From the NCBI GenBank assembly GCA_028824295.1, contig JAPPED010000019.1, positions 1 to 60,245 of the forward strand: a stretch of 60,245 bases of DNA. Reading direction: 5' to 3'. The translations under genes and the position numbers were made by a program. The DNA comes from Rhodospirillales bacterium (GTDB lineage Bacteria; Pseudomonadota; Alphaproteobacteria; TMED109). The notes beneath the pieces are model-generated. The model was not told the DNA's origin. It saw nothing but the letters and a program-made list of their open reading frames with translations, and made no database searches. Shown piece after piece: positions 1-60,245 of the stretch (positions are counted from its first letter, which is position 1; each line of letters begins with the position of its first letter).

Positions 1-1
1 G

Positions 2-310
2 GTCGATTTCGATGCCGACACTTTGACCGGGACGATTACCGGCTTCAGGGACGGCTCCGGTGCCGTCATTGATCCTGGCTGGTCAATCGATTTGTCTTCA
101 GATGATCTCGACTTCGACAGCGGGACCGGTTTCAGCGACGAAGACTCGATCGTCTATCAATTCCACCTGCCGCAGGTCGCGGACGGCCGCTCCTCGCATG
201 AGTTGCCGCCCGAGTACCTGTCCGGCGAGTTGCTCCACGCGTTCGACAACGGGTCCGTTCTCGGGTCCTTTGGTGCCAGGCGTCAGCACGAGAGGCACGC
301 GCCTGAGTAA
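2..310 (+). CDS. TbpB-like surface lipoprotein, C-terminal end (partial)
   Basis: The frame is open from the left edge of the window to a TAA at 308-310, so only the last ~102 residues are visible. The fragment begins VDFDADTLTGTITGF and ends near VLGSFGARRQ. A 'VDF...LTGTI' strand and a terminal 'GxFGAxR' strand are typical of the C-terminal beta-barrel of transferrin-binding-protein-B-like, Slam-exported surface proteins. The signal peptide and lipobox would lie outside the window. A perfect 8-bp hairpin follows the stop directly, supporting this as a true gene end. The family assignment rests on short motifs only and could also fit another secreted beta-barrel lipoprotein. Confidence 0.45.
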   Translation, partial: VDFDADTLTGTITGFRDGSGAVIDPGWSIDLSSDDLDFDSGTGFSDEDSIVYQFHLPQVADGRSSHELPPEYLSGELLHAFDNGSVLGSFGARRQHERHAPE

Positions 311-336
311 CCCCGAACGGAGGAGGCGGTTCGGGG
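311..336 (+). terminator. Hairpin directly after the TbpB-like gene
   Basis: CCCCGAAC (311-318) pairs perfectly with GTTCGGGG (329-336) around a 10-nt loop, starting one base after the stop codon. There is no long T-tract behind it (only a TTTG about 16 nt on), so intrinsic termination may be weak. Its position makes a transcription-end role likely. Confidence 0.5.
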
Positions 337-500
337 ACGGGTGTACTTTGTCTTGCCAGACTCAGTCCAATGGACGTAGGGGCAGAGTGCTGGAGCATGA
401 TCGCCGGCACGCTCGTGGCATCAATTTCACGGAGCGGTTGGCTGCTCTCGACTCGCACACGGATCGGGTCGTCGAGCACGAGCGTTTTCGAATTGATGCT

Positions 501-868
501 TCAATCGAGTGCGACGTGCTTCTTCAGAGTCTCAAGAAGCGCATCATGGAAATCGTCGACTGTCCCTCCCAGCGGAGGAACATTGGAAACATAGTCAGCC
601 CCAATCGATTGGTCCGGTCGCAGTGTTCGTGCTGCGCGGGTACTCAGCATGCCCCCACCTCTCGCATTGGAGTTGAACCAGACAATGGGGGTTGGTCAGT
701 CCTGCAACCGACCATCGGGCAGCCGTCGGATGATTCGGTTGCTGCAACGGCCAACTTGCGGGTCGCGACTCTTGGTATTGGCCAAATTATCGTCCCAACG
801 TCCGCCGGTAGCTAGACGATCCACGCCTCAATGTGGCCCAAACAGGGCAACGCGCGGCCACATAATGG
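501..868 (-). pseudogene. Decayed reading frame with in-frame TGA codons, unidentified
   Basis: Read on the minus strand from an ATG at 868, one frame gives protein-like sequence: MWPRVALFGPH, stop, GVDRLATGGRWDDN...RLPDGRLQD, stop, PTPIVWFNSNARGGG...LGGTVDDFHDALLETLKKHVALD, stop at 501-503. The same frame then continues SINSKTLVLDDPIRVRVESS to about position 330. All three interruptions are TGA and each could come from CGA by one C-to-T change. Other genes here use TGA as a normal stop, so recoding is unlikely. I do not recognise the family. It may be a degraded gene remnant, or a chance open frame in a gene-poor 700-bp stretch; no other gene was seen between 337 and 1015. Confidence 0.35.
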
Positions 869-1015
869 TTTTATGGGTGGTCAATAAATGGTAATACCGA
901 CAGACATGGCGCTGGCCTCGTCCCCGCAAGGCTTCGTCTCGTGTTCTCGTTCCCGATCGCTTGGCCGGTGGGTCTCGGTCTGTCGGCTTTGGCGTCTGTT
1001 CAGTAAGGTGGAAGC

Positions 1016-1690
1016 GTGTCTGGACGACCGCGTCTTGCCCCGTCGTTGCTAGCGGCAGACTTCGCCTCGCTGGGAAGCGAGACGCGGGCCATGGAAGCCG
1101 CGGGCGCGGACCTCATTCACGTCGACGTGATGGACGGGCATTTCGTCCCGGTGCTGACCTTCGGCCCCGCGATCGTCAAGGCGCTCCGCCCGCACACGAG
1201 CCTGCCGCTCGACGTCCATCTGATGGTGGAGCCGGCGGAGCCCGCCGTGGAGGCGTTCGCCGCGGCCGGCGCCGATCTCATTACCGTTCACATCGAAGCC
1301 TGCCCGCACCTCGACCGCACGTTGCGCCGGATACGGGAACTGGGGAAAAAGGCCGGCGTGGCGCTCAATCCCGGTACCTCCGAGAGCCTGCTTGAGCCGG
1401 CGCTCGGGATCTGCGACCTGGTCCTGGTGATGACCGTGAACCCCGGCTACGGCGGCCAGACGTTCCTCACCGATCAGCTCCGCAAGATCCGAACGCTTCG
1501 CGAACGCATCGATGCGCGCTCGCTCCCCGTGGATGTCAGCGTGGACGGGGGCGTCAATCCGGAGACCGCGCCGTTGGCGATCGAGGCGGGAGCCGACATC
1601 CTGGTGGCCGGGGCGGCTGCGTTTCAGGGCGGTGCTGACGAATATCGCGGGAACCTGGACAGGCTGAGATCCGGCGGACGCGCGTCGTGA
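1016..1690 (+). CDS. rpe: Ribulose-phosphate 3-epimerase
   Basis: A 224-residue cytosolic TIM-barrel enzyme that interconverts D-ribulose 5-phosphate and D-xylulose 5-phosphate in the pentose phosphate pathway. The family hallmarks are present: APSLLAADF at the N terminus, HVDVMDGHFVP (metal-binding His/Asp), DVHLMV, NPGYGGQ, and the late DVSVDGGVN phosphate-binding segment. The length is normal for the family. The start is GTG at 1016, preceded by an AAGGTGG ribosome-binding sequence. The next gene begins inside its stop (GTGA overlap), so the two are probably cotranscribed and translationally coupled. Confidence 0.95.
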   Translation: MSGRPRLAPSLLAADFASLGSETRAMEAAGADLIHVDVMDGHFVPVLTFGPAIVKALRPHTSLPLDVHLMVEPAEPAVEAFAAAGADLITVHIEACPHLDRTLRRIRELGKKAGVALNPGTSESLLEPALGICDLVLVMTVNPGYGGQTFLTDQLRKIRTLRERIDARSLPVDVSVDGGVNPETAPLAIEAGADILVAGAAAFQGGADEYRGNLDRLRSGGRAS

Positions 1691-3294
1691 TCGGAAGCGG
1701 AGCCGCCCGCGACCCGTATGGCTCCGAACCTCCGTGGCGCGGTGCACTGTACGGGTCGGCGCTTTGGAGACTGTGGCTGCGCCGGGGCGGCGCCGAGACG
1801 GTCGTCCGTCACGTGGCGGATGCGGTACCCGGGGACGCCAAGCTGGGCGACGCTTTGTTCACCGGAAGCTACTCGTTCCAGGGTGAAACGCTCATCTCCC
1901 GGAGCCAGCCCGTCTGGGAACCGGAAGGGCACAGTGCCGCTTGGCTGGAAGACCTGCACGGCTTCCTCTGGATTCGCGAATTGCGCGCCGCCGGGGACGA
2001 GCTCGCGGCCCTGCACGCGCGAAAGCTGATCGAGTCGTGGCTCGAGGCCTACGCGGAATGGCATCCAAGCTTCTGGCGCATCGACATCCTGAGCAACCGC
2101 GTGTCGGCCTGGACGCTGCATGCGGATTTCTTGCTGCGGCGGGCGGACGATGACTTTCGCCGACGCTTCGAAGCGGCTCTGACGGCGCAGGTTCGCCACC
2201 TGGTGCATGGTGCCCGCCCCTCGCGTCTCCCGTTCCGACCCATAGCCGCCGCGCGCGGGCTCCTGCTGTCGGCCCGGCTGCTGAGTGGCGGCGCCAAGCG
2301 CCTGCGGCAGGCGCAATCCCTCTTGCAGCAGGCGCTCAAGACGGCGCCGGGCCACGATCCATCGGTCTCTCCCGTACCGTCCGAGTGCGTGGGATTGCTC
2401 GAGCAGCTGATCACGCTACGCGGGGTCCTGATCAAATGCGGCGACGAGCCTACGGCGGCGACTCTCGCTCCGGCGCTCCGCGAAACGACGGCCTGTCTCA
2501 GCACCTGCCTGTTGGGAGACCACCAGCTTGGGCGGTTCCATGGCGGCGTGGTCGGCGAAGCCGGGCAGATTCGCCGCCTGGTGAACGTCGGTAGGGATGC
2601 CGGACCTGGTTCGGCCGACGCGACCGGTTACCGGCGGATGTCCGTCGGCAGCACCACGGTCCTCGCAGACTTCGGGCTTCCCCCGACGGGCGGGAGTAGC
2701 GCGCCGCTCGCCTTCGAAATGAGCGACGCCGACCTGCGCATGATCGTCAATTGCGGTCCGGTCCGGATGCTTGCCGCCGTGACGGGCACCAAGCTGGCGG
2801 ACAATGCCGCGCATTCCACGCTGTCGGTCAACGGCAGCGATGCGCGACTGCGGTCCGACCGGCGCAACCCGATGGTGACGGCGGAACGGCGCCCGCGGGA
2901 CGACGGCGAAGAGGTGACCGGCATGCACCGGGGGTACGAAGCGCGCTACGGGATCGTTCACGTGCGAAGGCTGGTACTCACCCGCGACGGCCGGACGTTG
3001 ACCGGCACGGATACGTTGACGGGGCGCCGCGAGCATCCGTTCGCGATCCGGTTTCACTTGCATCCGAAGGTGCACCCGATCGGCGGCGGGGATTCACATT
3101 CGATTCTGCTCAGCCGGAGCGGGCGCGAGTGGGAGTTCCGGTTCGAGGGTGAAGCCGCGTTGTCGATCGAGCCGTCGGTCTACGTGGACAACGGCGGGGA
3201 GGTCGCGGACACCTGGCAGGTGGTGCTCTCCGGTCGCTACTGCAGCCCAGTCACCGCGGTCACGTGGCAGTTGCTCCGCTCGGACAGCAAGTGA
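1687..3294 (+). CDS. Heparinase II/III family protein
   Basis: A 535-residue protein with a helical N-terminal half (the toroid-like alpha region, about residues 20-280, with YAEWHPSFWRIDILSNR) and a beta-rich C-terminal heparinase II/III-like half (about 290-520, with FHGGVVGE and the H-R-G-Y type strand MHRGYEARYGIVHVRR). Such proteins usually cleave or modify uronic-acid polysaccharides, but the members encoded beside rpe/purH in alphaproteobacteria have no assigned substrate. No clear signal peptide is seen. It starts at a GTG overlapping the rpe stop by 4 bp and ends 18 bp before the convergent ketosynthase gene. Confidence 0.8.
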   Translation: MIGSGAARDPYGSEPPWRGALYGSALWRLWLRRGGAETVVRHVADAVPGDAKLGDALFTGSYSFQGETLISRSQPVWEPEGHSAAWLEDLHGFLWIRELRAAGDELAALHARKLIESWLEAYAEWHPSFWRIDILSNRVSAWTLHADFLLRRADDDFRRRFEAALTAQVRHLVHGARPSRLPFRPIAAARGLLLSARLLSGGAKRLRQAQSLLQQALKTAPGHDPSVSPVPSECVGLLEQLITLRGVLIKCGDEPTAATLAPALRETTACLSTCLLGDHQLGRFHGGVVGEAGQIRRLVNVGRDAGPGSADATGYRRMSVGSTTVLADFGLPPTGGSSAPLAFEMSDADLRMIVNCGPVRMLAAVTGTKLADNAAHSTLSVNGSDARLRSDRRNPMVTAERRPRDDGEEVTGMHRGYEARYGIVHVRRLVLTRDGRTLTGTDTLTGRREHPFAIRFHLHPKVHPIGGGDSHSILLSRSGREWEFRFEGEAALSIEPSVYVDNGGEVADTWQVVLSGRYCSPVTAVTWQLLRSDSK

Positions 3295-3312
3295 GCTGGT
3301 GGCGTGAACGTG

Positions 3313-4260
3313 TCAGGTACGGATGACGCAGCCGGCGAGCGACAGGCCGACGCCGAACCCCATGACCAGCACCGTCATGCCGGCCTGCAGGCGACCCTGC
3401 TCCTGCGCCTGCCGCAGCGCGATGGGGATCGTCGCGGAGACGGTGTTACCGACGCCGTCGAGGTTCTGGAACCATTTCTCCGGGACCACGCCCAGCTGTT
3501 CACGGAGGCGATCGAGAACCACGGCGCTCGCCTGATGAAAGACGAACAGGTCGATATCGTCCTGGATCAGATCCGCGCGCTCGAGCAGCTCCCGAACGGC
3601 ATCGGGCACCACGCGGAGGGTGAAGGCGAGCACCTTCGGACCATCCATGAACAGGACTGGCCCATCGACGTCGGCTACCCCGTTGTTCGGGGTGAGCGTG
3701 AGGTAGGGGGCGCCGGATCCCTCGGTGGTGAACACGAAAGGCCCGATCGTGCCGGGTCCGTCTCGTTCCACGACGCAGGCCGCTGCCCCGTCGCCGAAGA
3801 TCGGCCGCGACGTACGGTCGTAGCGCGAGATGTAGCGGCTGTAGTGGTCCGTACAGATCAGCAGGATGCGGGCAGGGTGAGCATTGGCGATCAGCGACGC
3901 CGCGACCGACAGTCCGTACACGAAGCCGGAACATCCCTGAATGAGATCGAAGGCGAGGAGCGTGCTGGGCAGTCCGAGCCGTTCCTGCAGGAGGCAGGCC
4001 GTGGTCGGCAGGGTCGACTCCGGAGACTGTGTAACATGGATCAGGCCGTCCAGAGACGCGGGATCAACCCGCTCGAGGAGCTGGCGCGCAGCGTCCTCGG
4101 CGAGCACGGTCGCGGTTTCCTCCGGCGACGCCACGCGCCGGGTGCTGACGCCAGTCTTGGCGTGCAAGCGCTCGATTCGCCAGTGAGGGTTCAGCGCGCC
4201 GAGGTCTTCGAGGGTCTCGGTCCGGGAACCCAGCCGGTACTCAATATCTGCGATCTGCAA
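3313..4260 (-). CDS. 3-oxoacyl-ACP synthase III-like ketosynthase
   Basis: A 315-residue thiolase-fold enzyme related to FabH, which condenses an acyl-CoA starter with malonyl-ACP. The catalytic triad is intact: Cys110 in IQGCSGF, His242 in FHQAS and Asn272 in GVGNTVS. The C-terminal glycine-rich GFGVGLS is also present. The only near in-frame start is a TTG at 4260, so the N terminus is uncertain. It is isolated on the minus strand between plus-strand genes, with no acyl carrier protein or other fatty-acid genes nearby. A specialised starter-unit or secondary-lipid role is therefore as plausible as housekeeping FabH (the housekeeping gene normally sits with plsX). Confidence 0.85.
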   Translation of the reverse strand: MQIADIEYRLGSRTETLEDLGALNPHWRIERLHAKTGVSTRRVASPEETATVLAEDAARQLLERVDPASLDGLIHVTQSPESTLPTTACLLQERLGLPSTLLAFDLIQGCSGFVYGLSVAASLIANAHPARILLICTDHYSRYISRYDRTSRPIFGDGAAACVVERDGPGTIGPFVFTTEGSGAPYLTLTPNNGVADVDGPVLFMDGPKVLAFTLRVVPDAVRELLERADLIQDDIDLFVFHQASAVVLDRLREQLGVVPEKWFQNLDGVGNTVSATIPIALRQAQEQGRLQAGMTVLVMGFGVGLSLAGCVIRT

Positions 4261-4352
4261 GTTCGCGTCCGGGGGCAGTCCTGTCGCCGACCAACCTATC
4301 GGGGGCTCGCGATTCCGTCAAAATCTACTCCGCGTTCGCGAAGCCCGGAGCC

Positions 4353-5171
4353 ATGGCGTTGACCCTGCCGGACGACAGAGGCATCGGCGAGATCGAGCGG
4401 GCGATGCGCGCCGCCGGCCAGGCGATCGTGGCGGTCCGTGCAGCCGGCGCGGCCGACCCCGAGTTCAAGTCCGACGGATCGCCTGTGACCGAGGCGGATC
4501 GCAGGGCCGACGCCATCCTGGTGCATGCGCTGCAGGCTCTCGACCCGGACACCCCGGTGGTGAGCGAGGAGCGCCAGCGCCCGGCGGGCCTCGACGCCGC
4601 TGCCCGTCACTGGCTGATCGACCCGCTCGATGGAACCCGAAGCTTCCTCGCGGGAGGAAACGATTTCACGATCAATGTCGGGCTGGTGATCGGCGGCGAA
4701 CCGGTGTTCGGCAGCATGCTGGACCCTGTCGGCGGCCGGTTCTACTGGGGCGGCGTCAACGTGGCGGCGCGCGCCGCCGACGCGGACGGAAACCACACCA
4801 TGCTGCGGGTGCGCCCGTGCCCGGCCGACGGGCCCACGGTTCTGACGAGTCGCTGGCACGAGGCCGCGTTCGAGCGCAGCATGGGGCGAATCGAGGGGGG
4901 ACGGCGTGAATCCATGAGCAGTGCGTTGAAATTCTGCCGCGTGGCCGAGGGGACCGCCGACCTGTATCCCCGGCCCGGTCGCACCATGGAGTGGGACACG
5001 GCGGCCGGCCACGCCATCGTGGTGGCCGCCGGCGGGGCCGTCTCGCAGCTGGCCGGCGGCCAGCTCCGCTATGGCAAGCCATCGCGGGAGAATCCTGCGT
5101 TCCTGGTCGAGGGCTCTCCGGACTGGCGCCGGTTTCTCCGTCCCCGCGACCGCTCGGCGGGTGCTTCGTGA
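4353..5171 (+). CDS. cysQ: CysQ-type 3'(2'),5'-bisphosphate nucleotidase / inositol-phosphatase family
   Basis: A 272-residue Mg-dependent phosphatase of the inositol monophosphatase fold. Metal-binding motifs appear in order: [12 protein letters not shown], the VSEE glutamates, [10 protein letters not shown], and EWDTAAGHA near residue 215. The WDTAAG variant with a late metal ligand is typical of CysQ, which removes 3'-phosphoadenosine 5'-phosphate left over from sulfate assimilation. An inositol or histidinol phosphatase specificity cannot be excluded. The ATG at 4353 is the first good start. Its TGA overlaps the GTG of purH, so they are coupled. Confidence 0.75.
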
Positions 5172-6769
5172 GCGTCGTGGACCCCGGCACCGTGCCGGTG
5201 CGGCGCGCGCTGCTGTCGGTATCTGACAAGACCGGCCTGGTTGAATTCGGCGAAGCGCTGGTGGCGGCCGGTGCCGAGATCCTGTCGACCGGCGGGACGG
5301 CGGCGGCGCTCCGTGACGCCGGGGTTCGGGTTACCGAGGTTGCCGACCACACGGGATTCCCGGAGATCCTGGACGGCCGGGTCAAGACGCTGCACCCGGT
5401 CATCCACGGCGGCCTGCTGGGACGCCGCGATTCGAGGGACCACCTGGATGCGATGGCCGCGTGTCGGATCAGTCCGATCGACCTGCTGGTTGTCAGCCTG
5501 TATCCGTTTGAAGCCAAGGTGCGCGAGGGTGCCGCGCCGGCGGAATGCGTCGAGAACATCGATATCGGCGGGCCGGCGATGATTCGATCGGCCGCCAAGA
5601 ACCACGATTCCGTCGCGGTCCTGGTGGATCCCGCGGACTATCGCGGGGTGGCGGCGCAGATCGCCGCGACCGGGGGCATCGGCGCCGACGCGCGCCGATG
5701 GCTGGCCGCCAAGGCGTTCGCCCGTACGGCCGCGTACGATTCGATGGTGGCGGAGTGGCTGGCCCGGCACGCGGGCGCCGATGTCGGCACCTTTCCCTGG
5801 TACAGCGTCGGCGGGCCTCGCCGGAGCACGCTCCGGTACGGCGAGAACCCGCACCAGCACGGCGCCTTGTTCACGACGGGAGCGGCGGAGCCCGGCGTGG
5901 CACAGGCGCGCCAGTTGCAGGGGAAGGAGTTGTCCTTCAACAACCTGAACGACGCCGACGCGGCCTTTCGGCTGGTCGCCGAGTTCGCCGATCCGGCGGT
6001 CGCGATCATCAAGCACGCCAACCCGTCGGGGGTGGCCGCGGCGGCTGTGACGGCCGACGCCTTCCGGTTGGCGCTGCGTTGTGATCCGGTGTCCGCATTC
6101 GGCGGCATTGTCGCACTCAATCGGCGGCTGGACACTGAGACGGCGCGCGCCATTGCGACGCTGTTTGTCGAAGTGGTGGTGGCGCCCGAGGTTCCGGCCT
6201 CGGCCCGCGCCGTGTTCGAGGAGGCCGGAAGGACCAGCCTTCGTCTGCTCGAGACCGGCGGGATGCCGGATCCTGCCGGCCCGGCGCCGGACGTGCGCAC
6301 GATCGCCGGCGGTCTGCTGGTGCAGGATCGTGACAGCGGACAGGTCGGTGAAGCCGACCTGGAGGTGGTGACGGAGCGGGCACCGACGGCAACGGAGATG
6401 CGTGACCTGCTGTTTGCCTTCAAGGTCTGCAAGCATGTGAAGTCGAACGCGATCGTCTATGCCAAACACGGTGCGACGGTCGGTGTTGGGGCTGGCCAGA
6501 TGAGCCGTGTGGACTCCGCGCGGGTAGCAGCCGGCAAGGCGGCAGAGGCGGCTCAGGCGGCGGGTCTTGGCGCGTCCCTGGCGGCCGGGTCAGTCGTCGC
6601 GTCGGACGCGTTCTTTCCGTTTCCGGACGGACTGCTGGCCGCCGTCGAGGCGGGTGCCACCGCGGTCATCCAGCCCGGCGGATCGGTTCGCGACAAGGAA
6701 GTGATCCGGGCCGCCAACGAACGCGGCGTTGCCATGGTGTTTACAGGGATGCGGCACTTCCGGCACTGA
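5168..6769 (+). CDS. purH: Bifunctional AICAR formyltransferase / IMP cyclohydrolase
   Basis: A 533-residue enzyme for the last two steps of de novo IMP synthesis. The N-terminal MGS-like cyclohydrolase domain covers about residues 12-150 ([45 protein letters not shown]). The C-terminal transformylase domain contains RYGENPHQ, the catalytic [10 protein letters not shown] lysine-histidine pair, and [10 protein letters not shown]. The open frame extends upstream, but homology begins at the GTG at 5168, which overlaps the cysQ stop. It ends only 9 bp before the convergent amidase stop. Confidence 0.97.
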
Positions 6770-6778
6770 GGCGCGGCG

Positions 6779-8131
6779 TCAGGCGGCAAGCGCCTCCTCG
6801 ATGGCCGCCGCGACGTGCAGCAGGGCGCGGTTCTGATCGGCCGGCCGGGCCACCATGAAGCCAACCGGCAGCGAGTCGGTCACGGGTAGCGTCACGGCGG
6901 CGAGGTTGAGCACGTTGCCCAGTCGAGTGTTCCGCAGGGCGAGGGCGTTCGCGCGGGCGTAGGCGTCGCGATCGGCGGTGACCTGGGCGATCGGCGGCGG
7001 CAGGATCGGCAGCGTTGGATGGACCAGCGCGTCCCAGCCGGCAAGGCGTCCCGCCAGCTTCCCGGTCAACCTCGCCGAGGCATCGCGCACGGTGAGAAAA
7101 TCCACCGCGGACATGGCCCGGCCTTCGGCCATGCGCGCGAGCACGTCCGGATCGATTTGCGCTTCGCGCCCGTCGATCAGATGTCGGCAGGTCACGTAGC
7201 CTTCGGCCGTCACGATGCCGCCGTGACGCTGCAGCAGGTCGTGAATCTCGGTGAATTCCGGAATCTCCGCCTCGACGACGGTCGCTCCGGATCGCCGCAA
7301 GGCCTCGAGTACCGCCGGCATCGCTTCGGCCACCTCGGCGTCCGCCTCGTCATGCACAAGGTTGCTGGCTGCCAGCAGGCGCAGGCCGTCGGCGCGGGCA
7401 CCCGCCAGATCGACCGGGCTGTCGTTGGCGAGAATCGCGAACATCTGCGCGGCGTCGGCGACCGAACGGCACAGCGGCCCGACCGTGTCGAGTGTGGAGG
7501 ACAGCGGCAGGACACCGTCCCGCGGCACGGCGCCGATCCCGGTCTTGAAGCCGACCAGGCGGTTCCAGGTGGCGGGGATCCTGACCGACCCTCCCGTGTC
7601 GCTGCCGATGCCGATGGGTACGTGGCCGCCGGCCACCGAGACGGCGGCGCCGGCCGAGGAGCCACCGGGAACCCGCGGGACGTCGGTCATCGCGGCGTTG
7701 GCCGGCGTGCCGAAGTGCGGATTCGTGCCGATGCCGCCGAGCGCGAACTCGACGGTCAGCGTCTTGCCGATGCAGACGAGCCCCGCCTCGCGGCCGCGGC
7801 GGACAACTTCCGCGTCCAGTGCCGGCGTCCGGCCCGCCAGCTGCGGCGAACCGCCCTCCGTGAGCACGCCGGCGGTGTCGAAGAGGTCCTTCCACGAGAT
7901 CGGCACACCGTCAAGCGGACTCCGCCGCAGGCCGGCGGCGGCGCGGTCCGCGGCGGCGGCCGCCTCGGCGCGCGCACGCTCCGGCGTGAGCCGGACGAAG
8001 CCGGCGGATTCGAGACCGGCTTCTTCAATCCCGGAAAGGCACAATTCCGCCAGATCGACCGGGCTGAGTTCTCCCGTCTCGATTGCGCGCCCCAGGGCAA
8101 GCGCGGTCGGCTGGCGTGCGTCGTCGGTCAT
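6779..8131 (-). CDS. Amidase (amidase-signature family)
   Basis: A 450-residue amidase-signature hydrolase with an intact Ser-cisSer-Lys triad: Lys81 in ISWKDLF, Ser158 in PGGSSAG and Ser182 in [10 protein letters not shown]. The fold is shared with GatA, but there are no gatB or gatC neighbours and the length is short for GatA. It is more likely a stand-alone amidase acting on a small amide or carbamate; the substrate is unknown. It is convergent with purH (9-bp gap) and divergent from the UbiH-type gene. No signal peptide is seen, so it should be cytosolic. Confidence 0.85.
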
Positions 8132-8245
8132 GGCTGGAACGAGGATAGTGATTGGCGAGGCGGGCGGCAGCCCGCTTGGTCTTCGGTTCCTCGCCGGCTG
8201 CCGTATGCTCTCCGAGACGTGGCGGCCGAGGAGTCATCAGAGCAG

Positions 8246-9460
8246 ATGTCGGAGGCACCGCTCCGGACGGAAGTGTTGATCGCGGGCGCCGGTCTTACCG
8301 GAATGACGCTGGCGGCGACGCTCGCCTCCGCGGGCATCGACTGCAGGATCGCCGATCCCGCGGCGCGCAGTTCGCGGCGCGATGTGCGGACGACGGCCAT
8401 CACCTGCGGGTCCCGGCGACTCTACGAGGCGATCGGGGTTTGGGGGGCGGTGCGCGCGCGGGCACAGCCGATTCGCCGGATTCGTGTCGCGGAGAGCGAT
8501 GTACCTTTGTACCTGCATTTCGAAAGCGATGACCTCGGCGAGGGCCCGGTCGGGCACATCGTTTCGAACGACGATCTCTCGGGCGCCCTGGGATCCAGGC
8601 TCGGGCGTTTGGGCGTGGCCACGGACGCGTATGCCGTCGAGTCGTTCGAGGAGTTGCCGGGCTGGGTGCGCACCCGACTTTCCGACGGCTCGGTGATCGA
8701 CAGCCGGATCCTGGTCGGCGCCGACGGACGGGCCTCGCCCGTCCGGGAACTGGCCGGGATCGGCAAGCGCACCCGTGCCTACGGGCAGACGGCGATGGTG
8801 TGCACGATCCGGCACACGGAACCGCACCAGGACACGGCCGTGGAGCGATTTTTCCCCTCCGGGCCGTTCGCTGTGCTCCCCCTGCGTGGCCGCCGGAGTG
8901 CCGTCGTCTGGACCGAGCCCCGCGGCGCGGCGCGGCAGCTGATGCGGCTGCCGTCCGCGGACTTCCAGGCGGAACTTGAGGCGCGGTTAGATGGGATGTT
9001 CGGGACTCCCACCGTGGAGGGCGCACCGACGGCATTCCCGTTGTCGCTGGTGCTCGCCAGGCGGCACACGCGCGGGCGCGTGGTCCTGGTTGGAGATGCG
9101 GCCCATGCGCTGCACCCCATCGCTGGCCAGGGCTTCAACCTCGGCCTGCGCGGGGTTGCGCTCTTGGCAGAACTGGCCGCCGATCACATGCGGCTGGGAC
9201 TCGAACCCGGTGACCCGAACGTGCTCGCCGAATTTGCCGACCGACGGCGCATCGATACCGCGAGCCTCGTTGCGGTCACGGACGGCGTCAACCGCGTGTT
9301 CTCGAACGGACTGCCCGGCCTAGGCTTGGTCCGTGCCCTCGGCCTCGGGATGGTCAACGCGATTCCCCCGGTGAAGCAGGCGCTCATGCGCCAGGCGATG
9401 GGCATCGCCTCCGGCATCGGCGCGCCGCTGCCGCGGCTGATTCGGGGCGAACCGCTTTGA
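8246..9460 (+). CDS. UbiH/COQ6-family FAD-dependent monooxygenase
   Basis: A 404-residue flavoprotein hydroxylase of the UbiH/UbiF/VisC/COQ6 family, probably acting on the ubiquinone ring at the inner membrane. Motifs: the dinucleotide-binding GAGLTGM (residues 14-20), the DGRASPVR segment and the second FAD motif GDAAHALHPIAGQGFNLGL. The same frame is open far upstream across the antisense of the amidase, but homology starts at the ATG at 8246 after a GAGGAG-containing leader. Which ring position it hydroxylates cannot be told from the sequence. Confidence 0.88.
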   Translation: MSEAPLRTEVLIAGAGLTGMTLAATLASAGIDCRIADPAARSSRRDVRTTAITCGSRRLYEAIGVWGAVRARAQPIRRIRVAESDVPLYLHFESDDLGEGPVGHIVSNDDLSGALGSRLGRLGVATDAYAVESFEELPGWVRTRLSDGSVIDSRILVGADGRASPVRELAGIGKRTRAYGQTAMVCTIRHTEPHQDTAVERFFPSGPFAVLPLRGRRSAVVWTEPRGAARQLMRLPSADFQAELEARLDGMFGTPTVEGAPTAFPLSLVLARRHTRGRVVLVGDAAHALHPIAGQGFNLGLRGVALLAELAADHMRLGLEPGDPNVLAEFADRRRIDTASLVAVTDGVNRVFSNGLPGLGLVRALGLGMVNAIPPVKQALMRQAMGIASGIGAPLPRLIRGEPL

Positions 9461-9652
9461 CGGAAAGCCGGTTCGGCTGAACTTGCCCGCGAGGGGAACC
9501 ACCGGTCGCGCCGGGTTCCAACCGGACTGTGCCGAAAGGGCCAGAGGCTAGCCCCCAAAAGGGGGACGCAGGGAGCCGCGGGAGCGGTCCAGATGCTGCA
9601 TCGTGGCGAGCCGTTCCCGCTGCCCGGAGGCGACCGTGGCGCCGGCAAGTGT
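9461..9652. other. Gap with a small hairpin, no gene seen
   Basis: This stretch lies between the convergent UbiH-type gene and the end of the interrupted methyltransferase. It holds a perfect CCCCC-AAAA-GGGGG hairpin (9552-9565) without a T-tract. It could be a weak bidirectional transcription end; no coding signal was found. Confidence 0.3.
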
Positions 9653-10387
9653 CTACGTCGTCCGGTCCCGTCGGATTGGCCGCGACTCGGCCCGTCGCCA
9701 GGCGCGAAACACATGATCGGCGCCGCGCTGGAATTCGAACGGGACCGGTTCGATGGCGACCCGTACGTTCCTTCGTTACAGGAATTGCCGGCAAGCGTCC
9801 ACATGGGGCGACGGCGTGCCGTCCAGGCTGATCATCGGAAACACCCGCACTTCGACAGCAACGCGCGTGAGTTCTGACAGGGCGCTCAGGTGGAAATCCA
9901 GGTCAAGTTCCCGGCCGTACAGGAACAGTAGGTGCGAGCAGAGGGCGAGGTCGAAACGGGAGGCGGGGAAGGGGAGCCTGGGCAGCTCTCCGCAGATGTA
10001 TCGTCCGGTCGCCCGTCCCCGCGGGTAGTCGGAAAAGAACCGGTCGGCGGCCTGGCGGCGCGCCGCCAGCAGGCCGTCGATATCGCCGTAGAAGTCCCAG
10101 ACGAAGCGGTCGCGCTCGGTGGCCAGCGCTTGCCCGATTTGATACTCCGCGTCGGCAAGCAGGCGCCGCATTGCGGGTATCTCGAGCCGGTAGCCGGGGT
10201 CCACCGCCCTGACGTCGACGCCCGCCCGGGTCATTTCCGCGGTGAAGGACGATGGACCTGCGCCGCAGTCGAGGACCGTTCCCTGGAGTTGATCTGCGCG
10301 AAGTCCGAAGAAGGCCAGGTATTCGTAGGCCCGCCGCCCCCATGGCGTCACCCCGGCCAGGCCCAGGCGCGCGGTCGGCCGGTTCAC
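9653..10387 (-). pseudogene. SAM-dependent methyltransferase interrupted by a premature TAA
   Basis: Translation from the GTG at 10387 gives 203 residues of a class I methyltransferase (motif I TVLDCGAGPSSFTAEM, motif IV-like FDLALCSHLLFLY) and stops at a TAA at 9776-9778. The same frame continues for 40 codons to a TAG at 9653 and reads VRVAIEPVPFEFQRGADHVF. This is the usual C-terminal strand pair (a P-Y/F-EFQRGA pattern) of this methyltransferase family. A single nonsense change, such as CAA to TAA, is the simplest explanation. The shortened protein keeps the SAM-binding fold but lacks the last beta-hairpin. The start overlaps the DUF971 gene stop (GTGA), so it is the last gene of the cnoX-like operon. 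Confidence 0.7.
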
Positions 10388-10746
10388 GGCTCGCGGCTTA
10401 GGCCGGCCTCTTGCAGAGCCTGCAGGTAGTCCTTCCAGAGCGCCGCCTGGCGCTCGCCCAGTTCCCTGAGATAGCTCCAGGAATAGATGCCGCTGTCATG
10501 GCCGTCGTCGAAGCAGATGCGGATGGCGTAGTGCCCCACCGGCTCGACCGCGGTAATGCCGATGCCGACTTTCCCCGGCACCAGCTGCTTAGGGCCGCCA
10601 TGCCCTTGGACCTCGGCGGACGGGCTTTCCACCCGGAGGAACTCGGCCGGCAACTGGAATGCGGCGCCGTCGTCAAAGGCGATGTCGACGATGCGTTCCG
10701 CGCGGCGCACCCGTACTGTCACGGGTCGCGTGCCGGGAGACGTCAT
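10384..10746 (-). CDS. DUF971 (gamma-butyrobetaine hydroxylase N-terminal-like) protein
   Basis: A 120-residue small protein with the DUF971 pattern: ERIVDIAFDDG, an LPAEFLRVESPSAEVQGHG strand and FDDGHDSGIYSWSYL. The domain also occurs at the N terminus of gamma-butyrobetaine hydroxylases and, stand-alone, beside Fe-S-related genes in proteobacteria. Its biochemical role is not established. It lies in the minus-strand operon, overlapping Trm112 upstream (TGATG) and the methyltransferase downstream (GTGA). Confidence 0.85.
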   Translation of the reverse strand: MTSPGTRPVTVRVRRAERIVDIAFDDGAAFQLPAEFLRVESPSAEVQGHGGPKQLVPGKVGIGITAVEPVGHYAIRICFDDGHDSGIYSWSYLRELGERQAALWKDYLQALQEAGLSREP

Positions 10747-10949
10747 CAGGGCTCGTCTTCTTCCAGCGCCCTGGCTTCATCCACCAGCATGATGGGGACG
10801 CCGTCCCGGACCGGGAAGGCGAGGCCGGCCGCACGGCTGATGAGCTCGTTGCGTTCACGGTCGTACTCGAGGTTGGTCTTGGTCACCGGACAGACCAGGA
10901 TCTCGAGCAGGTGCGGGTCCACCGCTGGCCCCGACGGTGCGTCGGTCAA
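10746..10949 (-). CDS. Trm112 family protein
   Basis: A 67-residue small protein with [16 protein letters not shown] followed by [18 protein letters not shown], the Trm112/YcaR fold. In eukaryotes and archaea Trm112 activates methyltransferases; bacterial members are less well studied. Only the first cysteine of the usual CPxCK knuckle is kept (CPVTK), so zinc binding is doubtful. The start appears to be a TTG at 10949 overlapping the preceding stop. Its position beside a SAM methyltransferase is suggestive but unproven as a partnership. Confidence 0.85.
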
Positions 10950-11614
10950 TTGATGCTCCCGGATCCGGACCCCGAACGCTCCGCTTCCTTCATGGCCAGT
11001 GACGCCAGCAACATTCGCGCCCTTTCGACGACCCCTTCTGCTTCCAGCATTCCCTGCTTCTCGCGGTTGTCCAGCTGGCAGATGCGAATCCCGAAATGAA
11101 GGAGCATTTCGGTCGCGTCATCCGCGAGATTGTCCCAGTTTACCTTCAGGCCGTGCGTTTGCGCATGCAGCCGGAGGGCGGTCAGCAGGCCCTGGTGGTC
11201 AAGGTTGCTGCAATCGGCGGGTTCGAAGTCGGGCCTGAACTCGTCCCATTCAACGGTGGCGCGCCGGTACCCTCCCTGATCAAGCGCGTCGGACGTGATC
11301 CGGAATCGCGCGATGCCCGTGAGTTGCAGCAGGTAGCGCTCGTCGTCGGTCTCGTGGAAGGCCTGGATGTACGCTGCGCCGCCCACCGAGTAGAGGGGAC
11401 AGTCGTTGGGAATCGGATGCGTGTATGTCGTGCCGTCGTCGCGGGGCTGGATGACGCCGAACAGACGCGATCCGGCGAGCGCATGGTTCACCATGCGGAG
11501 GTAGCGAGGTTCAAATGCCTGGATCACGATCCGGTCACGAGGAAACATGATGGCGCCAGGCAGCGGGAAAAGCGGGAGGTGTGTCGGTAACTCCTCTGGG
11601 CCGGGCGGAGGCAC
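10946..11614 (-). CDS. LON substrate-binding domain protein
   Basis: A 222-residue protein consisting of the Lon N-terminal (PUA-like) substrate-binding domain without the ATPase or protease parts. It opens with [31 protein letters not shown] and continues with GVIQP. Such stand-alone proteins are common in alphaproteobacteria; function is unknown, with a proteostasis link inferred from the domain and from the CnoX-like neighbour. The GTG start at 11614 lies 8 nt after the upstream gene's stop. Confidence 0.88.
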
Positions 11615-11622
11615 AGAACGGC

Positions 11623-12543
11623 TCAGGCGAACAGGATCGCAGACAGCCGCATACGCGTCTGCGAAGTCAGGGGATCACCCTCTCCGAAGACCTCGAACAG
11701 CTTCAGCAGGCGCTTCCGGGCGGCGGCATCGTTCCATTGCCGGTCGCGCCGCACGCTTTCGAGCAACTGGTCGACAGCTTCCTCGCGGGCATCGTTGGCC
11801 AGCAACGCGTTCGCCAGATCGATGCGGGCCTGGTGATCGTCAGGATCCGCCTCAACCTTGGCCTTCAACGCCGACACGTCACCGGCCTTGCTTGCTTCAG
11901 CGGCGAGCGAGATTGCCGAGCGGAGCGACTCGATCGCCGGGTCCTTGGCGAGATCTTCCGAAATGTTCTCCAGTATTTCGCGCGCGTCGGCGGCGCGGCC
12001 AGCCTTGAGCAGCGCCTTCCCGAGCCCGGCGATCGCGCGCGCATTCGCGCCGTCGCGTTCCAGCACGCTGGTGTAGAGATCGGCCGCCTTCTTGGCGTCG
12101 TCGACGAGCGCGGCGTCTGCGGCGTCGAGCGTCTCGCTGATCTCCTGCTGCACCGCGCCCACGGACTGCTGGGCGACGCGGTCGACGAAGGCACGCACCT
12201 CGGAGTCAGGCAACGCTCCCGCGAAGCCGTCGACCGGCTGACCATCGACAAACGCGTACACCATCGGCAACGACTGGACCCGCAACTGCGCCGCCAACGT
12301 CTGATTCTGGTCGACGTTGACCCGTGCGAGCGCCACTTTGCCGCCGGCAGCACTCACCGCCGCTTCCAGCATCGGTGTGAGCTGCTTGCAAGGGCCGCAC
12401 CAGTCCGCCCAGAAATCCACGATGATCGGCCGACTTCGGGACGCGGACAGCACATCCTCAGCGAACCGGGCAGTGTTGGTATCGAAGATGTGACCCGTGG
12501 GAGCGGCCTGAGCGCCGCCGATCAGGACGTCGGAATCTTGCAT
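11623..12543 (-). CDS. Thioredoxin-domain TPR co-chaperone (CnoX/YbbN-like)
   Basis: A 306-residue protein with an N-terminal thioredoxin fold (about residues 20-120, active site WCGPC in FWADWCGPCKQL) and a C-terminal tetratricopeptide region rich in Ala-Leu helices (about 135-300). This layout matches YbbN/CnoX, a holdase that protects proteins during oxidative stress. E. coli CnoX has lost its redox cysteines, whereas many alphaproteobacterial members keep CxxC as here, so a redox role is possible. The ATG at 12543 is preferred over upstream codons because the thioredoxin domain follows shortly after. It is the first gene of the minus-strand operon running to 9653. Confidence 0.88.
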   Translation of the reverse strand: MQDSDVLIGGAQAAPTGHIFDTNTARFAEDVLSASRSRPIIVDFWADWCGPCKQLTPMLEAAVSAAGGKVALARVNVDQNQTLAAQLRVQSLPMVYAFVDGQPVDGFAGALPDSEVRAFVDRVAQQSVGAVQQEISETLDAADAALVDDAKKAADLYTSVLERDGANARAIAGLGKALLKAGRAADAREILENISEDLAKDPAIESLRSAISLAAEASKAGDVSALKAKVEADPDDHQARIDLANALLANDAREEAVDQLLESVRRDRQWNDAAARKRLLKLFEVFGEGDPLTSQTRMRLSAILFA

Positions 12544-12626
12544 GGATTTTCCGATGGAGGGAGGGCTTGCCACGTGCTGAAGGTTGCGCAGCCGGGACCT
12601 TACATTATCATGCCGCACCCGACCGA

Positions 12627-12701
12627 GCGGGCGTAGCTCAGGGGTAGAGCGCTACCTTGCCAAGGTAGAAGTCGTGAGTTCGAATCTCATCGCCCGCTCC
12701 A
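12627..12701 (+). tRNA. tRNA-Gly (GCC)
   Basis: A complete cloverleaf. The acceptor GCGGGCG pairs with CGCCCGC, the D arm is AGCTCAGGGGTAGAGC, and the anticodon stem CTACC/GGTAG surrounds the loop TTGCCAA with anticodon GCC. The T arm is GAGTTCGAATCTC, and the CCA end is encoded. It decodes GGC, a preferred glycine codon in this high-GC genome. Confidence 0.97.
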
Positions 12702-12769
12702 AACCGGGCTCTGCGTGACATCGTGCGCCACCGCAGCTGAACGACGGTGGACGCCGGGCCCGGGCAATC

Positions 12770-12788
12770 GCCGCACCCCCGGTGCGGC
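12770..12788. other. Perfect stem-loop between tRNA-Gly and egtD
   Basis: GCCGCACC pairs with GGTGCGGC around a CCC loop. It lies between the 3' end of tRNA-Gly and the stop of the convergent egtD gene. There is no T-tract on either strand. A shared transcription-end function is plausible from position only. Confidence 0.35.
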
Positions 12789-12859
12789 CGGAAAAGCACT
12801 CCAGTCCCGGACGGGGCGCCGGCCGATGCGCAGTGCCGAAACCAGGCGGCAAGCCGCGC

Positions 12860-13867
12860 TCACAGCCGTTCGTCGAAGTTCCCGATCTCCGCGAGCACCA
12901 GCGAGAAGTACTCGTCGTCCGTCGTGTAGTGGCGGCGGAGCTTGAAACCGGCGCTACGGACGAGGCGTTCCAGCGAATCGCGGCTGAACTTCCGGCTGAC
13001 CTCGGTAAGGATCGACTCGCCGCGGGCGAAGCGGATCTGCTCGTCCAGGATGCCAAAGGTCACGGTTTGCGGCTGCATCGCCACCAGGCGCATCTCGATC
13101 TGGGCGTTCTGCTCGCTGTAGACGGCGTCATGGCGAAAGGCCTCGGGCTCGAAGTCGGCGCCTAGCCGCGCGTTCAACACGCGGAGAACGTTCTGGTTGA
13201 AGGCCGCGGTCAACCCTTCTGAATCGTTGTAGGCGTCGTGCAGGACCTGCCGGTCCTTGATCCGGTCGGCGCCCATCAGGAGGAAGTCGCCGGGCTCCAT
13301 CTTGGCGGCAAGATCGCGCAGGAAGCGGATGCCTTCCGGCTCGGTAAAGTTGCCGATGGTCCCGCCCAGAAACAGAAAGAGACGGGGTCCCTCGGGCACC
13401 GGCAGCGCATCGAGGCCGGCCGTGTAGTCGCCGACAAACAGCTGCACGGACATTTCCGGATGACTCTGCCGGAGCCCCTCGCCACCAGCCCGCAGCGCGT
13501 CCGGCGATATGTCGAACGCCGCATAGGTCGCCAGCGGCCCCACCTGACAGCACGCGTCGATGATCTGCGGCGTCTTTCGCGACATTCCGCTGCCGAACTC
13601 GAACACGGTCGCCGGCCTGACGGTCGCGGCGACATTCCCGACCACTTCGGTCAGGAGCGCGTCCTCGGTGCGGGTGACGTAGTACTCCTTGGTCCGGCAG
13701 ATCTGGTCGAACAGGTCGGAACCCGCTTCGTCGTACAGATACTTGGGAGGTAACGAACGCGGCGAATCGAGTAGCAGTTCGCGCACGTCATCCGCCAGCG
13801 TCGGGATGGGTCGGGACGGAGGAATGACCTGCGCAGTGAGCTCGCCCAAGCCGCCAGTGATGTCCAT
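12860..13867 (-). CDS. egtD: L-histidine N-alpha-methyltransferase (ergothioneine biosynthesis)
   Basis: A 335-residue enzyme that trimethylates histidine to hercynine using three SAM, the first step of aerobic ergothioneine synthesis. Evidence: LPPKYLYDEAGSDLFDQIC and TKEYYVTRTE at the N terminus, the SAM motif VFEFGSGMSRKT, FLGGTIGNFTEPE, and YNDSEGLTAAFNQNVL, all typical of the DUF2260/EgtD family. The ATG at 13867 was chosen because upstream sequence in the same frame does not look coding. It is not linked to the egtC-egtB pair 11 kb away. Downstream it faces tRNA-Gly. Confidence 0.92.
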   Translation of the reverse strand: MDITGGLGELTAQVIPPSRPIPTLADDVRELLLDSPRSLPPKYLYDEAGSDLFDQICRTKEYYVTRTEDALLTEVVGNVAATVRPATVFEFGSGMSRKTPQIIDACCQVGPLATYAAFDISPDALRAGGEGLRQSHPEMSVQLFVGDYTAGLDALPVPEGPRLFLFLGGTIGNFTEPEGIRFLRDLAAKMEPGDFLLMGADRIKDRQVLHDAYNDSEGLTAAFNQNVLRVLNARLGADFEPEAFRHDAVYSEQNAQIEMRLVAMQPQTVTFGILDEQIRFARGESILTEVSRKFSRDSLERLVRSAGFKLRRHYTTDDEYFSLVLAEIGNFDERL

Positions 13868-13991
13868 GATGGTAGTCCGGCTCGGGAGCAGTTCGGCCGC
13901 TGTTCGGACCCGGCGCGGTGTCCGGCATCCATCGGAGCCTTGGGCTGCGGAACGTACAGGACCTTCAGTACACGCACAACTTGCAGGTGGC

Positions 13992-14540
13992 TCACGTTCC
14001 GGTCGTGCGTTCTCGCTCGGCACGGTGGAGTTCCGCGAGTTCGTGCCATGGCTGCGGCCGCCAGAAGGTCTTCGCCCGGCCCGACGTCGATGGCAGGACC
14101 CAGAGGCGCGTGCCGGCGATGGCGTGCGGCTGCAGACCGTAACCTTCCGGACCGGCGGCGAGGGTTGCGCCGAACTGCTCGCGTAGGAATACCCGCGCGG
14201 GCGTCTTGGCCGTGAACGCGAGGAAGCGCGGCCGGTACCGTTCGATTTTCTTCCGGAGCGCGCTCGACTGGTAGGCCTCGGTGGACAGGTCGGCATCGTT
14301 GCCGAACTCGTATTTGGCGAGATCGGTCAGGCCCAGGCCGTAGCCGGACACCAGCGGGTACTCGTCCGGCCGGAGCTGCCGGTCGGTGAAACCGGCCTCG
14401 TGCAGAACCGCCCAGAACCGGTTCCCGCCTTGGGCGTAATACGCCCCGACCCTGGCCGAAGTGAAGCCGACTGCCGAGCCGCAGAACACGGTGACCAAAC
14501 CCGTCTGCAGAACATCGGGCAGGACGTGGGCGCGGTTCAT
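13992..14540 (-). CDS. MUG-type mismatch-specific DNA glycosylase
   Basis: A 182-residue protein of the uracil-DNA glycosylase superfamily, family 2-like (MUG/TDG), excising uracil or thymine mispaired with G, or related lesions. Seen are VTVFCGSAVGFTSAR near the N terminus (equivalent to the GxNPG motif), YGLGLTDLAK, and the late LPSTSGRAKTF segment, which matches the position of the intercalating NPSG-like loop. The catalytic asparagine of classical MUG is not obvious in FCGSAVG, so activity may differ (some members act on deoxyinosine). The ATG at 14540 begins the conserved region. Confidence 0.72.
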   Translation of the reverse strand: MNRAHVLPDVLQTGLVTVFCGSAVGFTSARVGAYYAQGGNRFWAVLHEAGFTDRQLRPDEYPLVSGYGLGLTDLAKYEFGNDADLSTEAYQSSALRKKIERYRPRFLAFTAKTPARVFLREQFGATLAAGPEGYGLQPHAIAGTRLWVLPSTSGRAKTFWRPQPWHELAELHRAERERTTGT

Positions 14541-14741
14541 GCGGCCGGATGCCAATGGCGCGAGCAGCTGTAAGCGGAGGGGTGGTGCCCCCGCCGCCGG
14601 AATCTGCCTCCGGGGTCGCAGGCGCTCCCGCAGGCCTGGCGCCGGAGCACCGCCTGGCCGGCGCGCGTCCGGTGCTGCGACCAGGCCAATTCCCGCTTCG
14701 CGACCGGGCGCGGCGGCGGTTGCGGGCAATGGTCCTCACAC

Positions 14742-14776
14742 TTGACGATGCGCAGAGTCTTCGATAATTCGCGAAG
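14742..14776 (+). promoter_or_regulatory. arsR promoter with overlapping inverted-repeat operator
   Basis: A -35 TTGACG (14742-14747) and a -10 GATAAT (14763-14768) are 15 nt apart. The inverted repeat CTTCG-N8-CGAAG (14759-14776) covers the -10, and a palindrome TTCGCGAA sits at 14768-14775. Transcription would begin about 2-4 nt before the arsR ATG, so the mRNA would be leaderless or nearly so. This is the expected geometry for ArsR autorepression. Confidence 0.6.
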
Positions 14777-14777
14777 T

Positions 14778-15110
14778 ATGGAAAGCAAACGTGCATTGGA
14801 GGCGCTGAGCGCCCTGTCGCACGAGACACGGCTGTCGGTGTTTCGGCTTCTCGTCACGGCGGGTCCGGGGGGACTGACGGCTGGCGTCATCGCGGAACAG
14901 CTCACTGTGTTGCCGAATACCCTGTCGACCCACCTCGGGCTCTTGGCGCGGGCCGGGCTGGTCGTGCCTGCCCGCAACGGCCGCACGATCCGGTACTCCG
15001 CCAATTATGACGGGATGCGCGAACTCATGGCGTTCCTCGTGCGCGACTGCTGCGCCGGAAATCCGGAAATCTGCTCGTCTCTCCTTGCCGCCACCACCAT
15101 GCCGGACTAG
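14778..15110 (+). CDS. arsR: ArsR-family metalloregulator
   Basis: A 110-residue winged-helix repressor. The HTH lies at about residues 25-75 (LSHETRLSVFRLL, GVIAEQLTVLPNTLSTHLGLLARAGLV), followed by the wing (ARNGRTIRYS). The C terminus carries a Cys pair and a third cysteine (DCCAGNPEIC), a layout found in arsenite-sensing ArsR2-type repressors of rhizobial and other alphaproteobacterial ars operons. The ATG at 14778 directly follows its own operator. The aquaporin gene starts 8 nt downstream, so the pair is a two-gene operon presumably induced by As(III). No arsC or arsB lies in this window. Confidence 0.88.
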   Translation: MESKRALEALSALSHETRLSVFRLLVTAGPGGLTAGVIAEQLTVLPNTLSTHLGLLARAGLVVPARNGRTIRYSANYDGMRELMAFLVRDCCAGNPEICSSLLAATTMPD

Positions 15111-15118
15111 TCCGCGCC

Positions 15119-15805
15119 GTGGAATTCGATCGTATCCGTCAGCACGTGGCCGAAGCGGTCGGCACCGGCGTCCTCGTCGCCACCGTCGTGGGCTCCGGCA
15201 TCATGGCGGAGACCCTTGCCGACGATTCGGCCATGGCTCTCCTGGGCAATACGATTGCGACCGGGGCGATCCTGGTGGTCCTGATCACCGTGCTCGGGCC
15301 GGTGTCGGGGGCACATCTCAACCCGGCCGTGACCCTGGCCTTCGCGGTGCGTCGAGACATCCGCCCGGCCAAGGCGGCGACGTTCGCGTCGGTGCAGATC
15401 ATTGGCGGCGTGATCGGTACCGTCGTTGCCCACCTCATGTTCGAGCAATCACCGCTGCAGCTCGCCGAGACGGCCCGCAGCGGCCCGGCGCAGTGGTTCG
15501 CGGAAGTGGTGGCGACGTTCGGATTGGTCGCGACGATTCTGGCCGGGCTCCGGTTTCGGCCGACGGCGGTCCCCTGGCTCGTTGGTCTGTACATATCGGC
15601 GGCATACTGGTTCACCGCATCGACATCCTTTGCCAACCCGGCGGTTACCATCGCGCGCAGTCTTTCAGATACGTTCTCCGGTATCCGACCCGCCGACGTC
15701 CCGGGCTTCCTGTCCGCGCAGATGATCGGCGCGGTGCTCGCCGCGCTCAGCGTGGGGTGGTTGCTCAGGGAGGCCGCTGCCAGGGCGCGCGGCCAGCCGG
15801 ACTGA
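15119..15805 (+). CDS. aqpS: MIP-family channel (AqpS-like aquaglyceroporin)
   Basis: A 228-residue inner-membrane channel with six membrane segments and both pore NPA motifs (HLNPAVT near residue 65 and FANPAVT near 175). In Sinorhizobium the ars operon replaces ArsB with the aquaglyceroporin AqpS, which lets arsenite made by ArsC flow out. The same arsR-aqpS order here supports an arsenic-related role, although ArsC is not beside it. It could also carry methylarsenicals or other small uncharged solutes. GTG start at 15119. Confidence 0.82.
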   Translation: MEFDRIRQHVAEAVGTGVLVATVVGSGIMAETLADDSAMALLGNTIATGAILVVLITVLGPVSGAHLNPAVTLAFAVRRDIRPAKAATFASVQIIGGVIGTVVAHLMFEQSPLQLAETARSGPAQWFAEVVATFGLVATILAGLRFRPTAVPWLVGLYISAAYWFTASTSFANPAVTIARSLSDTFSGIRPADVPGFLSAQMIGAVLAALSVGWLLREAAARARGQPD

Positions 15806-15967
15806 CCGGCACGGCGTGGCGTCGGCGTCGGGTGGCGCCGCAATCCTGGATGGGCGGGGGCGCATATGCGCGCCGGGCGATTCCTCCGGATTCGCCCTGT
15901 CCTGCCGGAACGCCCTATGTTGCGCTGCAACGCGAGCCCGAACCGCCTGAACGGAGGACCTTCTGCC

Positions 15968-16303
15968 GTGTCTCGATTTGTCGCCGCCTGCGTGGTGCTG
16001 TCCGTCGCAATCGTCACTGCACTGCCGGCTTCAGCCAAGCTCATCTGCGTCCGGAATGACGGCGCTGACACGCTGGGAGTCCGGTCCGGCAACGCCATGT
16101 TCTGGCTGGACGGCCAGAGCCTGCGGTGCTTTCGCACCGACGAGGAATTGGCCACGCTGCAGAACTGGGATGTGCAGCAGTGCGAGGAGCGCGACATTTC
16201 CGTCGACCTCCGGGAGCACGCCTGCCTGATCGCGATTGGTGCCGACAGCGTGTGCGTGCCGGCACTGGAAACGCGACCGCTGGCCGACGCCTGCCGGAAT
16301 TGA
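15968..16303 (+). CDS. Secreted small six-cysteine protein, unknown function
   Basis: A 111-residue protein. The GTG at 15968 follows a good GGAGG ribosome-binding site and gives a clear Sec signal peptide (VAACVVLSVAIVTALPASA, cleavage before KLICV). The ~88-residue mature part has six cysteines (in LICV, LRCF, QQCE, HACL, SVCV, DACR), enough for three disulfides, and no membrane segment. It should be a disulfide-stabilised periplasmic or exported protein. I do not recognise a family. An upstream in-frame ATG exists at 15866 but would bury the signal peptide. Confidence 0.7.
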   Translation: MSRFVAACVVLSVAIVTALPASAKLICVRNDGADTLGVRSGNAMFWLDGQSLRCFRTDEELATLQNWDVQQCEERDISVDLREHACLIAIGADSVCVPALETRPLADACRN

Positions 16304-16311
16304 CCCGGCCG

Positions 16312-16737
16312 TCAGTCGGCCTGGGCTTCGATCTGCTCCATGTCTTCGTCACTCAGGCCGAAGTGATGGCCGATCTCGTGGATCAGCACGTGCCGGACGA
16401 TGGTCTCGAAGCTGTCCTCGGAATCCGCCCAGTAGTCGATGAGCGCGCGTCGGTACAGGAACACCATGTCCGGACCGTCAGCCACCGAACCGGAGTCCTT
16501 GTGGCCGATCGCCACGCCCTGATACAGCCCCATCAGCTCGAACGGACTGTCGAGCTGCAGGTCGCGCAGCACGTCGTCGTCGCAGAATTCCTCGACGCGG
16601 AAGGCGATCGCTCCGACTTGCGAGCGAAAGGGTTCCGGCAACCGGGCCAGTTCAACCGTCGCGATTGCGGCGATGTCGTCGAGCGAGGGTGCCAGACCGA
16701 AAGTCCGCGGCGTCGCTCTGGTTGCAGCTTCCGTCAC
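16312..16737 (-). CDS. Minimal zincin metallopeptidase family protein
   Basis: A 141-residue protein with a near-C-terminal HEIGHHFGLSD zinc site (HExxHxxG/xxD), preceded by FRSQVGAIAFRVEE and FELMGLYQG. It matches the small 'metallopeptidase family' (minimal-metalloprotease fold) widespread in alpha- and actinobacteria; the substrate is unknown. No signal peptide is evident, so it is cytosolic. The GTG at 16737 is chosen because it leaves the conserved length and a 63-bp gap to the divergent pterin dehydratase gene. Confidence 0.82.
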   Translation of the reverse strand: MTEAATRATPRTFGLAPSLDDIAAIATVELARLPEPFRSQVGAIAFRVEEFCDDDVLRDLQLDSPFELMGLYQGVAIGHKDSGSVADGPDMVFLYRRALIDYWADSEDSFETIVRHVLIHEIGHHFGLSDEDMEQIEAQAD

Positions 16738-16800
16738 GGTTGGGCACCGTGTCCCTGAAGTCCGAGACCGGGCCGAGGAATTGGAGCCCAGCGCGAAGCC

Positions 16801-17103
16801 ATGGCCATACCCCTGACGGAACCGGAGCTCGCCGGCGCACTTGATCGTCTTGCCGGCTGGGAGCGGCATCCGAACCGCTCGGCGATCCGGAAAACGTACC
16901 AGTTCGATGACTTCCGGGCCGCGTTTGCCTGGATGACCCGGATCGCGGAAGTCGCTGAGCGCATGAATCATCATCCGGAGTGGGTCAACGTGTACAACCG
17001 GGTCGAGGTGACGCTTGCCACCCATGACGCCGGCGCGGTCACCCGGCTTGATGTCGACCTGGCCATGGCCATGGAGCGGGCGTGGAGCGACCGAGGCCCG
17101 TAG
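16801..17103 (+). CDS. phhB: 4a-hydroxytetrahydrobiopterin dehydratase
   Basis: A 100-residue pterin-4a-carbinolamine dehydratase. The signature ERMNHHPEWVNVYNRVEVTLATHD holds the active-site histidines. The enzyme recycles the pterin cofactor after aromatic amino acid hydroxylation. No phenylalanine hydroxylase gene is in the window, and many bacteria carry this gene alone. The ATG at 16801 begins the family-length protein. The downstream DUF3429 gene starts inside its last 22 bp. Confidence 0.92.
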   Translation: MAIPLTEPELAGALDRLAGWERHPNRSAIRKTYQFDDFRAAFAWMTRIAEVAERMNHHPEWVNVYNRVEVTLATHDAGAVTRLDVDLAMAMERAWSDRGP

Positions 17104-17564
17104 ACCCTACCCCGCCCGGGGCCTGGTTGGCCACGGGCTGTGCCGCTGCGCCGTTTGTCGCGACGGCCGGCGGCCTCTGGCTGCTCGAAGGGGCCTGGAG
17201 AGACTATCTCTACCTGACCGGTCTCAACTACGCCCTGGCGTCACTGGGGTTCCTCGGTGCACTGCATCTGGGGCTAGCGCTGGCGGCAACCAGGCGCGGG
17301 TTTCGCCAGCACGGGTTCTGGTGGGTGGTTCCGTTCCTGCCCGCGACCGCGGGCTTGGCGGCGCTGGCGGGGTTCGTGGACTATTTCTGGGTCATCATGC
17401 TGTTTCTGGCTGCGTTTCTTACATCCCACGCTGCCGACCTGCGCGCGGTGCGCGAAGGCGTCGCGCCGGCGTGGTATCGCACCGTCCGCAAGTGGGTGAC
17501 GGCGGCGGTGCTATTCTGGGCCGGCACGTTCTTGGTCCACGCGCCGATCAGCGTCGCCGGATGA
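17082..17564 (+). CDS. DUF3429-type inner-membrane protein
   Basis: A 160-residue protein with about five hydrophobic segments: LATGCAAAPFVATAGGLWLL, YALASLGFLGALHLGLAL, WWVVPFLPATAGLAALAG, VIMLFLAAFLTSHAADL and VTAAVLFWAGTFLV. The order and the central GALHxG-type segment agree with DUF3429 membrane proteins; function is unknown. It overlaps phhB by 22 bp, suggesting cotranscription, and overlaps the convergent DMT gene by 17 bp at its 3' end. Confidence 0.7.
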   Translation: MERPRPVDPTPPGAWLATGCAAAPFVATAGGLWLLEGAWRDYLYLTGLNYALASLGFLGALHLGLALAATRRGFRQHGFWWVVPFLPATAGLAALAGFVDYFWVIMLFLAAFLTSHAADLRAVREGVAPAWYRTVRKWVTAAVLFWAGTFLVHAPISVAG

Positions 17565-18450
17565 GTCCCAGTTCGGTCGTGGCGACGCGTTCACCGCGCC
17601 GCGCGATGTAGAGCGAGGCGGCGACGATGACGCCGGCGCCGGCGATGGTTGCCGGGCCGGGGAGCTGCCCGAAGAGAAGGAAGCCGTAGAACGTCGCGAA
17701 GATCAGCCGAGTGTAGTCGATCGGCATCACCGCGCTCGGCTGCACGCCCCGCAGCCCGAGCACGGTGAACATCTGCCCGAGGGTTCCGGCGCCGCCGATC
17801 GCCAGCAGCAGCAGCAGTTCGAACGGTTCCGGCCATCGCCAGACGAAGAGCGCCGGGATGAACGTCGCCAGCGTCGCGAAGCCGGCAAACCACAGCTGGA
17901 TGGTGAGCGTCGCCTCGGTCTCCGTCAGCGATTTCACCGTCAGCTTGACGCTGGCAATGGTCAACGCCGACGCCAGTGACAAAGCCACCCCGGCCGCCGG
18001 CAGGTCCGTGCCGGCCGGGTTGATCATGAGCACGATGCCGCCGAACCCGATCAGGGTCGCGATCCAGCGCGGGAGGTCGACGCGATCCCCCATGATCAGG
18101 ACCGCAAGCGGAATCAGGAAGAGAATGCGCGTGAAGCCCAGGGTCACCGCCTCCGCCAGCGGCAGCAGCGAGAGGGCCGTGAAGCCCATCCACATGGAGA
18201 CCACCCCAAGCAGGCCCCGAAAGAGATGCATGCGCGGCCGTGCGGTCTCGATTGCCGCGGGACGTCGCAGGAAGAAGGGGATCAGGACCACGCCGCCGAA
18301 GAGGCACCGGAAGAACGCGAGTTGCAGGGGATGGAAGTCGGTGGAAAGGAACTTGACCAGCGCTGCCATCACCGGGAACGTCGCGGCGGCACAGAGAATG
18401 AAGAGCGTCGCGCGCGTGTGCGCCGACATCGGAGCCTGAAACCCGCGCAT
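17548..18450 (-). CDS. DMT/EamA-family transporter (second of tandem pair)
   Basis: A 300-residue protein with about ten membrane segments arranged as two EamA repeats, the drug/metabolite transporter fold. Seen are HLFRGLLGVVSMWMGFTALSLLPLAEA, a PxxY-like turn, and MPIDYTRLIFATFYGFLLFG in the second repeat. Such proteins usually export amino acids, nucleobases or other metabolites; the substrate is unknown. The start overlaps the stop of the upstream paralogue (TGATG), so the two are coupled and could even form a hetero-pair. Confidence 0.85.
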   Translation of the reverse strand: MRGFQAPMSAHTRATLFILCAAATFPVMAALVKFLSTDFHPLQLAFFRCLFGGVVLIPFFLRRPAAIETARPRMHLFRGLLGVVSMWMGFTALSLLPLAEAVTLGFTRILFLIPLAVLIMGDRVDLPRWIATLIGFGGIVLMINPAGTDLPAAGVALSLASALTIASVKLTVKSLTETEATLTIQLWFAGFATLATFIPALFVWRWPEPFELLLLLAIGGAGTLGQMFTVLGLRGVQPSAVMPIDYTRLIFATFYGFLLFGQLPGPATIAGAGVIVAASLYIARRGERVATTELGLIRRR

Positions 18451-19349
18451 CACTGGCGCCGCCGGTGGGCACGGCTTTCCCGGTGCGCCATGTAGACAGA
18501 ACTGCCGAGAATGACGGTCGCGCCGAGCCAGGTCCAGAGATCCGGGACCTCGGAATAGAGGGCATAGCCGGCCAGGGCCATCATCGGCAGGCGGACGAAA
18601 TCGTACGGCAAGACGGCCGTGGCCTCAGTGACCGCGAACGCGCGCACCCAGCAGTGGTGCGCCAGCGTGCCGACTAGGCCGAGCACCGCCATCAGCCCGA
18701 GATCCGTCCCGGTGGGGGGTGTCCAATCCAGCAGCGCCGGCGTCACGGCGAACACGGACAGGAACAGCGGCACATAGAGCACCACGGAGTTCGGGTGATC
18801 AGTGCGAGCCACCACCTTGACCACGGTCGCTCCGACCGCCATCAGCATGGACGCGCAGAGGGCAGCTGCGACCGCAAACGAGAATTCCGCAAACCCGGGT
18901 CGCAGCACGATGAGCATCCCCACGAACCCAAGCGCGGTGGCGGTCCAGCGCCGTGCCCGCATGCGTTCCCCCAGAAAGACGGCGATCAGCACTGCTGCGA
19001 AGACTGGCGCCGAGAAGTTGATGGCCGTGGCCTGTGCGAGGGGAATGTTGCTGACGGCGAAGAACCAAAGGTACATCGCCGTGAACCCGAGGAGGCCGCG
19101 AACGACCTGCAGGCCCGGCCGCTTGGTCTTGAGCGAGCGGATTCCCGCGGGCCACACCAGCAGCAGCACGAAAATGAGCCCGAACAGCGAGCGGACGAAC
19201 AGGAGTTCAAACAGGCCGTAGCGGGACGACAGCTCGCGGACCAGCGTGTTCATGAGGGTGAAGAAGACGTTCGCGAGGATCATCCACAGGGCGCCGCGCA
19301 CAGGAGGGGGGATGGTGGCCCAGAGAATTCGGATCCTGTGCAGACTCAT
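18450..19349 (-). CDS. DMT/EamA-family transporter (first of tandem pair)
   Basis: A 299-residue paralogue of the downstream gene, again with two EamA repeats and about ten membrane helices (LQVVRGLLGFTAMYLWFFAVSNIPLAQATAINFSAP in repeat one, LPYDFVRLPMMALAGYALYSEVPD in repeat two). The matching positions of RGLLG, PLAxA and xYxxRL in both proteins point to a local duplication followed by divergence. The start is taken as the ATG at 19349; a TTG at 19355 would add two residues. Confidence 0.85.
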   Translation of the reverse strand: MSLHRIRILWATIPPPVRGALWMILANVFFTLMNTLVRELSSRYGLFELLFVRSLFGLIFVLLLVWPAGIRSLKTKRPGLQVVRGLLGFTAMYLWFFAVSNIPLAQATAINFSAPVFAAVLIAVFLGERMRARRWTATALGFVGMLIVLRPGFAEFSFAVAAALCASMLMAVGATVVKVVARTDHPNSVVLYVPLFLSVFAVTPALLDWTPPTGTDLGLMAVLGLVGTLAHHCWVRAFAVTEATAVLPYDFVRLPMMALAGYALYSEVPDLWTWLGATVILGSSVYMAHRESRAHRRRQ

Positions 19350-19406
19350 TGCCAAGACCGGGGAAGTTGCCGTCCTACAGGTCTTGTCGGACCGCCGGTT
19401 CGGCGA

Positions 19407-19943
19407 TCAGCGGCGATGTTCGTTGAGTCGCGGCATCAGTTCGACAAGGTTGCAGGGGCGAAACCGATTGTCGAGTTGGTGGACGAGAATGTCGTCCCAG
19501 CCGTCGCGGCAGGCGCTCGGCGAGCCCGGCAGCGCAAACAAATAGGTGCCGTCGGCGACCCCGGCGAGTGCCCGGGACTGCATCGTGGAGGTGCCGATCT
19601 TCGAGAAACTCAGCATCCTGAAGAGCTCTCCGAAGCCGGGGATGTCTTTCTCCACGACGCGCTCGAACGCCTCCGGCGTGACGTCCCGTCCTGTGATGCC
19701 GGTGCCGCCGGTTGCAATGATTGCATCCACCGAAGGATCGGCAATCCATTGCCGCAGCTGCTCCTCGATCAGGCCGGCCTCATCCCGGACCAGCGCGCGC
19801 GCCTGCAGGATGTGACTCGTGGCCGTGATGCGTTCGGCCAGCAGGTTGCCCGAACGGTCGTCGGCCAGCGTCCGCGAGTCCGATACGGTCAGGACGGCGA
19901 TCTGCACCGGCAGAAACGGTCTGGATTCGTCAAGACCCGACAT
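19407..19943 (-). CDS. moaB: Molybdenum cofactor biosynthesis protein B
   Basis: A 178-residue MogA/MoaB-fold protein thought to adenylylate molybdopterin before metal insertion. Motifs: [31 protein letters not shown] and [19 protein letters not shown]. The length favours MoaB over the longer MogA. Its start overlaps the upstream transglycosylase gene by 14 bp. Together with the modABC importer 25 kb away it indicates active Mo enzymes, but no molybdoenzyme is encoded in the window. Confidence 0.9.
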
Positions 19944-21729
19944 AGAACACCGTGTCGTCTTTTCCGGCTTCGGAGTCCAGCGGGACGTACTGCGGCCACT
20001 TGCCGTGGCTCAGGGCCGTCCGGGCCGGTTTGTGCTGCCTGAAGCGGTCTCGATACATCCAGAGACTGGCAAGGACTCGCTTCACGAACCAGCGCGTTTC
20101 GAGCAATGGAATGCTCTCGATGAACAGCAGCGGATGGTCGGCGTCGATCCTCTCCTTCCAGGCGACCCAGTGGCGTGCCCCCGCGTTGTAGGCCACTAGG
20201 GCGCCGATCAGGTCACGCCTGATATCGGGGTGCTTCAGGGCGTCTCGGAGCACCCGCTGGCCGAGGCCCAGGTTGAAGACGGGATCGTAGAGGTAGTCGG
20301 CGCCGGGACCGCGGATCCGCTTGTCACCCGTGAGCTTCCGCCCGATTCGCGGCAGCACCTGCATGAGTCCGCGGGCCCCACGCGAGCTCTTGGCCCGGAT
20401 GTGAAAGCCGGATTCCTTGTGGACAATCGCGTGCACGAGGGCTTGGTCGATCTCGGTTGCGGCGTTTCCGAGCCAGTCGGAGGCCGGGTAGAGCGCTGAC
20501 AGATTGAGGGTCCCTGAACGTTCGAGGCGGCTGCCGAGCCGGAGCTGAACGCCAGGCAGGTCGAGCGCCATCGCGAAGGCGAGAAGGTCGATGTCCGCGG
20601 TTCCGCGGTTTTCTCCGGCTAGCCGCCTGAATTCGGCATCGGCCTCGAACATGCGTCCCGCCTGGACCAGCGCCACCGCGCGTTGGGCGGCAGGCGACGC
20701 AAGCATCGGCGAATCCGCGTCGACCTTGACCGCCTTCCGGTCAATCCAGCTGTTGCGGTCGGGCAGCCCCAGTTCTTCGAGCGCGAGTTGCCCGTAGAGG
20801 GTAAGGGGAAACTCGGCTGCGGTGCGCAGCATGCCCTCGGCGTCCCCGTCGTGGCCGAGGCGGGCGTAGATCCAGGCTGCCCAATAGGCACCGCTGGCGG
20901 TTTCCCACGTGCTGCCGGGCGTGACTGCGGCCTGGCCGAAGTGCTCGAGTGCGGAATAGGTCAGATCCAGCTGCAGGGCCGCCAGGCCTGCCCGCAGATG
21001 GATCCACGAGAATCCAGGTTCCACCGACGTGCTTGCAGCCGCCGCCAGCGTGAACGCTCGCCAGTAGTCGCCGTCTGCGTAGTAGCCGATGGCGATCCGG
21101 CCCTCGAGCTGCGCAACGTCTTCGGGCGAAAGGTTGCTGGGTCCGCCGTGCAGGCGCGACAGGGCACGGTCGTACTGCCCCCTGGTGACCAGACGGATGA
21201 TGTCCTGGGCGAACTTCCGTTGCGATCGCGTGTCGCCGATCTTCAGGGCGTGGCTGGGCCAGTCGGGGCCGTAGCCGCCAAGGCGCTTCGTGCTGACGGG
21301 CCTTGGCGGCGAGGCATCGTCCGGGCCCTGCCGCCTTAGTGCGAGGCGGTGGATCAGGCGGGCGCCCGGATGATCCGCAAAGGACTCCAGCCACCCGGCG
21401 AGGTCGGCGAACGACGAGCGGTACTCCGTCGGATGCATCAGTTTCTGATAGCGCACGTGACCAAGCAGGATGTGGTTCCGGAGTCCGGCGATCTCGGCTT
21501 CCGCCGTGACCCAATCGCCCTGGTCCTGCAGGGCGAAGATGCGGCGATACCGTTCGGCGTCTTCTGATGTCAGGACCAGGGGCACACCTGCCCGACGGAG
21601 CTCTTCCGTCACCTGCCCGAGCGGTTTCACGGGTTTGCCCTGTTCGATCGCCGCTGCGGCATGCGCCGACCCCCCCAGCACAATCGTGCCGGCAACCACG
21701 ACAGCGGTGAATCGTGAGACTGCAACCAT
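19930..21729 (-). CDS. Soluble lytic murein transglycosylase (Slt70-like)
   Basis: A 599-residue periplasmic enzyme that cleaves peptidoglycan glycan strands with formation of 1,6-anhydro-MurNAc. The ATG at 21729 gives a signal peptide (VAVSRFTAVVVAGTIVLGGSAHA). The long middle region is alpha-helical and TPR-like, as in the Slt70 superhelix. The C-terminal SLT domain (about residues 435-570) has the catalytic Glu in VHKESGF and the motifs GARGLMQVLPRI, NLGLGQRVL and VAYNAGARHW. It is divergent from the CoA-transferase genes. Confidence 0.92.
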   Translation of the reverse strand: MVAVSRFTAVVVAGTIVLGGSAHAAAAIEQGKPVKPLGQVTEELRRAGVPLVLTSEDAERYRRIFALQDQGDWVTAEAEIAGLRNHILLGHVRYQKLMHPTEYRSSFADLAGWLESFADHPGARLIHRLALRRQGPDDASPPRPVSTKRLGGYGPDWPSHALKIGDTRSQRKFAQDIIRLVTRGQYDRALSRLHGGPSNLSPEDVAQLEGRIAIGYYADGDYWRAFTLAAAASTSVEPGFSWIHLRAGLAALQLDLTYSALEHFGQAAVTPGSTWETASGAYWAAWIYARLGHDGDAEGMLRTAAEFPLTLYGQLALEELGLPDRNSWIDRKAVKVDADSPMLASPAAQRAVALVQAGRMFEADAEFRRLAGENRGTADIDLLAFAMALDLPGVQLRLGSRLERSGTLNLSALYPASDWLGNAATEIDQALVHAIVHKESGFHIRAKSSRGARGLMQVLPRIGRKLTGDKRIRGPGADYLYDPVFNLGLGQRVLRDALKHPDIRRDLIGALVAYNAGARHWVAWKERIDADHPLLFIESIPLLETRWFVKRVLASLWMYRDRFRQHKPARTALSHGKWPQYVPLDSEAGKDDTVFYVGS

Positions 21730-21944
21730 GTGATGCGCCGCGCTCCTTAGAAGGTAAGGGTAGCGCAGCTGGTTCCAAGCGCGGGCGTGCCGCCAACTGC
21801 GCATGTGGATCGTGGCCGCGGACGCTGCCGCAAGCGCACGGCCGGCGCCGGCTTCGGGCGCGGCCGGCGGTGCCGTTGCCGCCTGCCGAAGTCTTTCTTA
21901 CTCTCTTGCCGGCCGGGGTGGCCAATGGTCGGGATCATGGCTCC

Positions 21945-22646
21945 ATGAACAAGGTGTATGCGGACGCTGCCGTCGCGCTCGATGGGCTGGTGGTGGACGG
22001 GATGACGGTGATGGCTGGCGGCTTCGGGCTCTGCGGCATTCCGGAGAACTTGATCCTTGCGCTCAAGGAAACAGGTGCGCGCGACCTCACGGTCATCAGC
22101 AACAATGCCGGCGTCGATGGTGCCGGTCTGGGCCTCCTGCTGGAGACCCGGCAGGTGCGGAAGATGATTTCCAGTTATGTGGGCGAGAACAAGATTTTCG
22201 CCCAGCAGTACCTGGACGGGATCCTGGAACTCGAATTCAATCCCCAGGGGACCCTGGCGGAACGCATTCGAGCCGGCGGTGCCGGGATTCCCGCATTTTA
22301 CACGGCGACGGGAGCCGGCACGGTCGTCGCTGACGGCAAGGAGACGCGCACGTTCAATAGCCGGGCGTACGTCATGGAAACGGGACTGGTGTCGGACCTT
22401 GCCATTGTCAAGGCGTGGAAAGGTGATACCAAGGGCAACTTGATCTACCGCAAAACCGCCCGGAACTTCAATCCGGTGATGGCCACCGCCGGCAAGGTTA
22501 CGGTTGCCGAGGTCGAGCACCTCGTTGAGCCGGACGAGCTCGACGGCGACCAGATCCATACTCCCGGGATCTATGTCGACCGGATCCTGCAGGGATCCCA
22601 GTACAGTCGGGTGGTCGAGCACCGGACCACCCGGCCCAGGCCTTGA
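21945..22646 (+). CDS. scoA: 3-oxoacid CoA-transferase subunit A
   Basis: A 233-residue alpha subunit of succinyl-CoA:3-ketoacid CoA-transferase, which activates acetoacetate with succinyl-CoA. Family motifs: [15 protein letters not shown] (CoA-binding), [28 protein letters not shown] and the [13 protein letters not shown] segment. The ATG at 21945 begins the conserved region. The downstream B subunit follows with an SD sequence at the A-subunit stop. Ketone-body or polyhydroxybutyrate turnover is the likely context; no phb or thiolase gene is adjacent. Confidence 0.93.
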
Positions 22647-22666
22647 GCGCGCAAACGGAGGCGACC

Positions 22667-23311
22667 ATGCCTTGGAATCGAACTGAAATCTGTGCCCGTG
22701 CCGCGCAGGAACTCCAGGACGGGTTCTACGTGAATCTTGGGATCGGCATGCCCACCGAGGTGGCGAATTTCGTTCCGGAGGGCATCGACATCACGCTCCA
22801 GAGCGAGAATGGGCTGCTGGGCATGGGGCCGTTTCCGTACGAGGAAGAAGTCGATGCCGACCTGATCAATGCCGGCAAACAGACGGTGTCGGAGCTTCCC
22901 GACTCCAGCTATTTCTCAAGCGCCGAGAGCTTCGCCATGATTCGGGGCGGGCATGTGGACCTTTCCATCCTCGGTGCCATGCAGGTGGCGGCTAACGGTG
23001 ACCTCGCCAACTGGACCATTCCCGGGAAGATGGTGAAGGGAATGGGCGGGGCGATGGATCTGGTCGCCGGCGTGCGCCGGGTCATCGTCGTGATGGAACA
23101 TGTCGCCCGCGACGGCAGCCCGAAACTTCTCGAGGCCTGCACCCTGCCGCTGACCGGACAGGCGTGCGTCGATCTCGTGATCACAGATCTCGGCGTCTTC
23201 GTGCCGAAGGACGGCGTGGTTCAGGTCGTGGAACTGGCGCCGGGCGTGCAGTTCAGCGAGGTCGAGGCGAAGACCGGCGCGCCGCTGGCCGAGGCCCGCC
23301 GCGCGGCCTGA
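22667..23311 (+). CDS. scoB: 3-oxoacid CoA-transferase subunit B
   Basis: A 214-residue beta subunit of the same heterodimer. The catalytic glutamate that forms the enzyme-CoA thioester is in [46 protein letters not shown] and [15 protein letters not shown] are also characteristic. The ATG at 22667 follows a strong GGAGG; a TTG at 22643 overlapping the scoA stop would add eight residues but is less convincing. It ends 5 nt before the opposed tRNA-Arg gene. Confidence 0.94.
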
Positions 23312-23316
23312 ACGAC

Positions 23317-23393
23317 TGGCGCGCCCTGCAGGACTCGAACCTGCGACCTGCGGTTTAGAAGACCGCTGCTCTATCCGCCTGAGCTAAGGGCGC
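23317..23393 (-). tRNA. tRNA-Arg (TCT)
   Basis: A complete cloverleaf on the minus strand. The acceptor GCGCCCT pairs with AGGGCGC, the D arm is AGCTCAGGCGGATAGAGC, and the anticodon stem GCGGT/ACCGC holds anticodon TCT in loop CTTCTAA. The T arm is GCAGGTTCGAGTCCTGC, and the CCA end is encoded. It reads the rare AGA/AGG codons. Confidence 0.97.
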
Positions 23394-23565
23394 TGAACGG
23401 GACACTACCCGTTGCGTCTGCGGCATGCACCGCGCGCCGGCTGGCTGAACAGCTACGCCGCAGGGTGCGCCCCTGCCGAAGACGTTGCGTCGGGTGGACA
23501 AATCAGCCCACCCGGGTGCACTGGGGCGTGCCACGATGCTGTCACCCGGATGCGAGATTCGTGAG

Positions 23566-24156
23566 CTAGGCGGCGAAGACGCCTGTTTCGCCCTCGGGCA
23601 ACGGCACCTCGAATGCGTTCAGGATAAACGAGACCAGCGTGTAGTAGCCGACGAGCGTGACGAGTTCGACCAGTCCGCCTTCGCCAACCAGCTCGCGGGC
23701 GATCTGGTACGTCTTGTCGTCCACCTTGCCGGTCTTCAGAAGCGCCTTCGCCACGTCGTACGCCGCCTGCTCGACGGGGTCGGGGAGGGAAGGGGTCTCG
23801 CCGTTTCGGATCGCGGTGAGGGTTTCTTCAGGGACGCCCTCCTGCCGCGCAATCTCGGCGTGGGCCCACCATTCGAACTCGGCCTTCCAGGTGGCCCCCA
23901 CTACGAGAATCGCGATTTCTCGGGCGCCGCCGGGCAGCTCGCCTCGAAACCGAAGCTGCGCACCGAGCGGCAGCACGCTGTCGCCCAGATCCGGCCGGTG
24001 GGCCCAGGCGTTGAACGGCCCGGCGAGGCCGCCGCGCGCATCGATGAAGGTGTTCGGGGTGTGCCTCCGCGCCCGCTCACCTCCGGTGACGGCGTCAAAA
24101 ATGGCGCGCTGCGCCTCGGTGGCCTCGCGAAGGGTGATGGCGGGGAGTCGGCTCAT
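23566..24156 (-). CDS. Carboxymuconolactone decarboxylase (CMD) family protein
   Basis: A 196-residue AhpD/CMD-fold protein (RGELPGGAREIAILVVGATWKAEFEWWAHAEIARQEG, then ELVTLVGYYTLVSFILNAFEVPLP). The redox CxxC motif of AhpD is absent (AEFEWWAHAEIA instead), so it is not a classical peroxidase partner. The reaction is unknown; decarboxylase or isomerase activity is only a family-level guess. The ATG at 24156 has a GGAG ribosome-binding site 8 nt upstream. Confidence 0.8.
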   Translation of the reverse strand: MSRLPAITLREATEAQRAIFDAVTGGERARRHTPNTFIDARGGLAGPFNAWAHRPDLGDSVLPLGAQLRFRGELPGGAREIAILVVGATWKAEFEWWAHAEIARQEGVPEETLTAIRNGETPSLPDPVEQAAYDVAKALLKTGKVDDKTYQIARELVGEGGLVELVTLVGYYTLVSFILNAFEVPLPEGETGVFAA

Positions 24157-24297
24157 GCTTGGTGCTCCGGTTCCGGTGAGTGATGCAGGTCGATGGTTGT
24201 CTCGAATCCGGTCTGCCCCCGCAGCGGGTGCGAGTGCCGGGCGTTGGAGCGGCGGATGGCCGGTACATCCGTTCGCGCGGGGTCCGCGCAACGCAGC

Positions 24298-24594
24298 TCA
24301 CGTCGGGCGATGGGGACGGAAGTTGTCGGCGTAGCTTTGCTGCCCCGGCCGCTGATTGGCGGGATCGGCGATCTCGTACTGCAGTCCGTGAGTCTCCGCG
24401 AAACGCACGGCCGACACCCGGTCCGGGAAGGACAGGAAGACCTGTTCGGCCGTGTCGTTGGAGGCGGTCCAACCCATCAGTGATTCCACGCTCTGGGGCA
24501 CCTGCGCGAGAAACTGGAGGCGCCAGCGACGGGTCTTGCGCAGGCCCGACTGCATGGCCGTGCGCGCAGGACGGTAGATTCGGACATCCGCCAT
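24298..24594 (-). CDS. ETC complex I accessory subunit (NDUFS4-like)
   Basis: A 98-residue homologue of the mitochondrial 18-kDa complex I subunit NDUFS4, conserved in alphaproteobacteria. Signature: [48 protein letters not shown] and [11 protein letters not shown]. It sits at the edge of the Fe-S/NADH module of NADH:quinone oxidoreductase and helps assembly. No nuo genes are nearby, which is usual for this subunit. tRNA-Pro lies 13 bp upstream of its start on the same strand. Confidence 0.9.
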
Positions 24595-24607
24595 ACACGA
24601 CTCCCAG

Positions 24608-24684
24608 TGGTCGGGGCGGCGTGATTCGAACACGCGACCCCCTGCTCCCAAAGCAGGTGCGCTACCAGGCTGCGCTACGCCCCG
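24608..24684 (-). tRNA. tRNA-Pro (TGG)
   Basis: The minus-strand cloverleaf has acceptor CGGGGCG/CGCCCCG, D arm AGCGCAGCCTGGTAGCGC, anticodon stem CCTGC/GCAGG with loop TTTGGGA (anticodon TGG), T arm CGTGTTCGAATCACG and an encoded CCA. The C at position 1 is typical of bacterial tRNA-Pro. Confidence 0.97.
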
Positions 24685-24711
24685 TGCCGTGCAGGCTACC
24701 CGATGTTCGCG

Positions 24712-25842
24712 TCATACGCTGCCGTCGTAGGCTACCCGAACGCCGGAAAGGATGTGCCGTGTGGTCGGCGTGTAGTAGTTGCGAAAGGCCGCACGCCGGA
24801 CTTCGGGTTCACTGAGACGGCTGCCGCCCTTGAGCACGTAATGTCGTCCGTCGAACCAGGGCAGCGAGTACTCGCGATACGGAAACGGACGGAACCCGGG
24901 ATAGGGATGGAAGCGGTTGGCGCACCATTCCCAGACCCGACCGGTATCGCGAAGCAAGCCCGCGGTCCTGGCCATTTCCCACTCGTGCTCATGGGGCAGG
25001 CGTCCACCTCGAAACCGGGCGTAGGCGCCGGCCTCGTGGCGACTCACGCCGGACACGAAGTCGTCAGGCTCGGCGGCAGCGGCATGTCGCCAGGCATCAG
25101 GTACCTCGACGCCGGCCTGTCTCCGCCAGCGCCAGCCGTCCGGCGTCCACCAGCGGGGGTCCTGGTAGCCGCCGGCAACGACGAACTCGTCCCATGCGCG
25201 GTTGGTCACCGGTCGCCGCGAGATCCTGAACTCCTGCACGCGGACTCGCGAACGCGGGAGTTCGTTGTCGTGTGCGCGCACCGCGTCAGCGCTGCCGACG
25301 CACGCGATCCCGGCTGCAACCCGCTGGATGGACGGGTCGGCCCCGCGTGCCTCCCCGGCCGCCGGCGCCGGTGCCTTCCCACCTTCGAAGGCGCCAAACC
25401 GAAAGGCGATCGTCCGCATGGTTTCAAGGTGTTGCGCATGGTGCGAGACGAGAAAATGCAGAATGCGGTCACCCTTCCGAAGCGGGTCCGCGGCGTCCGG
25501 ATCGCGGACCTGGCGCAGGAGCGCTTCGTTGCGTTGCATCGTTTCGCTGGACCACTGGAGCAGTTCCGGCCGCGGCGGCAGGCGGCGACCGCGGCCAAAC
25601 TTCGGCGCGAGTTCCGGCAGACAGCGATGCGCGAGCCGGTCGCGAATTCCGTGATCGTCGAGCAGCTCCGACCGGATCCACACGCATTCAACGAACACGC
25701 AGTGTTCAAGATGCCACCCGATCGGGCTCAGGTCGGCGTGCGCCTGGGTCCGAAAGCAATCCTCGGTCTGGCTTGCCGCGACACCGACGAGTTCCCGCTG
25801 CAGGTTTCGCCACCGGGCCAGCGGATCGGCCGTCGAAGTCAC
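24712..25842 (-). CDS. egtB: EgtB-type non-haem iron sulfoxide synthase
   Basis: A 376-residue enzyme of the ergothioneine pathway, which joins hercynine to a thiol (gamma-glutamylcysteine or cysteine) with O2. An N-terminal DinB-like domain supplies the three iron histidines (SPIGWHLEH and HHAQHLETM). A C-terminal formylglycine-generating-enzyme-like domain follows ([67 protein letters not shown]). It is shorter than mycobacterial EgtB (about 430 residues). The GTG at 25842 overlaps the egtC stop (GTGA), so translation is coupled. OvoA-like activity is less likely because there is no fused methyltransferase domain and egtD is present. Confidence 0.88.
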
Positions 25843-26618
25843 AGCGGCTGATTCTCGATGCCGGCCTTCGTGAGTACGACCAGACGGCCTGCCGGCACAG
25901 GCTCCCACGACGGGTCTCGATCAAACGGTTCCGAGGCGACGAGCCGACCCTCGGCGAAGGTGCCGTGGTCTGCCGCCGTGTACAGGCTGGGACTGGGCCG
26001 ACCGCCGATGGCGTACCGGGTGGCCACGATCTGATCGGGCGTCGCCGCAATCACGTTGAGCAGGGCGTCCGCGTCAGCCGGAAGAAGATGGGACAGGACC
26101 TTGAACGCCTGGCGGACCGCCCCGGGCAGGTCACGGTCGGAGATTCTCCATTGCCGACGAACCAGCGCAAACAGGAGTTCGGAATCGCTGGACCCGGTAA
26201 CCGTTGCGTCGAGATCGGGAGGCAGGAGTTGGCGGACGCGCGGACGCACCGTGCAAAGGAACCGCTCGATGTAACCGTTGTGCGAGAACAGCAGGCCGTC
26301 CGCCTGAAACGGGTGCGTGTTCTCGTGGCTCACCGGCAGCGGCGGCGTTGCGCTTCGGACATTGGCGACCCAGACTCGTCGGGTCAGGGCGTTGGTCAGC
26401 GGCGCCAGGTTCGGATCCTGCCAGATGGGAAGCGTGCTTCGGTAGTGTCCGCCGCGGCGGTCGTCATTGAACCAGCCAAAGCCGTACCCGTCGGCGCACA
26501 CAAGCGTCCGTTCAAACTCGCGGGCAGCATGGCTCTGAACGACCAGCGAATGCGCGGGTGCGGTGAGAAAGGCGTCTAGGCGGCACGGAGGGCCCATGTA
26601 GGCGGCGTGGCGGCACAT
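25839..26618 (-). CDS. egtC: Ergothioneine biosynthesis class II glutamine amidotransferase-like hydrolase
   Basis: A 259-residue Ntn hydrolase. Cys2 directly after the start (MCRHAAYMGPP) is the nucleophile, and DGYGFGWF, RRVWVANVRSAT, NTHPFQADGLLFSHNGYI and GSSDSELLFALV are class II amidotransferase strands. In mycobacteria EgtC removes glutamate from the gamma-glutamyl-cysteinyl sulfoxide made by EgtB. Its presence suggests the local EgtB uses gamma-glutamylcysteine. The ATG at 26618 is fixed by the need for Cys2. It lies first in the egtC-egtB operon. Confidence 0.9.
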   Translation of the reverse strand: MCRHAAYMGPPCRLDAFLTAPAHSLVVQSHAAREFERTLVCADGYGFGWFNDDRRGGHYRSTLPIWQDPNLAPLTNALTRRVWVANVRSATPPLPVSHENTHPFQADGLLFSHNGYIERFLCTVRPRVRQLLPPDLDATVTGSSDSELLFALVRRQWRISDRDLPGAVRQAFKVLSHLLPADADALLNVIAATPDQIVATRYAIGGRPSPSLYTAADHGTFAEGRLVASEPFDRDPSWEPVPAGRLVVLTKAGIENQPL

Positions 26619-29194
<2,576 letters not shown>

Positions 29195-29195
<1 letters not shown>

Positions 29196-30070
29196 TGGCG
29201 ATTCTCGTGAACGGCAAGACCCGGGTCATCTGCCAGGGATTTACCGGGGCCCAGGGTACGTTCCATTCGGAACAGGCGATTGCCTATGGCACGCGGATGG
29301 TGGGCGGCGTGACGCCGGGTAAGGGGGGCACTACTCACCTCGGCCTGCCCGTGTTCGATACGGTCCGCGAGGCTGTCGCCGAGACCGGCGCCGACGCGAC
29401 CGTGATCTACGTGCCACCCCCATTCGCGGCGGATGCCATCCTGGAAGCGGCGGATGCCGGGGTTCGGCTGGCCGTGTGCATTACGGAAGGGATTCCCGTC
29501 CTTGACATGGTGCGGGTGCGGCGGGTGCTGGAGGGTTCGCGTACCCGTCTGGTAGGCCCGAATTGCCCGGGCGTGATCACGCCGGGAGCGTGCAAGATCG
29601 GCATCATGCCGGGCCATATCCACCTTGCCGGGAGCGTTGGTATCGTGTCGCGGTCCGGCACCCTGACGTATGAGGCGGTGGCGCAGACGACCGCTGCGCG
29701 ACTTGGGCAATCGACCTGTGTCGGCATTGGCGGCGACCCGGTTCCGGGTACCACGTTTGTCGACGTCCTCAGGGAGTTTGTCGCCGACGACGCGACCCGG
29801 TCGATCGTGCTGATCGGGGAGATTGGTGGCGTCGCGGAAGAGGAAGCCGCCGAGTTCCTGCGGGGCGCCGGGAGCGACAAGCCGGTCGTTGCGTTCATCG
29901 CTGGGCGGGCCGCACCGCCCGGCCGCCGGATGGGACACGCCGGCGCCATCATCGCCGGCGGGACGGGCGGCGCGGACGCGAAAATCGAAGCGCTTCGCGA
30001 GGCCGGGGTCACGGTCGTGGATTCGCCTGCTGAAATCGGTTCAACCATGGCGCGTGTCGCTTCCGGCTAG
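29195..30070 (+). CDS. sucD: Succinyl-CoA synthetase alpha subunit
   Basis: A 291-residue CoA-binding subunit carrying the phosphorylated histidine (His248 in RRMGHAGAI). Other signatures: [31 protein letters not shown] and [10 protein letters not shown]. It shares one base with the sucC stop (TGATG), guaranteeing stoichiometric coupling. A 41-bp gap precedes sucA. Confidence 0.97.
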
Positions 30071-30111
30071 CGGCTCCGTGCTATCCGCGTTCGCCCGAGA
30101 GGAGGGTCAGC

Positions 30112-32919
30112 GTGACAATCGTTGAAGGTTCTGGTGCACGCCAGGAAGAACTCCGGCGTCTCTATGCAGCCTTTTCCGCCGCCCCCGAAACGGTTGATCC
30201 GGCCTGGCGCAGTTTCTTCCACGCCTTGGCCCCCTCGGCGGTGGACTGGCTGGAAGACGCGTATCCATCTCCCGACCCATCGTCCGTGGGCAGCCCGCCT
30301 GCGTCGATGCTGGAAGGCACGCGGGATTCGATTCGCGCCCTGATGCTGATCCGCGCGTTCCGCGTTCGCGGCAACCTACAGGCAAATCTGGATCCGCTCG
30401 GGCTCGCGCCGGTGACGCCACATCCGGAACTGGACCCGATGACGTATGGGTTCACACCGGCGGATTACGACCGGCCGATCTTCATCGATTACGTACTGGG
30501 CCTCGAGTGGGCCACCCTGCGCGAGATCATGCGGATCCTGGAGGAGACCTATGCCGGGACGATCGGCGTGCAGTTCATGCACATCCAGGATCCCGACCGG
30601 AAGGCCTGGATTCAGCGCCGGATCGAGTACAAGGACGCGGGCCCCGATTTCACAGATCTGGGAAAACGCACGATTCTCGAACGTCTGACGGACGCCGAAA
30701 CATTCGAGCGATACCTGGCCCGCCGCTTTACCGGTACCAAGCGCTTCGGTTTGGAAGGCGGCGAATCCATGGTCCCGGCCATCGAGCAGATCATCAAGCG
30801 CGGCGGCGCGCTCGGTCTCAAGGAGATCCTGTTGGCCATGGCCCACCGCGGCCGGCTGAACATGCTCGCCAATGTTCTCAACAAGCCCCTGGAAGCCATC
30901 TTCGCCGAGTTCCGTGGCGCACCGGCGCTCCCGCCGGGGATCGACGCCTCGGGAGACGTCAAGTACCACCTGGGCACGTCGGCCGACCGCACCATGGGTG
31001 ACGTCACCATGCACCTCTCGCTGACAGCAAATCCGTCCCACTTGGAGGCGGTGAACCCGGTGGTGGTGGGGAAGGTCCGCGCCAAGCAGTCCATGCTGCC
31101 GAAGCAGGCAGCGCGCCGGCAGGTGGCCGGCGTGACGCTGCACGGCGACGCCGCGTTCGCCGGCCAGGGGCTGGTGTCCGAAACCCTGGGGCTATCCCAG
31201 CTCGAGGGCTACAACAGCGGCGGCACGATCCACTTCATCATCAACAATCAGATCGGCTTCACCACCAACCCGGTGCACTACCGGCCGGGTCCCTGGTGCT
31301 CGGACGTGGCCCTGATGGTGCAGACGCCGATCTTCCACGTGAACGGCGACGATCCCGAGGCGGTCGTTTACGCCGCCCGGGTGGCAACGGAGTATCGGCA
31401 GCAATTCCAGTCCGATGTGGTCGTTGACATGATCTGCTATCGGCGGTTCGGGCACAACGAGGGCGACGAGCCCGCGTTCACCCAGCCGCTCATGTACCAG
31501 CGCATCGACGAGCACCCCACGACCCGGGAGATCTACGCGCGCAAGATGGTCGAGGAGGGCGTGGTCACCACGGCCGAGGCTGACGGGATGGTGACCGCCT
31601 GCCAGGAACGCCTCGAGCAGGCCTACTCGGCCAGCGAGACGTACGTTCCCAACAAGGCCGACTGGCTGGAAGGCGCCTGGGAGGGCTTTGTCGGCGAGGC
31701 CGGACCGGGCTCGCGGCGCGGCAAGACCGGCGTCGATCTCGGCCGCCTGCGGGACATCGGCCGTCGCGCTTCGACGCCCCCTGAAGGCTTCGAGGTGCAC
31801 AGCAAGATCGCGAGGCAGTTGCAACGCCGCATCGCAAACCTCGAGAAGGGTGAAGATATCGACTGGGCGACCGGCGAGATGCTCGCGATCGGATCGCTCC
31901 TCATGGAGGGAGTACCGGTGCGGATGTCTGGGCAGGACTGCGGCCGCGGCACGTTCTCGCAGCGGCATGCGGTACTGGTCGACCAGCGCAACGAAACGCG
32001 TGTGGTGCCCCTCAACAACGTAGCCGAGAGCCAGGCCGACTTCGAGATCGTTGACAGTCCGCTCGCCGAAGCCAGCGTCCTGGGCTTCGAATACGGTTAT
32101 TCGCTTGCCGCGCCCAAGACGCTGGTGATCTGGGAAGCCCAGTTCGGCGACTTTGCGAACGGGGCACAGGTCATCATCGACCAGTTCATATCCTCGGGGC
32201 AGTCCAAGTGGCTACGCATGTCGGGTCTCACGATGATGTTGCCGCATGGCTACGAGGGGCAGGGCCCCGAGCATTCCTCGGCCAGGGTCGAACGGTTCCT
32301 GCAACTGGCGGCCGATGACAACATGCAGGTGGTCAACTGCACGACGCCAGCCAACCTGTTCCACGTGTTGCGGCGACAAATGCGGCGAAAATTCCGTCGG
32401 TCGCTGATCATCTTCACGCCAAAATCGCTGCTTCGGCACAAGCGGGCCGTATCGAATCTCGCCGCCTTCGGTCCGGATTCCAGTTTTCACCGGGTGCTGG
32501 GCCAGGAGAACGGGCCCGATCCGGCTGACGTCAGGCGCACCGTGTTCTGTTCCGGGAAGGTTTACTTCGATTTGCTGGCCGCTTGGGAGCAGCGCGACGG
32601 CCAGACCCGGGACGGGATTCAGCTCGTGCGCATCGAGCAGTGCTACCCGTTCCCGCTGGAGTCGGTCATGGAAGTGCTGTGGGAGTCGCCACGGGCTGAA
32701 GTAGTCTGGTGCCAAGAGGAGCCCGCCAACATGGGAGCGTGGTCGTACATCTATCCGCTTCTCCACGATGCGATGGAACGGGCACAAATGGTCGGCCGAC
32801 CTGCCTTCGTCGGGCGGGCCCCGGCCGCGTCACCGGCCACCGGCCTGTATGCGTCGCACATGTCCGAGCAACGCGATCTCGTCAACCGCGCCCTGACGCT
32901 TCCCTCCACTGCCGACTGA
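30112..32919 (+). CDS. sucA: 2-oxoglutarate dehydrogenase E1 component
   Basis: A 935-residue thiamine-diphosphate enzyme that decarboxylates 2-oxoglutarate and succinylates the lipoyl arm of SucB. The N-terminal E2-binding segment ([21 protein letters not shown]), the core [23 protein letters not shown], the ThDP region [21 protein letters not shown] and the C-terminal [13 protein letters not shown] are all present. The GTG at 30112 has a strong GAGGAGG ribosome-binding site. The length matches the family. Confidence 0.97.
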
Positions 32920-32930
32920 CGGAAACCACC

Positions 32931-34508
32931 ATGGCCATCGACGTCGTTGTCCCTGCACTCGGTGAATCGATCACTGAAGCCACGGTGCTCAACTGGCGCA
33001 AGAGCCCCGGCGATCCGGTCACCCAGAGCGAAATCCTGGTCGAGCTTGAAACCGACAAAGTAACGGTGGAAGTGGAGGCGCCGGAAAACGGCATCCTCCT
33101 GGAAATCTCGGCTGGCGATGGCGACGACGTCGCGGTGGGCGCAGTCATTGCCCGGATTGGTGCGGCAGAAGCATCGTCGGTCGAGGCAACGACGACCCCG
33201 GGCCCCGCCGATTCTGCGCCGTCGGCTCCCGGTTCCGCTCCGGCCGCCGCCGCCGACACAGAGCCGTTCGACGAGGCTCCGGTCAGCGTTCCAATGCAAG
33301 CGGACGCGTCCTCGAAGGAGGCCGCCGTGGCAGCCGAGTCGGTCGAGAGTCGATCTCCCGCATCGGCAGGCGTGCCATCCGTAGGACCATCCGCGGGCCC
33401 GCCGGAGCTTCCTGACCCGACGCAGGTTCGCCGCAGTGGCCGTGGCGACCGCATCACCGCCGATGATCTCAGGGAATTCCTGGGCGCGCAGGAACCGCCG
33501 TTGGCTCCAGCGGCGCGCCGGGCGGCACGTGAGCATGAGATCGACCTTGCGTCAGTCACACCGACGGGCCCCGGCGGGCGCGTCCTGAAGGAGGACGTCC
33601 TGGCGGCCGCTGCCAAGGCGCCGGCCTCGCCTCGCGCTGCGCCCGTCCCGGCCCCTGTGGATGAACTGGCAGCCCAAGCGGCTCCAGACGGTCCTGCCGG
33701 CGGCAAGTCGGCGCCCCGGCCTGCGACGCCGGATTCTCCCGGCGATGCCGGCGGCCGGTCCGCGGCGCATGCTGACGCGACTTCGGAGACACCGGGAGAT
33801 GCGCTGCCGCCGCGCACGCGGAGAGTGCCCATGTCTAGGTTGCGCCGCCGGCTGGCGGAGCGGCTCAAGGAAGCGCAGAACACCGCTGCCATGCTGACCA
33901 CGTACAACGAGGTCGATATGAGCGCGGTCATGGAGCTCCGAAGGGCCAGCGGCCAGTCGTTCGAGCAGCGGCACGGCGTGCGCCTGGGACTGATGTCGTT
34001 CTTCGTGAAGGCCAGCGTGTCAGCGTTGCGGGCGGTGCCCGAGGTGAATGCCGAAATCGATGGTACCGATATCGTCTACAAGGACTTTTACGACATCGGC
34101 GTAGCGGTGCATTCCGAGCGCGGCCTGGTCGTGCCGGTGGTGCGCGATGCCGACCGCAAGGGATTTGCCGGTATCGAGCGCGACATTCGAGGCTTCGCTG
34201 AACGCGCCAACGCCGGGGGGCTGGCGGCGGATGAATTGGAAGGCGGCACGTTCACGGTATCGAATGGGGGCGTTTACGGTTCGCTCATGTCCGCGCCGAT
34301 CCTGAATCCGCCACAGTCGGGCATTCTTGGCCTGCATCGCATTCAGGAGCGGCCGATCGCACACGACGGAAAGGTGGTCGTCCGGCCGATGATGTACCTG
34401 GCGTTGTCCTACGATCACCGGATCGTGGACGGCAAGGGCGCGGTGACGTTCCTTGTACATCTCCGCGACCTGCTGCAGCAGCCCGCCGTGCTCGCGCTCG
34501 ATACCTGA
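32931..34508 (+). CDS. sucB: 2-oxoglutarate dehydrogenase E2, dihydrolipoyl succinyltransferase
   Basis: A 525-residue core subunit. An N-terminal lipoyl domain (1-78, lipoylated Lys43 in [11 protein letters not shown]) is followed by an Ala/Pro/Ser-rich linker (about 80-165), a peripheral-subunit-binding domain (191-226, [15 protein letters not shown]...[10 protein letters not shown]), a second linker, and the catalytic domain (about 290-525) with His496-Asp500 in SYDHRIVDG. Before the binding domain, residues 169-183 ([15 protein letters not shown]) resemble the C-terminal half of another binding domain, possibly a vestigial duplication. The protein is about 100 residues longer than typical SucB because of the linkers. 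ATG at 32931. Confidence 0.96.
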
Positions 34509-34509
34509 C

Positions 34510-35907
34510 GTGACCCAGCACGACGTTCTCGTGATCGGCGGCGGTCCCGGCGGTTACGTCGCCGCCATCCGGGCTGCCCAACTGGGGCTCAACTCGGCTT
34601 GCGTGGATGAGCGGGCGGCGCTCGGCGGGACTTGCCTGAACGTCGGGTGCATCCCGTCCAAGACCCTGCTCCACAATTCGCATCTCTTCGCGGAAGCGGG
34701 CGAGCTTGGCGCCCGCGGCATCCGGACCGGCCCGCCGGAGCTCGACCTGGCCGCGATGATGGCGGACAAGGACGGTGCAGTGGACGCACTCACCGCGGGC
34801 ATCAACCAGCTGTTCCGAAAGTACGGGGTGGGGCGCTACGAAGGCAGGGGGCAACTGGCCGGGGCCGGCCGCGTGGTCGTGGAAGGGAAGGACTCCGGCG
34901 AGCTCGCCGCCAGCCATGTCGTGATCGCGACCGGCTCGGTCCCGAGCCCACTGGCCGGCGTGGACGTCGACGAGAACCGGATCGTGTCCTCGACCGGCGC
35001 GCTCTCGTTTGCGGAAGTACCGGACACGCTGGTCGTCGTGGGGGCGGGGTACATCGGCTTGGAGTTGGGATCGGTCTGGCGGCGGCTGGGATCCAAGGTG
35101 ACCGTGGTGGAGTTCCTTGACCGGATTGTTCCTGCCATGGATCAGGAAGTTGCCCGCCGGTTTCATCGGGCGCTGGCCGGGCAGGGGATAACGTTCCAGC
35201 TGGGATCGAAAATTACGGCCGCGCAGGCGTTGGGTGACGAGGTCGCCCTGCAGGTGGAGCCGGCTGCCGGCGGTGAGGCCCGGACGCTGCGGGCCGACCG
35301 GGTTCTGGTCGCAACCGGGCGAAGCCCGCGGACCGAGGGCCTGGGGCTCGCGTCAGCTGGCGTGGAGGTGGACTCGCTCGGGCGGATTCAGGTGGATGAA
35401 CAGTTTCGCACGTCCGCGGCCGGGATCTACGCAATCGGGGACGTCACCACCGGACCGATGCTTGCCCACAAGGCGAGCCAGGAAGGGCACGCGCTGGCCG
35501 AGTTGCTGGCTGGCCATACGGCATGCGTCAACTACGGCGCCATCCCGTCGGTCGTGTACACGGATCCCGAGGTCGCTTGGGTCGGCGCCACGGAAGAGCA
35601 ACTCAAGGAGCAGGGAACGGCCTACAAGAAGGGGCGCTTTCCGTTCACTGCCAACGCGCGCGGCCGCACCACCGGGCAGACCGAGGGGATGGTGAAGATT
35701 CTCTCCCACGCTGGTACGGACCGGATCCTGGGTGTGCACGTGATGGGGGCGTCGGCCGGGGAGCTGATCGGGGAAGCTACGGTGGCCATCGAACTGGGGG
35801 CGTCAGCAGAGGACCTGGCGCTGACGTGTCACGCGCACCCGACGCTTTCCGAATCCGTTCGCGAAGCCGCCGCCGCGGCCGCTTTTGGCAGGGCGCTGCA
35901 CGCCTAG
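34510..35907 (+). CDS. lpd: Dihydrolipoyl dehydrogenase (E3)
   Basis: A 465-residue FAD disulfide oxidoreductase regenerating lipoamide for the 2-oxoglutarate dehydrogenase complex. FAD motif GGGPGGYVAA (9-18), redox disulfide Cys42/Cys47 in GGTCLNVGCIPSK, NAD-binding GAGYIGLELG, YAIGDVTTGPMLAHKA and the C-terminal HAHPTLSE with the catalytic His-Glu pair are present. The GTG at 34510 lies one base after the sucB stop and begins the homologous region; no good ribosome-binding site precedes it, suggesting translational coupling. It is the last gene of the TCA operon. Confidence 0.96.
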   Translation: MTQHDVLVIGGGPGGYVAAIRAAQLGLNSACVDERAALGGTCLNVGCIPSKTLLHNSHLFAEAGELGARGIRTGPPELDLAAMMADKDGAVDALTAGINQLFRKYGVGRYEGRGQLAGAGRVVVEGKDSGELAASHVVIATGSVPSPLAGVDVDENRIVSSTGALSFAEVPDTLVVVGAGYIGLELGSVWRRLGSKVTVVEFLDRIVPAMDQEVARRFHRALAGQGITFQLGSKITAAQALGDEVALQVEPAAGGEARTLRADRVLVATGRSPRTEGLGLASAGVEVDSLGRIQVDEQFRTSAAGIYAIGDVTTGPMLAHKASQEGHALAELLAGHTACVNYGAIPSVVYTDPEVAWVGATEEQLKEQGTAYKKGRFPFTANARGRTTGQTEGMVKILSHAGTDRILGVHVMGASAGELIGEATVAIELGASAEDLALTCHAHPTLSESVREAAAAAAFGRALHA

Positions 35908-36217
35908 ACGAATCCCGCTGTCAACCGTGCACCGTGACGTCGACCCGGCATCACCGGTGGCGGGTTCGCGACGGGATGACAGGACCGGGCGTTTCCCGGT
36001 TTCCGGCGCCCTCTTCCGTGGCATGATCCGGCACCGGTCGGCTTCACGAGCACCCTGGACGCCGTAGTGCGCGAGACGCCGGCCCCGGCTGTTCCCGGTA
36101 CTCTGTGCCCGCCAGGTTCCGACGCACGGCTGCCAGCGGGCTGCCAATAGGGTTTGCCCGGACCCGACGATGTGAACGGAACCCGGAGCGGGGCGACCGG
36201 GCGGAAGAGGCAACGCC
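35908..36217. other. Intergenic region after lpd, no gene seen
   Basis: A 310-bp GC-rich gap between the end of the TCA operon and the SDR gene. It should contain the operon terminator and the SDR promoter, but no strong hairpin with a T-tract and no clear -35/-10 pair was seen. The SDR ribosome-binding site (GAAGAGG) lies at its right end. Confidence 0.4.
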
Positions 36218-36976
36218 ATGCAACGTCTGAAGAGCAAGGTTGCGGTGATTACCGGAGCGGGCGGGGGAATTGGTGCCGCGATCGCCCGCGCATTCGCAGC
36301 CGAGGGCGCCGCCGTGCAGTGCCTCGACATCGACGTTGCGGCTGCCCAGGCGGTTGCGGCGGAACTCCACGATGCCGGTGGTCGCGCCCTGGCGCGGGAA
36401 TGCGATGTCCGCAACTCGGAATCGGTGCACGACTGCGTGACGGCGGCCATTGAGGCGTTCGGCAGGCTCGACGTCGTGGTGGCCAATGCGGCAACGGACA
36501 CGCCGCGGGTCACCGTCGACGCGCTGTCGGTAGAGGACTGGCGCCAGGCCCTCGACGTCAATCTCACCGGCGCGTTCCTGCTGTGCAAGCACGCGTTGCC
36601 ACACCTGCGGTCGCAGAAGTCCGGTTCGATCATCCTGCTGGCGTCACAAATGGGACGGGTCGCCGACCGGGGCCAGGCCGCGTACTGCGGGACCAAGGGC
36701 GCTCTGGTTCAGCTGGCGAAGGTCATGGCGATCGACCACGCCGACGAGGGCATTCGAGTCAACGCGCTGTCCCCCGGGGGCACGGCAACAGAACGCCTTG
36801 CAAGACGGTTCGGGACGCTGGAGCGGGCCGAGGCGGCGTGGGGCCAAGCCCATCCGGTCGGCCGGCTGGCCCGGCCCGACGAGATCGCACGAGGCGCGGT
36901 GTTCTTGGCCAGTGACGAATCGTCGTTCATGACGGGTGCGGACCTGCTGATCGATGGGGGCTATAGCGCCAGGTGA
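36218..36976 (+). CDS. Short-chain dehydrogenase/reductase (classical SDR)
   Basis: A 252-residue NAD(P)-dependent oxidoreductase: cofactor motif TGAGGGIG (12-19), an Asp after beta-2 (CLDID, favouring NAD), NAA (VVANAATDT), catalytic Ser in LASQMG and YxxxK in AAYCGTKGAL. The C terminus DLLIDGGYSAR is typical of the FabG-like group. The substrate cannot be told. It stands alone, between the TCA operon and the convergent xerC gene. Confidence 0.88.
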   Translation: MQRLKSKVAVITGAGGGIGAAIARAFAAEGAAVQCLDIDVAAAQAVAAELHDAGGRALARECDVRNSESVHDCVTAAIEAFGRLDVVVANAATDTPRVTVDALSVEDWRQALDVNLTGAFLLCKHALPHLRSQKSGSIILLASQMGRVADRGQAAYCGTKGALVQLAKVMAIDHADEGIRVNALSPGGTATERLARRFGTLERAEAAWGQAHPVGRLARPDEIARGAVFLASDESSFMTGADLLIDGGYSAR

Positions 36977-37185
36977 AGTTCCATGGCGGGGCGTGGCCGC
37001 ATGGCCGTGCCGCGGCACGCTCGCAGCTGGCGGGAGTCCCCCCGTGCCCCGCGGGCCGGGTCGGGTCGGCGTTCAGGTCGCCCTTGACCGGCGGCGCTGC
37101 CGGGTGTCGCGCCGATCGCAGGGCCATTCCCTGCACGAGTCGCCAGGGTAGGTGCTGCAACGGTTTGACCTGACCGCTGAACGTG

Positions 37186-38115
37186 TCAGCGCTTGGCCCG
37201 TGGATGCGTGCGCTCGAAGGTATCGCGCAACTGCGGGTCGGCAACTTCCGTGTAGCGCTGGGTGGTCGCGAGTCGCGCGTGCCCCAGGAGCTCCTGCAGC
37301 ACCCGAAGGTCGCTTCCTCCCTCGAGCAGGTGCGTGGCGAAGCTGTGCCGCAGCGCGTGCGGCGTAGCCGAGGCGGGGAGCCCCAGCCGAGCGCGGATCT
37401 CCTGCATGCGCTGTTGCACCGCCCGCGCGCCCAGACGCCGACCACGAGCGCCGAGGAACAGCGGATCGTCGGGGGATCCGTCCGGCGCGGCGGCGAGGTA
37501 GCGTTCGATGCCTTCGCGTACCGGCACCAGCAGTGGCACCAGGCGTTCCTTCTCACCCTTCCCGACAATGCGCAGGACGTCACGGTTCCCGGTGACGTCG
37601 GATCGATTGAGCGAGAGCGCTTCATTGATCCGCAGCCCGGCTCCATACAGGAGCAGGAAGACCGCCTGGTCCCGCAAGTCCTGCCAGCCGGCGCTGGCCG
37701 GTCGCGACTCGTCGATGACGGCCTGGACTTGATCGACGCCGAGCGGCCGGGGAGCACGCTTCGGTACGCGCGCCGGACGGAGCGAGCGGAGGCTGATCCG
37801 ACGGAGCCCCTGGCGCCGCGCGAGGTGGACGAGGAAGCCCTGAACGCTGGAGCGCGCGCGGGCAACACTTGCCGGTGCCAGCGGCCGCGGCGGCCGCATC
37901 AGGTGGGCGAGCCAGGCGCGATAGTCAGCGGTTGTCAACGAGTCGAGCAAGTCCAGGTTGACAGTGGCACCCGTGTGCTCCCCCACGAATCGGAGAAATC
38001 GCGTGATGTCGTGCCGATACGCGCTGACCGTGTGCTCGGACAGCCTGCGCTCCTGATGCAGGTGAGTCAGGTATCCGGTCAGGCCATCGGCGATCTCAGG
38101 GGCGATGTCTTCCAT
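37186..38115 (-). CDS. xerC: Site-specific tyrosine recombinase XerC
   Basis: A 309-residue recombinase resolving chromosome dimers at dif together with XerD. A SAM-like N-terminal domain (about 8-105, RRLSEHTVSAYRHDITRFLRF) is followed by the catalytic domain with the full set Arg162 (GAGLRINEAL), Lys186, His253/Arg256 (HALRHSFATHLL), His279 (LLGHARL) and Tyr288 (TTQRYTEV). XerC rather than XerD is inferred from its closeness to fsa and priA, the usual alphaproteobacterial order. No mobile-element features surround it. Confidence 0.88.
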   Translation of the reverse strand: MEDIAPEIADGLTGYLTHLHQERRLSEHTVSAYRHDITRFLRFVGEHTGATVNLDLLDSLTTADYRAWLAHLMRPPRPLAPASVARARSSVQGFLVHLARRQGLRRISLRSLRPARVPKRAPRPLGVDQVQAVIDESRPASAGWQDLRDQAVFLLLYGAGLRINEALSLNRSDVTGNRDVLRIVGKGEKERLVPLLVPVREGIERYLAAAPDGSPDDPLFLGARGRRLGARAVQQRMQEIRARLGLPASATPHALRHSFATHLLEGGSDLRVLQELLGHARLATTQRYTEVADPQLRDTFERTHPRAKR

Positions 38116-38322
38116 CGATGGCGAGCGTTCCTCGGTCTGCCGACGGTTCGGTCGGGTTAACAGCCGTGCGCCGGGGCCAGGTCACCTGGCATCGGGGATC
38201 CCCCCGCCGCCGCTGCATCCGGCCGGATATTCACGTCATCGTGCCGGACGCCCGGCGTCGCCCGCCCGGATACGGTCCGCGCCAGCCCGTTGGGCATGCC
38301 TAGCTGCCGACGGCGGGACGCA

Positions 38323-38997
38323 TCAGCTTCTGGACCCCGCCGATGCCCGGGCCTTTTCCCAGTCCGCCAGGAATGCCGCCAAGCCTTTGTCGGTCAATGG
38401 ATGTGCGACCAGCTGCCGCAGCACACCCGGCGGCACCGTGGCGGCATCGGCCCCGAGCTTGGCCGCTTCCAGCACGTGGCCGGGCCCACGGACCGACGCC
38501 ACCAGGACTTCGGTTTTGAGCGTCCGCGGGTAGGATCGGTAGATGTCGACGACGTCCCGGATCAGCGCCATGCCATTCTGGCCGATGTCGTCGAGGCGTC
38601 CGATGAAGGGGGAGACGAAACGGGCGCCAGCCTTCGCTGCCAGCAATGCCTGCGTGGCCGAGAAGCACAGCGTGACGTTGACGTCAATCGGGTCGTCCTG
38701 GCCGGCCAGCACGTGGCAAGCCTGGAGCCCCTCCCACGTCAGCGGGACCTTCACCACCACGTTGCCGGCGATGCCGGCCAGTTCGCGACCCTGCGTCACC
38801 ATCCCTTCGCAGGAGGTTTCCGTAACTTCCGCGGATACCGGACCCGGCACCAGCTGGGTAATCTCCGTGATGACGTCCCGGAAGTCACGTCCGGTTCGCG
38901 CCACCAGGGAGGGGTTCGTAGTCACCCCGTCCACCAGCCCGGTGGCGGCCAATTCAGCAATCTGGCCTGTATCAGCGGTGTCGACAAACAGTTGCAT
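38323..38997 (-). CDS. fsa: Fructose-6-phosphate aldolase / transaldolase-like
   Basis: A 224-residue small transaldolase-family protein (Fsa/TalC type): [23 protein letters not shown], the Schiff-base Lys83 in [41 protein letters not shown]. In bacteria of this type it usually acts as the transaldolase of the pentose phosphate pathway, which fits rpe at the left end of the window. It lies head-to-head with priA and upstream of xerC on the same strand. Confidence 0.92.
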
Positions 38998-39134
38998 GCG
39001 GGCACTCCCGTCCCAGAGCGGATCGGCGCCGACGGCCGGCGGCCTTGCCCAAGTCTAACCGTTCAGCGGGATCGAATCGCTCGCCCAGGGGCGCCCCTAA
39101 CCGGCTCCCCGAGACGGATGGTCATCCCACCAGA

Positions 39135-41285
39135 GTGGCGGTCATGCTGGCCCGTCCCCTGTCCCGGACGTTCGATTACCGAGTGGACCATCCGGTGCCC
39201 ACGGGCTCCTACGTTTCGGTGCCGTTCGGGAGCCGCGTCGAGACAGGCGTGGTGTGGGGCCCGCCGGCTGCTGAGGTGCCGGAGAGTCAGCTGCGGGACG
39301 TCGGCAGGGTCTCCGATCTCCCGCCGATGAAGCCGCGCATGCGGGAGCTGATCGCATGGGTGGCTTCTTACTCCATGGCGCCGCTGGGCAGCGTTCTCAA
39401 GATGGCGATTCCGGTTTCCGGTGCACTCGCGCCCCCTCGCACCGCGGCCGGTTTTCGCCTGGCCGAGCCCAGACCGAAGGGGACGAAGCTCACCCCGGCG
39501 CGACAGCGGGTAGTCGATGTCCTGACCGGCGCGGGGAGCGTTCTTTCGGGACCGGTGATTCAGCGGGAGGCCCGCGTGAGCGCGGCGACCGTGCGCCGCA
39601 TGCACCGGACGGGACTGCTTGACGCGGAACCGTTGACGGAGGTGACCGCGCCCCCACCGGATCGCGAAGGGGTGCGGCCCGAATTGACCGCGACGCAGCG
39701 CCGGGCGGCCACGGAGATCGTCCAGAGGGTGCGAGCCCGGGACCCTCGGCCGGTGCTTCTCGGCGGCGTGACGGGGTCCGGCAAGACGGAAGTCTATTTC
39801 GAAGCCGTGGCCGCGTGCCTGGCCAGCGGGCGCCAGGTGCTGGTCCTGCTCCCGGAAATTGCGCTCGGCCCGCAGTGGTTTGCGCGCTTCCAGGCTCGCT
39901 TCGGAACCGCCCCGGCAAGGTGGCATTCGGCAGTACCTGCCGGCGAGCGCCGCAGCACCTGGAGAGAGGTGGCAGCCGGATCGACGCCGGTGGTGGTGGG
40001 GGCGCGGTCAGCCCTGTTTCTGCCGTTTCCGGCGCTCGGGCTGATCGTGGTCGACGAGGAGCACGACGCCTCGTACAAGCAGGAGGACGGCGTGATTTAC
40101 AACGCGCGCGACATGGCGGTGGTCCGTGCCGCCAAGGAACGTGCCGCGATCGTCCTGGCGTCGGCCACGCCGGCGCTCGAGACGCACGTCAATGCGCAAG
40201 AAGGTCGATACCACGCACTGACGCTGCCGCGCCGGTACGGGGACGCGGAGCTCCCTGACGTCGAAGCAGTGGATCTACGCGTGAGTCGCCCGGAAGCGGG
40301 CTCGTGGCTCGCCAAACCGGTCGTGGATGCCGCGGCGGCGGCCCTCGCGCGCGACGAGCAGGTGCTCCTGTTTCTCAACCGTCGGGGCTACGCCCCCCTC
40401 ACCGTCTGCCGGACTTGCGGCGGACGGATCGGCTGCACCGCATGCTCGACCTGGCTGGTGGAGCACCGGCGCGACGGGCTGCTGACCTGCCACCACTGCG
40501 GCCACCGGATGCCGGTGCCCGCGGTGTGTCCCTCCTGCGGTGTCGAGGATTCCCTGGCGGCCTGCGGACCGGGGGTCGAACGCATCGAGGAAGAGGTGCG
40601 CCGCGTGTTCCCGGGCGTGGAGCCGGTCGTCATGACCAGCGACACCATGCGCGCTCCGGCGGACCTGGCGCGACTGGTCCAGGGCATGGAATCCGGCGAG
40701 ACCCGAATTCTCATTGGCACCCAGATGGCGGCGAAGGGACACCACTTCCCGAACCTGACCATGGTCGGGGTGGTGGACGCGGACCTGGGGCTGGGGGGTG
40801 CCGATCTCCGTGCCGGCGAGCGGACCTACCAGCTGCTGACGCAGGTTGCCGGTCGGGCGGGCCGGGAGGGTCGGCGCGGGCGCGTGCTGATGCAGACGTG
40901 GGAGCCGGAGCATCCCGTCATGCAGGCGTTCCTGCGCGGGGACGGGGATGCCTTCCGGCGGATGGAGGCGGCCGCCCGGGCCGAGGCGAAGATGCCGCCG
41001 TTCGGGCGGCTTGTGGCGCTGATCCTGGCGTCGCGCGATCAACCGGTCCTGGAGCGCTTCTGCCGTGCGCTGGCTCGCGTGGCCCCGCAGCACGACGGGG
41101 TCGACGTGTTCGGACCGGCGCCTGCCCCGCTCAGCAGGATTCGCAACCAGTACCGGGTCCGGTTCCTCGTTCGCGGCGGGCGAAGTCAGCTGCTGCAGAC
41201 GTACGTGCGGACCTGGCTGGGCTCCGTCCGGGCACCGGCGGGGCTTCGGATCAAGGTCGACGTCGATCCCTACAGCTTCTTGTAG
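39135..41285 (+). CDS. priA: Primosomal protein N' (PriA helicase)
   Basis: A 716-residue 3'-to-5' replication-restart helicase. An N-terminal DNA-binding domain (VAVMLARPLSRTFDYRVD, SYVSVPFGSR) precedes the helicase core with Walker A GGVTGSGKTEVYF and the DEEH box VVDEEHDASYKQEDG. Two zinc knuckles with eight cysteines follow (CRTCGGRIGCTAC ... CHHCGH ... CPSC). Motifs ILIGTQMAAKGHHFPNLTMVGVVDAD and QVAGRAGREGR are intact. The GTG at 39135 matches the usual beginning of the family; the same frame could start at a TTG at 39045 and add 30 residues. Confidence 0.95.
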   Translation: MAVMLARPLSRTFDYRVDHPVPTGSYVSVPFGSRVETGVVWGPPAAEVPESQLRDVGRVSDLPPMKPRMRELIAWVASYSMAPLGSVLKMAIPVSGALAPPRTAAGFRLAEPRPKGTKLTPARQRVVDVLTGAGSVLSGPVIQREARVSAATVRRMHRTGLLDAEPLTEVTAPPPDREGVRPELTATQRRAATEIVQRVRARDPRPVLLGGVTGSGKTEVYFEAVAACLASGRQVLVLLPEIALGPQWFARFQARFGTAPARWHSAVPAGERRSTWREVAAGSTPVVVGARSALFLPFPALGLIVVDEEHDASYKQEDGVIYNARDMAVVRAAKERAAIVLASATPALETHVNAQEGRYHALTLPRRYGDAELPDVEAVDLRVSRPEAGSWLAKPVVDAAAAALARDEQVLLFLNRRGYAPLTVCRTCGGRIGCTACSTWLVEHRRDGLLTCHHCGHRMPVPAVCPSCGVEDSLAACGPGVERIEEEVRRVFPGVEPVVMTSDTMRAPADLARLVQGMESGETRILIGTQMAAKGHHFPNLTMVGVVDADLGLGGADLRAGERTYQLLTQVAGRAGREGRRGRVLMQTWEPEHPVMQAFLRGDGDAFRRMEAAARAEAKMPPFGRLVALILASRDQPVLERFCRALARVAPQHDGVDVFGPAPAPLSRIRNQYRVRFLVRGGRSQLLQTYVRTWLGSVRAPAGLRIKVDVDPYSFL

Positions 41286-41299
41286 AGCCTCGCTGAGCG

Positions 41300-41317
41300 G
41301 CGCCGGTTGGCCGGCGC
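41300..41317. terminator. Hairpin between convergent priA and the enolase-superfamily gene
   Basis: GCGCCGG pairs with CCGGCGC around a TTGG loop in the 55-bp gap between two convergent stops. It has no T-tract. The position suggests a shared, weak bidirectional terminator. Confidence 0.4.
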
Positions 41318-41340
41318 GTGCCGGCGCCCGCCGGGCGGGG

Positions 41341-42435
41341 TCAGTCCACCCGGTAGCGGGCGACCAGCTCGGGGTCCGGATCGCAACCGAGGCCCGGTCC
41401 CTGGGGGAGCTTGAGCCGACCGTTGCCGTCCGGAACAGTAAGCCCGCCAAACAGGTCCGCCTCGAGATTGACGAACAGCCGCTCCACGTAGGCTTCGGGA
41501 GCCTTGGTGGCGATCAGATGGAGGCTCGCCAGGAACCCGGGCCCAAAGTAGGGGGAATGCGGAGCCACGGCGGTGTCGGCGGCATGGGTGGCGTCGCACA
41601 CGGCCGCGAATTCCGCCACGCCGCCGACCTTGGTCACGCTGGGCTGCGTGTAGTCCACGGCCTGCGCGTCCAGCATGTGCCGGAACTGCCAGACGGTGCA
41701 CAGGTTCTCGCCCGAGGCCAGCGGCAGTCTCTCGTCCCGGGTGTCCGCCAGCAAGGGAAAATTTTCCGGCGGCCAGATCGGTTCTTCGAGCCAGAGCAGG
41801 TCGGCTGCCTTCAGGGGACCGATCAGGTCAGGGAGATCGTTCTCCCGCCAGCTGCAGTTGACATCGACCATCAGCGGGGTGTCGGGTCCGATCGCATCCC
41901 GCGCGGAAAGGATCGGTGCCATGGTGTCCTCGTGCAGTTTAATCCGCTCGTAACCGCTTTCGCGCGCCGCGGCGGACACGCTCGCGGTCACCTGGGGATC
42001 GATGTACTTGAACAGGCTGGCATAACTCGGAAGCGAGTCGACGTCCGTGCCACCGAGCAGCGCGTGGAGCGGTTTGCCGGCCTGCTTGCCAGCGATGTCC
42101 CACAGCGCGATTTCCAGTCCGGAGAGCGCGAACAGCGTGACGCCGTAGCGCCCGAAGAGATGGAAGATCACCTGGAGCCGGTCCATCGTGCCCGCGATGT
42201 CGTCCGCCGGCAGCCCCACCGCGTGCGGCGCCACCATCGTCTCCAGGGCGGTTCGGGCGGCAGGAATGCAGTTGTACCCGAAGGTTTCCCCCCAGCCGAC
42301 GATCCCTTCGTCGGTTTCGACCTTGACCAGCAGGCAGGCCAGGGTGTTCCAGGTCTCTCCGCCGAAGCCGCTGGGCGGCCCCGCCTGGGTAAAGGGGACG
42401 TCTACCGTGATGGCTTCGATCGACGTGATCTTCAT
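41341..42435 (-). CDS. Mandelate racemase/muconate lactonizing (enolase-superfamily) protein
   Basis: A 364-residue enolase-superfamily enzyme. The N-terminal capping domain (1-125) holds GFGGETWNTLACLLVKVETDEGIVGWGE; the barrel has the Mg ligands in VDVNCSW (Asp), WLEEPI (Glu) and ASGEN (Glu). A basic site IKLHED occurs at the second strand, and a late HSPYFGPG segment carries a likely acid/base histidine. Together with a class II-type aldolase and an SDR in the same operon, a sugar-acid dehydratase making a 2-keto-3-deoxy acid is the best inference. A racemase remains possible. Confidence 0.82.
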   Translation of the reverse strand: MKITSIEAITVDVPFTQAGPPSGFGGETWNTLACLLVKVETDEGIVGWGETFGYNCIPAARTALETMVAPHAVGLPADDIAGTMDRLQVIFHLFGRYGVTLFALSGLEIALWDIAGKQAGKPLHALLGGTDVDSLPSYASLFKYIDPQVTASVSAAARESGYERIKLHEDTMAPILSARDAIGPDTPLMVDVNCSWRENDLPDLIGPLKAADLLWLEEPIWPPENFPLLADTRDERLPLASGENLCTVWQFRHMLDAQAVDYTQPSVTKVGGVAEFAAVCDATHAADTAVAPHSPYFGPGFLASLHLIATKAPEAYVERLFVNLEADLFGGLTVPDGNGRLKLPQGPGLGCDPDPELVARYRVD

Positions 42436-43202
42436 GCTGTTTCCTTAAGTTCGCTGACCACCTTGTCCACGATGACCCGAAGGTGGACGAGCTCGGTGGC
42501 GACCGAGACCATGGAAAAGCCCATGTCCAGAAGGCCGCGGGCATCCTGGATGCTGCCGGCCATCACACCGGCGGGTTTTCCCGCCGCCGTGATCTTGGCC
42601 AGCGCTCGTTCGAGAGCCCGACGCACGGAGTCGTGCTGGCGGTCGTGAATGACCCCGAGATCGGCCGCCAGATCACCGGGACCGACGAATACCACGTCGA
42701 CGCCGTCCACCGCCGCGATGTCGCTCGCTGCCTCGATGGCGGCCGCTGTCTCTACCTGCACGACCAGGCAGATGCGGTCGTCCGCTTCTCCCCAGTAGCC
42801 GGGCTCGCGCCCGAAGGCATTGGCTCGGGTGGCGCCGGCCGCTCCGCGGGCGCCGGCCGGCGGGTACCGTACCGATGCCACGGCTTCCCGGGCTTCGTCA
42901 GGAGTCTGGACGTACGGCACCACGATCGTTTCGGCACCGCAGTCCAGGATGCGCTTGATGGCGACGCGGTCATTCCACCAGGCGCGCACCGCGGCCGGGG
43001 TCGTGCCGCCGGCCGCACACGCCTGGAGCTGGGCGACGATTTCGGCGGCGTCGTTGGGGGCGTGTTCGGAATCGATCACGATGAAATCGAGGCCGGCACC
43101 GGCCAGCACTTCGGTCGCGAGCGGGCTCGCGAGGCTGGCCCACATGCCGACCTGGGGCCTGCCGGTCTGAAGGCCGGCCTTGAACGCGTTCGTACGGGTC
43201 AT
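42432..43202 (-). CDS. HpcH/HpaI family 2-keto-3-deoxy-acid aldolase
   Basis: A 256-residue metal-dependent class II pyruvate aldolase: GMWASLASPLATEVLAGAGLDFIVIDSEHAPND at the N terminus, IVVPYVQTPDEAREAV, RANAFGREPGYW, VVQVETAAAIE (metal Glu) and VFVGPGDLAADLG (metal Asp). Members cleave 4-hydroxy-2-oxoheptanedioate, 2-keto-3-deoxyrhamnonate or similar acids to pyruvate and an aldehyde. It overlaps the genes on both sides by 4 bp, consistent with one coupled catabolic unit. Confidence 0.88.
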   Translation of the reverse strand: MTRTNAFKAGLQTGRPQVGMWASLASPLATEVLAGAGLDFIVIDSEHAPNDAAEIVAQLQACAAGGTTPAAVRAWWNDRVAIKRILDCGAETIVVPYVQTPDEAREAVASVRYPPAGARGAAGATRANAFGREPGYWGEADDRICLVVQVETAAAIEAASDIAAVDGVDVVFVGPGDLAADLGVIHDRQHDSVRRALERALAKITAAGKPAGVMAGSIQDARGLLDMGFSMVSVATELVHLRVIVDKVVSELKETA

Positions 43203-43951
43203 GAATCGGTGCCCGTACGGGCAGCCTGGATCCGGACGCCGCCGATCGCCTGCTCCGTGGGGATGACCTCGATCGTGGCGATGTTGACGTGCCACGGGGC
43301 GTTGATCGCGTGGACCACGCACTCGGCCACGTCTTCGGCTTCGAGCAGGGTGAAGCCGCTGGTGAACTTCTTCTTCTCTTCCTCGTCATCGAACGCGACG
43401 TCGAAGAAGCCCGTCATCACGCGGCCCGGACAGATTTCGGTGACCCGTACCCCGGTTCCGGAAAGGTCCATGCGGAGGTCCTGGCTCAGGAGATGCACGG
43501 CGCCTTTGCTGGCGCCGTAAATGACGGGGGCGCAACCGTGCAGGCCCGCGACCGAGCCGATGTTGACGACGTGCCCGCGGGCGCGGTCGACCATACCCGG
43601 CACGACCGCGCGGGTGGCATGGAGCACGCCCGTGACGTTCAGGCCGACGGTCGTCTCGATGTCCTCGGGCTGGGCCTTGATGATGCTGGTGAAGCCACGC
43701 CCCACCCCCGCATTGTTCACCAGCACATCGATTTCGAGTTCCCCGAAGGCGTCGTACACGGCCTGCTTGTCGCGCAGGTCGCAGACGATGAAGCGGGCAT
43801 CGATTTCGTCGGCAAGGGCCTTCAGGTAATCACCGCGCCGCGCACACGCGATCACCTCCAGGCCTTGGCGTCGGAGCGCGCGCGCCGTGGCGGCACCGAT
43901 GCCGCTTGAGGCGCCCGTAACCAGCGCAGTTCGATAGTGGGCGTCAGCCAT
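43199..43951 (-). CDS. Short-chain dehydrogenase (YdfG-like)
   Basis: A 250-residue SDR with TGASSGIG cofactor motif (13-20), an Arg-rich NADP-preferring loop (ACARRGD), NNAGVG, catalytic Ser in NIGSVAG and Tyr/Lys in VIYGASKGAV. It resembles NADP-dependent 3-hydroxy-acid/serine dehydrogenases (YdfG group). It is first in the three-gene sugar-acid-like operon and may oxidise the sugar or reduce the aldehyde product of the aldolase. The terminal TGA overlaps the aldolase ATG. Confidence 0.85.
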   Translation of the reverse strand: MADAHYRTALVTGASSGIGAATARALRRQGLEVIACARRGDYLKALADEIDARFIVCDLRDKQAVYDAFGELEIDVLVNNAGVGRGFTSIIKAQPEDIETTVGLNVTGVLHATRAVVPGMVDRARGHVVNIGSVAGLHGCAPVIYGASKGAVHLLSQDLRMDLSGTGVRVTEICPGRVMTGFFDVAFDDEEEKKKFTSGFTLLEAEDVAECVVHAINAPWHVNIATIEVIPTEQAIGGVRIQAARTGTDS

Positions 43952-44161
43952 GGGGAAGCATCCCGTTGCGGGTTCGCGATTCTGGAGTTTGGCCCTCGAC
44001 CGCCGTCAGGAACTTCGCCTTCACCGAGGAAACAACGGTCGCAGGCTCCGCCCGCGACGCGGACAGACGGGCGGGAAGTCTACACGGGAGCGGTCACGTC
44101 GGGGAGGCGGCCCCCGGTCGATCCCGCACCGAGCGGAGCGGGCGGCACCACGCGCACGTGC

Positions 44162-45868
44162 TCATGTCCCCGGTTCCCGGGAGTTCGGCCGGCTATCGCC
44201 GGTTCCGGCTCCGTGCAACTGTGCTAGGGTCGTCCGGGTGGTGATCTGGTCGGGATCGACCACTAGCTCGATCACCGCCGCCGTTCCGCTGGCGCGGGCC
44301 CGCGCCAGCGCATCGTGAAACTGGTCCGTCCGGGTGACGCGTTCGCCGTGCGCCCCGTAGACCTTCGCCAGCACGGCGAAGTCGGGATTCTTGAGGTCGG
44401 TTCCGATCGTGCGGCCGGGGTACGACCGCTCCTGGTGCATCCGGATGGTCCCGTACATGCTGTTGTTGACGACCAGCACGAGGGGGCGCGCACCGTGCTG
44501 GGCCGCCGTGGCGAGTTCCTGGCCCGACATCAGGAAACCCCCGTCGCCCACGAAACTGACGACCTCGCGTTTCGGCGTCAGGATGCTGGCGGCCACGCCG
44601 GCAGGGACGCTGTACCCCATGGCACCGCTGGTCGGGCCGAGTTGAGAGCGCGGATGCCGAAACCGCCAGAACCGCTGTGCCCACCCGCTGAAGTTGCCCG
44701 CGTCCACCGTGATCACCGTGTCCGACGGCATGGTCGCGCGCAAATGCAGCATGACCTGTCCCATGTCGAGGTCGGCGGCGTACGGCTCGGGGGTCGAGGC
44801 ACGCAGGTAGTCGTCGTGGGCAGCCTCCCGCCACGCCTGCCGTGCCGGACCGGCCGCGAAGTCACGGTCGGCCAGGGCCGCGGCGAAGGCCCCGGGATCG
44901 GCCGCCACCGCCACGTCCGGGATGAAGACGCGGCCCAGCTCGAAGGGGTCCGGATGCACGTGGACCAGCGGTACCGTCTGGCGGCCCGGCCGCAGCGTCG
45001 CGTATCCGCCGGTGGTCATTTCACCGAGCCGGGCTCCCAGCACCAACAGGAGCGTCGCGTCCCGGACCCGTTCGACCAGGCGCGGGTCCACACTGGTCGA
45101 GAGATCGCCGGCATAGTGCGGGTGTTCGTTGTCCACCAGGTCCTGCCGCCGGAAGGACACGGCCACTGGCGCATCCGCCACTTCTGCCAAAGTCGCGAGA
45201 GCCTCGCGCCCGGCCGGGGTCCAGTTGCTGCCTCCGGCGATCAGCAGGGGCCGCTCGGCTGCCGCCAGCAGGCGGTGCGCACGTTCGACGTCAGCCGGGG
45301 CCGGATGCGCCCGGGCCGGGGTCCAGGTTCCGGCATCTCCGACCTGCGCGGTCTCCTGGAGCATGTCTTCCGGCAACCCGACCACGACCGGTCCGGGCCG
45401 GCCGCTGGTCGCGGTTCGGAAAGCCGTGTGCAGGAGCTCGGGGAGCCGACCGGTGTCCTCGATTTCGACGGCCCACTTTGCCATGGGGGCCTGGAACATG
45501 TCGCGAACGTCGATTTCCTGAAAGGCTTCCCGGCCGCGGGTATGGCGCGCCACCTGTCCGACGAGCAGGAGCATCGGCGTGGAATCCTGGTGCGCCGTGT
45601 GGACCCCAACGCTCGCATGGCACGCGCCGGGACCGCGGGTGACGAGACAGACGCCCGGCCGTCCTGTGAGCTTGCCTGCCGCTTCGGCCATGTTGGCCGC
45701 GCCCGCTTCGTGGCGGCACGTGATGAGACGGAGGGCGTCGCGCCGGTCGAAGAGCGCGTCGAGGACCGGTAGGTAGCTTTCGCCGGGAACGGCGAAGACC
45801 GTGTCCACGCCGTGGATCAGCAGCTGGTCGGCGAGGATTTCGCCGCCCGAGCGGTGGCCAGCGCTCAT
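44162..45868 (-). CDS. Thiamine-diphosphate-dependent enzyme, acetolactate-synthase family
   Basis: A 568-residue ThDP enzyme with the three domains of the acetolactate synthase/pyruvate oxidase family: Pyr domain (catalytic Glu in TCRHEAGAANMAEA, RGPGACHA), a central domain (about 190-330) and a PP domain with the ThDP motif GDGGFLMSGQELATAAQ...NNSMYG. The usual FAD-binding signs of true acetolactate synthase are not obvious and no small subunit follows, so biosynthetic IlvB is unlikely. The ATG overlaps the modC stop (ATGA). Cotranscription with the molybdate importer is odd, as this enzyme class does not use Mo. The substrate is unknown. Confidence 0.82.
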   Translation of the reverse strand: MSAGHRSGGEILADQLLIHGVDTVFAVPGESYLPVLDALFDRRDALRLITCRHEAGAANMAEAAGKLTGRPGVCLVTRGPGACHASVGVHTAHQDSTPMLLLVGQVARHTRGREAFQEIDVRDMFQAPMAKWAVEIEDTGRLPELLHTAFRTATSGRPGPVVVGLPEDMLQETAQVGDAGTWTPARAHPAPADVERAHRLLAAAERPLLIAGGSNWTPAGREALATLAEVADAPVAVSFRRQDLVDNEHPHYAGDLSTSVDPRLVERVRDATLLLVLGARLGEMTTGGYATLRPGRQTVPLVHVHPDPFELGRVFIPDVAVAADPGAFAAALADRDFAAGPARQAWREAAHDDYLRASTPEPYAADLDMGQVMLHLRATMPSDTVITVDAGNFSGWAQRFWRFRHPRSQLGPTSGAMGYSVPAGVAASILTPKREVVSFVGDGGFLMSGQELATAAQHGARPLVLVVNNSMYGTIRMHQERSYPGRTIGTDLKNPDFAVLAKVYGAHGERVTRTDQFHDALARARASGTAAVIELVVDPDQITTRTTLAQLHGAGTGDSRPNSREPGT

Positions 45869-46968
45869 CCTTCACCTGCCCCGTGCCGGCGGAACGCATC
45901 GCGCTCGGCGAATGCCACGGACTTGACGAGGGCATACAGCTCCAGGCCGACCTTGAGCGACAGATCGTCGGCCGACCGGCGAGTGATCCGTGCATGGATC
46001 GTCTGCCCCGAGTCGATGCTCACGTCGACATGCCCATCGCCTCTCGGATGGATCCCTGTGACCGTGCCAGGCAGCACGTTCATCACGCTGGAGCGTTGCG
46101 GCGGTTCGAGCGCGAGCGAGACGTCGCGGGCCAGGATTCGGAGCGCCAGCGGCGCGCCCTCGGCACGGTCGGTGCGGGGGACCAGCAGCGTGTGTTCGCC
46201 GAAGCGGAGTGCGCTCAGGTAATCGTCGTCGAAGTGACCCGCCACCGTGGTCAGCAGAATGGTGCCGGCGTCACGCCGGTCATTGAGCACGGGCAAGTCC
46301 GGGCGCGCCATGACGTCCTGGATGGGGCCGCAGGCGAGGACGGTGCCGTTCGCCATCACGGCGAGATGATCGGCCAAGCGAATGATCTCCTCGATCGAAT
46401 GGGTGATGTACACGGTCGGGACGCCGGTGTCGGCCGCGAGCCGCTCGAGGTGGGGCAGGACGTCATCACGCCGCTGTTGGTCCAGCGACGACAGGGGTTC
46501 GTCCATGATCAGGAGATCGGGGCCGCTGAGCAGGGCGCGGCCGATGGCGACCCGTTGCGCCTCGCCGCCGGAAAGGTGCCGCGTGCGCCGGTCCAGCAGC
46601 GGCTCCAGCCCCAGCAGGCCGACCACCTGTTCGAAGGCGTCCGGGCTGGCCGCGCCACGCCGGCGGCCACCGAAGTGCAGATTGGCCCGGACGTTCATGT
46701 GCGGAAAGAGACGCGCCTCCTGGAAGACGTAGCCGATCCGTCGACGTTCCGGAGCCACCGCCACGCCGCGCGCACTGTCGAACAGGACGGTCTCGCCGAT
46801 CGCGATTCGACCGGCGTCCGGTCGGATCAGGCCGGCGATCGCGTCGGCGACGGTCGACTTGCCGGCGCCGGATGTGCCGAACAGGCCGGTTACGCCACTG
46901 TCCGGCACTTGCATGCTCACGTCCAGCGAAAAGCTGCCCTGCCGGTGCGAGAAGGCGACGTCGATCAT
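45865..46968 (-). CDS. modC: Molybdate ABC transporter ATP-binding protein
   Basis: A 367-residue ATPase: Walker A GTSGAGKST (about 31-39), Q-loop VFQEARLFPHM, signature LSGGEAQRVAIGRAL and Walker B LLIMDEPLSSLD. A C-terminal TOBE/Mop-like domain (about 295-355, VLPGTVTGIHPRGDGHVDVSID) can bind molybdate and mediate trans-inhibition. This is the canonical ModC layout. It overlaps modB by 4 bp upstream and the ThDP enzyme gene by 4 bp downstream. Confidence 0.95.
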   Translation of the reverse strand: MIDVAFSHRQGSFSLDVSMQVPDSGVTGLFGTSGAGKSTVADAIAGLIRPDAGRIAIGETVLFDSARGVAVAPERRRIGYVFQEARLFPHMNVRANLHFGGRRRGAASPDAFEQVVGLLGLEPLLDRRTRHLSGGEAQRVAIGRALLSGPDLLIMDEPLSSLDQQRRDDVLPHLERLAADTGVPTVYITHSIEEIIRLADHLAVMANGTVLACGPIQDVMARPDLPVLNDRRDAGTILLTTVAGHFDDDYLSALRFGEHTLLVPRTDRAEGAPLALRILARDVSLALEPPQRSSVMNVLPGTVTGIHPRGDGHVDVSIDSGQTIHARITRRSADDLSLKVGLELYALVKSVAFAERDAFRRHGAGEG

Positions 46969-47657
46969 GGTCCGCCGCTCGAATAGTGCCGCGTGCGGCG
47001 CGCGAGCCATTCAGAGCCGATGAGCGCGATCATCGCCAGCGTGATGGAGATGACCACCAGCCGCGTGGCCTGGGCCTCGCCGCCGGGAACCTGGGCGGCC
47101 GCGTACAGCGCCAACGGCAGGGTTCGGGTCTCGCCGGGAATGCTGGACACGAACGTGATGGTGGCACCGAATTCGCCGAGCGAGCGCGCGAAGCTGAGCA
47201 CCATGCCCGCGAACACGCCCGGAGCAATGAGGGGCAGGGTCACGGTGCAGAACGCGTTGGCCGGGCTCGCGCCGAGCGTCCGCGCGGCCTGCTCCAGTCG
47301 CCGGTCCACGCCTTCAATCGATTGCCGGATCGCACGCAGCATGAGCGGAAACGCCACGATCGCGCTGGCGATGGCCGCGCCCTGCCAGGTGAAGCCGAGG
47401 GTGATCCCGAAGACGTTCTCCAGAAACACGCCGCCCGGGCCGCGCCGCCCGAGGAACACCAGCAGGAGATAGCCGATCACGACCGGCGGCACGACCAATG
47501 GGATGTGCAGGATGCCGTTCAGCAACGCATGGCCGGGGAAGCGCGTGCGTGCCAGCAACCAGGCGATGGCGATGGCCGGGGGCAGGCTGCCCAGAACGCT
47601 CCATACGGCGACCCGCAGGGACAGCAGCAGCGCTTCGGTTTCAGCGGGTGTCGGCAT
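46965..47657 (-). CDS. modB: Molybdate ABC transporter permease
   Basis: A 230-residue inner-membrane protein with five to six helices and the ABC permease coupling motif in ARTLGASPANAFCTVTLPLIAPGV. EFGATITFVSSIPGETRTLPLALY is diagnostic of ModB. The ATG at 47657 overlaps the end of modA by 17 bp. It forms the transmembrane channel for molybdate delivered by ModA. Confidence 0.95.
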   Translation of the reverse strand: MPTPAETEALLLSLRVAVWSVLGSLPPAIAIAWLLARTRFPGHALLNGILHIPLVVPPVVIGYLLLVFLGRRGPGGVFLENVFGITLGFTWQGAAIASAIVAFPLMLRAIRQSIEGVDRRLEQAARTLGASPANAFCTVTLPLIAPGVFAGMVLSFARSLGEFGATITFVSSIPGETRTLPLALYAAAQVPGGEAQATRLVVISITLAMIALIGSEWLARRTRHYSSGGP

Positions 47658-48531
47658 CGAGTGGAGGTACGAATCCGTGGCTGGAAAAGATGGTCTGAGC
47701 GGCGTCCGATTGCAGGAACGCAAGAAACGCCGAGGCAGCGGCCGGGGCCGGCGCGTCGGCCAGCTGGGCGACCCAATAGGCTATGGGATCGTGCAGTTCA
47801 GGGGAAAAGACCCCGAGGACCCGTATCTCTGCTGTGTTGCGCGCGTCCGTCCAATAGACGATTCCCAGAGGCGCTTCGTGCCGCCGCACCAGAAGCGTGG
47901 CATGGCGCACATCGCTGGCTGGCGCGACCCGCGCCTGGAGCCGGTCCCACATTCCAAGCGATTCCAGGGCCTGCCGCGCATAGATCCCGGCCGGGACTGA
48001 AACGGGATCGGCGACGGCGAGTCGACCGCCGTCCAGCATGGCTTCGACGTCCAGCGAGATATCCATGTCCACCGGTTCGAAATCCGTATCCGAAGGTGCC
48101 ACCAGCGCGAGGCGGTTGCGGAAGAGGAGGGTGCGGCTTCCGGCAGACAGGAGCCCGGCGTCATCGACCCGGTCCATCCAAGCGGTATTGGCCGACAGGA
48201 ATAGGTCGGCCGGCGCGCCCGATTCGATCTGGCGAGCCAAGGCACTGGTCGCGGCCAGAGAGAAGCGCACGCGTCCACCACCGACAGCGGCATAAGCGTT
48301 GGCAACTTCTTCGAGGGCAGTGCCGGTCGAAGCGGCAGCGAACACCAGGATTTCCTGGCCGGCAACCGGTCCGGCCGCCGGCCCCCCTTGCGTAAAGGGG
48401 GCCGGGACCGAAACCAATCCGAGGAGGGTGAGGCAGGCGACCGGCCATCGGGGGATCCACTCGGCGGAATTCCGATGGGCCTCGGGCCGCTGGCGCCACG
48501 CGCTTATTATATACGACAGAATATATTGCAT
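47641..48531 (-). CDS. modA: Molybdate-binding protein ModA (start unresolved)
   Basis: The periplasmic binding protein is clear from QEILVFAAASTGTALEEV, SLAATSALARQIESGAPADLFLSA, DPVSVPAGIYARQAL and the C-terminal FLQSDAAQTIFSSHGF. A hydrophobic PVACLTLLGLVSVPAP segment precedes the mature part. The only in-frame ATG (48531) lies inside the -35 of the proposed promoter, and the first residues it would encode are the ModE-box-like sequence itself. Downstream, no ATG or GTG is in frame; a TTG at 48417 would remove the signal peptide. A non-standard initiator (ATC just before PRWPVAC) or a small sequence error is possible. Coordinates use the ATG. Confidence 0.85.
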   Translation of the reverse strand: MQYILSYIISAWRQRPEAHRNSAEWIPRWPVACLTLLGLVSVPAPFTQGGPAAGPVAGQEILVFAAASTGTALEEVANAYAAVGGGRVRFSLAATSALARQIESGAPADLFLSANTAWMDRVDDAGLLSAGSRTLLFRNRLALVAPSDTDFEPVDMDISLDVEAMLDGGRLAVADPVSVPAGIYARQALESLGMWDRLQARVAPASDVRHATLLVRRHEAPLGIVYWTDARNTAEIRVLGVFSPELHDPIAYWVAQLADAPAPAAASAFLAFLQSDAAQTIFSSHGFVPPLDADTR

Positions 48532-48536
48532 TGCAA
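48504..48536 (-). promoter_or_regulatory. modABC promoter with ModE-box-like inverted repeat
   Basis: In a GC-rich background this short block is almost pure A/T. On the minus strand a -35 TTGCAA (48536-48531) and a -10 TATATA (48513-48508) are 17 nt apart. The two TATAT half sites (48508-48513 and 48522-48527) form an imperfect inverted repeat like the TATATA-spacer-TATATA core of the ModE site. A modE-type gene lies directly upstream. Repression of modABC when Mo is plentiful is inferred. Confidence 0.6.
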
Positions 48537-48778
48537 GCTCTGCCTGACCTCTACTCCGAACCACCGCCAACCAAGGGCCTCGGATCTGGAAGGCGCATCG
48601 TTTTCCGGACGATAGACCTTGCGTCGCAGGTCGGCTGCTGCGGTGACCGTGATGCACCTGTCAGGCGCCTCACCGGATACAGGGCGGCCCGCAGGGTCGC
48701 ATCGTGTCCACGCGCTGGCAGCATCAAGCGCAGGTTATATCCAGCTGGGCGGATCGCACTGCAGGCCCCGGCAGGTTC

Positions 48779-49159
48779 CTATTCCGGCTCGCCCGCAACC
48801 GACGGACCGGGTTCGGCGGCGACCATGGACTGGAGGTCTGCCAGCGGTTTGCCGGCGGCGCGGGCGGCATCGACCTCCACCGCATGGTAGGCAGCGAGCA
48901 CGCGTCGCCCGAGGTCGGTGACGCGTGAGCCGCCAACGCCGCGGCCACCGGGACTCGCGGCCACGAGTGGGCCCGTGAAGTTCCGGTTCATCGAATCGAC
49001 CAGCAGCCAGGCCCGCCGGTACGACATACCGAGGGCTCGGGCAGCGCCGGCGATCGAGCCCACCTCGTCGATCGCCGTGAGCAGGGCAGCCTTGCCGGGC
49101 CCGAACAGCGGCAGGTCTCCCAACTGGACCCGGATTCGGATTCGCGCTTCGGTATTCAC
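48779..49159 (-). CDS. modE: ModE-type winged-helix regulator lacking molbindin domains
   Basis: A 126-residue DNA-binding protein: RVQLGDLPLFGPGKAALLTAIDEVGSIAGAARALGMSYRRAWLLVDSMN is the ModE N-terminal winged helix, followed by the GGRGVGGSRVTDLGRRVLAAYHAVE wing. Full ModE (about 260 residues) carries two Mop domains that bind molybdate; this one ends after the DNA-binding part, so the Mo signal must come from elsewhere (for example a separate molbindin) or sensing differs. It is the last gene of the 12-gene overlapping run and lies 247 bp upstream of modA. ATG at 49159 overlaps the DUF192 stop. Confidence 0.88.
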   Translation of the reverse strand: MNTEARIRIRVQLGDLPLFGPGKAALLTAIDEVGSIAGAARALGMSYRRAWLLVDSMNRNFTGPLVAASPGGRGVGGSRVTDLGRRVLAAYHAVEVDAARAAGKPLADLQSMVAAEPGPSVAGEPE

Positions 49160-49638
49160 TGGCCGGGGCCGCGTTCGGCGTCAAAGTGAGGATGACGCAC
49201 ACGGTCGCCGGGGCGCAGGCCAAGCCGTTCCGAGGTTCCCGCCAGGACTTCCAGGACACCGTTCACGTAGACGTCAGGGCCGATCGGCGTGAGCGACAGC
49301 GGGATGGTGTCTTCCGCGATCGCGGCGATGGTGCCGTCAGGCCGAATGAACAGCATGTCCAGCGGGATGTAGGTGTCCTTCATCCACATCCGGATGCGCT
49401 GCGGCGGCGCATACAGGAACAGCATGCCCTCGTTCTCGCCGAGCGTGAGGCGGTGCATCAGGCCTTGCCGCTGCTGCGCCTGCGTCACGGCCAGCTCCAC
49501 CTGAAACTGATGCCGTTCTGCTCCCGATTGAATCTCGACGGTGCCGACCTGGAACGTCTCGGCCGCTGCCGTCGTTGGCGCGAGCAGCAGCGCCAGCATC
49601 AACAGCCGCGCTGCCGGCCGTCTGCCGCCTCCCTTCAT
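49156..49638 (-). CDS. Secreted DUF192 protein
   Basis: A 160-residue exported protein. A clear signal peptide (ARLLMLALLLAPTTAAA, cleavage before ETF) starts at the ATG at 49638. The DUF192 domain follows (QRQGLMHRLTLGENEGMLFLY, RIRMWMKDTYIPLDMLFI, IAAIAEDTIPLS). The family is widespread and its function is unsettled. It overlaps metC upstream and modE downstream by 4 bp each. Confidence 0.9.
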   Translation of the reverse strand: MKGGGRRPAARLLMLALLLAPTTAAAETFQVGTVEIQSGAERHQFQVELAVTQAQQRQGLMHRLTLGENEGMLFLYAPPQRIRMWMKDTYIPLDMLFIRPDGTIAAIAEDTIPLSLTPIGPDVYVNGVLEVLAGTSERLGLRPGDRVRHPHFDAERGPGQ

Positions 49639-50834
49639 CCCGTCCGGCTCCCCAGGTGCGCAAACCCCGCTTCCAGATCGTCCTGAAGGTCGGCCACGTC
49701 TTCCAATCCGGCATGGACGCGGAAGGTCCGCTCGGGCGCGGGCCACGGCGCGACGTCGCGCGCGCCCCGGAGCATCGACGGGACGATGAGACTCTCGAAG
49801 CCGCCCCAGCTGTAACCCATGCCGAACAACTCGAGCCCGTCCAGAAAGGCATCGTAGGCTGCCGGCGGGGCCGGTCGGAGGATCATGCCGAAGAGTCCGG
49901 ATGCCCCCAGGAAGTCGCGCCGCCAGAGCGCGTGTCCGGGGTCTCCCTCGAGGCCGGGATGCAGTACGCGCTCCACCTCGGGCCGGTCAGACAGCCAACG
50001 GGCCAGCGCAAGCCCGGATTCCATATGGCGCCGGAGACGGACGTCCAGTGTGCGCAGTCCGCGCAGCCCCAGGTACAGGTCGTCTGGTCCGACGGTGGCG
50101 CCCAGAGCTTGGGCGGTCTTGCGCACGACGACGTGGGTTTCCTCGGTCGTCGTGACCGCCCCCAGCATGACGTCGGAATGTCCCGACACGTACTTCGTCG
50201 CCGCCTGTATCGACACGTCGACACCGTGCTCGAACGGTCGGAAGAACAGCGGGCTCGCCCACGTGTTGTCGAGGATCACCGTGCAATCGCGCGCGTGTGC
50301 GGCCGCCGCGATACCGGGCACGTCCTGCACCTCGAACGTGTGCGAGCCGGGCGATTCGAGAAACACCACCCGCGTGTTGTCGCGGATCTGCGCCGCGATC
50401 CCGGCCCCGATGCAGGGGTCATAAAAGGTGGTCTCGACCCCGAACCGCGCCAGCCAGCCGTTGGCCATGCTGCGCGTGGGTCCGTACGCCGAATCGACCA
50501 TCAAGAGGTGGTCCCCGGCGGCGAGGAAGCTGCTCAGCGCGACCGCGACGGCGGTCTTGCCGGAACCCACGGCAACGCTGCGTGCGCCGCCTTCCGTGGC
50601 GGCCATCGCTTCTTCGAAGGCAAAGGTCGTCGGGGTGCCAAAGCGGCCGTAGACGACGTCGTCCAATCGGTTGGGGCCACGGGTGCGCAGGTCCGCGGTG
50701 TCCCTGAACAGGATGGTCGAGGCATGGTACACGGGCGGATTGACAGCGCCCCGGTTCTCGTGGGGATTTCGGCCGGCGCGGCCCAGAACCGTTGCCGGAC
50801 GGCGCTTGCGCTTGTCAGGGCGTGACCGGGACAT
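49635..50834 (-). CDS. metC: Cystathionine beta-lyase (Cys/Met metabolism PLP enzyme)
   Basis: A 399-residue PLP enzyme. The cofactor Lys214 is in QAATKYVSGHSD and the ring-binding Asp189 is in VILDNTWASP. NRGAVNPPVYHASTILF and YGRFGTPTTFAFEEAM support the MetC subgroup, which cleaves cystathionine to homocysteine, pyruvate and ammonia. A C-S lyase for other thioethers is also possible. Start ATG 50834; it overlaps sseA by 20 bp. It belongs to the sulfur block sseA-cysK within the long operon. Confidence 0.9.
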   Translation of the reverse strand: MSRSRPDKRKRRPATVLGRAGRNPHENRGAVNPPVYHASTILFRDTADLRTRGPNRLDDVVYGRFGTPTTFAFEEAMAATEGGARSVAVGSGKTAVAVALSSFLAAGDHLLMVDSAYGPTRSMANGWLARFGVETTFYDPCIGAGIAAQIRDNTRVVFLESPGSHTFEVQDVPGIAAAAHARDCTVILDNTWASPLFFRPFEHGVDVSIQAATKYVSGHSDVMLGAVTTTEETHVVVRKTAQALGATVGPDDLYLGLRGLRTLDVRLRRHMESGLALARWLSDRPEVERVLHPGLEGDPGHALWRRDFLGASGLFGMILRPAPPAAYDAFLDGLELFGMGYSWGGFESLIVPSMLRGARDVAPWPAPERTFRVHAGLEDVADLQDDLEAGFAHLGSRTG

Positions 50835-51663
50835 CCTCGCGCCCTCCCCACTCCGACCACGAGCCGTCGTAGACCGCCCAGTCATCGCGACCGGTCAGCG
50901 TGAGGCCAAGGGCAAGAGTGCAGGCGCTGACTCCGGACCCGCAGGTGAACACCGGCGGCCGATCGTCGGCAACGCCAGCCGCGTCCAGGCGCGCACGCAG
51001 CGCCTCGAGGGGTAGCATGCGAGGGCCGTTCAGCAGGGTCTGGTAGGGAAGGTTTACGCTTCCGGGGATATGTCCGCCTCGAAGTCCGGACCGCGGCTCC
51101 GCCTCGGTGCCGGCGAACCGGCCGGCGCTCCGCGCGTCCACCACCAGTTCGGTCGCCGCCTGCAGGTTGGCGCGAACGGCTGCCAGGTCCCGGATCCGCG
51201 CCGGGTTGAGCTTGGCCTGGAAGGCGCGGGGCCACGGTCGGGCCGGGCCCTTGACCAAGGTGCCGCCGACGGCGGTCCACGCCGGCAGTCCTCCGTCGAG
51301 TACCGAAACGCGTTCGTGGCCGAACAGCCGGAACATCCACCATGCGCGCGGGGCGGTGCCGATGCCATCCGTCGCATAACAGACGACATGATCGCCGGCA
51401 CTGGCGCCAAGGCCCCCGACGGCCGCAGCGAACGCTTCGGCGGTCGGCACCATGTGGGGCAGCGTTGAATCCGGGTCAGCGATCCCGTCGATCGAGAAAA
51501 ACGCGGAGCCGGGGATGTGGCCGAGCTCGAATTCGCTCGCGCCGTCTCGTCGGGTCGCCGGCATATGCCAGGAGGCGTCCAGCACCACCACGTCGGGTCG
51601 CTCGTACGCGTCGCGCAGCCACTCTGCGCTTACCAGCGGGGACGCAGACGTGCGGTCGGGCAC
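50815..51663 (-). CDS. sseA: 3-Mercaptopyruvate sulfurtransferase
   Basis: A 282-residue protein with two rhodanese domains. The second carries the catalytic loop CGSGVSA (about Cys240), the mercaptopyruvate type (CG[S/T]GV) rather than CRKGV of thiosulfate rhodaneses. The first, inactive domain has YATDGIGTAPR. It transfers sulfur from 3-mercaptopyruvate to cyanide or thiols. GTG start at 51663, 1 bp after the cysK stop. With cysK and metC it forms a cysteine-metabolism unit. Confidence 0.92.
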   Translation of the reverse strand: MPDRTSASPLVSAEWLRDAYERPDVVVLDASWHMPATRRDGASEFELGHIPGSAFFSIDGIADPDSTLPHMVPTAEAFAAAVGGLGASAGDHVVCYATDGIGTAPRAWWMFRLFGHERVSVLDGGLPAWTAVGGTLVKGPARPWPRAFQAKLNPARIRDLAAVRANLQAATELVVDARSAGRFAGTEAEPRSGLRGGHIPGSVNLPYQTLLNGPRMLPLEALRARLDAAGVADDRPPVFTCGSGVSACTLALGLTLTGRDDWAVYDGSWSEWGGREDVPVTP

Positions 51664-51664
51664 G

Positions 51665-52693
51665 TCACGTTCCTCCTTCCAGCCACGGCGGGACCGGGAG
51701 GCCGCGCTCGGTCAGGAAGGCCGGGTTGAAGATCTTTGAGGCGTACCGGGTGCCATGGTCGCACAGCATGGTGACCACCACGTGCCCGCGCCCGAGGTCC
51801 CGGGCCACGCGTTCGGCACCCGCAATATTGATTCCCGTGGATCCTCCGAGCAGGAGCCCCTCTTCGACCGCCAATGCATAGATGACCCGAAGTGCCTCTT
51901 CGTCCGTCACCCGCAATGAGTCATCGATGCGCGCACCCTCGAGGTTGCCGGTTACCCGCCCCTGCCCGATTCCCTCGGTGACCGAGGTGCCTTCCGCCTT
52001 CGGGGTGCCCGTTTGCACCCAAGCGTGCATCCCCGAGCCCGTGGGGTCAGCGAGCACCACCTTCACGTCCGGATTCCGGTCCTTCAGCCCGTCCGAGACG
52101 CCGGCAATCGTTCCGCCGGTGCCGATGGCACTCACGAACGCCGCGACTTTCCCGCCGGTCTGGTCCCAGATCTCCGGTGCCGTGGATACCCGGTGCGCCT
52201 GGCGGTTCACCGGGTTGTCGAACTGGTTGGCCCAGACGGCCCCGTTGGGCAGGGTGTCGGCGAGTTCCGCGGCGAGTTGGCCGGAGTAGCGGATGTAGTT
52301 GCCCGGGTTCGAGTACGGGACGGCCGGCACCAGGCGGAGGCTGGCGCCGATTGTCCGGAGGGCACTTATCTTCTCCTCGCTCTGCGTCTCCGGCATCACG
52401 ATGACCGTACGGTAGCCCAAGGCGCTCCCGATCACGGTCAGACCGATCCCGGTATTCCCGGCAGTTCCCTCGACGATGGTGCCGCCCGGCCGCAGCAGGC
52501 CGCGCTTCTCGGCGTCGCGGATAATCCAGAGCGCCGCCCGGTCCTTGATGGATTGGCCAGGATTGAGGAACTCGGCCTTGCCCAGGATTTCGCAACCTGT
52601 CTCGTCCGACAGCCGCCTCAGGCGGATGAGCGGCGTGTTGCCGACGAGGTCTACGACACTCGACGCGGGTGAACCAGCGGGCACGGGCTTCAT
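51665..52693 (-). CDS. cysK: Cysteine synthase (O-acetylserine sulfhydrylase family)
   Basis: A 342-residue fold-type II PLP enzyme: Lys50 in NPGQSIKDRAA, GTAGNTGIGLT (Asn-binding loop), the phosphate-binding GTGGTIAG and a late GGSTGINIAGA. It should make cysteine from O-acetylserine and sulfide. The GQSIKDRAALWII variant differs from the common GGSVKDR and belongs to a CysK-like branch also found in fungi and alphaproteobacteria. The ATG at 52693 overlaps the ABC permease stop by 4 bp, placing it in the transporter operon. Confidence 0.9.
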   Translation of the reverse strand: MKPVPAGSPASSVVDLVGNTPLIRLRRLSDETGCEILGKAEFLNPGQSIKDRAALWIIRDAEKRGLLRPGGTIVEGTAGNTGIGLTVIGSALGYRTVIVMPETQSEEKISALRTIGASLRLVPAVPYSNPGNYIRYSGQLAAELADTLPNGAVWANQFDNPVNRQAHRVSTAPEIWDQTGGKVAAFVSAIGTGGTIAGVSDGLKDRNPDVKVVLADPTGSGMHAWVQTGTPKAEGTSVTEGIGQGRVTGNLEGARIDDSLRVTDEEALRVIYALAVEEGLLLGGSTGINIAGAERVARDLGRGHVVVTMLCDHGTRYASKIFNPAFLTERGLPVPPWLEGGT

Positions 52694-53541
52694 CCTCCAG
52701 CCGGCGGACCGCCGCCGCCCGGCCGACGGCGGAGCATTCCGCGCTGTGGGTCGTAACCAAGGACGGCTGCGGCGAGGAACACGATCGTGCAGGCCACCGT
52801 GACGATCAAGCTGTGCCAGTGAATCTGGCCCTGGCTGGCCCAGCGCACGAGCTCAACCCCGTACGTGAACGGATTGAACTGGGCCAGCCACCATACGATT
52901 TCGGCACCGTTTTCCAGCAGGCGCCACAGCGGGTACAGCGCGCTGGAGATGAAGAACATCGGGAAGATTACGAAGTTCATGGTGCCGGCGAAGTTCTCGA
53001 GTTGGCGAATGTGGACGGACAACGCCAGGCCCGCGGCTCCCAGCAGCAATCCGAACAGCACCGCGGCAGGGAACATCCAGACCCAGCCGAGCAGGGGGGT
53101 GTTCAGGCTGATCTGCATGCCAATCAGCGGCAGGCACACGATCAGGAACACGTACACCTGAAGAATCGAGAGCATGGTGCCCGCGAACAGTTTGGCGGTC
53201 AGCAGGTACCAGCGGGGCAGCGGTGCCGTAAGGAGCAGCCGCATGACGCCCATTTCACGGTCGTACACCATCGACAGGGACGACTGCATCCCGCTGAACA
53301 GCAGCACCATGCCGACGAGACCGGGAACGATGTACTCGAAGTAGTTCACGCTCTGCACCGGATAGGGGCTCACCATCCCGGGGTCGATCCCCTTCGTGGA
53401 GCCGATGCCGGCGGCGAACACGAACAGCCAGAGCGCCGGGCGGACAAAGGCCGACAACAGGCGCCCGCGCTGCTGGAAGAATTTCACGACCTCGCGGGCG
53501 GTAAGCCCGACGAGGGCACGTAGCGCGTGACTGGCTGTCAT
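52690..53541 (-). CDS. ABC-2 type permease of the PQQ-alcohol-associated (Ped/Lut-like) transporter
   Basis: A 283-residue ABC-2 membrane protein with six helices: YFEYIVPGLVGMVLLFSGMQSSLSMVYDREMGVMRLLLTAPLPRWY, VWMFPAAVLFGLLLGAAGLALS and the late NFVIFPMFFISSALYPL. It is the expected permease for the ATPase at 55746-56519. This gene order (ATPase, beta-propeller, binding protein, permease) is the one found with PQQ-dependent alcohol dehydrogenases. The homologous LutF in Methylorubrum and the Pseudomonas Ped system are linked to lanthanide uptake. ATG at 53541. Confidence 0.85.
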   Translation of the reverse strand: MTASHALRALVGLTAREVVKFFQQRGRLLSAFVRPALWLFVFAAGIGSTKGIDPGMVSPYPVQSVNYFEYIVPGLVGMVLLFSGMQSSLSMVYDREMGVMRLLLTAPLPRWYLLTAKLFAGTMLSILQVYVFLIVCLPLIGMQISLNTPLLGWVWMFPAAVLFGLLLGAAGLALSVHIRQLENFAGTMNFVIFPMFFISSALYPLWRLLENGAEIVWWLAQFNPFTYGVELVRWASQGQIHWHSLIVTVACTIVFLAAAVLGYDPQRGMLRRRPGGGGPPAGG

Positions 53542-54749
53542 GTCGGCTGCTCTGGCGTTGCAAACTTGCTGCAATCGCTGGTTCGCTCGTCCCGGCCCAG
53601 CGTGTCGAGATCATTGATTTGATGCACGAAACCGGCGAGCGGAGCGACTGCGGTTACCCAGTCCTCCGTCGCCAGCATAATCGGTTGGCGAAGTTGTCCG
53701 TTCCAGGGACGGAATGACAGCGCCGGTCCCTTTGAGCCGTCGAGGCGAAATTCGGGTCCGAGCAGGTAGGCGTGAACATCGCCGCGCTCGGTGGAGCCGC
53801 TCCGCACGATGGCCTCGCCGATGGCGCGGATCGCTACCCAGGCCGCCCAGTCACCGCTCTCCATGCGACGGCCGGTCTGGCGTTCGAAGCGGCCGTGGAC
53901 CTGCGGCGCTCCGTGCCGGAGATAGCTCCAGTGCCATGGCGTTGGACGCAGTCCCGCCGCGCCGGTGACGGCGGCCGGGTCCTGGGTTGAGTAGGGGACG
54001 GAACGGGCAAACTCGCGGTCGACGTCGGCGACGAAGACTGCCTCGTAGTCGGCGCGGCCCGTCAGCAGGTCGAGATCATTGCGATCCCGCATCCGCGGGT
54101 CGTTGGACAGCACGAAGGTCCGTTCCTCGTCGATCTTGAGGCCGTAGGTGCTGGCCGAGTGTCGGAAGGCCTCAACCATCCGCGCGTCTTCCTCCAGCGG
54201 CCCCTGCAGCACCAGGACTTCGTTCCAGTCCCGGGCAATCAGGTACTGGGCTGCTGCATCCGTGAGCATTTGCCGACTGGGCGTGGTGTGAAGGAGGTGC
54301 GCCTCGCAGGCTTCCCCGCGCAAACGGTCATCCACGGCAGATACGTTGATCAGAATGACGTCCCGGCCGATCGTCGCTGCCGCCAGTTCACGAAGCGCCG
54401 CCGCAGGTGCGTCGACGAGAAAAACGAAGGCCCCGGTTTCGGCCCGGATGGCGTCAAGGGCGGCCGGGAGTTCATTCGCGTCGGCGACCCGTTCGGCCCG
54501 CAACGCGAACTGCACACCGGCGCGACGTCCGAAGGACCGGATATCGCTCACGCCCATTTCGGCCCCGGCCAGCGGACGGCGATCGATCCGATTGGTTTCC
54601 GAGCGGATATCCACCGGATGGACACCCCACTGCGAGTAGCGAATGTCTTCGGCGAGATCGAGATAGCCGAACGCGAAGACGGGCCGTTCCTCGGCTGCTG
54701 CTGCCGAGCTGAGCAGTAGTGCCGCCAACAGGCAGGCGGCCCCGCGCAT
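53538..54749 (-). CDS. Periplasmic binding protein, PQQ-alcohol-associated ABC system (LutA/PedA2-like)
   Basis: A 403-residue exported protein with signal peptide CLLAALLLSSAAAA. It has the bilobal branched-chain-amino-acid-binding fold: FAFGYLDLAEDIRYSQWGVHP, GAFVFLVDAP, LHTTPSRQMLTDAAAQYLI, DWNEVLVLQGP and YEAVFVADVDREFARSVPY. The opening segment and the GxHPVDIR stretch fit the family that accompanies PQQ alcohol dehydrogenases. In lanthanide-using methylotrophs the homologue LutA belongs to the Ln transporter. It may bind a metal chelate rather than an amino acid. The start is the ATG at 54749; a GTG lies four codons upstream. Confidence 0.82.
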   Translation of the reverse strand: MRGAACLLAALLLSSAAAAEERPVFAFGYLDLAEDIRYSQWGVHPVDIRSETNRIDRRPLAGAEMGVSDIRSFGRRAGVQFALRAERVADANELPAALDAIRAETGAFVFLVDAPAAALRELAAATIGRDVILINVSAVDDRLRGEACEAHLLHTTPSRQMLTDAAAQYLIARDWNEVLVLQGPLEEDARMVEAFRHSASTYGLKIDEERTFVLSNDPRMRDRNDLDLLTGRADYEAVFVADVDREFARSVPYSTQDPAAVTGAAGLRPTPWHWSYLRHGAPQVHGRFERQTGRRMESGDWAAWVAIRAIGEAIVRSGSTERGDVHAYLLGPEFRLDGSKGPALSFRPWNGQLRQPIMLATEDWVTAVAPLAGFVHQINDLDTLGRDERTSDCSKFATPEQPT

Positions 54750-54768
54750 TGGTGATGTCACGATGGCG

Positions 54769-55746
54769 TCAGTCCCGAATTCGAACGGTGTGCGGCGTGC
54801 GCCCCACTGCAACCGAACGGATGGCACGGTTTGCCTCGGTGTCGATCACGGAGATGTCGTCGCTGGCCCCGTTGGTCACCACCAAGATGGAATCATCCGC
54901 CGTCAGGGCCGCGCCCCAGACGCGACTTCCGGCAAGGATATAGGCCTCGACGGTGCGCGTGGCGACATCGACGCGCGCAACATGCCAGGCACGGCCGAGC
55001 GTGACGAAGGCGGTTGTTCCATCCCTGGTCATGACCAGATCAACGGGTGTGATGTCGGCTTCGCGTAGCCCTTTCTTCTCGAAGCTGATCGTATCGGTGA
55101 CCTGCAGGGATTCCGTGTCGATCACGCTGACGGTTCCCCCGAGCTCGTTGGTGACCCAGTACTCGCGTCCGTCTGGGGTGAAGGTGCCTCGCCGTGGCCG
55201 GTTGCCCACCAGAACGTCAGCCAGGATGACTCCTTCCCATGGGTCGATGACGGCAATCGTGTTGGTGGCTTCCGCAGTGACAAACACGCGTTTGCCGTCC
55301 GGAGTGAACCGCACCCCTTCCGGTTCGATTCCGACGTCCTCGATGACGGTTCGAATGGTACCGCTGGCAACGTCGATGACCGTCGCTTCGGCGTCGTCCT
55401 CGTTGGAAACGACGAGGATTTCGCCGCTGGGGTCGATATCAAACAGTTCGGGGTCGTCGCCGGTGTCGATGTAGCCGGTGATGGTCTTCGTTTCGAGATC
55501 GAGCACCTCGATGCGGTCGGCTTCGCTTGCGGCGATCAGCAGTTCGCTGCCGTCCGGACTGAAGCGCATGTCGCGGGGGCGACCGCCGGTTTCGATCACG
55601 TGCTGAATCTCGAGCGAGTCGGAATCGAGCACCACCACCGTGTCGTTGCCCTCATTGCTCACGTAGATTTCGCCGCAATGCGCGGAGAGCGCAACTCCCA
55701 GCGCAAATGTCAGCGTCGCCGGTCCCGTCACGAACCACCTGGGCAT
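54769..55746 (-). CDS. Exported YVTN-type beta-propeller protein (PQQ-catabolism associated)
   Basis: A 325-residue protein with a signal peptide (TLTFALGVALSAHCG) and seven beta-propeller blades of the YVTN type. Repeats such as EIYVSNEGNDTVVVLDSDSL, RPRDMRFSPDGSELLIA, PEGVRFTPDGKRVFVT and REYWVTNELGGTVSVID occur about every 42 residues. This is the propeller found with the PQQ-alcohol ABC genes (LutD-like position). The lumen or top face could bind a metal or chelate; acidic patches (DDAEATVIDVASG) are seen. It shares one base with the ATPase stop, and a 19-bp gap follows. Confidence 0.85.
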   Translation of the reverse strand: MPRWFVTGPATLTFALGVALSAHCGEIYVSNEGNDTVVVLDSDSLEIQHVIETGGRPRDMRFSPDGSELLIAASEADRIEVLDLETKTITGYIDTGDDPELFDIDPSGEILVVSNEDDAEATVIDVASGTIRTVIEDVGIEPEGVRFTPDGKRVFVTAEATNTIAVIDPWEGVILADVLVGNRPRRGTFTPDGREYWVTNELGGTVSVIDTESLQVTDTISFEKKGLREADITPVDLVMTRDGTTAFVTLGRAWHVARVDVATRTVEAYILAGSRVWGAALTADDSILVVTNGASDDISVIDTEANRAIRSVAVGRTPHTVRIRD

Positions 55747-56519
55747 CAGGGTGTCTCCTTCGTCTGACTGTTCGTCGTGAAATGTACCAGCGTGTCGTGA
55801 AGGTTGGAAAGACCGGCTCGACTTACCAGTTCCGCCGGTTCGCCCGCCTGCCGGATCGTGCCCCGGTGCAGCATGATCACGTGGTCGGCGACCTCCGCCT
55901 CGTCGACCAGGTGTGTCGCCCACAGCACCGCCATCGACCGCTCGCGCTTGAGTTGGAGGACATATTCCAGGAGGTCACTGCGGCTGGGCGGGTCCAGGCC
56001 GACGGTCGGCTCGTCCATCAGCAGAATGCTGGGCTCGTGCAGGAGGGAGCGCGCGAGTTCGACGCGGCGGCGCTGGCCGCCCGAGAGGCTGCGGGCGCGG
56101 TCGTCGATGCGGTCTTCAAGGTCGACCTGACGGAGTTCATGCTCGGTGCGCTGGCGAATCTCGGACCTGCTGAGACCATGCAAGCGCCCGTGGAACGCGA
56201 GGTTCTCGCGCACCGTCAGATCAAGGTCGAGCGTGGCCTGCTGGAAAACGAAGCCGATCGACGAGAGGGCCTTGACGGCCTCTCGCCGCATGTCAAAGCC
56301 CTGCACGTGCACGGTCCCCGAATCGGGCACGAACAGACCGGCAAGCAGCTGGAAGAGCGTGGTCTTGCCGGCACCGTTGGGACCGAGCAGCGAAACGTAC
56401 TGGCCGGGTTCGATGGCGAACGACACGCCCTTGAGAGCGGGCCGGTTGCCGTAGCTCTTGGAGACCTTCTGGATCACGAGAAGCGGTTGGGTGCCCGTGG
56501 CGGTTTCAGGTGCGGTCAT
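55746..56519 (-). CDS. ABC ATP-binding protein of the PQQ-alcohol-associated transporter (LutE/PedA1-like)
   Basis: A 257-residue ATPase: Walker A GPNGAGKTTLF, Q-loop FVFQQATLDLDLTVRENL, signature SLSGGQRRRVELARSL, Walker B ILLMDEPTVGLDP and a switch histidine in WATHLVDEAE. It is of the ABC-2 class, partnered with the permease at 52690-53541. The gene lies between the NitT/TauT-type ATPase (4-bp overlap) and the beta-propeller gene. The energising role for this second transporter is inferred from order. Confidence 0.9.
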   Translation of the reverse strand: MTAPETATGTQPLLVIQKVSKSYGNRPALKGVSFAIEPGQYVSLLGPNGAGKTTLFQLLAGLFVPDSGTVHVQGFDMRREAVKALSSIGFVFQQATLDLDLTVRENLAFHGRLHGLSRSEIRQRTEHELRQVDLEDRIDDRARSLSGGQRRRVELARSLLHEPSILLMDEPTVGLDPPSRSDLLEYVLQLKRERSMAVLWATHLVDEAEVADHVIMLHRGTIRQAGEPAELVSRAGLSNLHDTLVHFTTNSQTKETP

Positions 56520-57319
56520 GGAGTCGAAGATCCGGAGTCGGTCGTGGAGCCCGCGGTGCCGGCGAGCAGGCCACCGTGCCGGTCGAGAAGACCGGTGCGA
56601 AAGGTGTTGATGACGGGGCTGTCGGGGGTGCGCGGACGGGGCAGGTCAACCGCCGCATCGTGCACCACACTCGAAGGCGGTTGCGACAGGAACAGGATCC
56701 GGTCGCCCAGGTAAATTGCCTCGTTCAGGTCGTGGGTTACGAACAGCACGGTCGTCGGCTGGGCCTGCCAGAGGTCAAGGAGGATCTCGCGCAACCGGTT
56801 GCCAACCGGCTGGTCGAGCGAGACGAACGGCTCATCGAGCAGCAGGAGCGCCGGGCGGATGGCAAAGGCGCGGGCGAGTGCAACGCGGCGGCGCTGGCCG
56901 CCGGAGAGACGGGTCGGATAGGCATCCAGATAGCTCCCGAGCTCCATGCGCTCCAGCAGTTTGACGCCGCGGCCGTCGGCGCGGGCCGGAGGGTCAAGCA
57001 CGATGTCTACGTTGTCACGGACGCTCATCCAGGGGAGCAGGCGCGGCGTCTGGAACATGTAGCTGACCGCGGGGCGGGTCTGCGTGCTCTGGCTGTGGAT
57101 GTCAACGGCGCCGTCGACCTCGCTATCGAGTCCCGCGGCGATGTTGAGGAGGGTGGTTTTCCCGCAGCCGGACGGGCCAAGGAGGCAGCAGAACTGGCCG
57201 ACCGGAACGGTGAACTGCAGGTTCTCGATCGCGGTGTGCGGCGGCGTCCGGCCATCTCCTGCGAACCGCTTGCGGCGGATGTCGACGGTCAATCCTGCTG
57301 TTAACGCCACCGGGTGCAC
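56516..57319 (-). CDS. NitT/TauT-type ABC ATP-binding protein
   Basis: A 267-residue ATPase: Walker A GPSGCGKTTLLN, Q-loop MFQTPRLLPWMSVRDNV, signature RLSGGQRRRVALARAF, Walker B LLLLDEPFVSLD, D-loop and THDLNEAIYLGDR. The QTPRLLPW Q-loop is typical of nitrate/sulfonate/taurine importers. The GTG at 57319 overlaps the permease by 19 bp; a second GTG lies three codons later. Confidence 0.9.
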   Translation of the reverse strand: MHPVALTAGLTVDIRRKRFAGDGRTPPHTAIENLQFTVPVGQFCCLLGPSGCGKTTLLNIAAGLDSEVDGAVDIHSQSTQTRPAVSYMFQTPRLLPWMSVRDNVDIVLDPPARADGRGVKLLERMELGSYLDAYPTRLSGGQRRRVALARAFAIRPALLLLDEPFVSLDQPVGNRLREILLDLWQAQPTTVLFVTHDLNEAIYLGDRILFLSQPPSSVVHDAAVDLPRPRTPDSPVINTFRTGLLDRHGGLLAGTAGSTTDSGSSTP

Positions 57320-58101
57320 CGCCGTTCCAGTGGCGCCATGACACCATATTCGACCGCCATCATCACCACGACGAACGCGAGCGTATAGGCGAGAACCGCA
57401 GCGATGTCGAACAGCTGGAAGAACTCATGGAGCTTGAATCCGACGCCGTTGCTCCGGCCCAGCAGCTCCACTACCAGGACGATCTTCCAGATCAGGGCGA
57501 TGCCGCCACGCGCGGCGGCCATGATGTAGGGGTACAGTTGCGGCAGGAAGAAGCGCAGGAAGGTGGTTCGCCGGTCGACCCGGAACACCCGCGCCACGTC
57601 CAGGAGTTCCCGGTCGACGGCCCGGGTGCCTTCCCGCACGGTGACTACGACGTTCGGGATCTTGTTGAGCGCCACCGCGACGATGGCGGCGACCTCGGTG
57701 AGGCCGAACCAGACGTAGCAGAGAATGATGAGGACCAGCGCCGGCATGTTGAGGAACAGGATGTGCCAGCCGTCGAGGATGATGTCCGCCCGTCGCCTCG
57801 CCCCCATCAGGATGCCGAGCGCCACCCCGATCACCATCGCCCCGAAAAACGCCGCCGCCACGCGCCAGAGCGTGACACTCAGGTGGTAGAGGAGACCTTC
57901 TTCGTTCAGGTGATACCACATCGTGTCGAGCACGACCCAGGGCGCCGGCAGGACTTGGCCGGACGGGTCGGCAAGAGTCGCGAGGCTCCAGACGCAAAGC
58001 AGCAGGACGAACGAGAAGATCCGCAGCGCGGCCGGTCCACCGGCGGCGCGACGCAGTCGCTCCCACGCGGTGGCGGCGACGTCTACGGTGCCGACTGCCA
58101 C
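57301..58101 (-). CDS. NitT/TauT-type ABC permease
   Basis: A 266-residue inner-membrane protein with six predicted helices (ALRIFSFVLLLCVWSLATL, LYHLSVTLWRVAAAFFGAMVIGVALGILMG, ILFLNMPALVLIILCYVWFG, AAVLAYTLAFVVVMMAVEYGVM). The coupling loop is DVARVFRVDRRTTFLRFFLPQLYPYIMAAARGGIALIWKIVLVVELLG. It belongs to the binding-protein-dependent importer group for nitrate, sulfonates or thiamine precursors. GTG start at 58101, inside the end of the binding-protein gene. Confidence 0.9.
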   Translation of the reverse strand: MAVGTVDVAATAWERLRRAAGGPAALRIFSFVLLLCVWSLATLADPSGQVLPAPWVVLDTMWYHLNEEGLLYHLSVTLWRVAAAFFGAMVIGVALGILMGARRRADIILDGWHILFLNMPALVLIILCYVWFGLTEVAAIVAVALNKIPNVVVTVREGTRAVDRELLDVARVFRVDRRTTFLRFFLPQLYPYIMAAARGGIALIWKIVLVVELLGRSNGVGFKLHEFFQLFDIAAVLAYTLAFVVVMMAVEYGVMAPLERRCTRWR

Positions 58102-59072
58102 AGGGTGCCGTCCGCCATTTCAGGGTCCTTCCCAACCAGCGTCCGCCCGCCGATGTCGGCGAGAACGGCGAACGCTCTGTGAATGGCATCACTCGAATCC
58201 TTGGTCGGGTCGGGGATGCCGGCGCGGAATGCATCGCGGAGCGCATGCAACATCGCGTCGTCCTTGGCGCCGGTCCGTTTCCGGATGCGCTCCCATTCGC
58301 CGTCGTCAGCCGCCAGGATGCTGCGAGCGTCCCGCGTGGCAGCGAGGAAGCCGTTGAGCGCATCCGGGTTGGCACGCGCCCACGCTTCGCTGAAGACGTA
58401 GCCGATGAGGGGCAGGGTGTCGCCGACGCCCAGGCTTGGCAACACGTCCGGGACGGGAAGAATTTCCCGCATGCCTTGGGCACGCAGGCGCGCCGTGAAG
58501 TTCCAGAACGTGAGCACGGCATCCAGGTCTTCCCTGAGGAGCATCTGGTTGAGTAGGGGTGGGGCTCCGAACGACAGCTCCGCCGTGTCCGCCATGTCGC
58601 GACCGGCCGTCTTGAGACCAAACGCGCGCACCATCAGCCAGCTCTTGTCAATCGAGCTTCCCACGACTCCCAAGCGCCGTCCGCCGGCTAGTAGATCGTC
58701 CACGGTCTCGATGCCGCTGTCGGGATGGGCCATGATGCTTCCCGCGGCATTGGAATACGGGATCAACGTGAAATCCTTGCCAGCCCGACGCTGGCGGCTG
58801 ACCCAGATCCAGTCGGTGACGATGATGTCGGCGGCATCCGAGAGGAGCGCGATCGCCGTCGCATCCTTGTTGGTCAGTGGAACGATCTCAAGGTCGAGCC
58901 CGTGCAGGTCATCGAGGCCGTGGTGCTGGACGACGTCGAGTTCCCAGTTCACGGTGCCGAACTTGAGCACGGCAACCCGGACCGTGTCCGTCGCTGCGGC
59001 CGCGGTCGCGAGGCATGCTTGCAGCGCGCAGATCAATGCCGCCAACACGGCTGGGCGGAGCGAGAAAGGCAT
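58083..59072 (-). CDS. NitT/TauT-type (NMT1-like) periplasmic binding protein
   Basis: A 329-residue exported protein with signal peptide LAALICALQACLATAAAA and a type II binding fold: VRVAVLKFGTVNWELDVVQHHGLDDLHGLDLEIVPLTNKDATAIALLSDAADIIVTDW, RRLGVVGSSIDKSWLMVRAF. DxxxTDWIW at the hinge is characteristic of the NMT1/SsuA superfamily. The ligand is unknown. It is the first gene of the overlapping run down to modE. Candidate ligands from the operon include a sulfonate, a metallophore or a cofactor precursor. Confidence 0.88.
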   Translation of the reverse strand: MPFSLRPAVLAALICALQACLATAAAATDTVRVAVLKFGTVNWELDVVQHHGLDDLHGLDLEIVPLTNKDATAIALLSDAADIIVTDWIWVSRQRRAGKDFTLIPYSNAAGSIMAHPDSGIETVDDLLAGGRRLGVVGSSIDKSWLMVRAFGLKTAGRDMADTAELSFGAPPLLNQMLLREDLDAVLTFWNFTARLRAQGMREILPVPDVLPSLGVGDTLPLIGYVFSEAWARANPDALNGFLAATRDARSILAADDGEWERIRKRTGAKDDAMLHALRDAFRAGIPDPTKDSSDAIHRAFAVLADIGGRTLVGKDPEMADGTLWQSAP

Positions 59073-59466
59073 CGGCGGAATCTTTCGAAACGTACTGTGA
59101 GGGAACGGGTACCGTTCGGTGACCGAATCGGTCTATATTTGTAAGGCAACATAGCGGTTCGGGCCAAAGGAGCGAATCGGTTTCGGTCCGGGCGCGCTGC
59201 CCGGACAGTCGGCGAAGGGGTTGACTCGGCTGCGATCCGCGGGCATTCTTGATTGCCTTGCCCTCGCGAAAACGAGGGCAGCGCGGCTTCGCGCGCGCTT
59301 TTTGACAGATGAAGATGAAAAGAGATGCGCAGGCGACGGCGTGTTGCGTGATCAACACGACACCGACGCAGTGCGCATCGACGGCCGGCATCGATTCGCG
59401 TCGATGCCGGAAGCTACGTGACGCATTGTGTCGGGTCACGGGTCCGGATTCCTAATCCGGACCACT
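59073..59466. other. Divergent region between the ABC binding protein gene and the rRNA operon
   Basis: A 394-bp gap without a gene. It holds two candidate rRNA promoters (given separately) and the hairpin GCCCTCG-CGAAAA-CGAGGGC (59260-59279). Directly after comes AGCGCG-N8-CGCGCT with a run of five T (59280-59303), a terminator-like structure in what would be the early rRNA leader. An AT-rich spot at about 59131-59150 (TCTATATTTGTAAGG) may serve the minus-strand ABC operon. Confidence 0.5.
59221..59249 (+). promoter_or_regulatory. Candidate rRNA operon promoter
   Basis: TTGACT (59221-59226) and CATTCT (59244-59249) are separated by exactly 17 nt upstream of the 16S gene. A second near-perfect -35, TTGACA, lies at 59302-59307 but its -10 region (GATGCG) is poor. 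The first pair is the better sigma-70 candidate; tandem promoters are usual for rRNA operons. Confidence 0.5.

Positions 59467-60245
<779 letters not shown>

What the first reader, a model, noticed from the sequence alone, without database searches (positions are those of the whole stretch)
48779..59072. Twelve overlapping genes join two ABC transporters, a cysteine block and a ModE-type regulator
From 59072 to 48779 every junction overlaps (19, 19, 4, 1, 4, 4, 20, 4, 4 bp) or has a gap of at most 19 bp (one 19-bp and one 1-bp gap). The unit encodes a NitT/TauT importer, a PQQ-alcohol-type ABC system with propeller, CysK, SseA, MetC, a secreted DUF192 protein and a DNA-binding ModE-like protein. 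Cotranscription is almost forced by this spacing. A link between metal uptake, thiol synthesis and Mo regulation in one unit is not something I recognise.
Basis: partly seen in the sequence, partly recalled or inferred. Interest (0 to 1): 0.7.

Follow-up and report, generated by a model that had tools for sequence, protein, structure and literature searches.

The report
PQQ-lanthanide import operon with cysteine genes
The row of overlapping genes is real and old: likely importers for the two parts of a rare-earth alcohol-oxidising cofactor (PQQ and the metal) were joined to an ordinary bacterial cysteine-gene cluster, and one order of Alphaproteobacteria has kept the join.

Summary
Confirmed: twelve genes, one strand, eleven junctions (overlaps 19, 19, 4, 1, 4, 4, 20, 4, 4; gaps 19 and 1 bp). 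Reinterpreted: the 'NitT/TauT' importer is PqqT-like (best PDB matches by sequence and fold are PqqT with PQQ bound). The 'PQQ-alcohol' ABC system is of the Lut/Ped type that imports lanthanides. CysK-SseA-MetC is a cluster also found in other Alphaproteobacteria. ModE goes with modABC, which follows on the same strand behind its own ModE box (48505-48528), the only strong box in the 60 kb. The join lutF-cysK/sseA is present in 24 of 24 lutF-bearing genomes of the order (28 searched; GC 28-70%) and falls in one clade of a lutF tree, while purH, a control gene, kept no neighbour and priA kept only one side. But in 12 of 12 low-GC loci a symporter gene on the opposite strand splits the row, so a single 12-gene unit is special to the window's genus, and an rRNA gene beside the row in many members leaves plain inherited synteny open. 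No mechanism joining lanthanide/PQQ uptake to cysteine metabolism is shown. A stable new combination of known modules, not a new kind of system.

The parts
58083..59072 (-). PqqT-like periplasmic binding protein (the 'NitT/TauT' SBP, called sbpN here), likely PQQ-binding
   Evidence: PF09084 NMT1; PDB 9b1u/9b1v and 9ooz, E 4e-53 and 1e-52; AlphaFold model pLDDT 92.2, Foldseek top 3 = PqqT, TM 0.82-0.83 by query and 0.90-0.91 by target, 35% id
57301..58101 (-). permease of the PqqT-type importer
   Evidence: PF00528; beside sbpN in 78 of 80 loci, the other two end there
56516..57319 (-). ATPase of the PqqT-type importer
   Evidence: ABC ATPase; none of the 25 NCBIfam families shown is over its cut-off; position
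55746..56519 (-). LutE/PedB-like ATPase
   Evidence: TIGR03864 310.9 bits, cut-off 302.25
54769..55746 (-). PedA2-like beta-propeller protein
   Evidence: TIGR03866 322.6 bits, cut-off 287.3; start
53538..54749 (-). LutA/PedA1-like substrate-binding protein
   Evidence: TIGR03863 391.3 bits, under cut-off 413.6; start
52690..53541 (-). LutF/PedC-like ABC-2 permease
   Evidence: TIGR03861 311.7 bits, cut-off 241.35; start
51665..52693 (-). cysteine synthase CysK (PRK10717 type)
   Evidence: NF007989 526.5 bits, cut-off 387
50815..51663 (-). SseA, 3-mercaptopyruvate sulfurtransferase, CGSGV stretch present
   Evidence: NF008557 254.4 bits, cut-off 250; alignment
49635..50834 (-). MetC, cystathionine beta-lyase
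   Evidence: TIGR01324 471.5 bits, cut-off 365.9; start
49156..49638 (-). DUF192 protein, N-terminal stretch looks like a signal peptide
   Evidence: PF02643; start; signal peptide by eye
48779..49159 (-). HTH-only ModE-like regulator (no molybdate-binding domain found)
   Evidence: TIGR00637 76.9 bits, under cut-off 98.5; one match in each of 21 of 28 order genomes
48505..48528 (-). ModE-box palindrome in the promoter region of modABC
   Evidence: matrix trained without this site scores 27.2; next best in the 60 kb 1.4; same place in relatives
47641..48657 (-). modA (true start uncertain: the ORF start lies upstream of the ModE box)
   Evidence: TIGR01256 173.1 bits, cut-off 62.5
46965..47723 (-). 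modB
   Evidence: TIGR02141 and NF006939 over cut-off
45865..47010 (-). modC
   Evidence: TIGR02142 over cut-off
59133..59156 (-). short palindrome upstream of the row; weak ModE-box resemblance; possible operator or promoter
   Evidence: second-best matrix hit of the window but score only 1.4; kept in 4 genomes of the genus compared, one base changed in L032
59470..60245 (+). 16S rRNA gene, divergent, cut by contig end
   Evidence: RF00177; also upstream of the row in 7 of 12 order loci searched

Best explanation
The row is three inherited modules placed head to tail. Module 1 (seven genes) supplies both parts of the cofactor of lanthanide-dependent PQQ alcohol dehydrogenases (XoxF type): a PqqT-type ABC importer that recaptures PQQ, and a Lut/Ped-type ABC importer for lanthanide. 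Module 2 is the alphaproteobacterial cysK-(alaX)-sseA-metC cluster. Module 3 is DUF192-modE followed by modABC, where the short ModE most likely represses modABC through the operator just downstream of modE. Modules 1 and 2 were joined in the ancestor of one alphaproteobacterial order and kept vertically; in the window's genus, which has no symporter gene there, the row reads as one unit from a promoter upstream of 59072, while modABC has its own. Shown: gene content, order, conservation, PqqT homology and fold, ModE box, a XoxF-like enzyme elsewhere in the genome. Inferred: transported ligands, a single transcript, ModE acting on that box. Not shown: a functional reason for the join.
For: PqqT by sequence and fold. 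Lut/Ped families with roles from passages of PMC7391723 and PMC6839425. Trio near lut genes or PQQ dehydrogenase and other quinoprotein genes in Alpha-, Beta- and Gammaproteobacteria. XoxF-like enzyme with DYD motif beside MoxJ-like, cytochrome and SoxYZ-like genes in the same genome; PqqC over cut-off in 24 of 28 order genomes. Join in 24 of 24 lutF loci, one clade with support 100/100. cysK upstream of sseA on the same strand in 11 of 16 loci read from other families of the class, none with lutF. ModE box unique in the window (27.2 against 1.4) and strong in the untrained relative L054 (28.1).
Against: No expression data. TIGR03863 and TIGR00637 scores are under their curated cut-offs. Nine of 28 order genomes have no PQQ alcohol dehydrogenase over cut-off; in G015 (91% complete), G018, G019 and G026 only weak hits, and in G010 (96%) the best listed is a 244-aa fragment, although all five carry lutF. 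The DYD pattern matched, within the order, only the six loci of the window's genus; the low-GC enzymes did not match my pattern, so their metal type is untested. The consensus scan finds no minus-strand sigma70 promoter, so the promoters are read by eye. The rRNA beside the row in many members allows synteny without function. Transport is untested in any member.
Confidence: 0.7

Rival explanations
1. The join is only inherited synteny at a stable place next to an rRNA gene and has no functional meaning; the genes stayed together because nothing broke them.
For: A 16S rRNA gene lies upstream of the row, divergently, in the window and in 7 of 12 other order loci searched: L030, L033, L034, L036, L038, L039 and L046. 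The kept row runs on into modABC, a TPP enzyme and an SDR gene. A reversed symporter gene splits the row in low-GC genera. priA also kept one side.
Against: Order members differ from 28 to 70% GC; purH kept no window neighbour in 10 of 10 low-GC loci and priA lost its other side in 7 of 7. Four g6 loci (L041, L043, L044, L045) show no rRNA in the stretch read yet keep lutF-cysK-sseA.
Confidence: 0.42
2. The join serves co-supply: sulfur/thiol metabolism is expressed with lanthanide and PQQ uptake because quinoprotein oxidation of alcohols needs sulfur carriers or thiols (SoxYZ-like carrier, glutathione-linked formaldehyde removal; the second link is recalled, not searched).
For: A SoxYZ-like carrier gene lies near the window genome's XoxF-like gene; a rhodanese gene is listed next to pedC in P. 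putida (PMC12997753, passages); sseA is present in 18 of 19 order loci, the one without it ending before that place, while cysK or metC is lost in some genera.
Against: The cys cluster occurs without lut in other families; I saw no paper joining the two in the listings; a separate PQQ-CXXCW rhodanese is over cut-off in six of seven genomes of the genus.
Confidence: 0.2
3. The first importer is a sulfonate/taurine or pyrimidine importer feeding the cysteine genes.
For: Weak SsuA_fam and NMT1 matches; 16 of 28 order genomes show no CysH/CysD-type protein (many are incomplete) and may need reduced sulfur.
Against: PqqT is far closer: phmmer E 4e-53 with no sulfonate binder listed; Foldseek 3e-31 against 9e-14 for SsuA and 3e-15 for Thi5; outside the order the trio goes with quinoprotein and lut genes.
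Confidence: 0.05

Closest known systems
PqqT of Methylorubrum (Methylobacterium) extorquens AM1 (PDB 9b1u, 9b1v, 9ooz)
   Same: Periplasmic binding protein of the same fold, 35% identity in the Foldseek alignment; Lys143 of the DKSW stretch, invariant in both my alignments, aligns with a Lys of PqqT.
   Different: Here joined to a lanthanide-type importer and to cysteine genes; PQQ binding untested.
LutABEF of M. extorquens (PMC7391723) and PedA1A2BC of Pseudomonas putida (PMC6839425)
   Same: The same kinds of protein in one block (order E-propeller-A-F here).
   Different: No TonB receptor in the row; the XoxF-like gene is on another contig; fused to the PqqT trio and to the cys block.
Alphaproteobacterial cysK-alaX-sseA-metC cluster
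   Same: Same genes and order, in part, in loci of other families.
   Different: Preceded by lutF; alaX not found in the 19 order loci; a reversed symporter gene inside in low-GC genera, absent in the window's genus.
ModE and modABC of E. coli type (box consensus recalled)
   Same: 24-bp palindrome over the promoter region of modABC; HTH domain of ModE.
   Different: Regulator lacks the molybdate-binding domain.
Methylotrophy island of TMED127/Methylaequorales (PMC12542740, abstract and passages)
   Same: Marine Alphaproteobacteria with lut and PQQ genes clustered.
   Different: There lut sits with xoxF and pqq genes; here with cys and mod genes. Whether the two orders are related was not tested.

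Membership tests
PqqT-type PQQ importer | homology of the binding protein to PqqT | tested here: met
PqqT-type PQQ importer | PqqT fold | tested here: met
PqqT-type PQQ importer | permease and ATPase beside it | tested here: met
PqqT-type PQQ importer | the PQQ-contacting residues of PqqT | not tested
   structure paper not held
PqqT-type PQQ importer | nanomolar PQQ binding | not testable with these tools
   needs a binding assay
Lut/Ped lanthanide ABC importer | LutE, LutF and propeller families over curated cut-offs | tested here: met
   TIGR03864, TIGR03861, TIGR03866
Lut/Ped lanthanide ABC importer | LutA/PedA1 family over curated cut-off | tested here: inconclusive
   TIGR03863 391.3 bits against 413.6, E 3.6e-117
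Lut/Ped lanthanide ABC importer | lanthanide transport | not testable with these tools
   needs growth or uptake assays
Lut/Ped lanthanide ABC importer | lanthanide-type PQQ dehydrogenase in the window's genome | tested here: met
   G000:C3:214552-216159 with DYD motif; the meaning of DYD is recalled
ModE repressor | ModE HTH domain | tested here: inconclusive
   TIGR00637 76.9 bits, E 9.5e-22, under cut-off 98.5
ModE repressor | molybdate-binding (TOBE/MOP) domain | tested here: not met
   126 aa, no second domain found
ModE repressor | ModE box at the modABC promoter region | tested here: met
   box consensus recalled
single 12-gene operon in the whole order | no oppositely oriented gene inside | tested here: not met
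   symporter gene reversed in 12 of 12 low-GC loci that reach past sseA

The most novel reading that the evidence does not exclude
PQQ itself works as a lanthanide carrier: the PqqT-type importer brings in PQQ-lanthanide complexes, which is why it is genetically tied to the Lut importer in Alpha-, Beta- and Gammaproteobacteria (lutF in 42 of the 80 nearest loci; the sample is biased to close relatives and many contigs are cut) and why PqqT could be solved with PQQ together with Gd3+ (9b1v). In this order the joint importer is further tied to cysteine/sulfane-sulfur supply as one cofactor-supply unit.
Probability: 0.15. Interest if true: 0.75.

Novelty: new variant of a known kind. Interest (0 to 1): 0.45.

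Why it matters
It gives a likely substrate to a transporter whose family labels say nitrate, sulfonate or taurine, shows that genes for PQQ salvage and lanthanide uptake often lie together, and offers a testable lead on how marine bacteria get the scarce parts of lanthanide enzymes: PMC12542740 (passages) says further scavenging strategies in seawater bacteria seem likely but are unknown. It also shows how operon spacing can mislead: a tight row in one genus is a split neighbourhood in its relatives.

Tried and rejected
Taurine/sulfonate or thiamine-precursor import for the first importer: rejected on PqqT homology. PQQ auxotrophy as the reason for the importer: not supported, PqqC is over cut-off in 24 of 28 order genomes; not found in G008, G010, G019, G027. 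Loss of the importer in G001, G002, G005 (no match): not so for G002 and G005, where the contig ends in or just after atpN; in G001 the permease match breaks off inside a longer contig, unexplained. ModE decoupled from molybdenum where modABC is missing from the row (g3, g6, g8): not supported, MoaA is over cut-off in G008, G011, G013, G015, G016, G021, G022 and G024. SseA as a stand-in for the PQQ-associated CXXCW rhodanese: weak, since six of seven genomes of the window's genus have that rhodanese (in G000 within 2 kb of the XoxF-like gene); the low-GC genomes have no match over cut-off. The site at 59133-59156 as a second ModE box: score only 1.4, its arms differ in spacing, and L054, L058 and L059 have no strong site upstream of sbpN; left open. 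Placing the order by name (AEGEAN-169/HIMB59 or TMED127): saw passages of PMC10308909 and abstract and passages of PMC12542740; not settled. Literature: in the listings of searches (one listed nothing) I saw no paper on lut or PqqT genes joined to cysK/sseA/metC; most listed papers were not opened, and the library lacks most subscription papers, including the PqqT structure paper I asked for. Rows dropped: two loci (L063, L090; L090 has sseA) with a stop in the lutF stretch were left out of the tree; L054 has no usable lutF.

Full report
WHAT IS THERE. The window is contig C19 of a 3.02-Mb genome (97.9% complete, 35 contigs). The row is longer than reported: modA, modB, modC and a TPP enzyme follow on the same strand, and a 16S rRNA gene begins about 400 bp upstream on the other strand.

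WHAT THE GENES ARE. NCBIfam and Pfam give: PF09084 binding protein, permease, ATPase; TIGR03864, TIGR03866, TIGR03863 (under cut-off), TIGR03861; CysK; SseA; MetC; DUF192; a 126-aa ModE HTH protein (TIGR00637, under cut-off, no molybdate-binding domain found); ModABC. The binding protein's best solved relatives are 9b1u/9b1v and 9ooz (E 4e-53 and 1e-52; profile E 4e-85 and 2e-84). An AlphaFold model from 22 sequences (pLDDT 92.2) has those three as its top Foldseek hits, named there as PqqT with PQQ bound (TM 0.82-0.83 by query, 0.90-0.91 by target, 35% identity), with Thi5, SsuA and TauA far behind. [quoted passage not shown] PMC12124388 (passages) places it in M. extorquens AM1 as a protein that recaptures PQQ. 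Lys143 (DKSW) is invariant in 14 and in 22 sequences and aligns with a Lys of PqqT; whether that is the Lys142 of the review I could not check (paper not held). The Lut and Ped systems serve lanthanide uptake (PMC7391723 and PMC6839425, passages). So genes 1-7 are best read as importers of PQQ and of lanthanide, the two parts of one cofactor.

DOES THE GENOME USE THEM. TIGR03075 PQQ alcohol dehydrogenases are over cut-off in 27 of 61 genomes searched, 19 of the 28 of the order. The window genome's C3:214552-216159 enzyme has the DYD motif that I recall as the lanthanide mark; my pattern matched 10 of 28 loci scanned, six of them from the window's genus and none from the low-GC members of the order. 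Near it lie MoxJ-like, cytochrome and SoxYZ-like genes. Against: nine of 28 order genomes have none over cut-off; in G015, G018, G019 and G026 only weak hits, though all four have lutF. PqqC is over cut-off in 24 of 28, so the importer is for salvage rather than sole supply.

IS THE ROW CONSERVED. In 61 genomes the binding protein was found in 27, strongly in 23. Of 20 stretches then read, 16 belong to the order; all 16 carry trio-lutE-propeller-lutA-lutF in order and then cysK or sseA. The four outside the order do not: in L042 the lut genes lie about 4 kb on in the other orientation, L040 has a lutE-like gene after the trio, L047 and L048 show none. A search of the order returned 28 genomes, the same 28 as for the family: lutF is strong in 24 and not found in G009, G012, G024, G025 (55-82% complete; only weak or no hits). 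In 24 of 24 the next row gene is cysK (17) or sseA (7). In a table of 19 order loci (the window itself not counted) sseA is in 18 and DUF192-modE in 17; the others end before. modABC follows in g1, g2, g5 and is missing from the row in g3, g6, g8, where modE is followed by the SDR gene that in the window lies beyond the TPP enzyme. cysK is missing in the g2/g5 loci, metC in the g3/g6/g8 loci.

CONTROL. Two other genes of the same window were searched in 28 genomes each and their flanks compared. purH keeps neither window neighbour in 10 of 10 low-GC family loci (one of them cut at a contig end). priA, in 7 low-GC loci with a real match, keeps w38323 in 6 and w37186 beyond it in 5, a side also kept in other families, and w41341 in none. 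Two genes are a small control, and priA shows that some neighbours do last.

RRNA. A 16S gene lies upstream of the row in 6 of 7 order loci searched and in one of five (L046, g8); four g6 loci show none in the stretch read. This keeps plain synteny at a stable place alive as a rival.

ONE OPERON OR NOT. In 12 of 12 low-GC order loci that reach past sseA a PF00375 symporter gene lies on the opposite strand between sseA and metC or DUF192. There the row cannot be one transcript. In the loci of the window's genus that gene is absent at this place and the genes overlap. L054 and L059, relatives with 50% and 47% GC, have the symporter too, and an AlaX-like tRNA-editing gene between cysK and sseA, so the fused form looks derived. 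G002 has metC split by an insertion with an IS1595-type transposase.

WHERE THE MODULES COME FROM. Families of neighbour representatives: PQQ dehydrogenase, SoxH-related hydrolase, MoxJ-like protein, CXXCW protein, PqqB, cytochromes c550. In a lutF tree of 41 rows the 11 labelled sseA rows fall in one clade of 13 (support 100/100) with the window and L058, a cut contig that does show cysK; the tool counts three label changes because those two rows carry no label. In 33 genomes of other families of the class sseA was found in 16; I read 16 stretches from 15 of them (the weak match in G035 and weaker paralogues were not read). In 11 of 16 cysK lies upstream of sseA on the same strand (6 with none of my query genes between, 5 with alaX between), metC on the same strand in 8, lutF in none (counted by me from the printed rows). 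So the cys block is ordinary and the join is the new part.

MODE. Between modE and modA the window's genus and genera g2 and g5 carry a 24-bp palindrome of the E. coli ModE type (consensus recalled); in g2/g5 it sits between a TTGACA and a TATATA 17 bp apart, read by eye. A matrix trained on five relatives' sites (one from the same genus) scores the window site at 27.2 against 1.4 for the next place in 60 kb, and the untrained relative L054 at 28.1. In the four modABC-less loci scanned (L039, L041, L044, L046) the best score is 7.4; single other hits in low-GC loci reach 11.8 (L037); L038 is missed because its site holds an N. So modABC most likely is its own unit under ModE. The consensus scan reports no minus-strand promoter.

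SULFUR. A CysH/CysD-type PF01507 protein is found in 12 of 28 order genomes, not in G007, G010, G011, G014, G015 (88-97% complete): these probably cannot reduce sulfate, yet keep sseA in the row. This hints at a lasting role for SseA, no more.

VERDICT. Observation confirmed, interpretation partly supported. The likely identity of genes 1-3 as a PQQ importer, and the frequent link of that importer to lanthanide genes, is the most useful result; the join to cysteine genes is stable, apparently of one origin, and unexplained.

Noticed in passing
L206:11142-13711 (G002): metC is split by a 2.6-kb insertion with an IS1595-type transposase and a DNA methylase-HNH ORF.
   Followed up: partly
L054:6500-7100: Propeller, lutA and most of lutF are missing between lutE and cysK; a 120-aa ORF with a short lutF match stays. 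Deletion or assembly fault.
   Followed up: no
L208 after 18600 (G001): The permease match stops inside a contig that goes on for about 24 kb; the 12.5 kb of it that I read (L208, L209) shows no further row genes. Rearrangement or misassembly.
   Followed up: no
order genomes G000-G027: Row loci of one family range from 28 to 70% GC and assemblies from 0.8 to 3.8 Mb.
   Followed up: partly
L298 (G054:C105): In another family cysK-sseA-metC and modABC lie on one 9-kb contig, so cys and mod blocks may be old neighbours.
   Followed up: no
L162, L163, L169: purH matches in G002, G005 and G034 contain one in-frame TGA.
   Followed up: no
window:59133-59156: A palindrome upstream of the row, kept in four genomes of the genus but for one base; could be an operator of the row.
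   Followed up: partly
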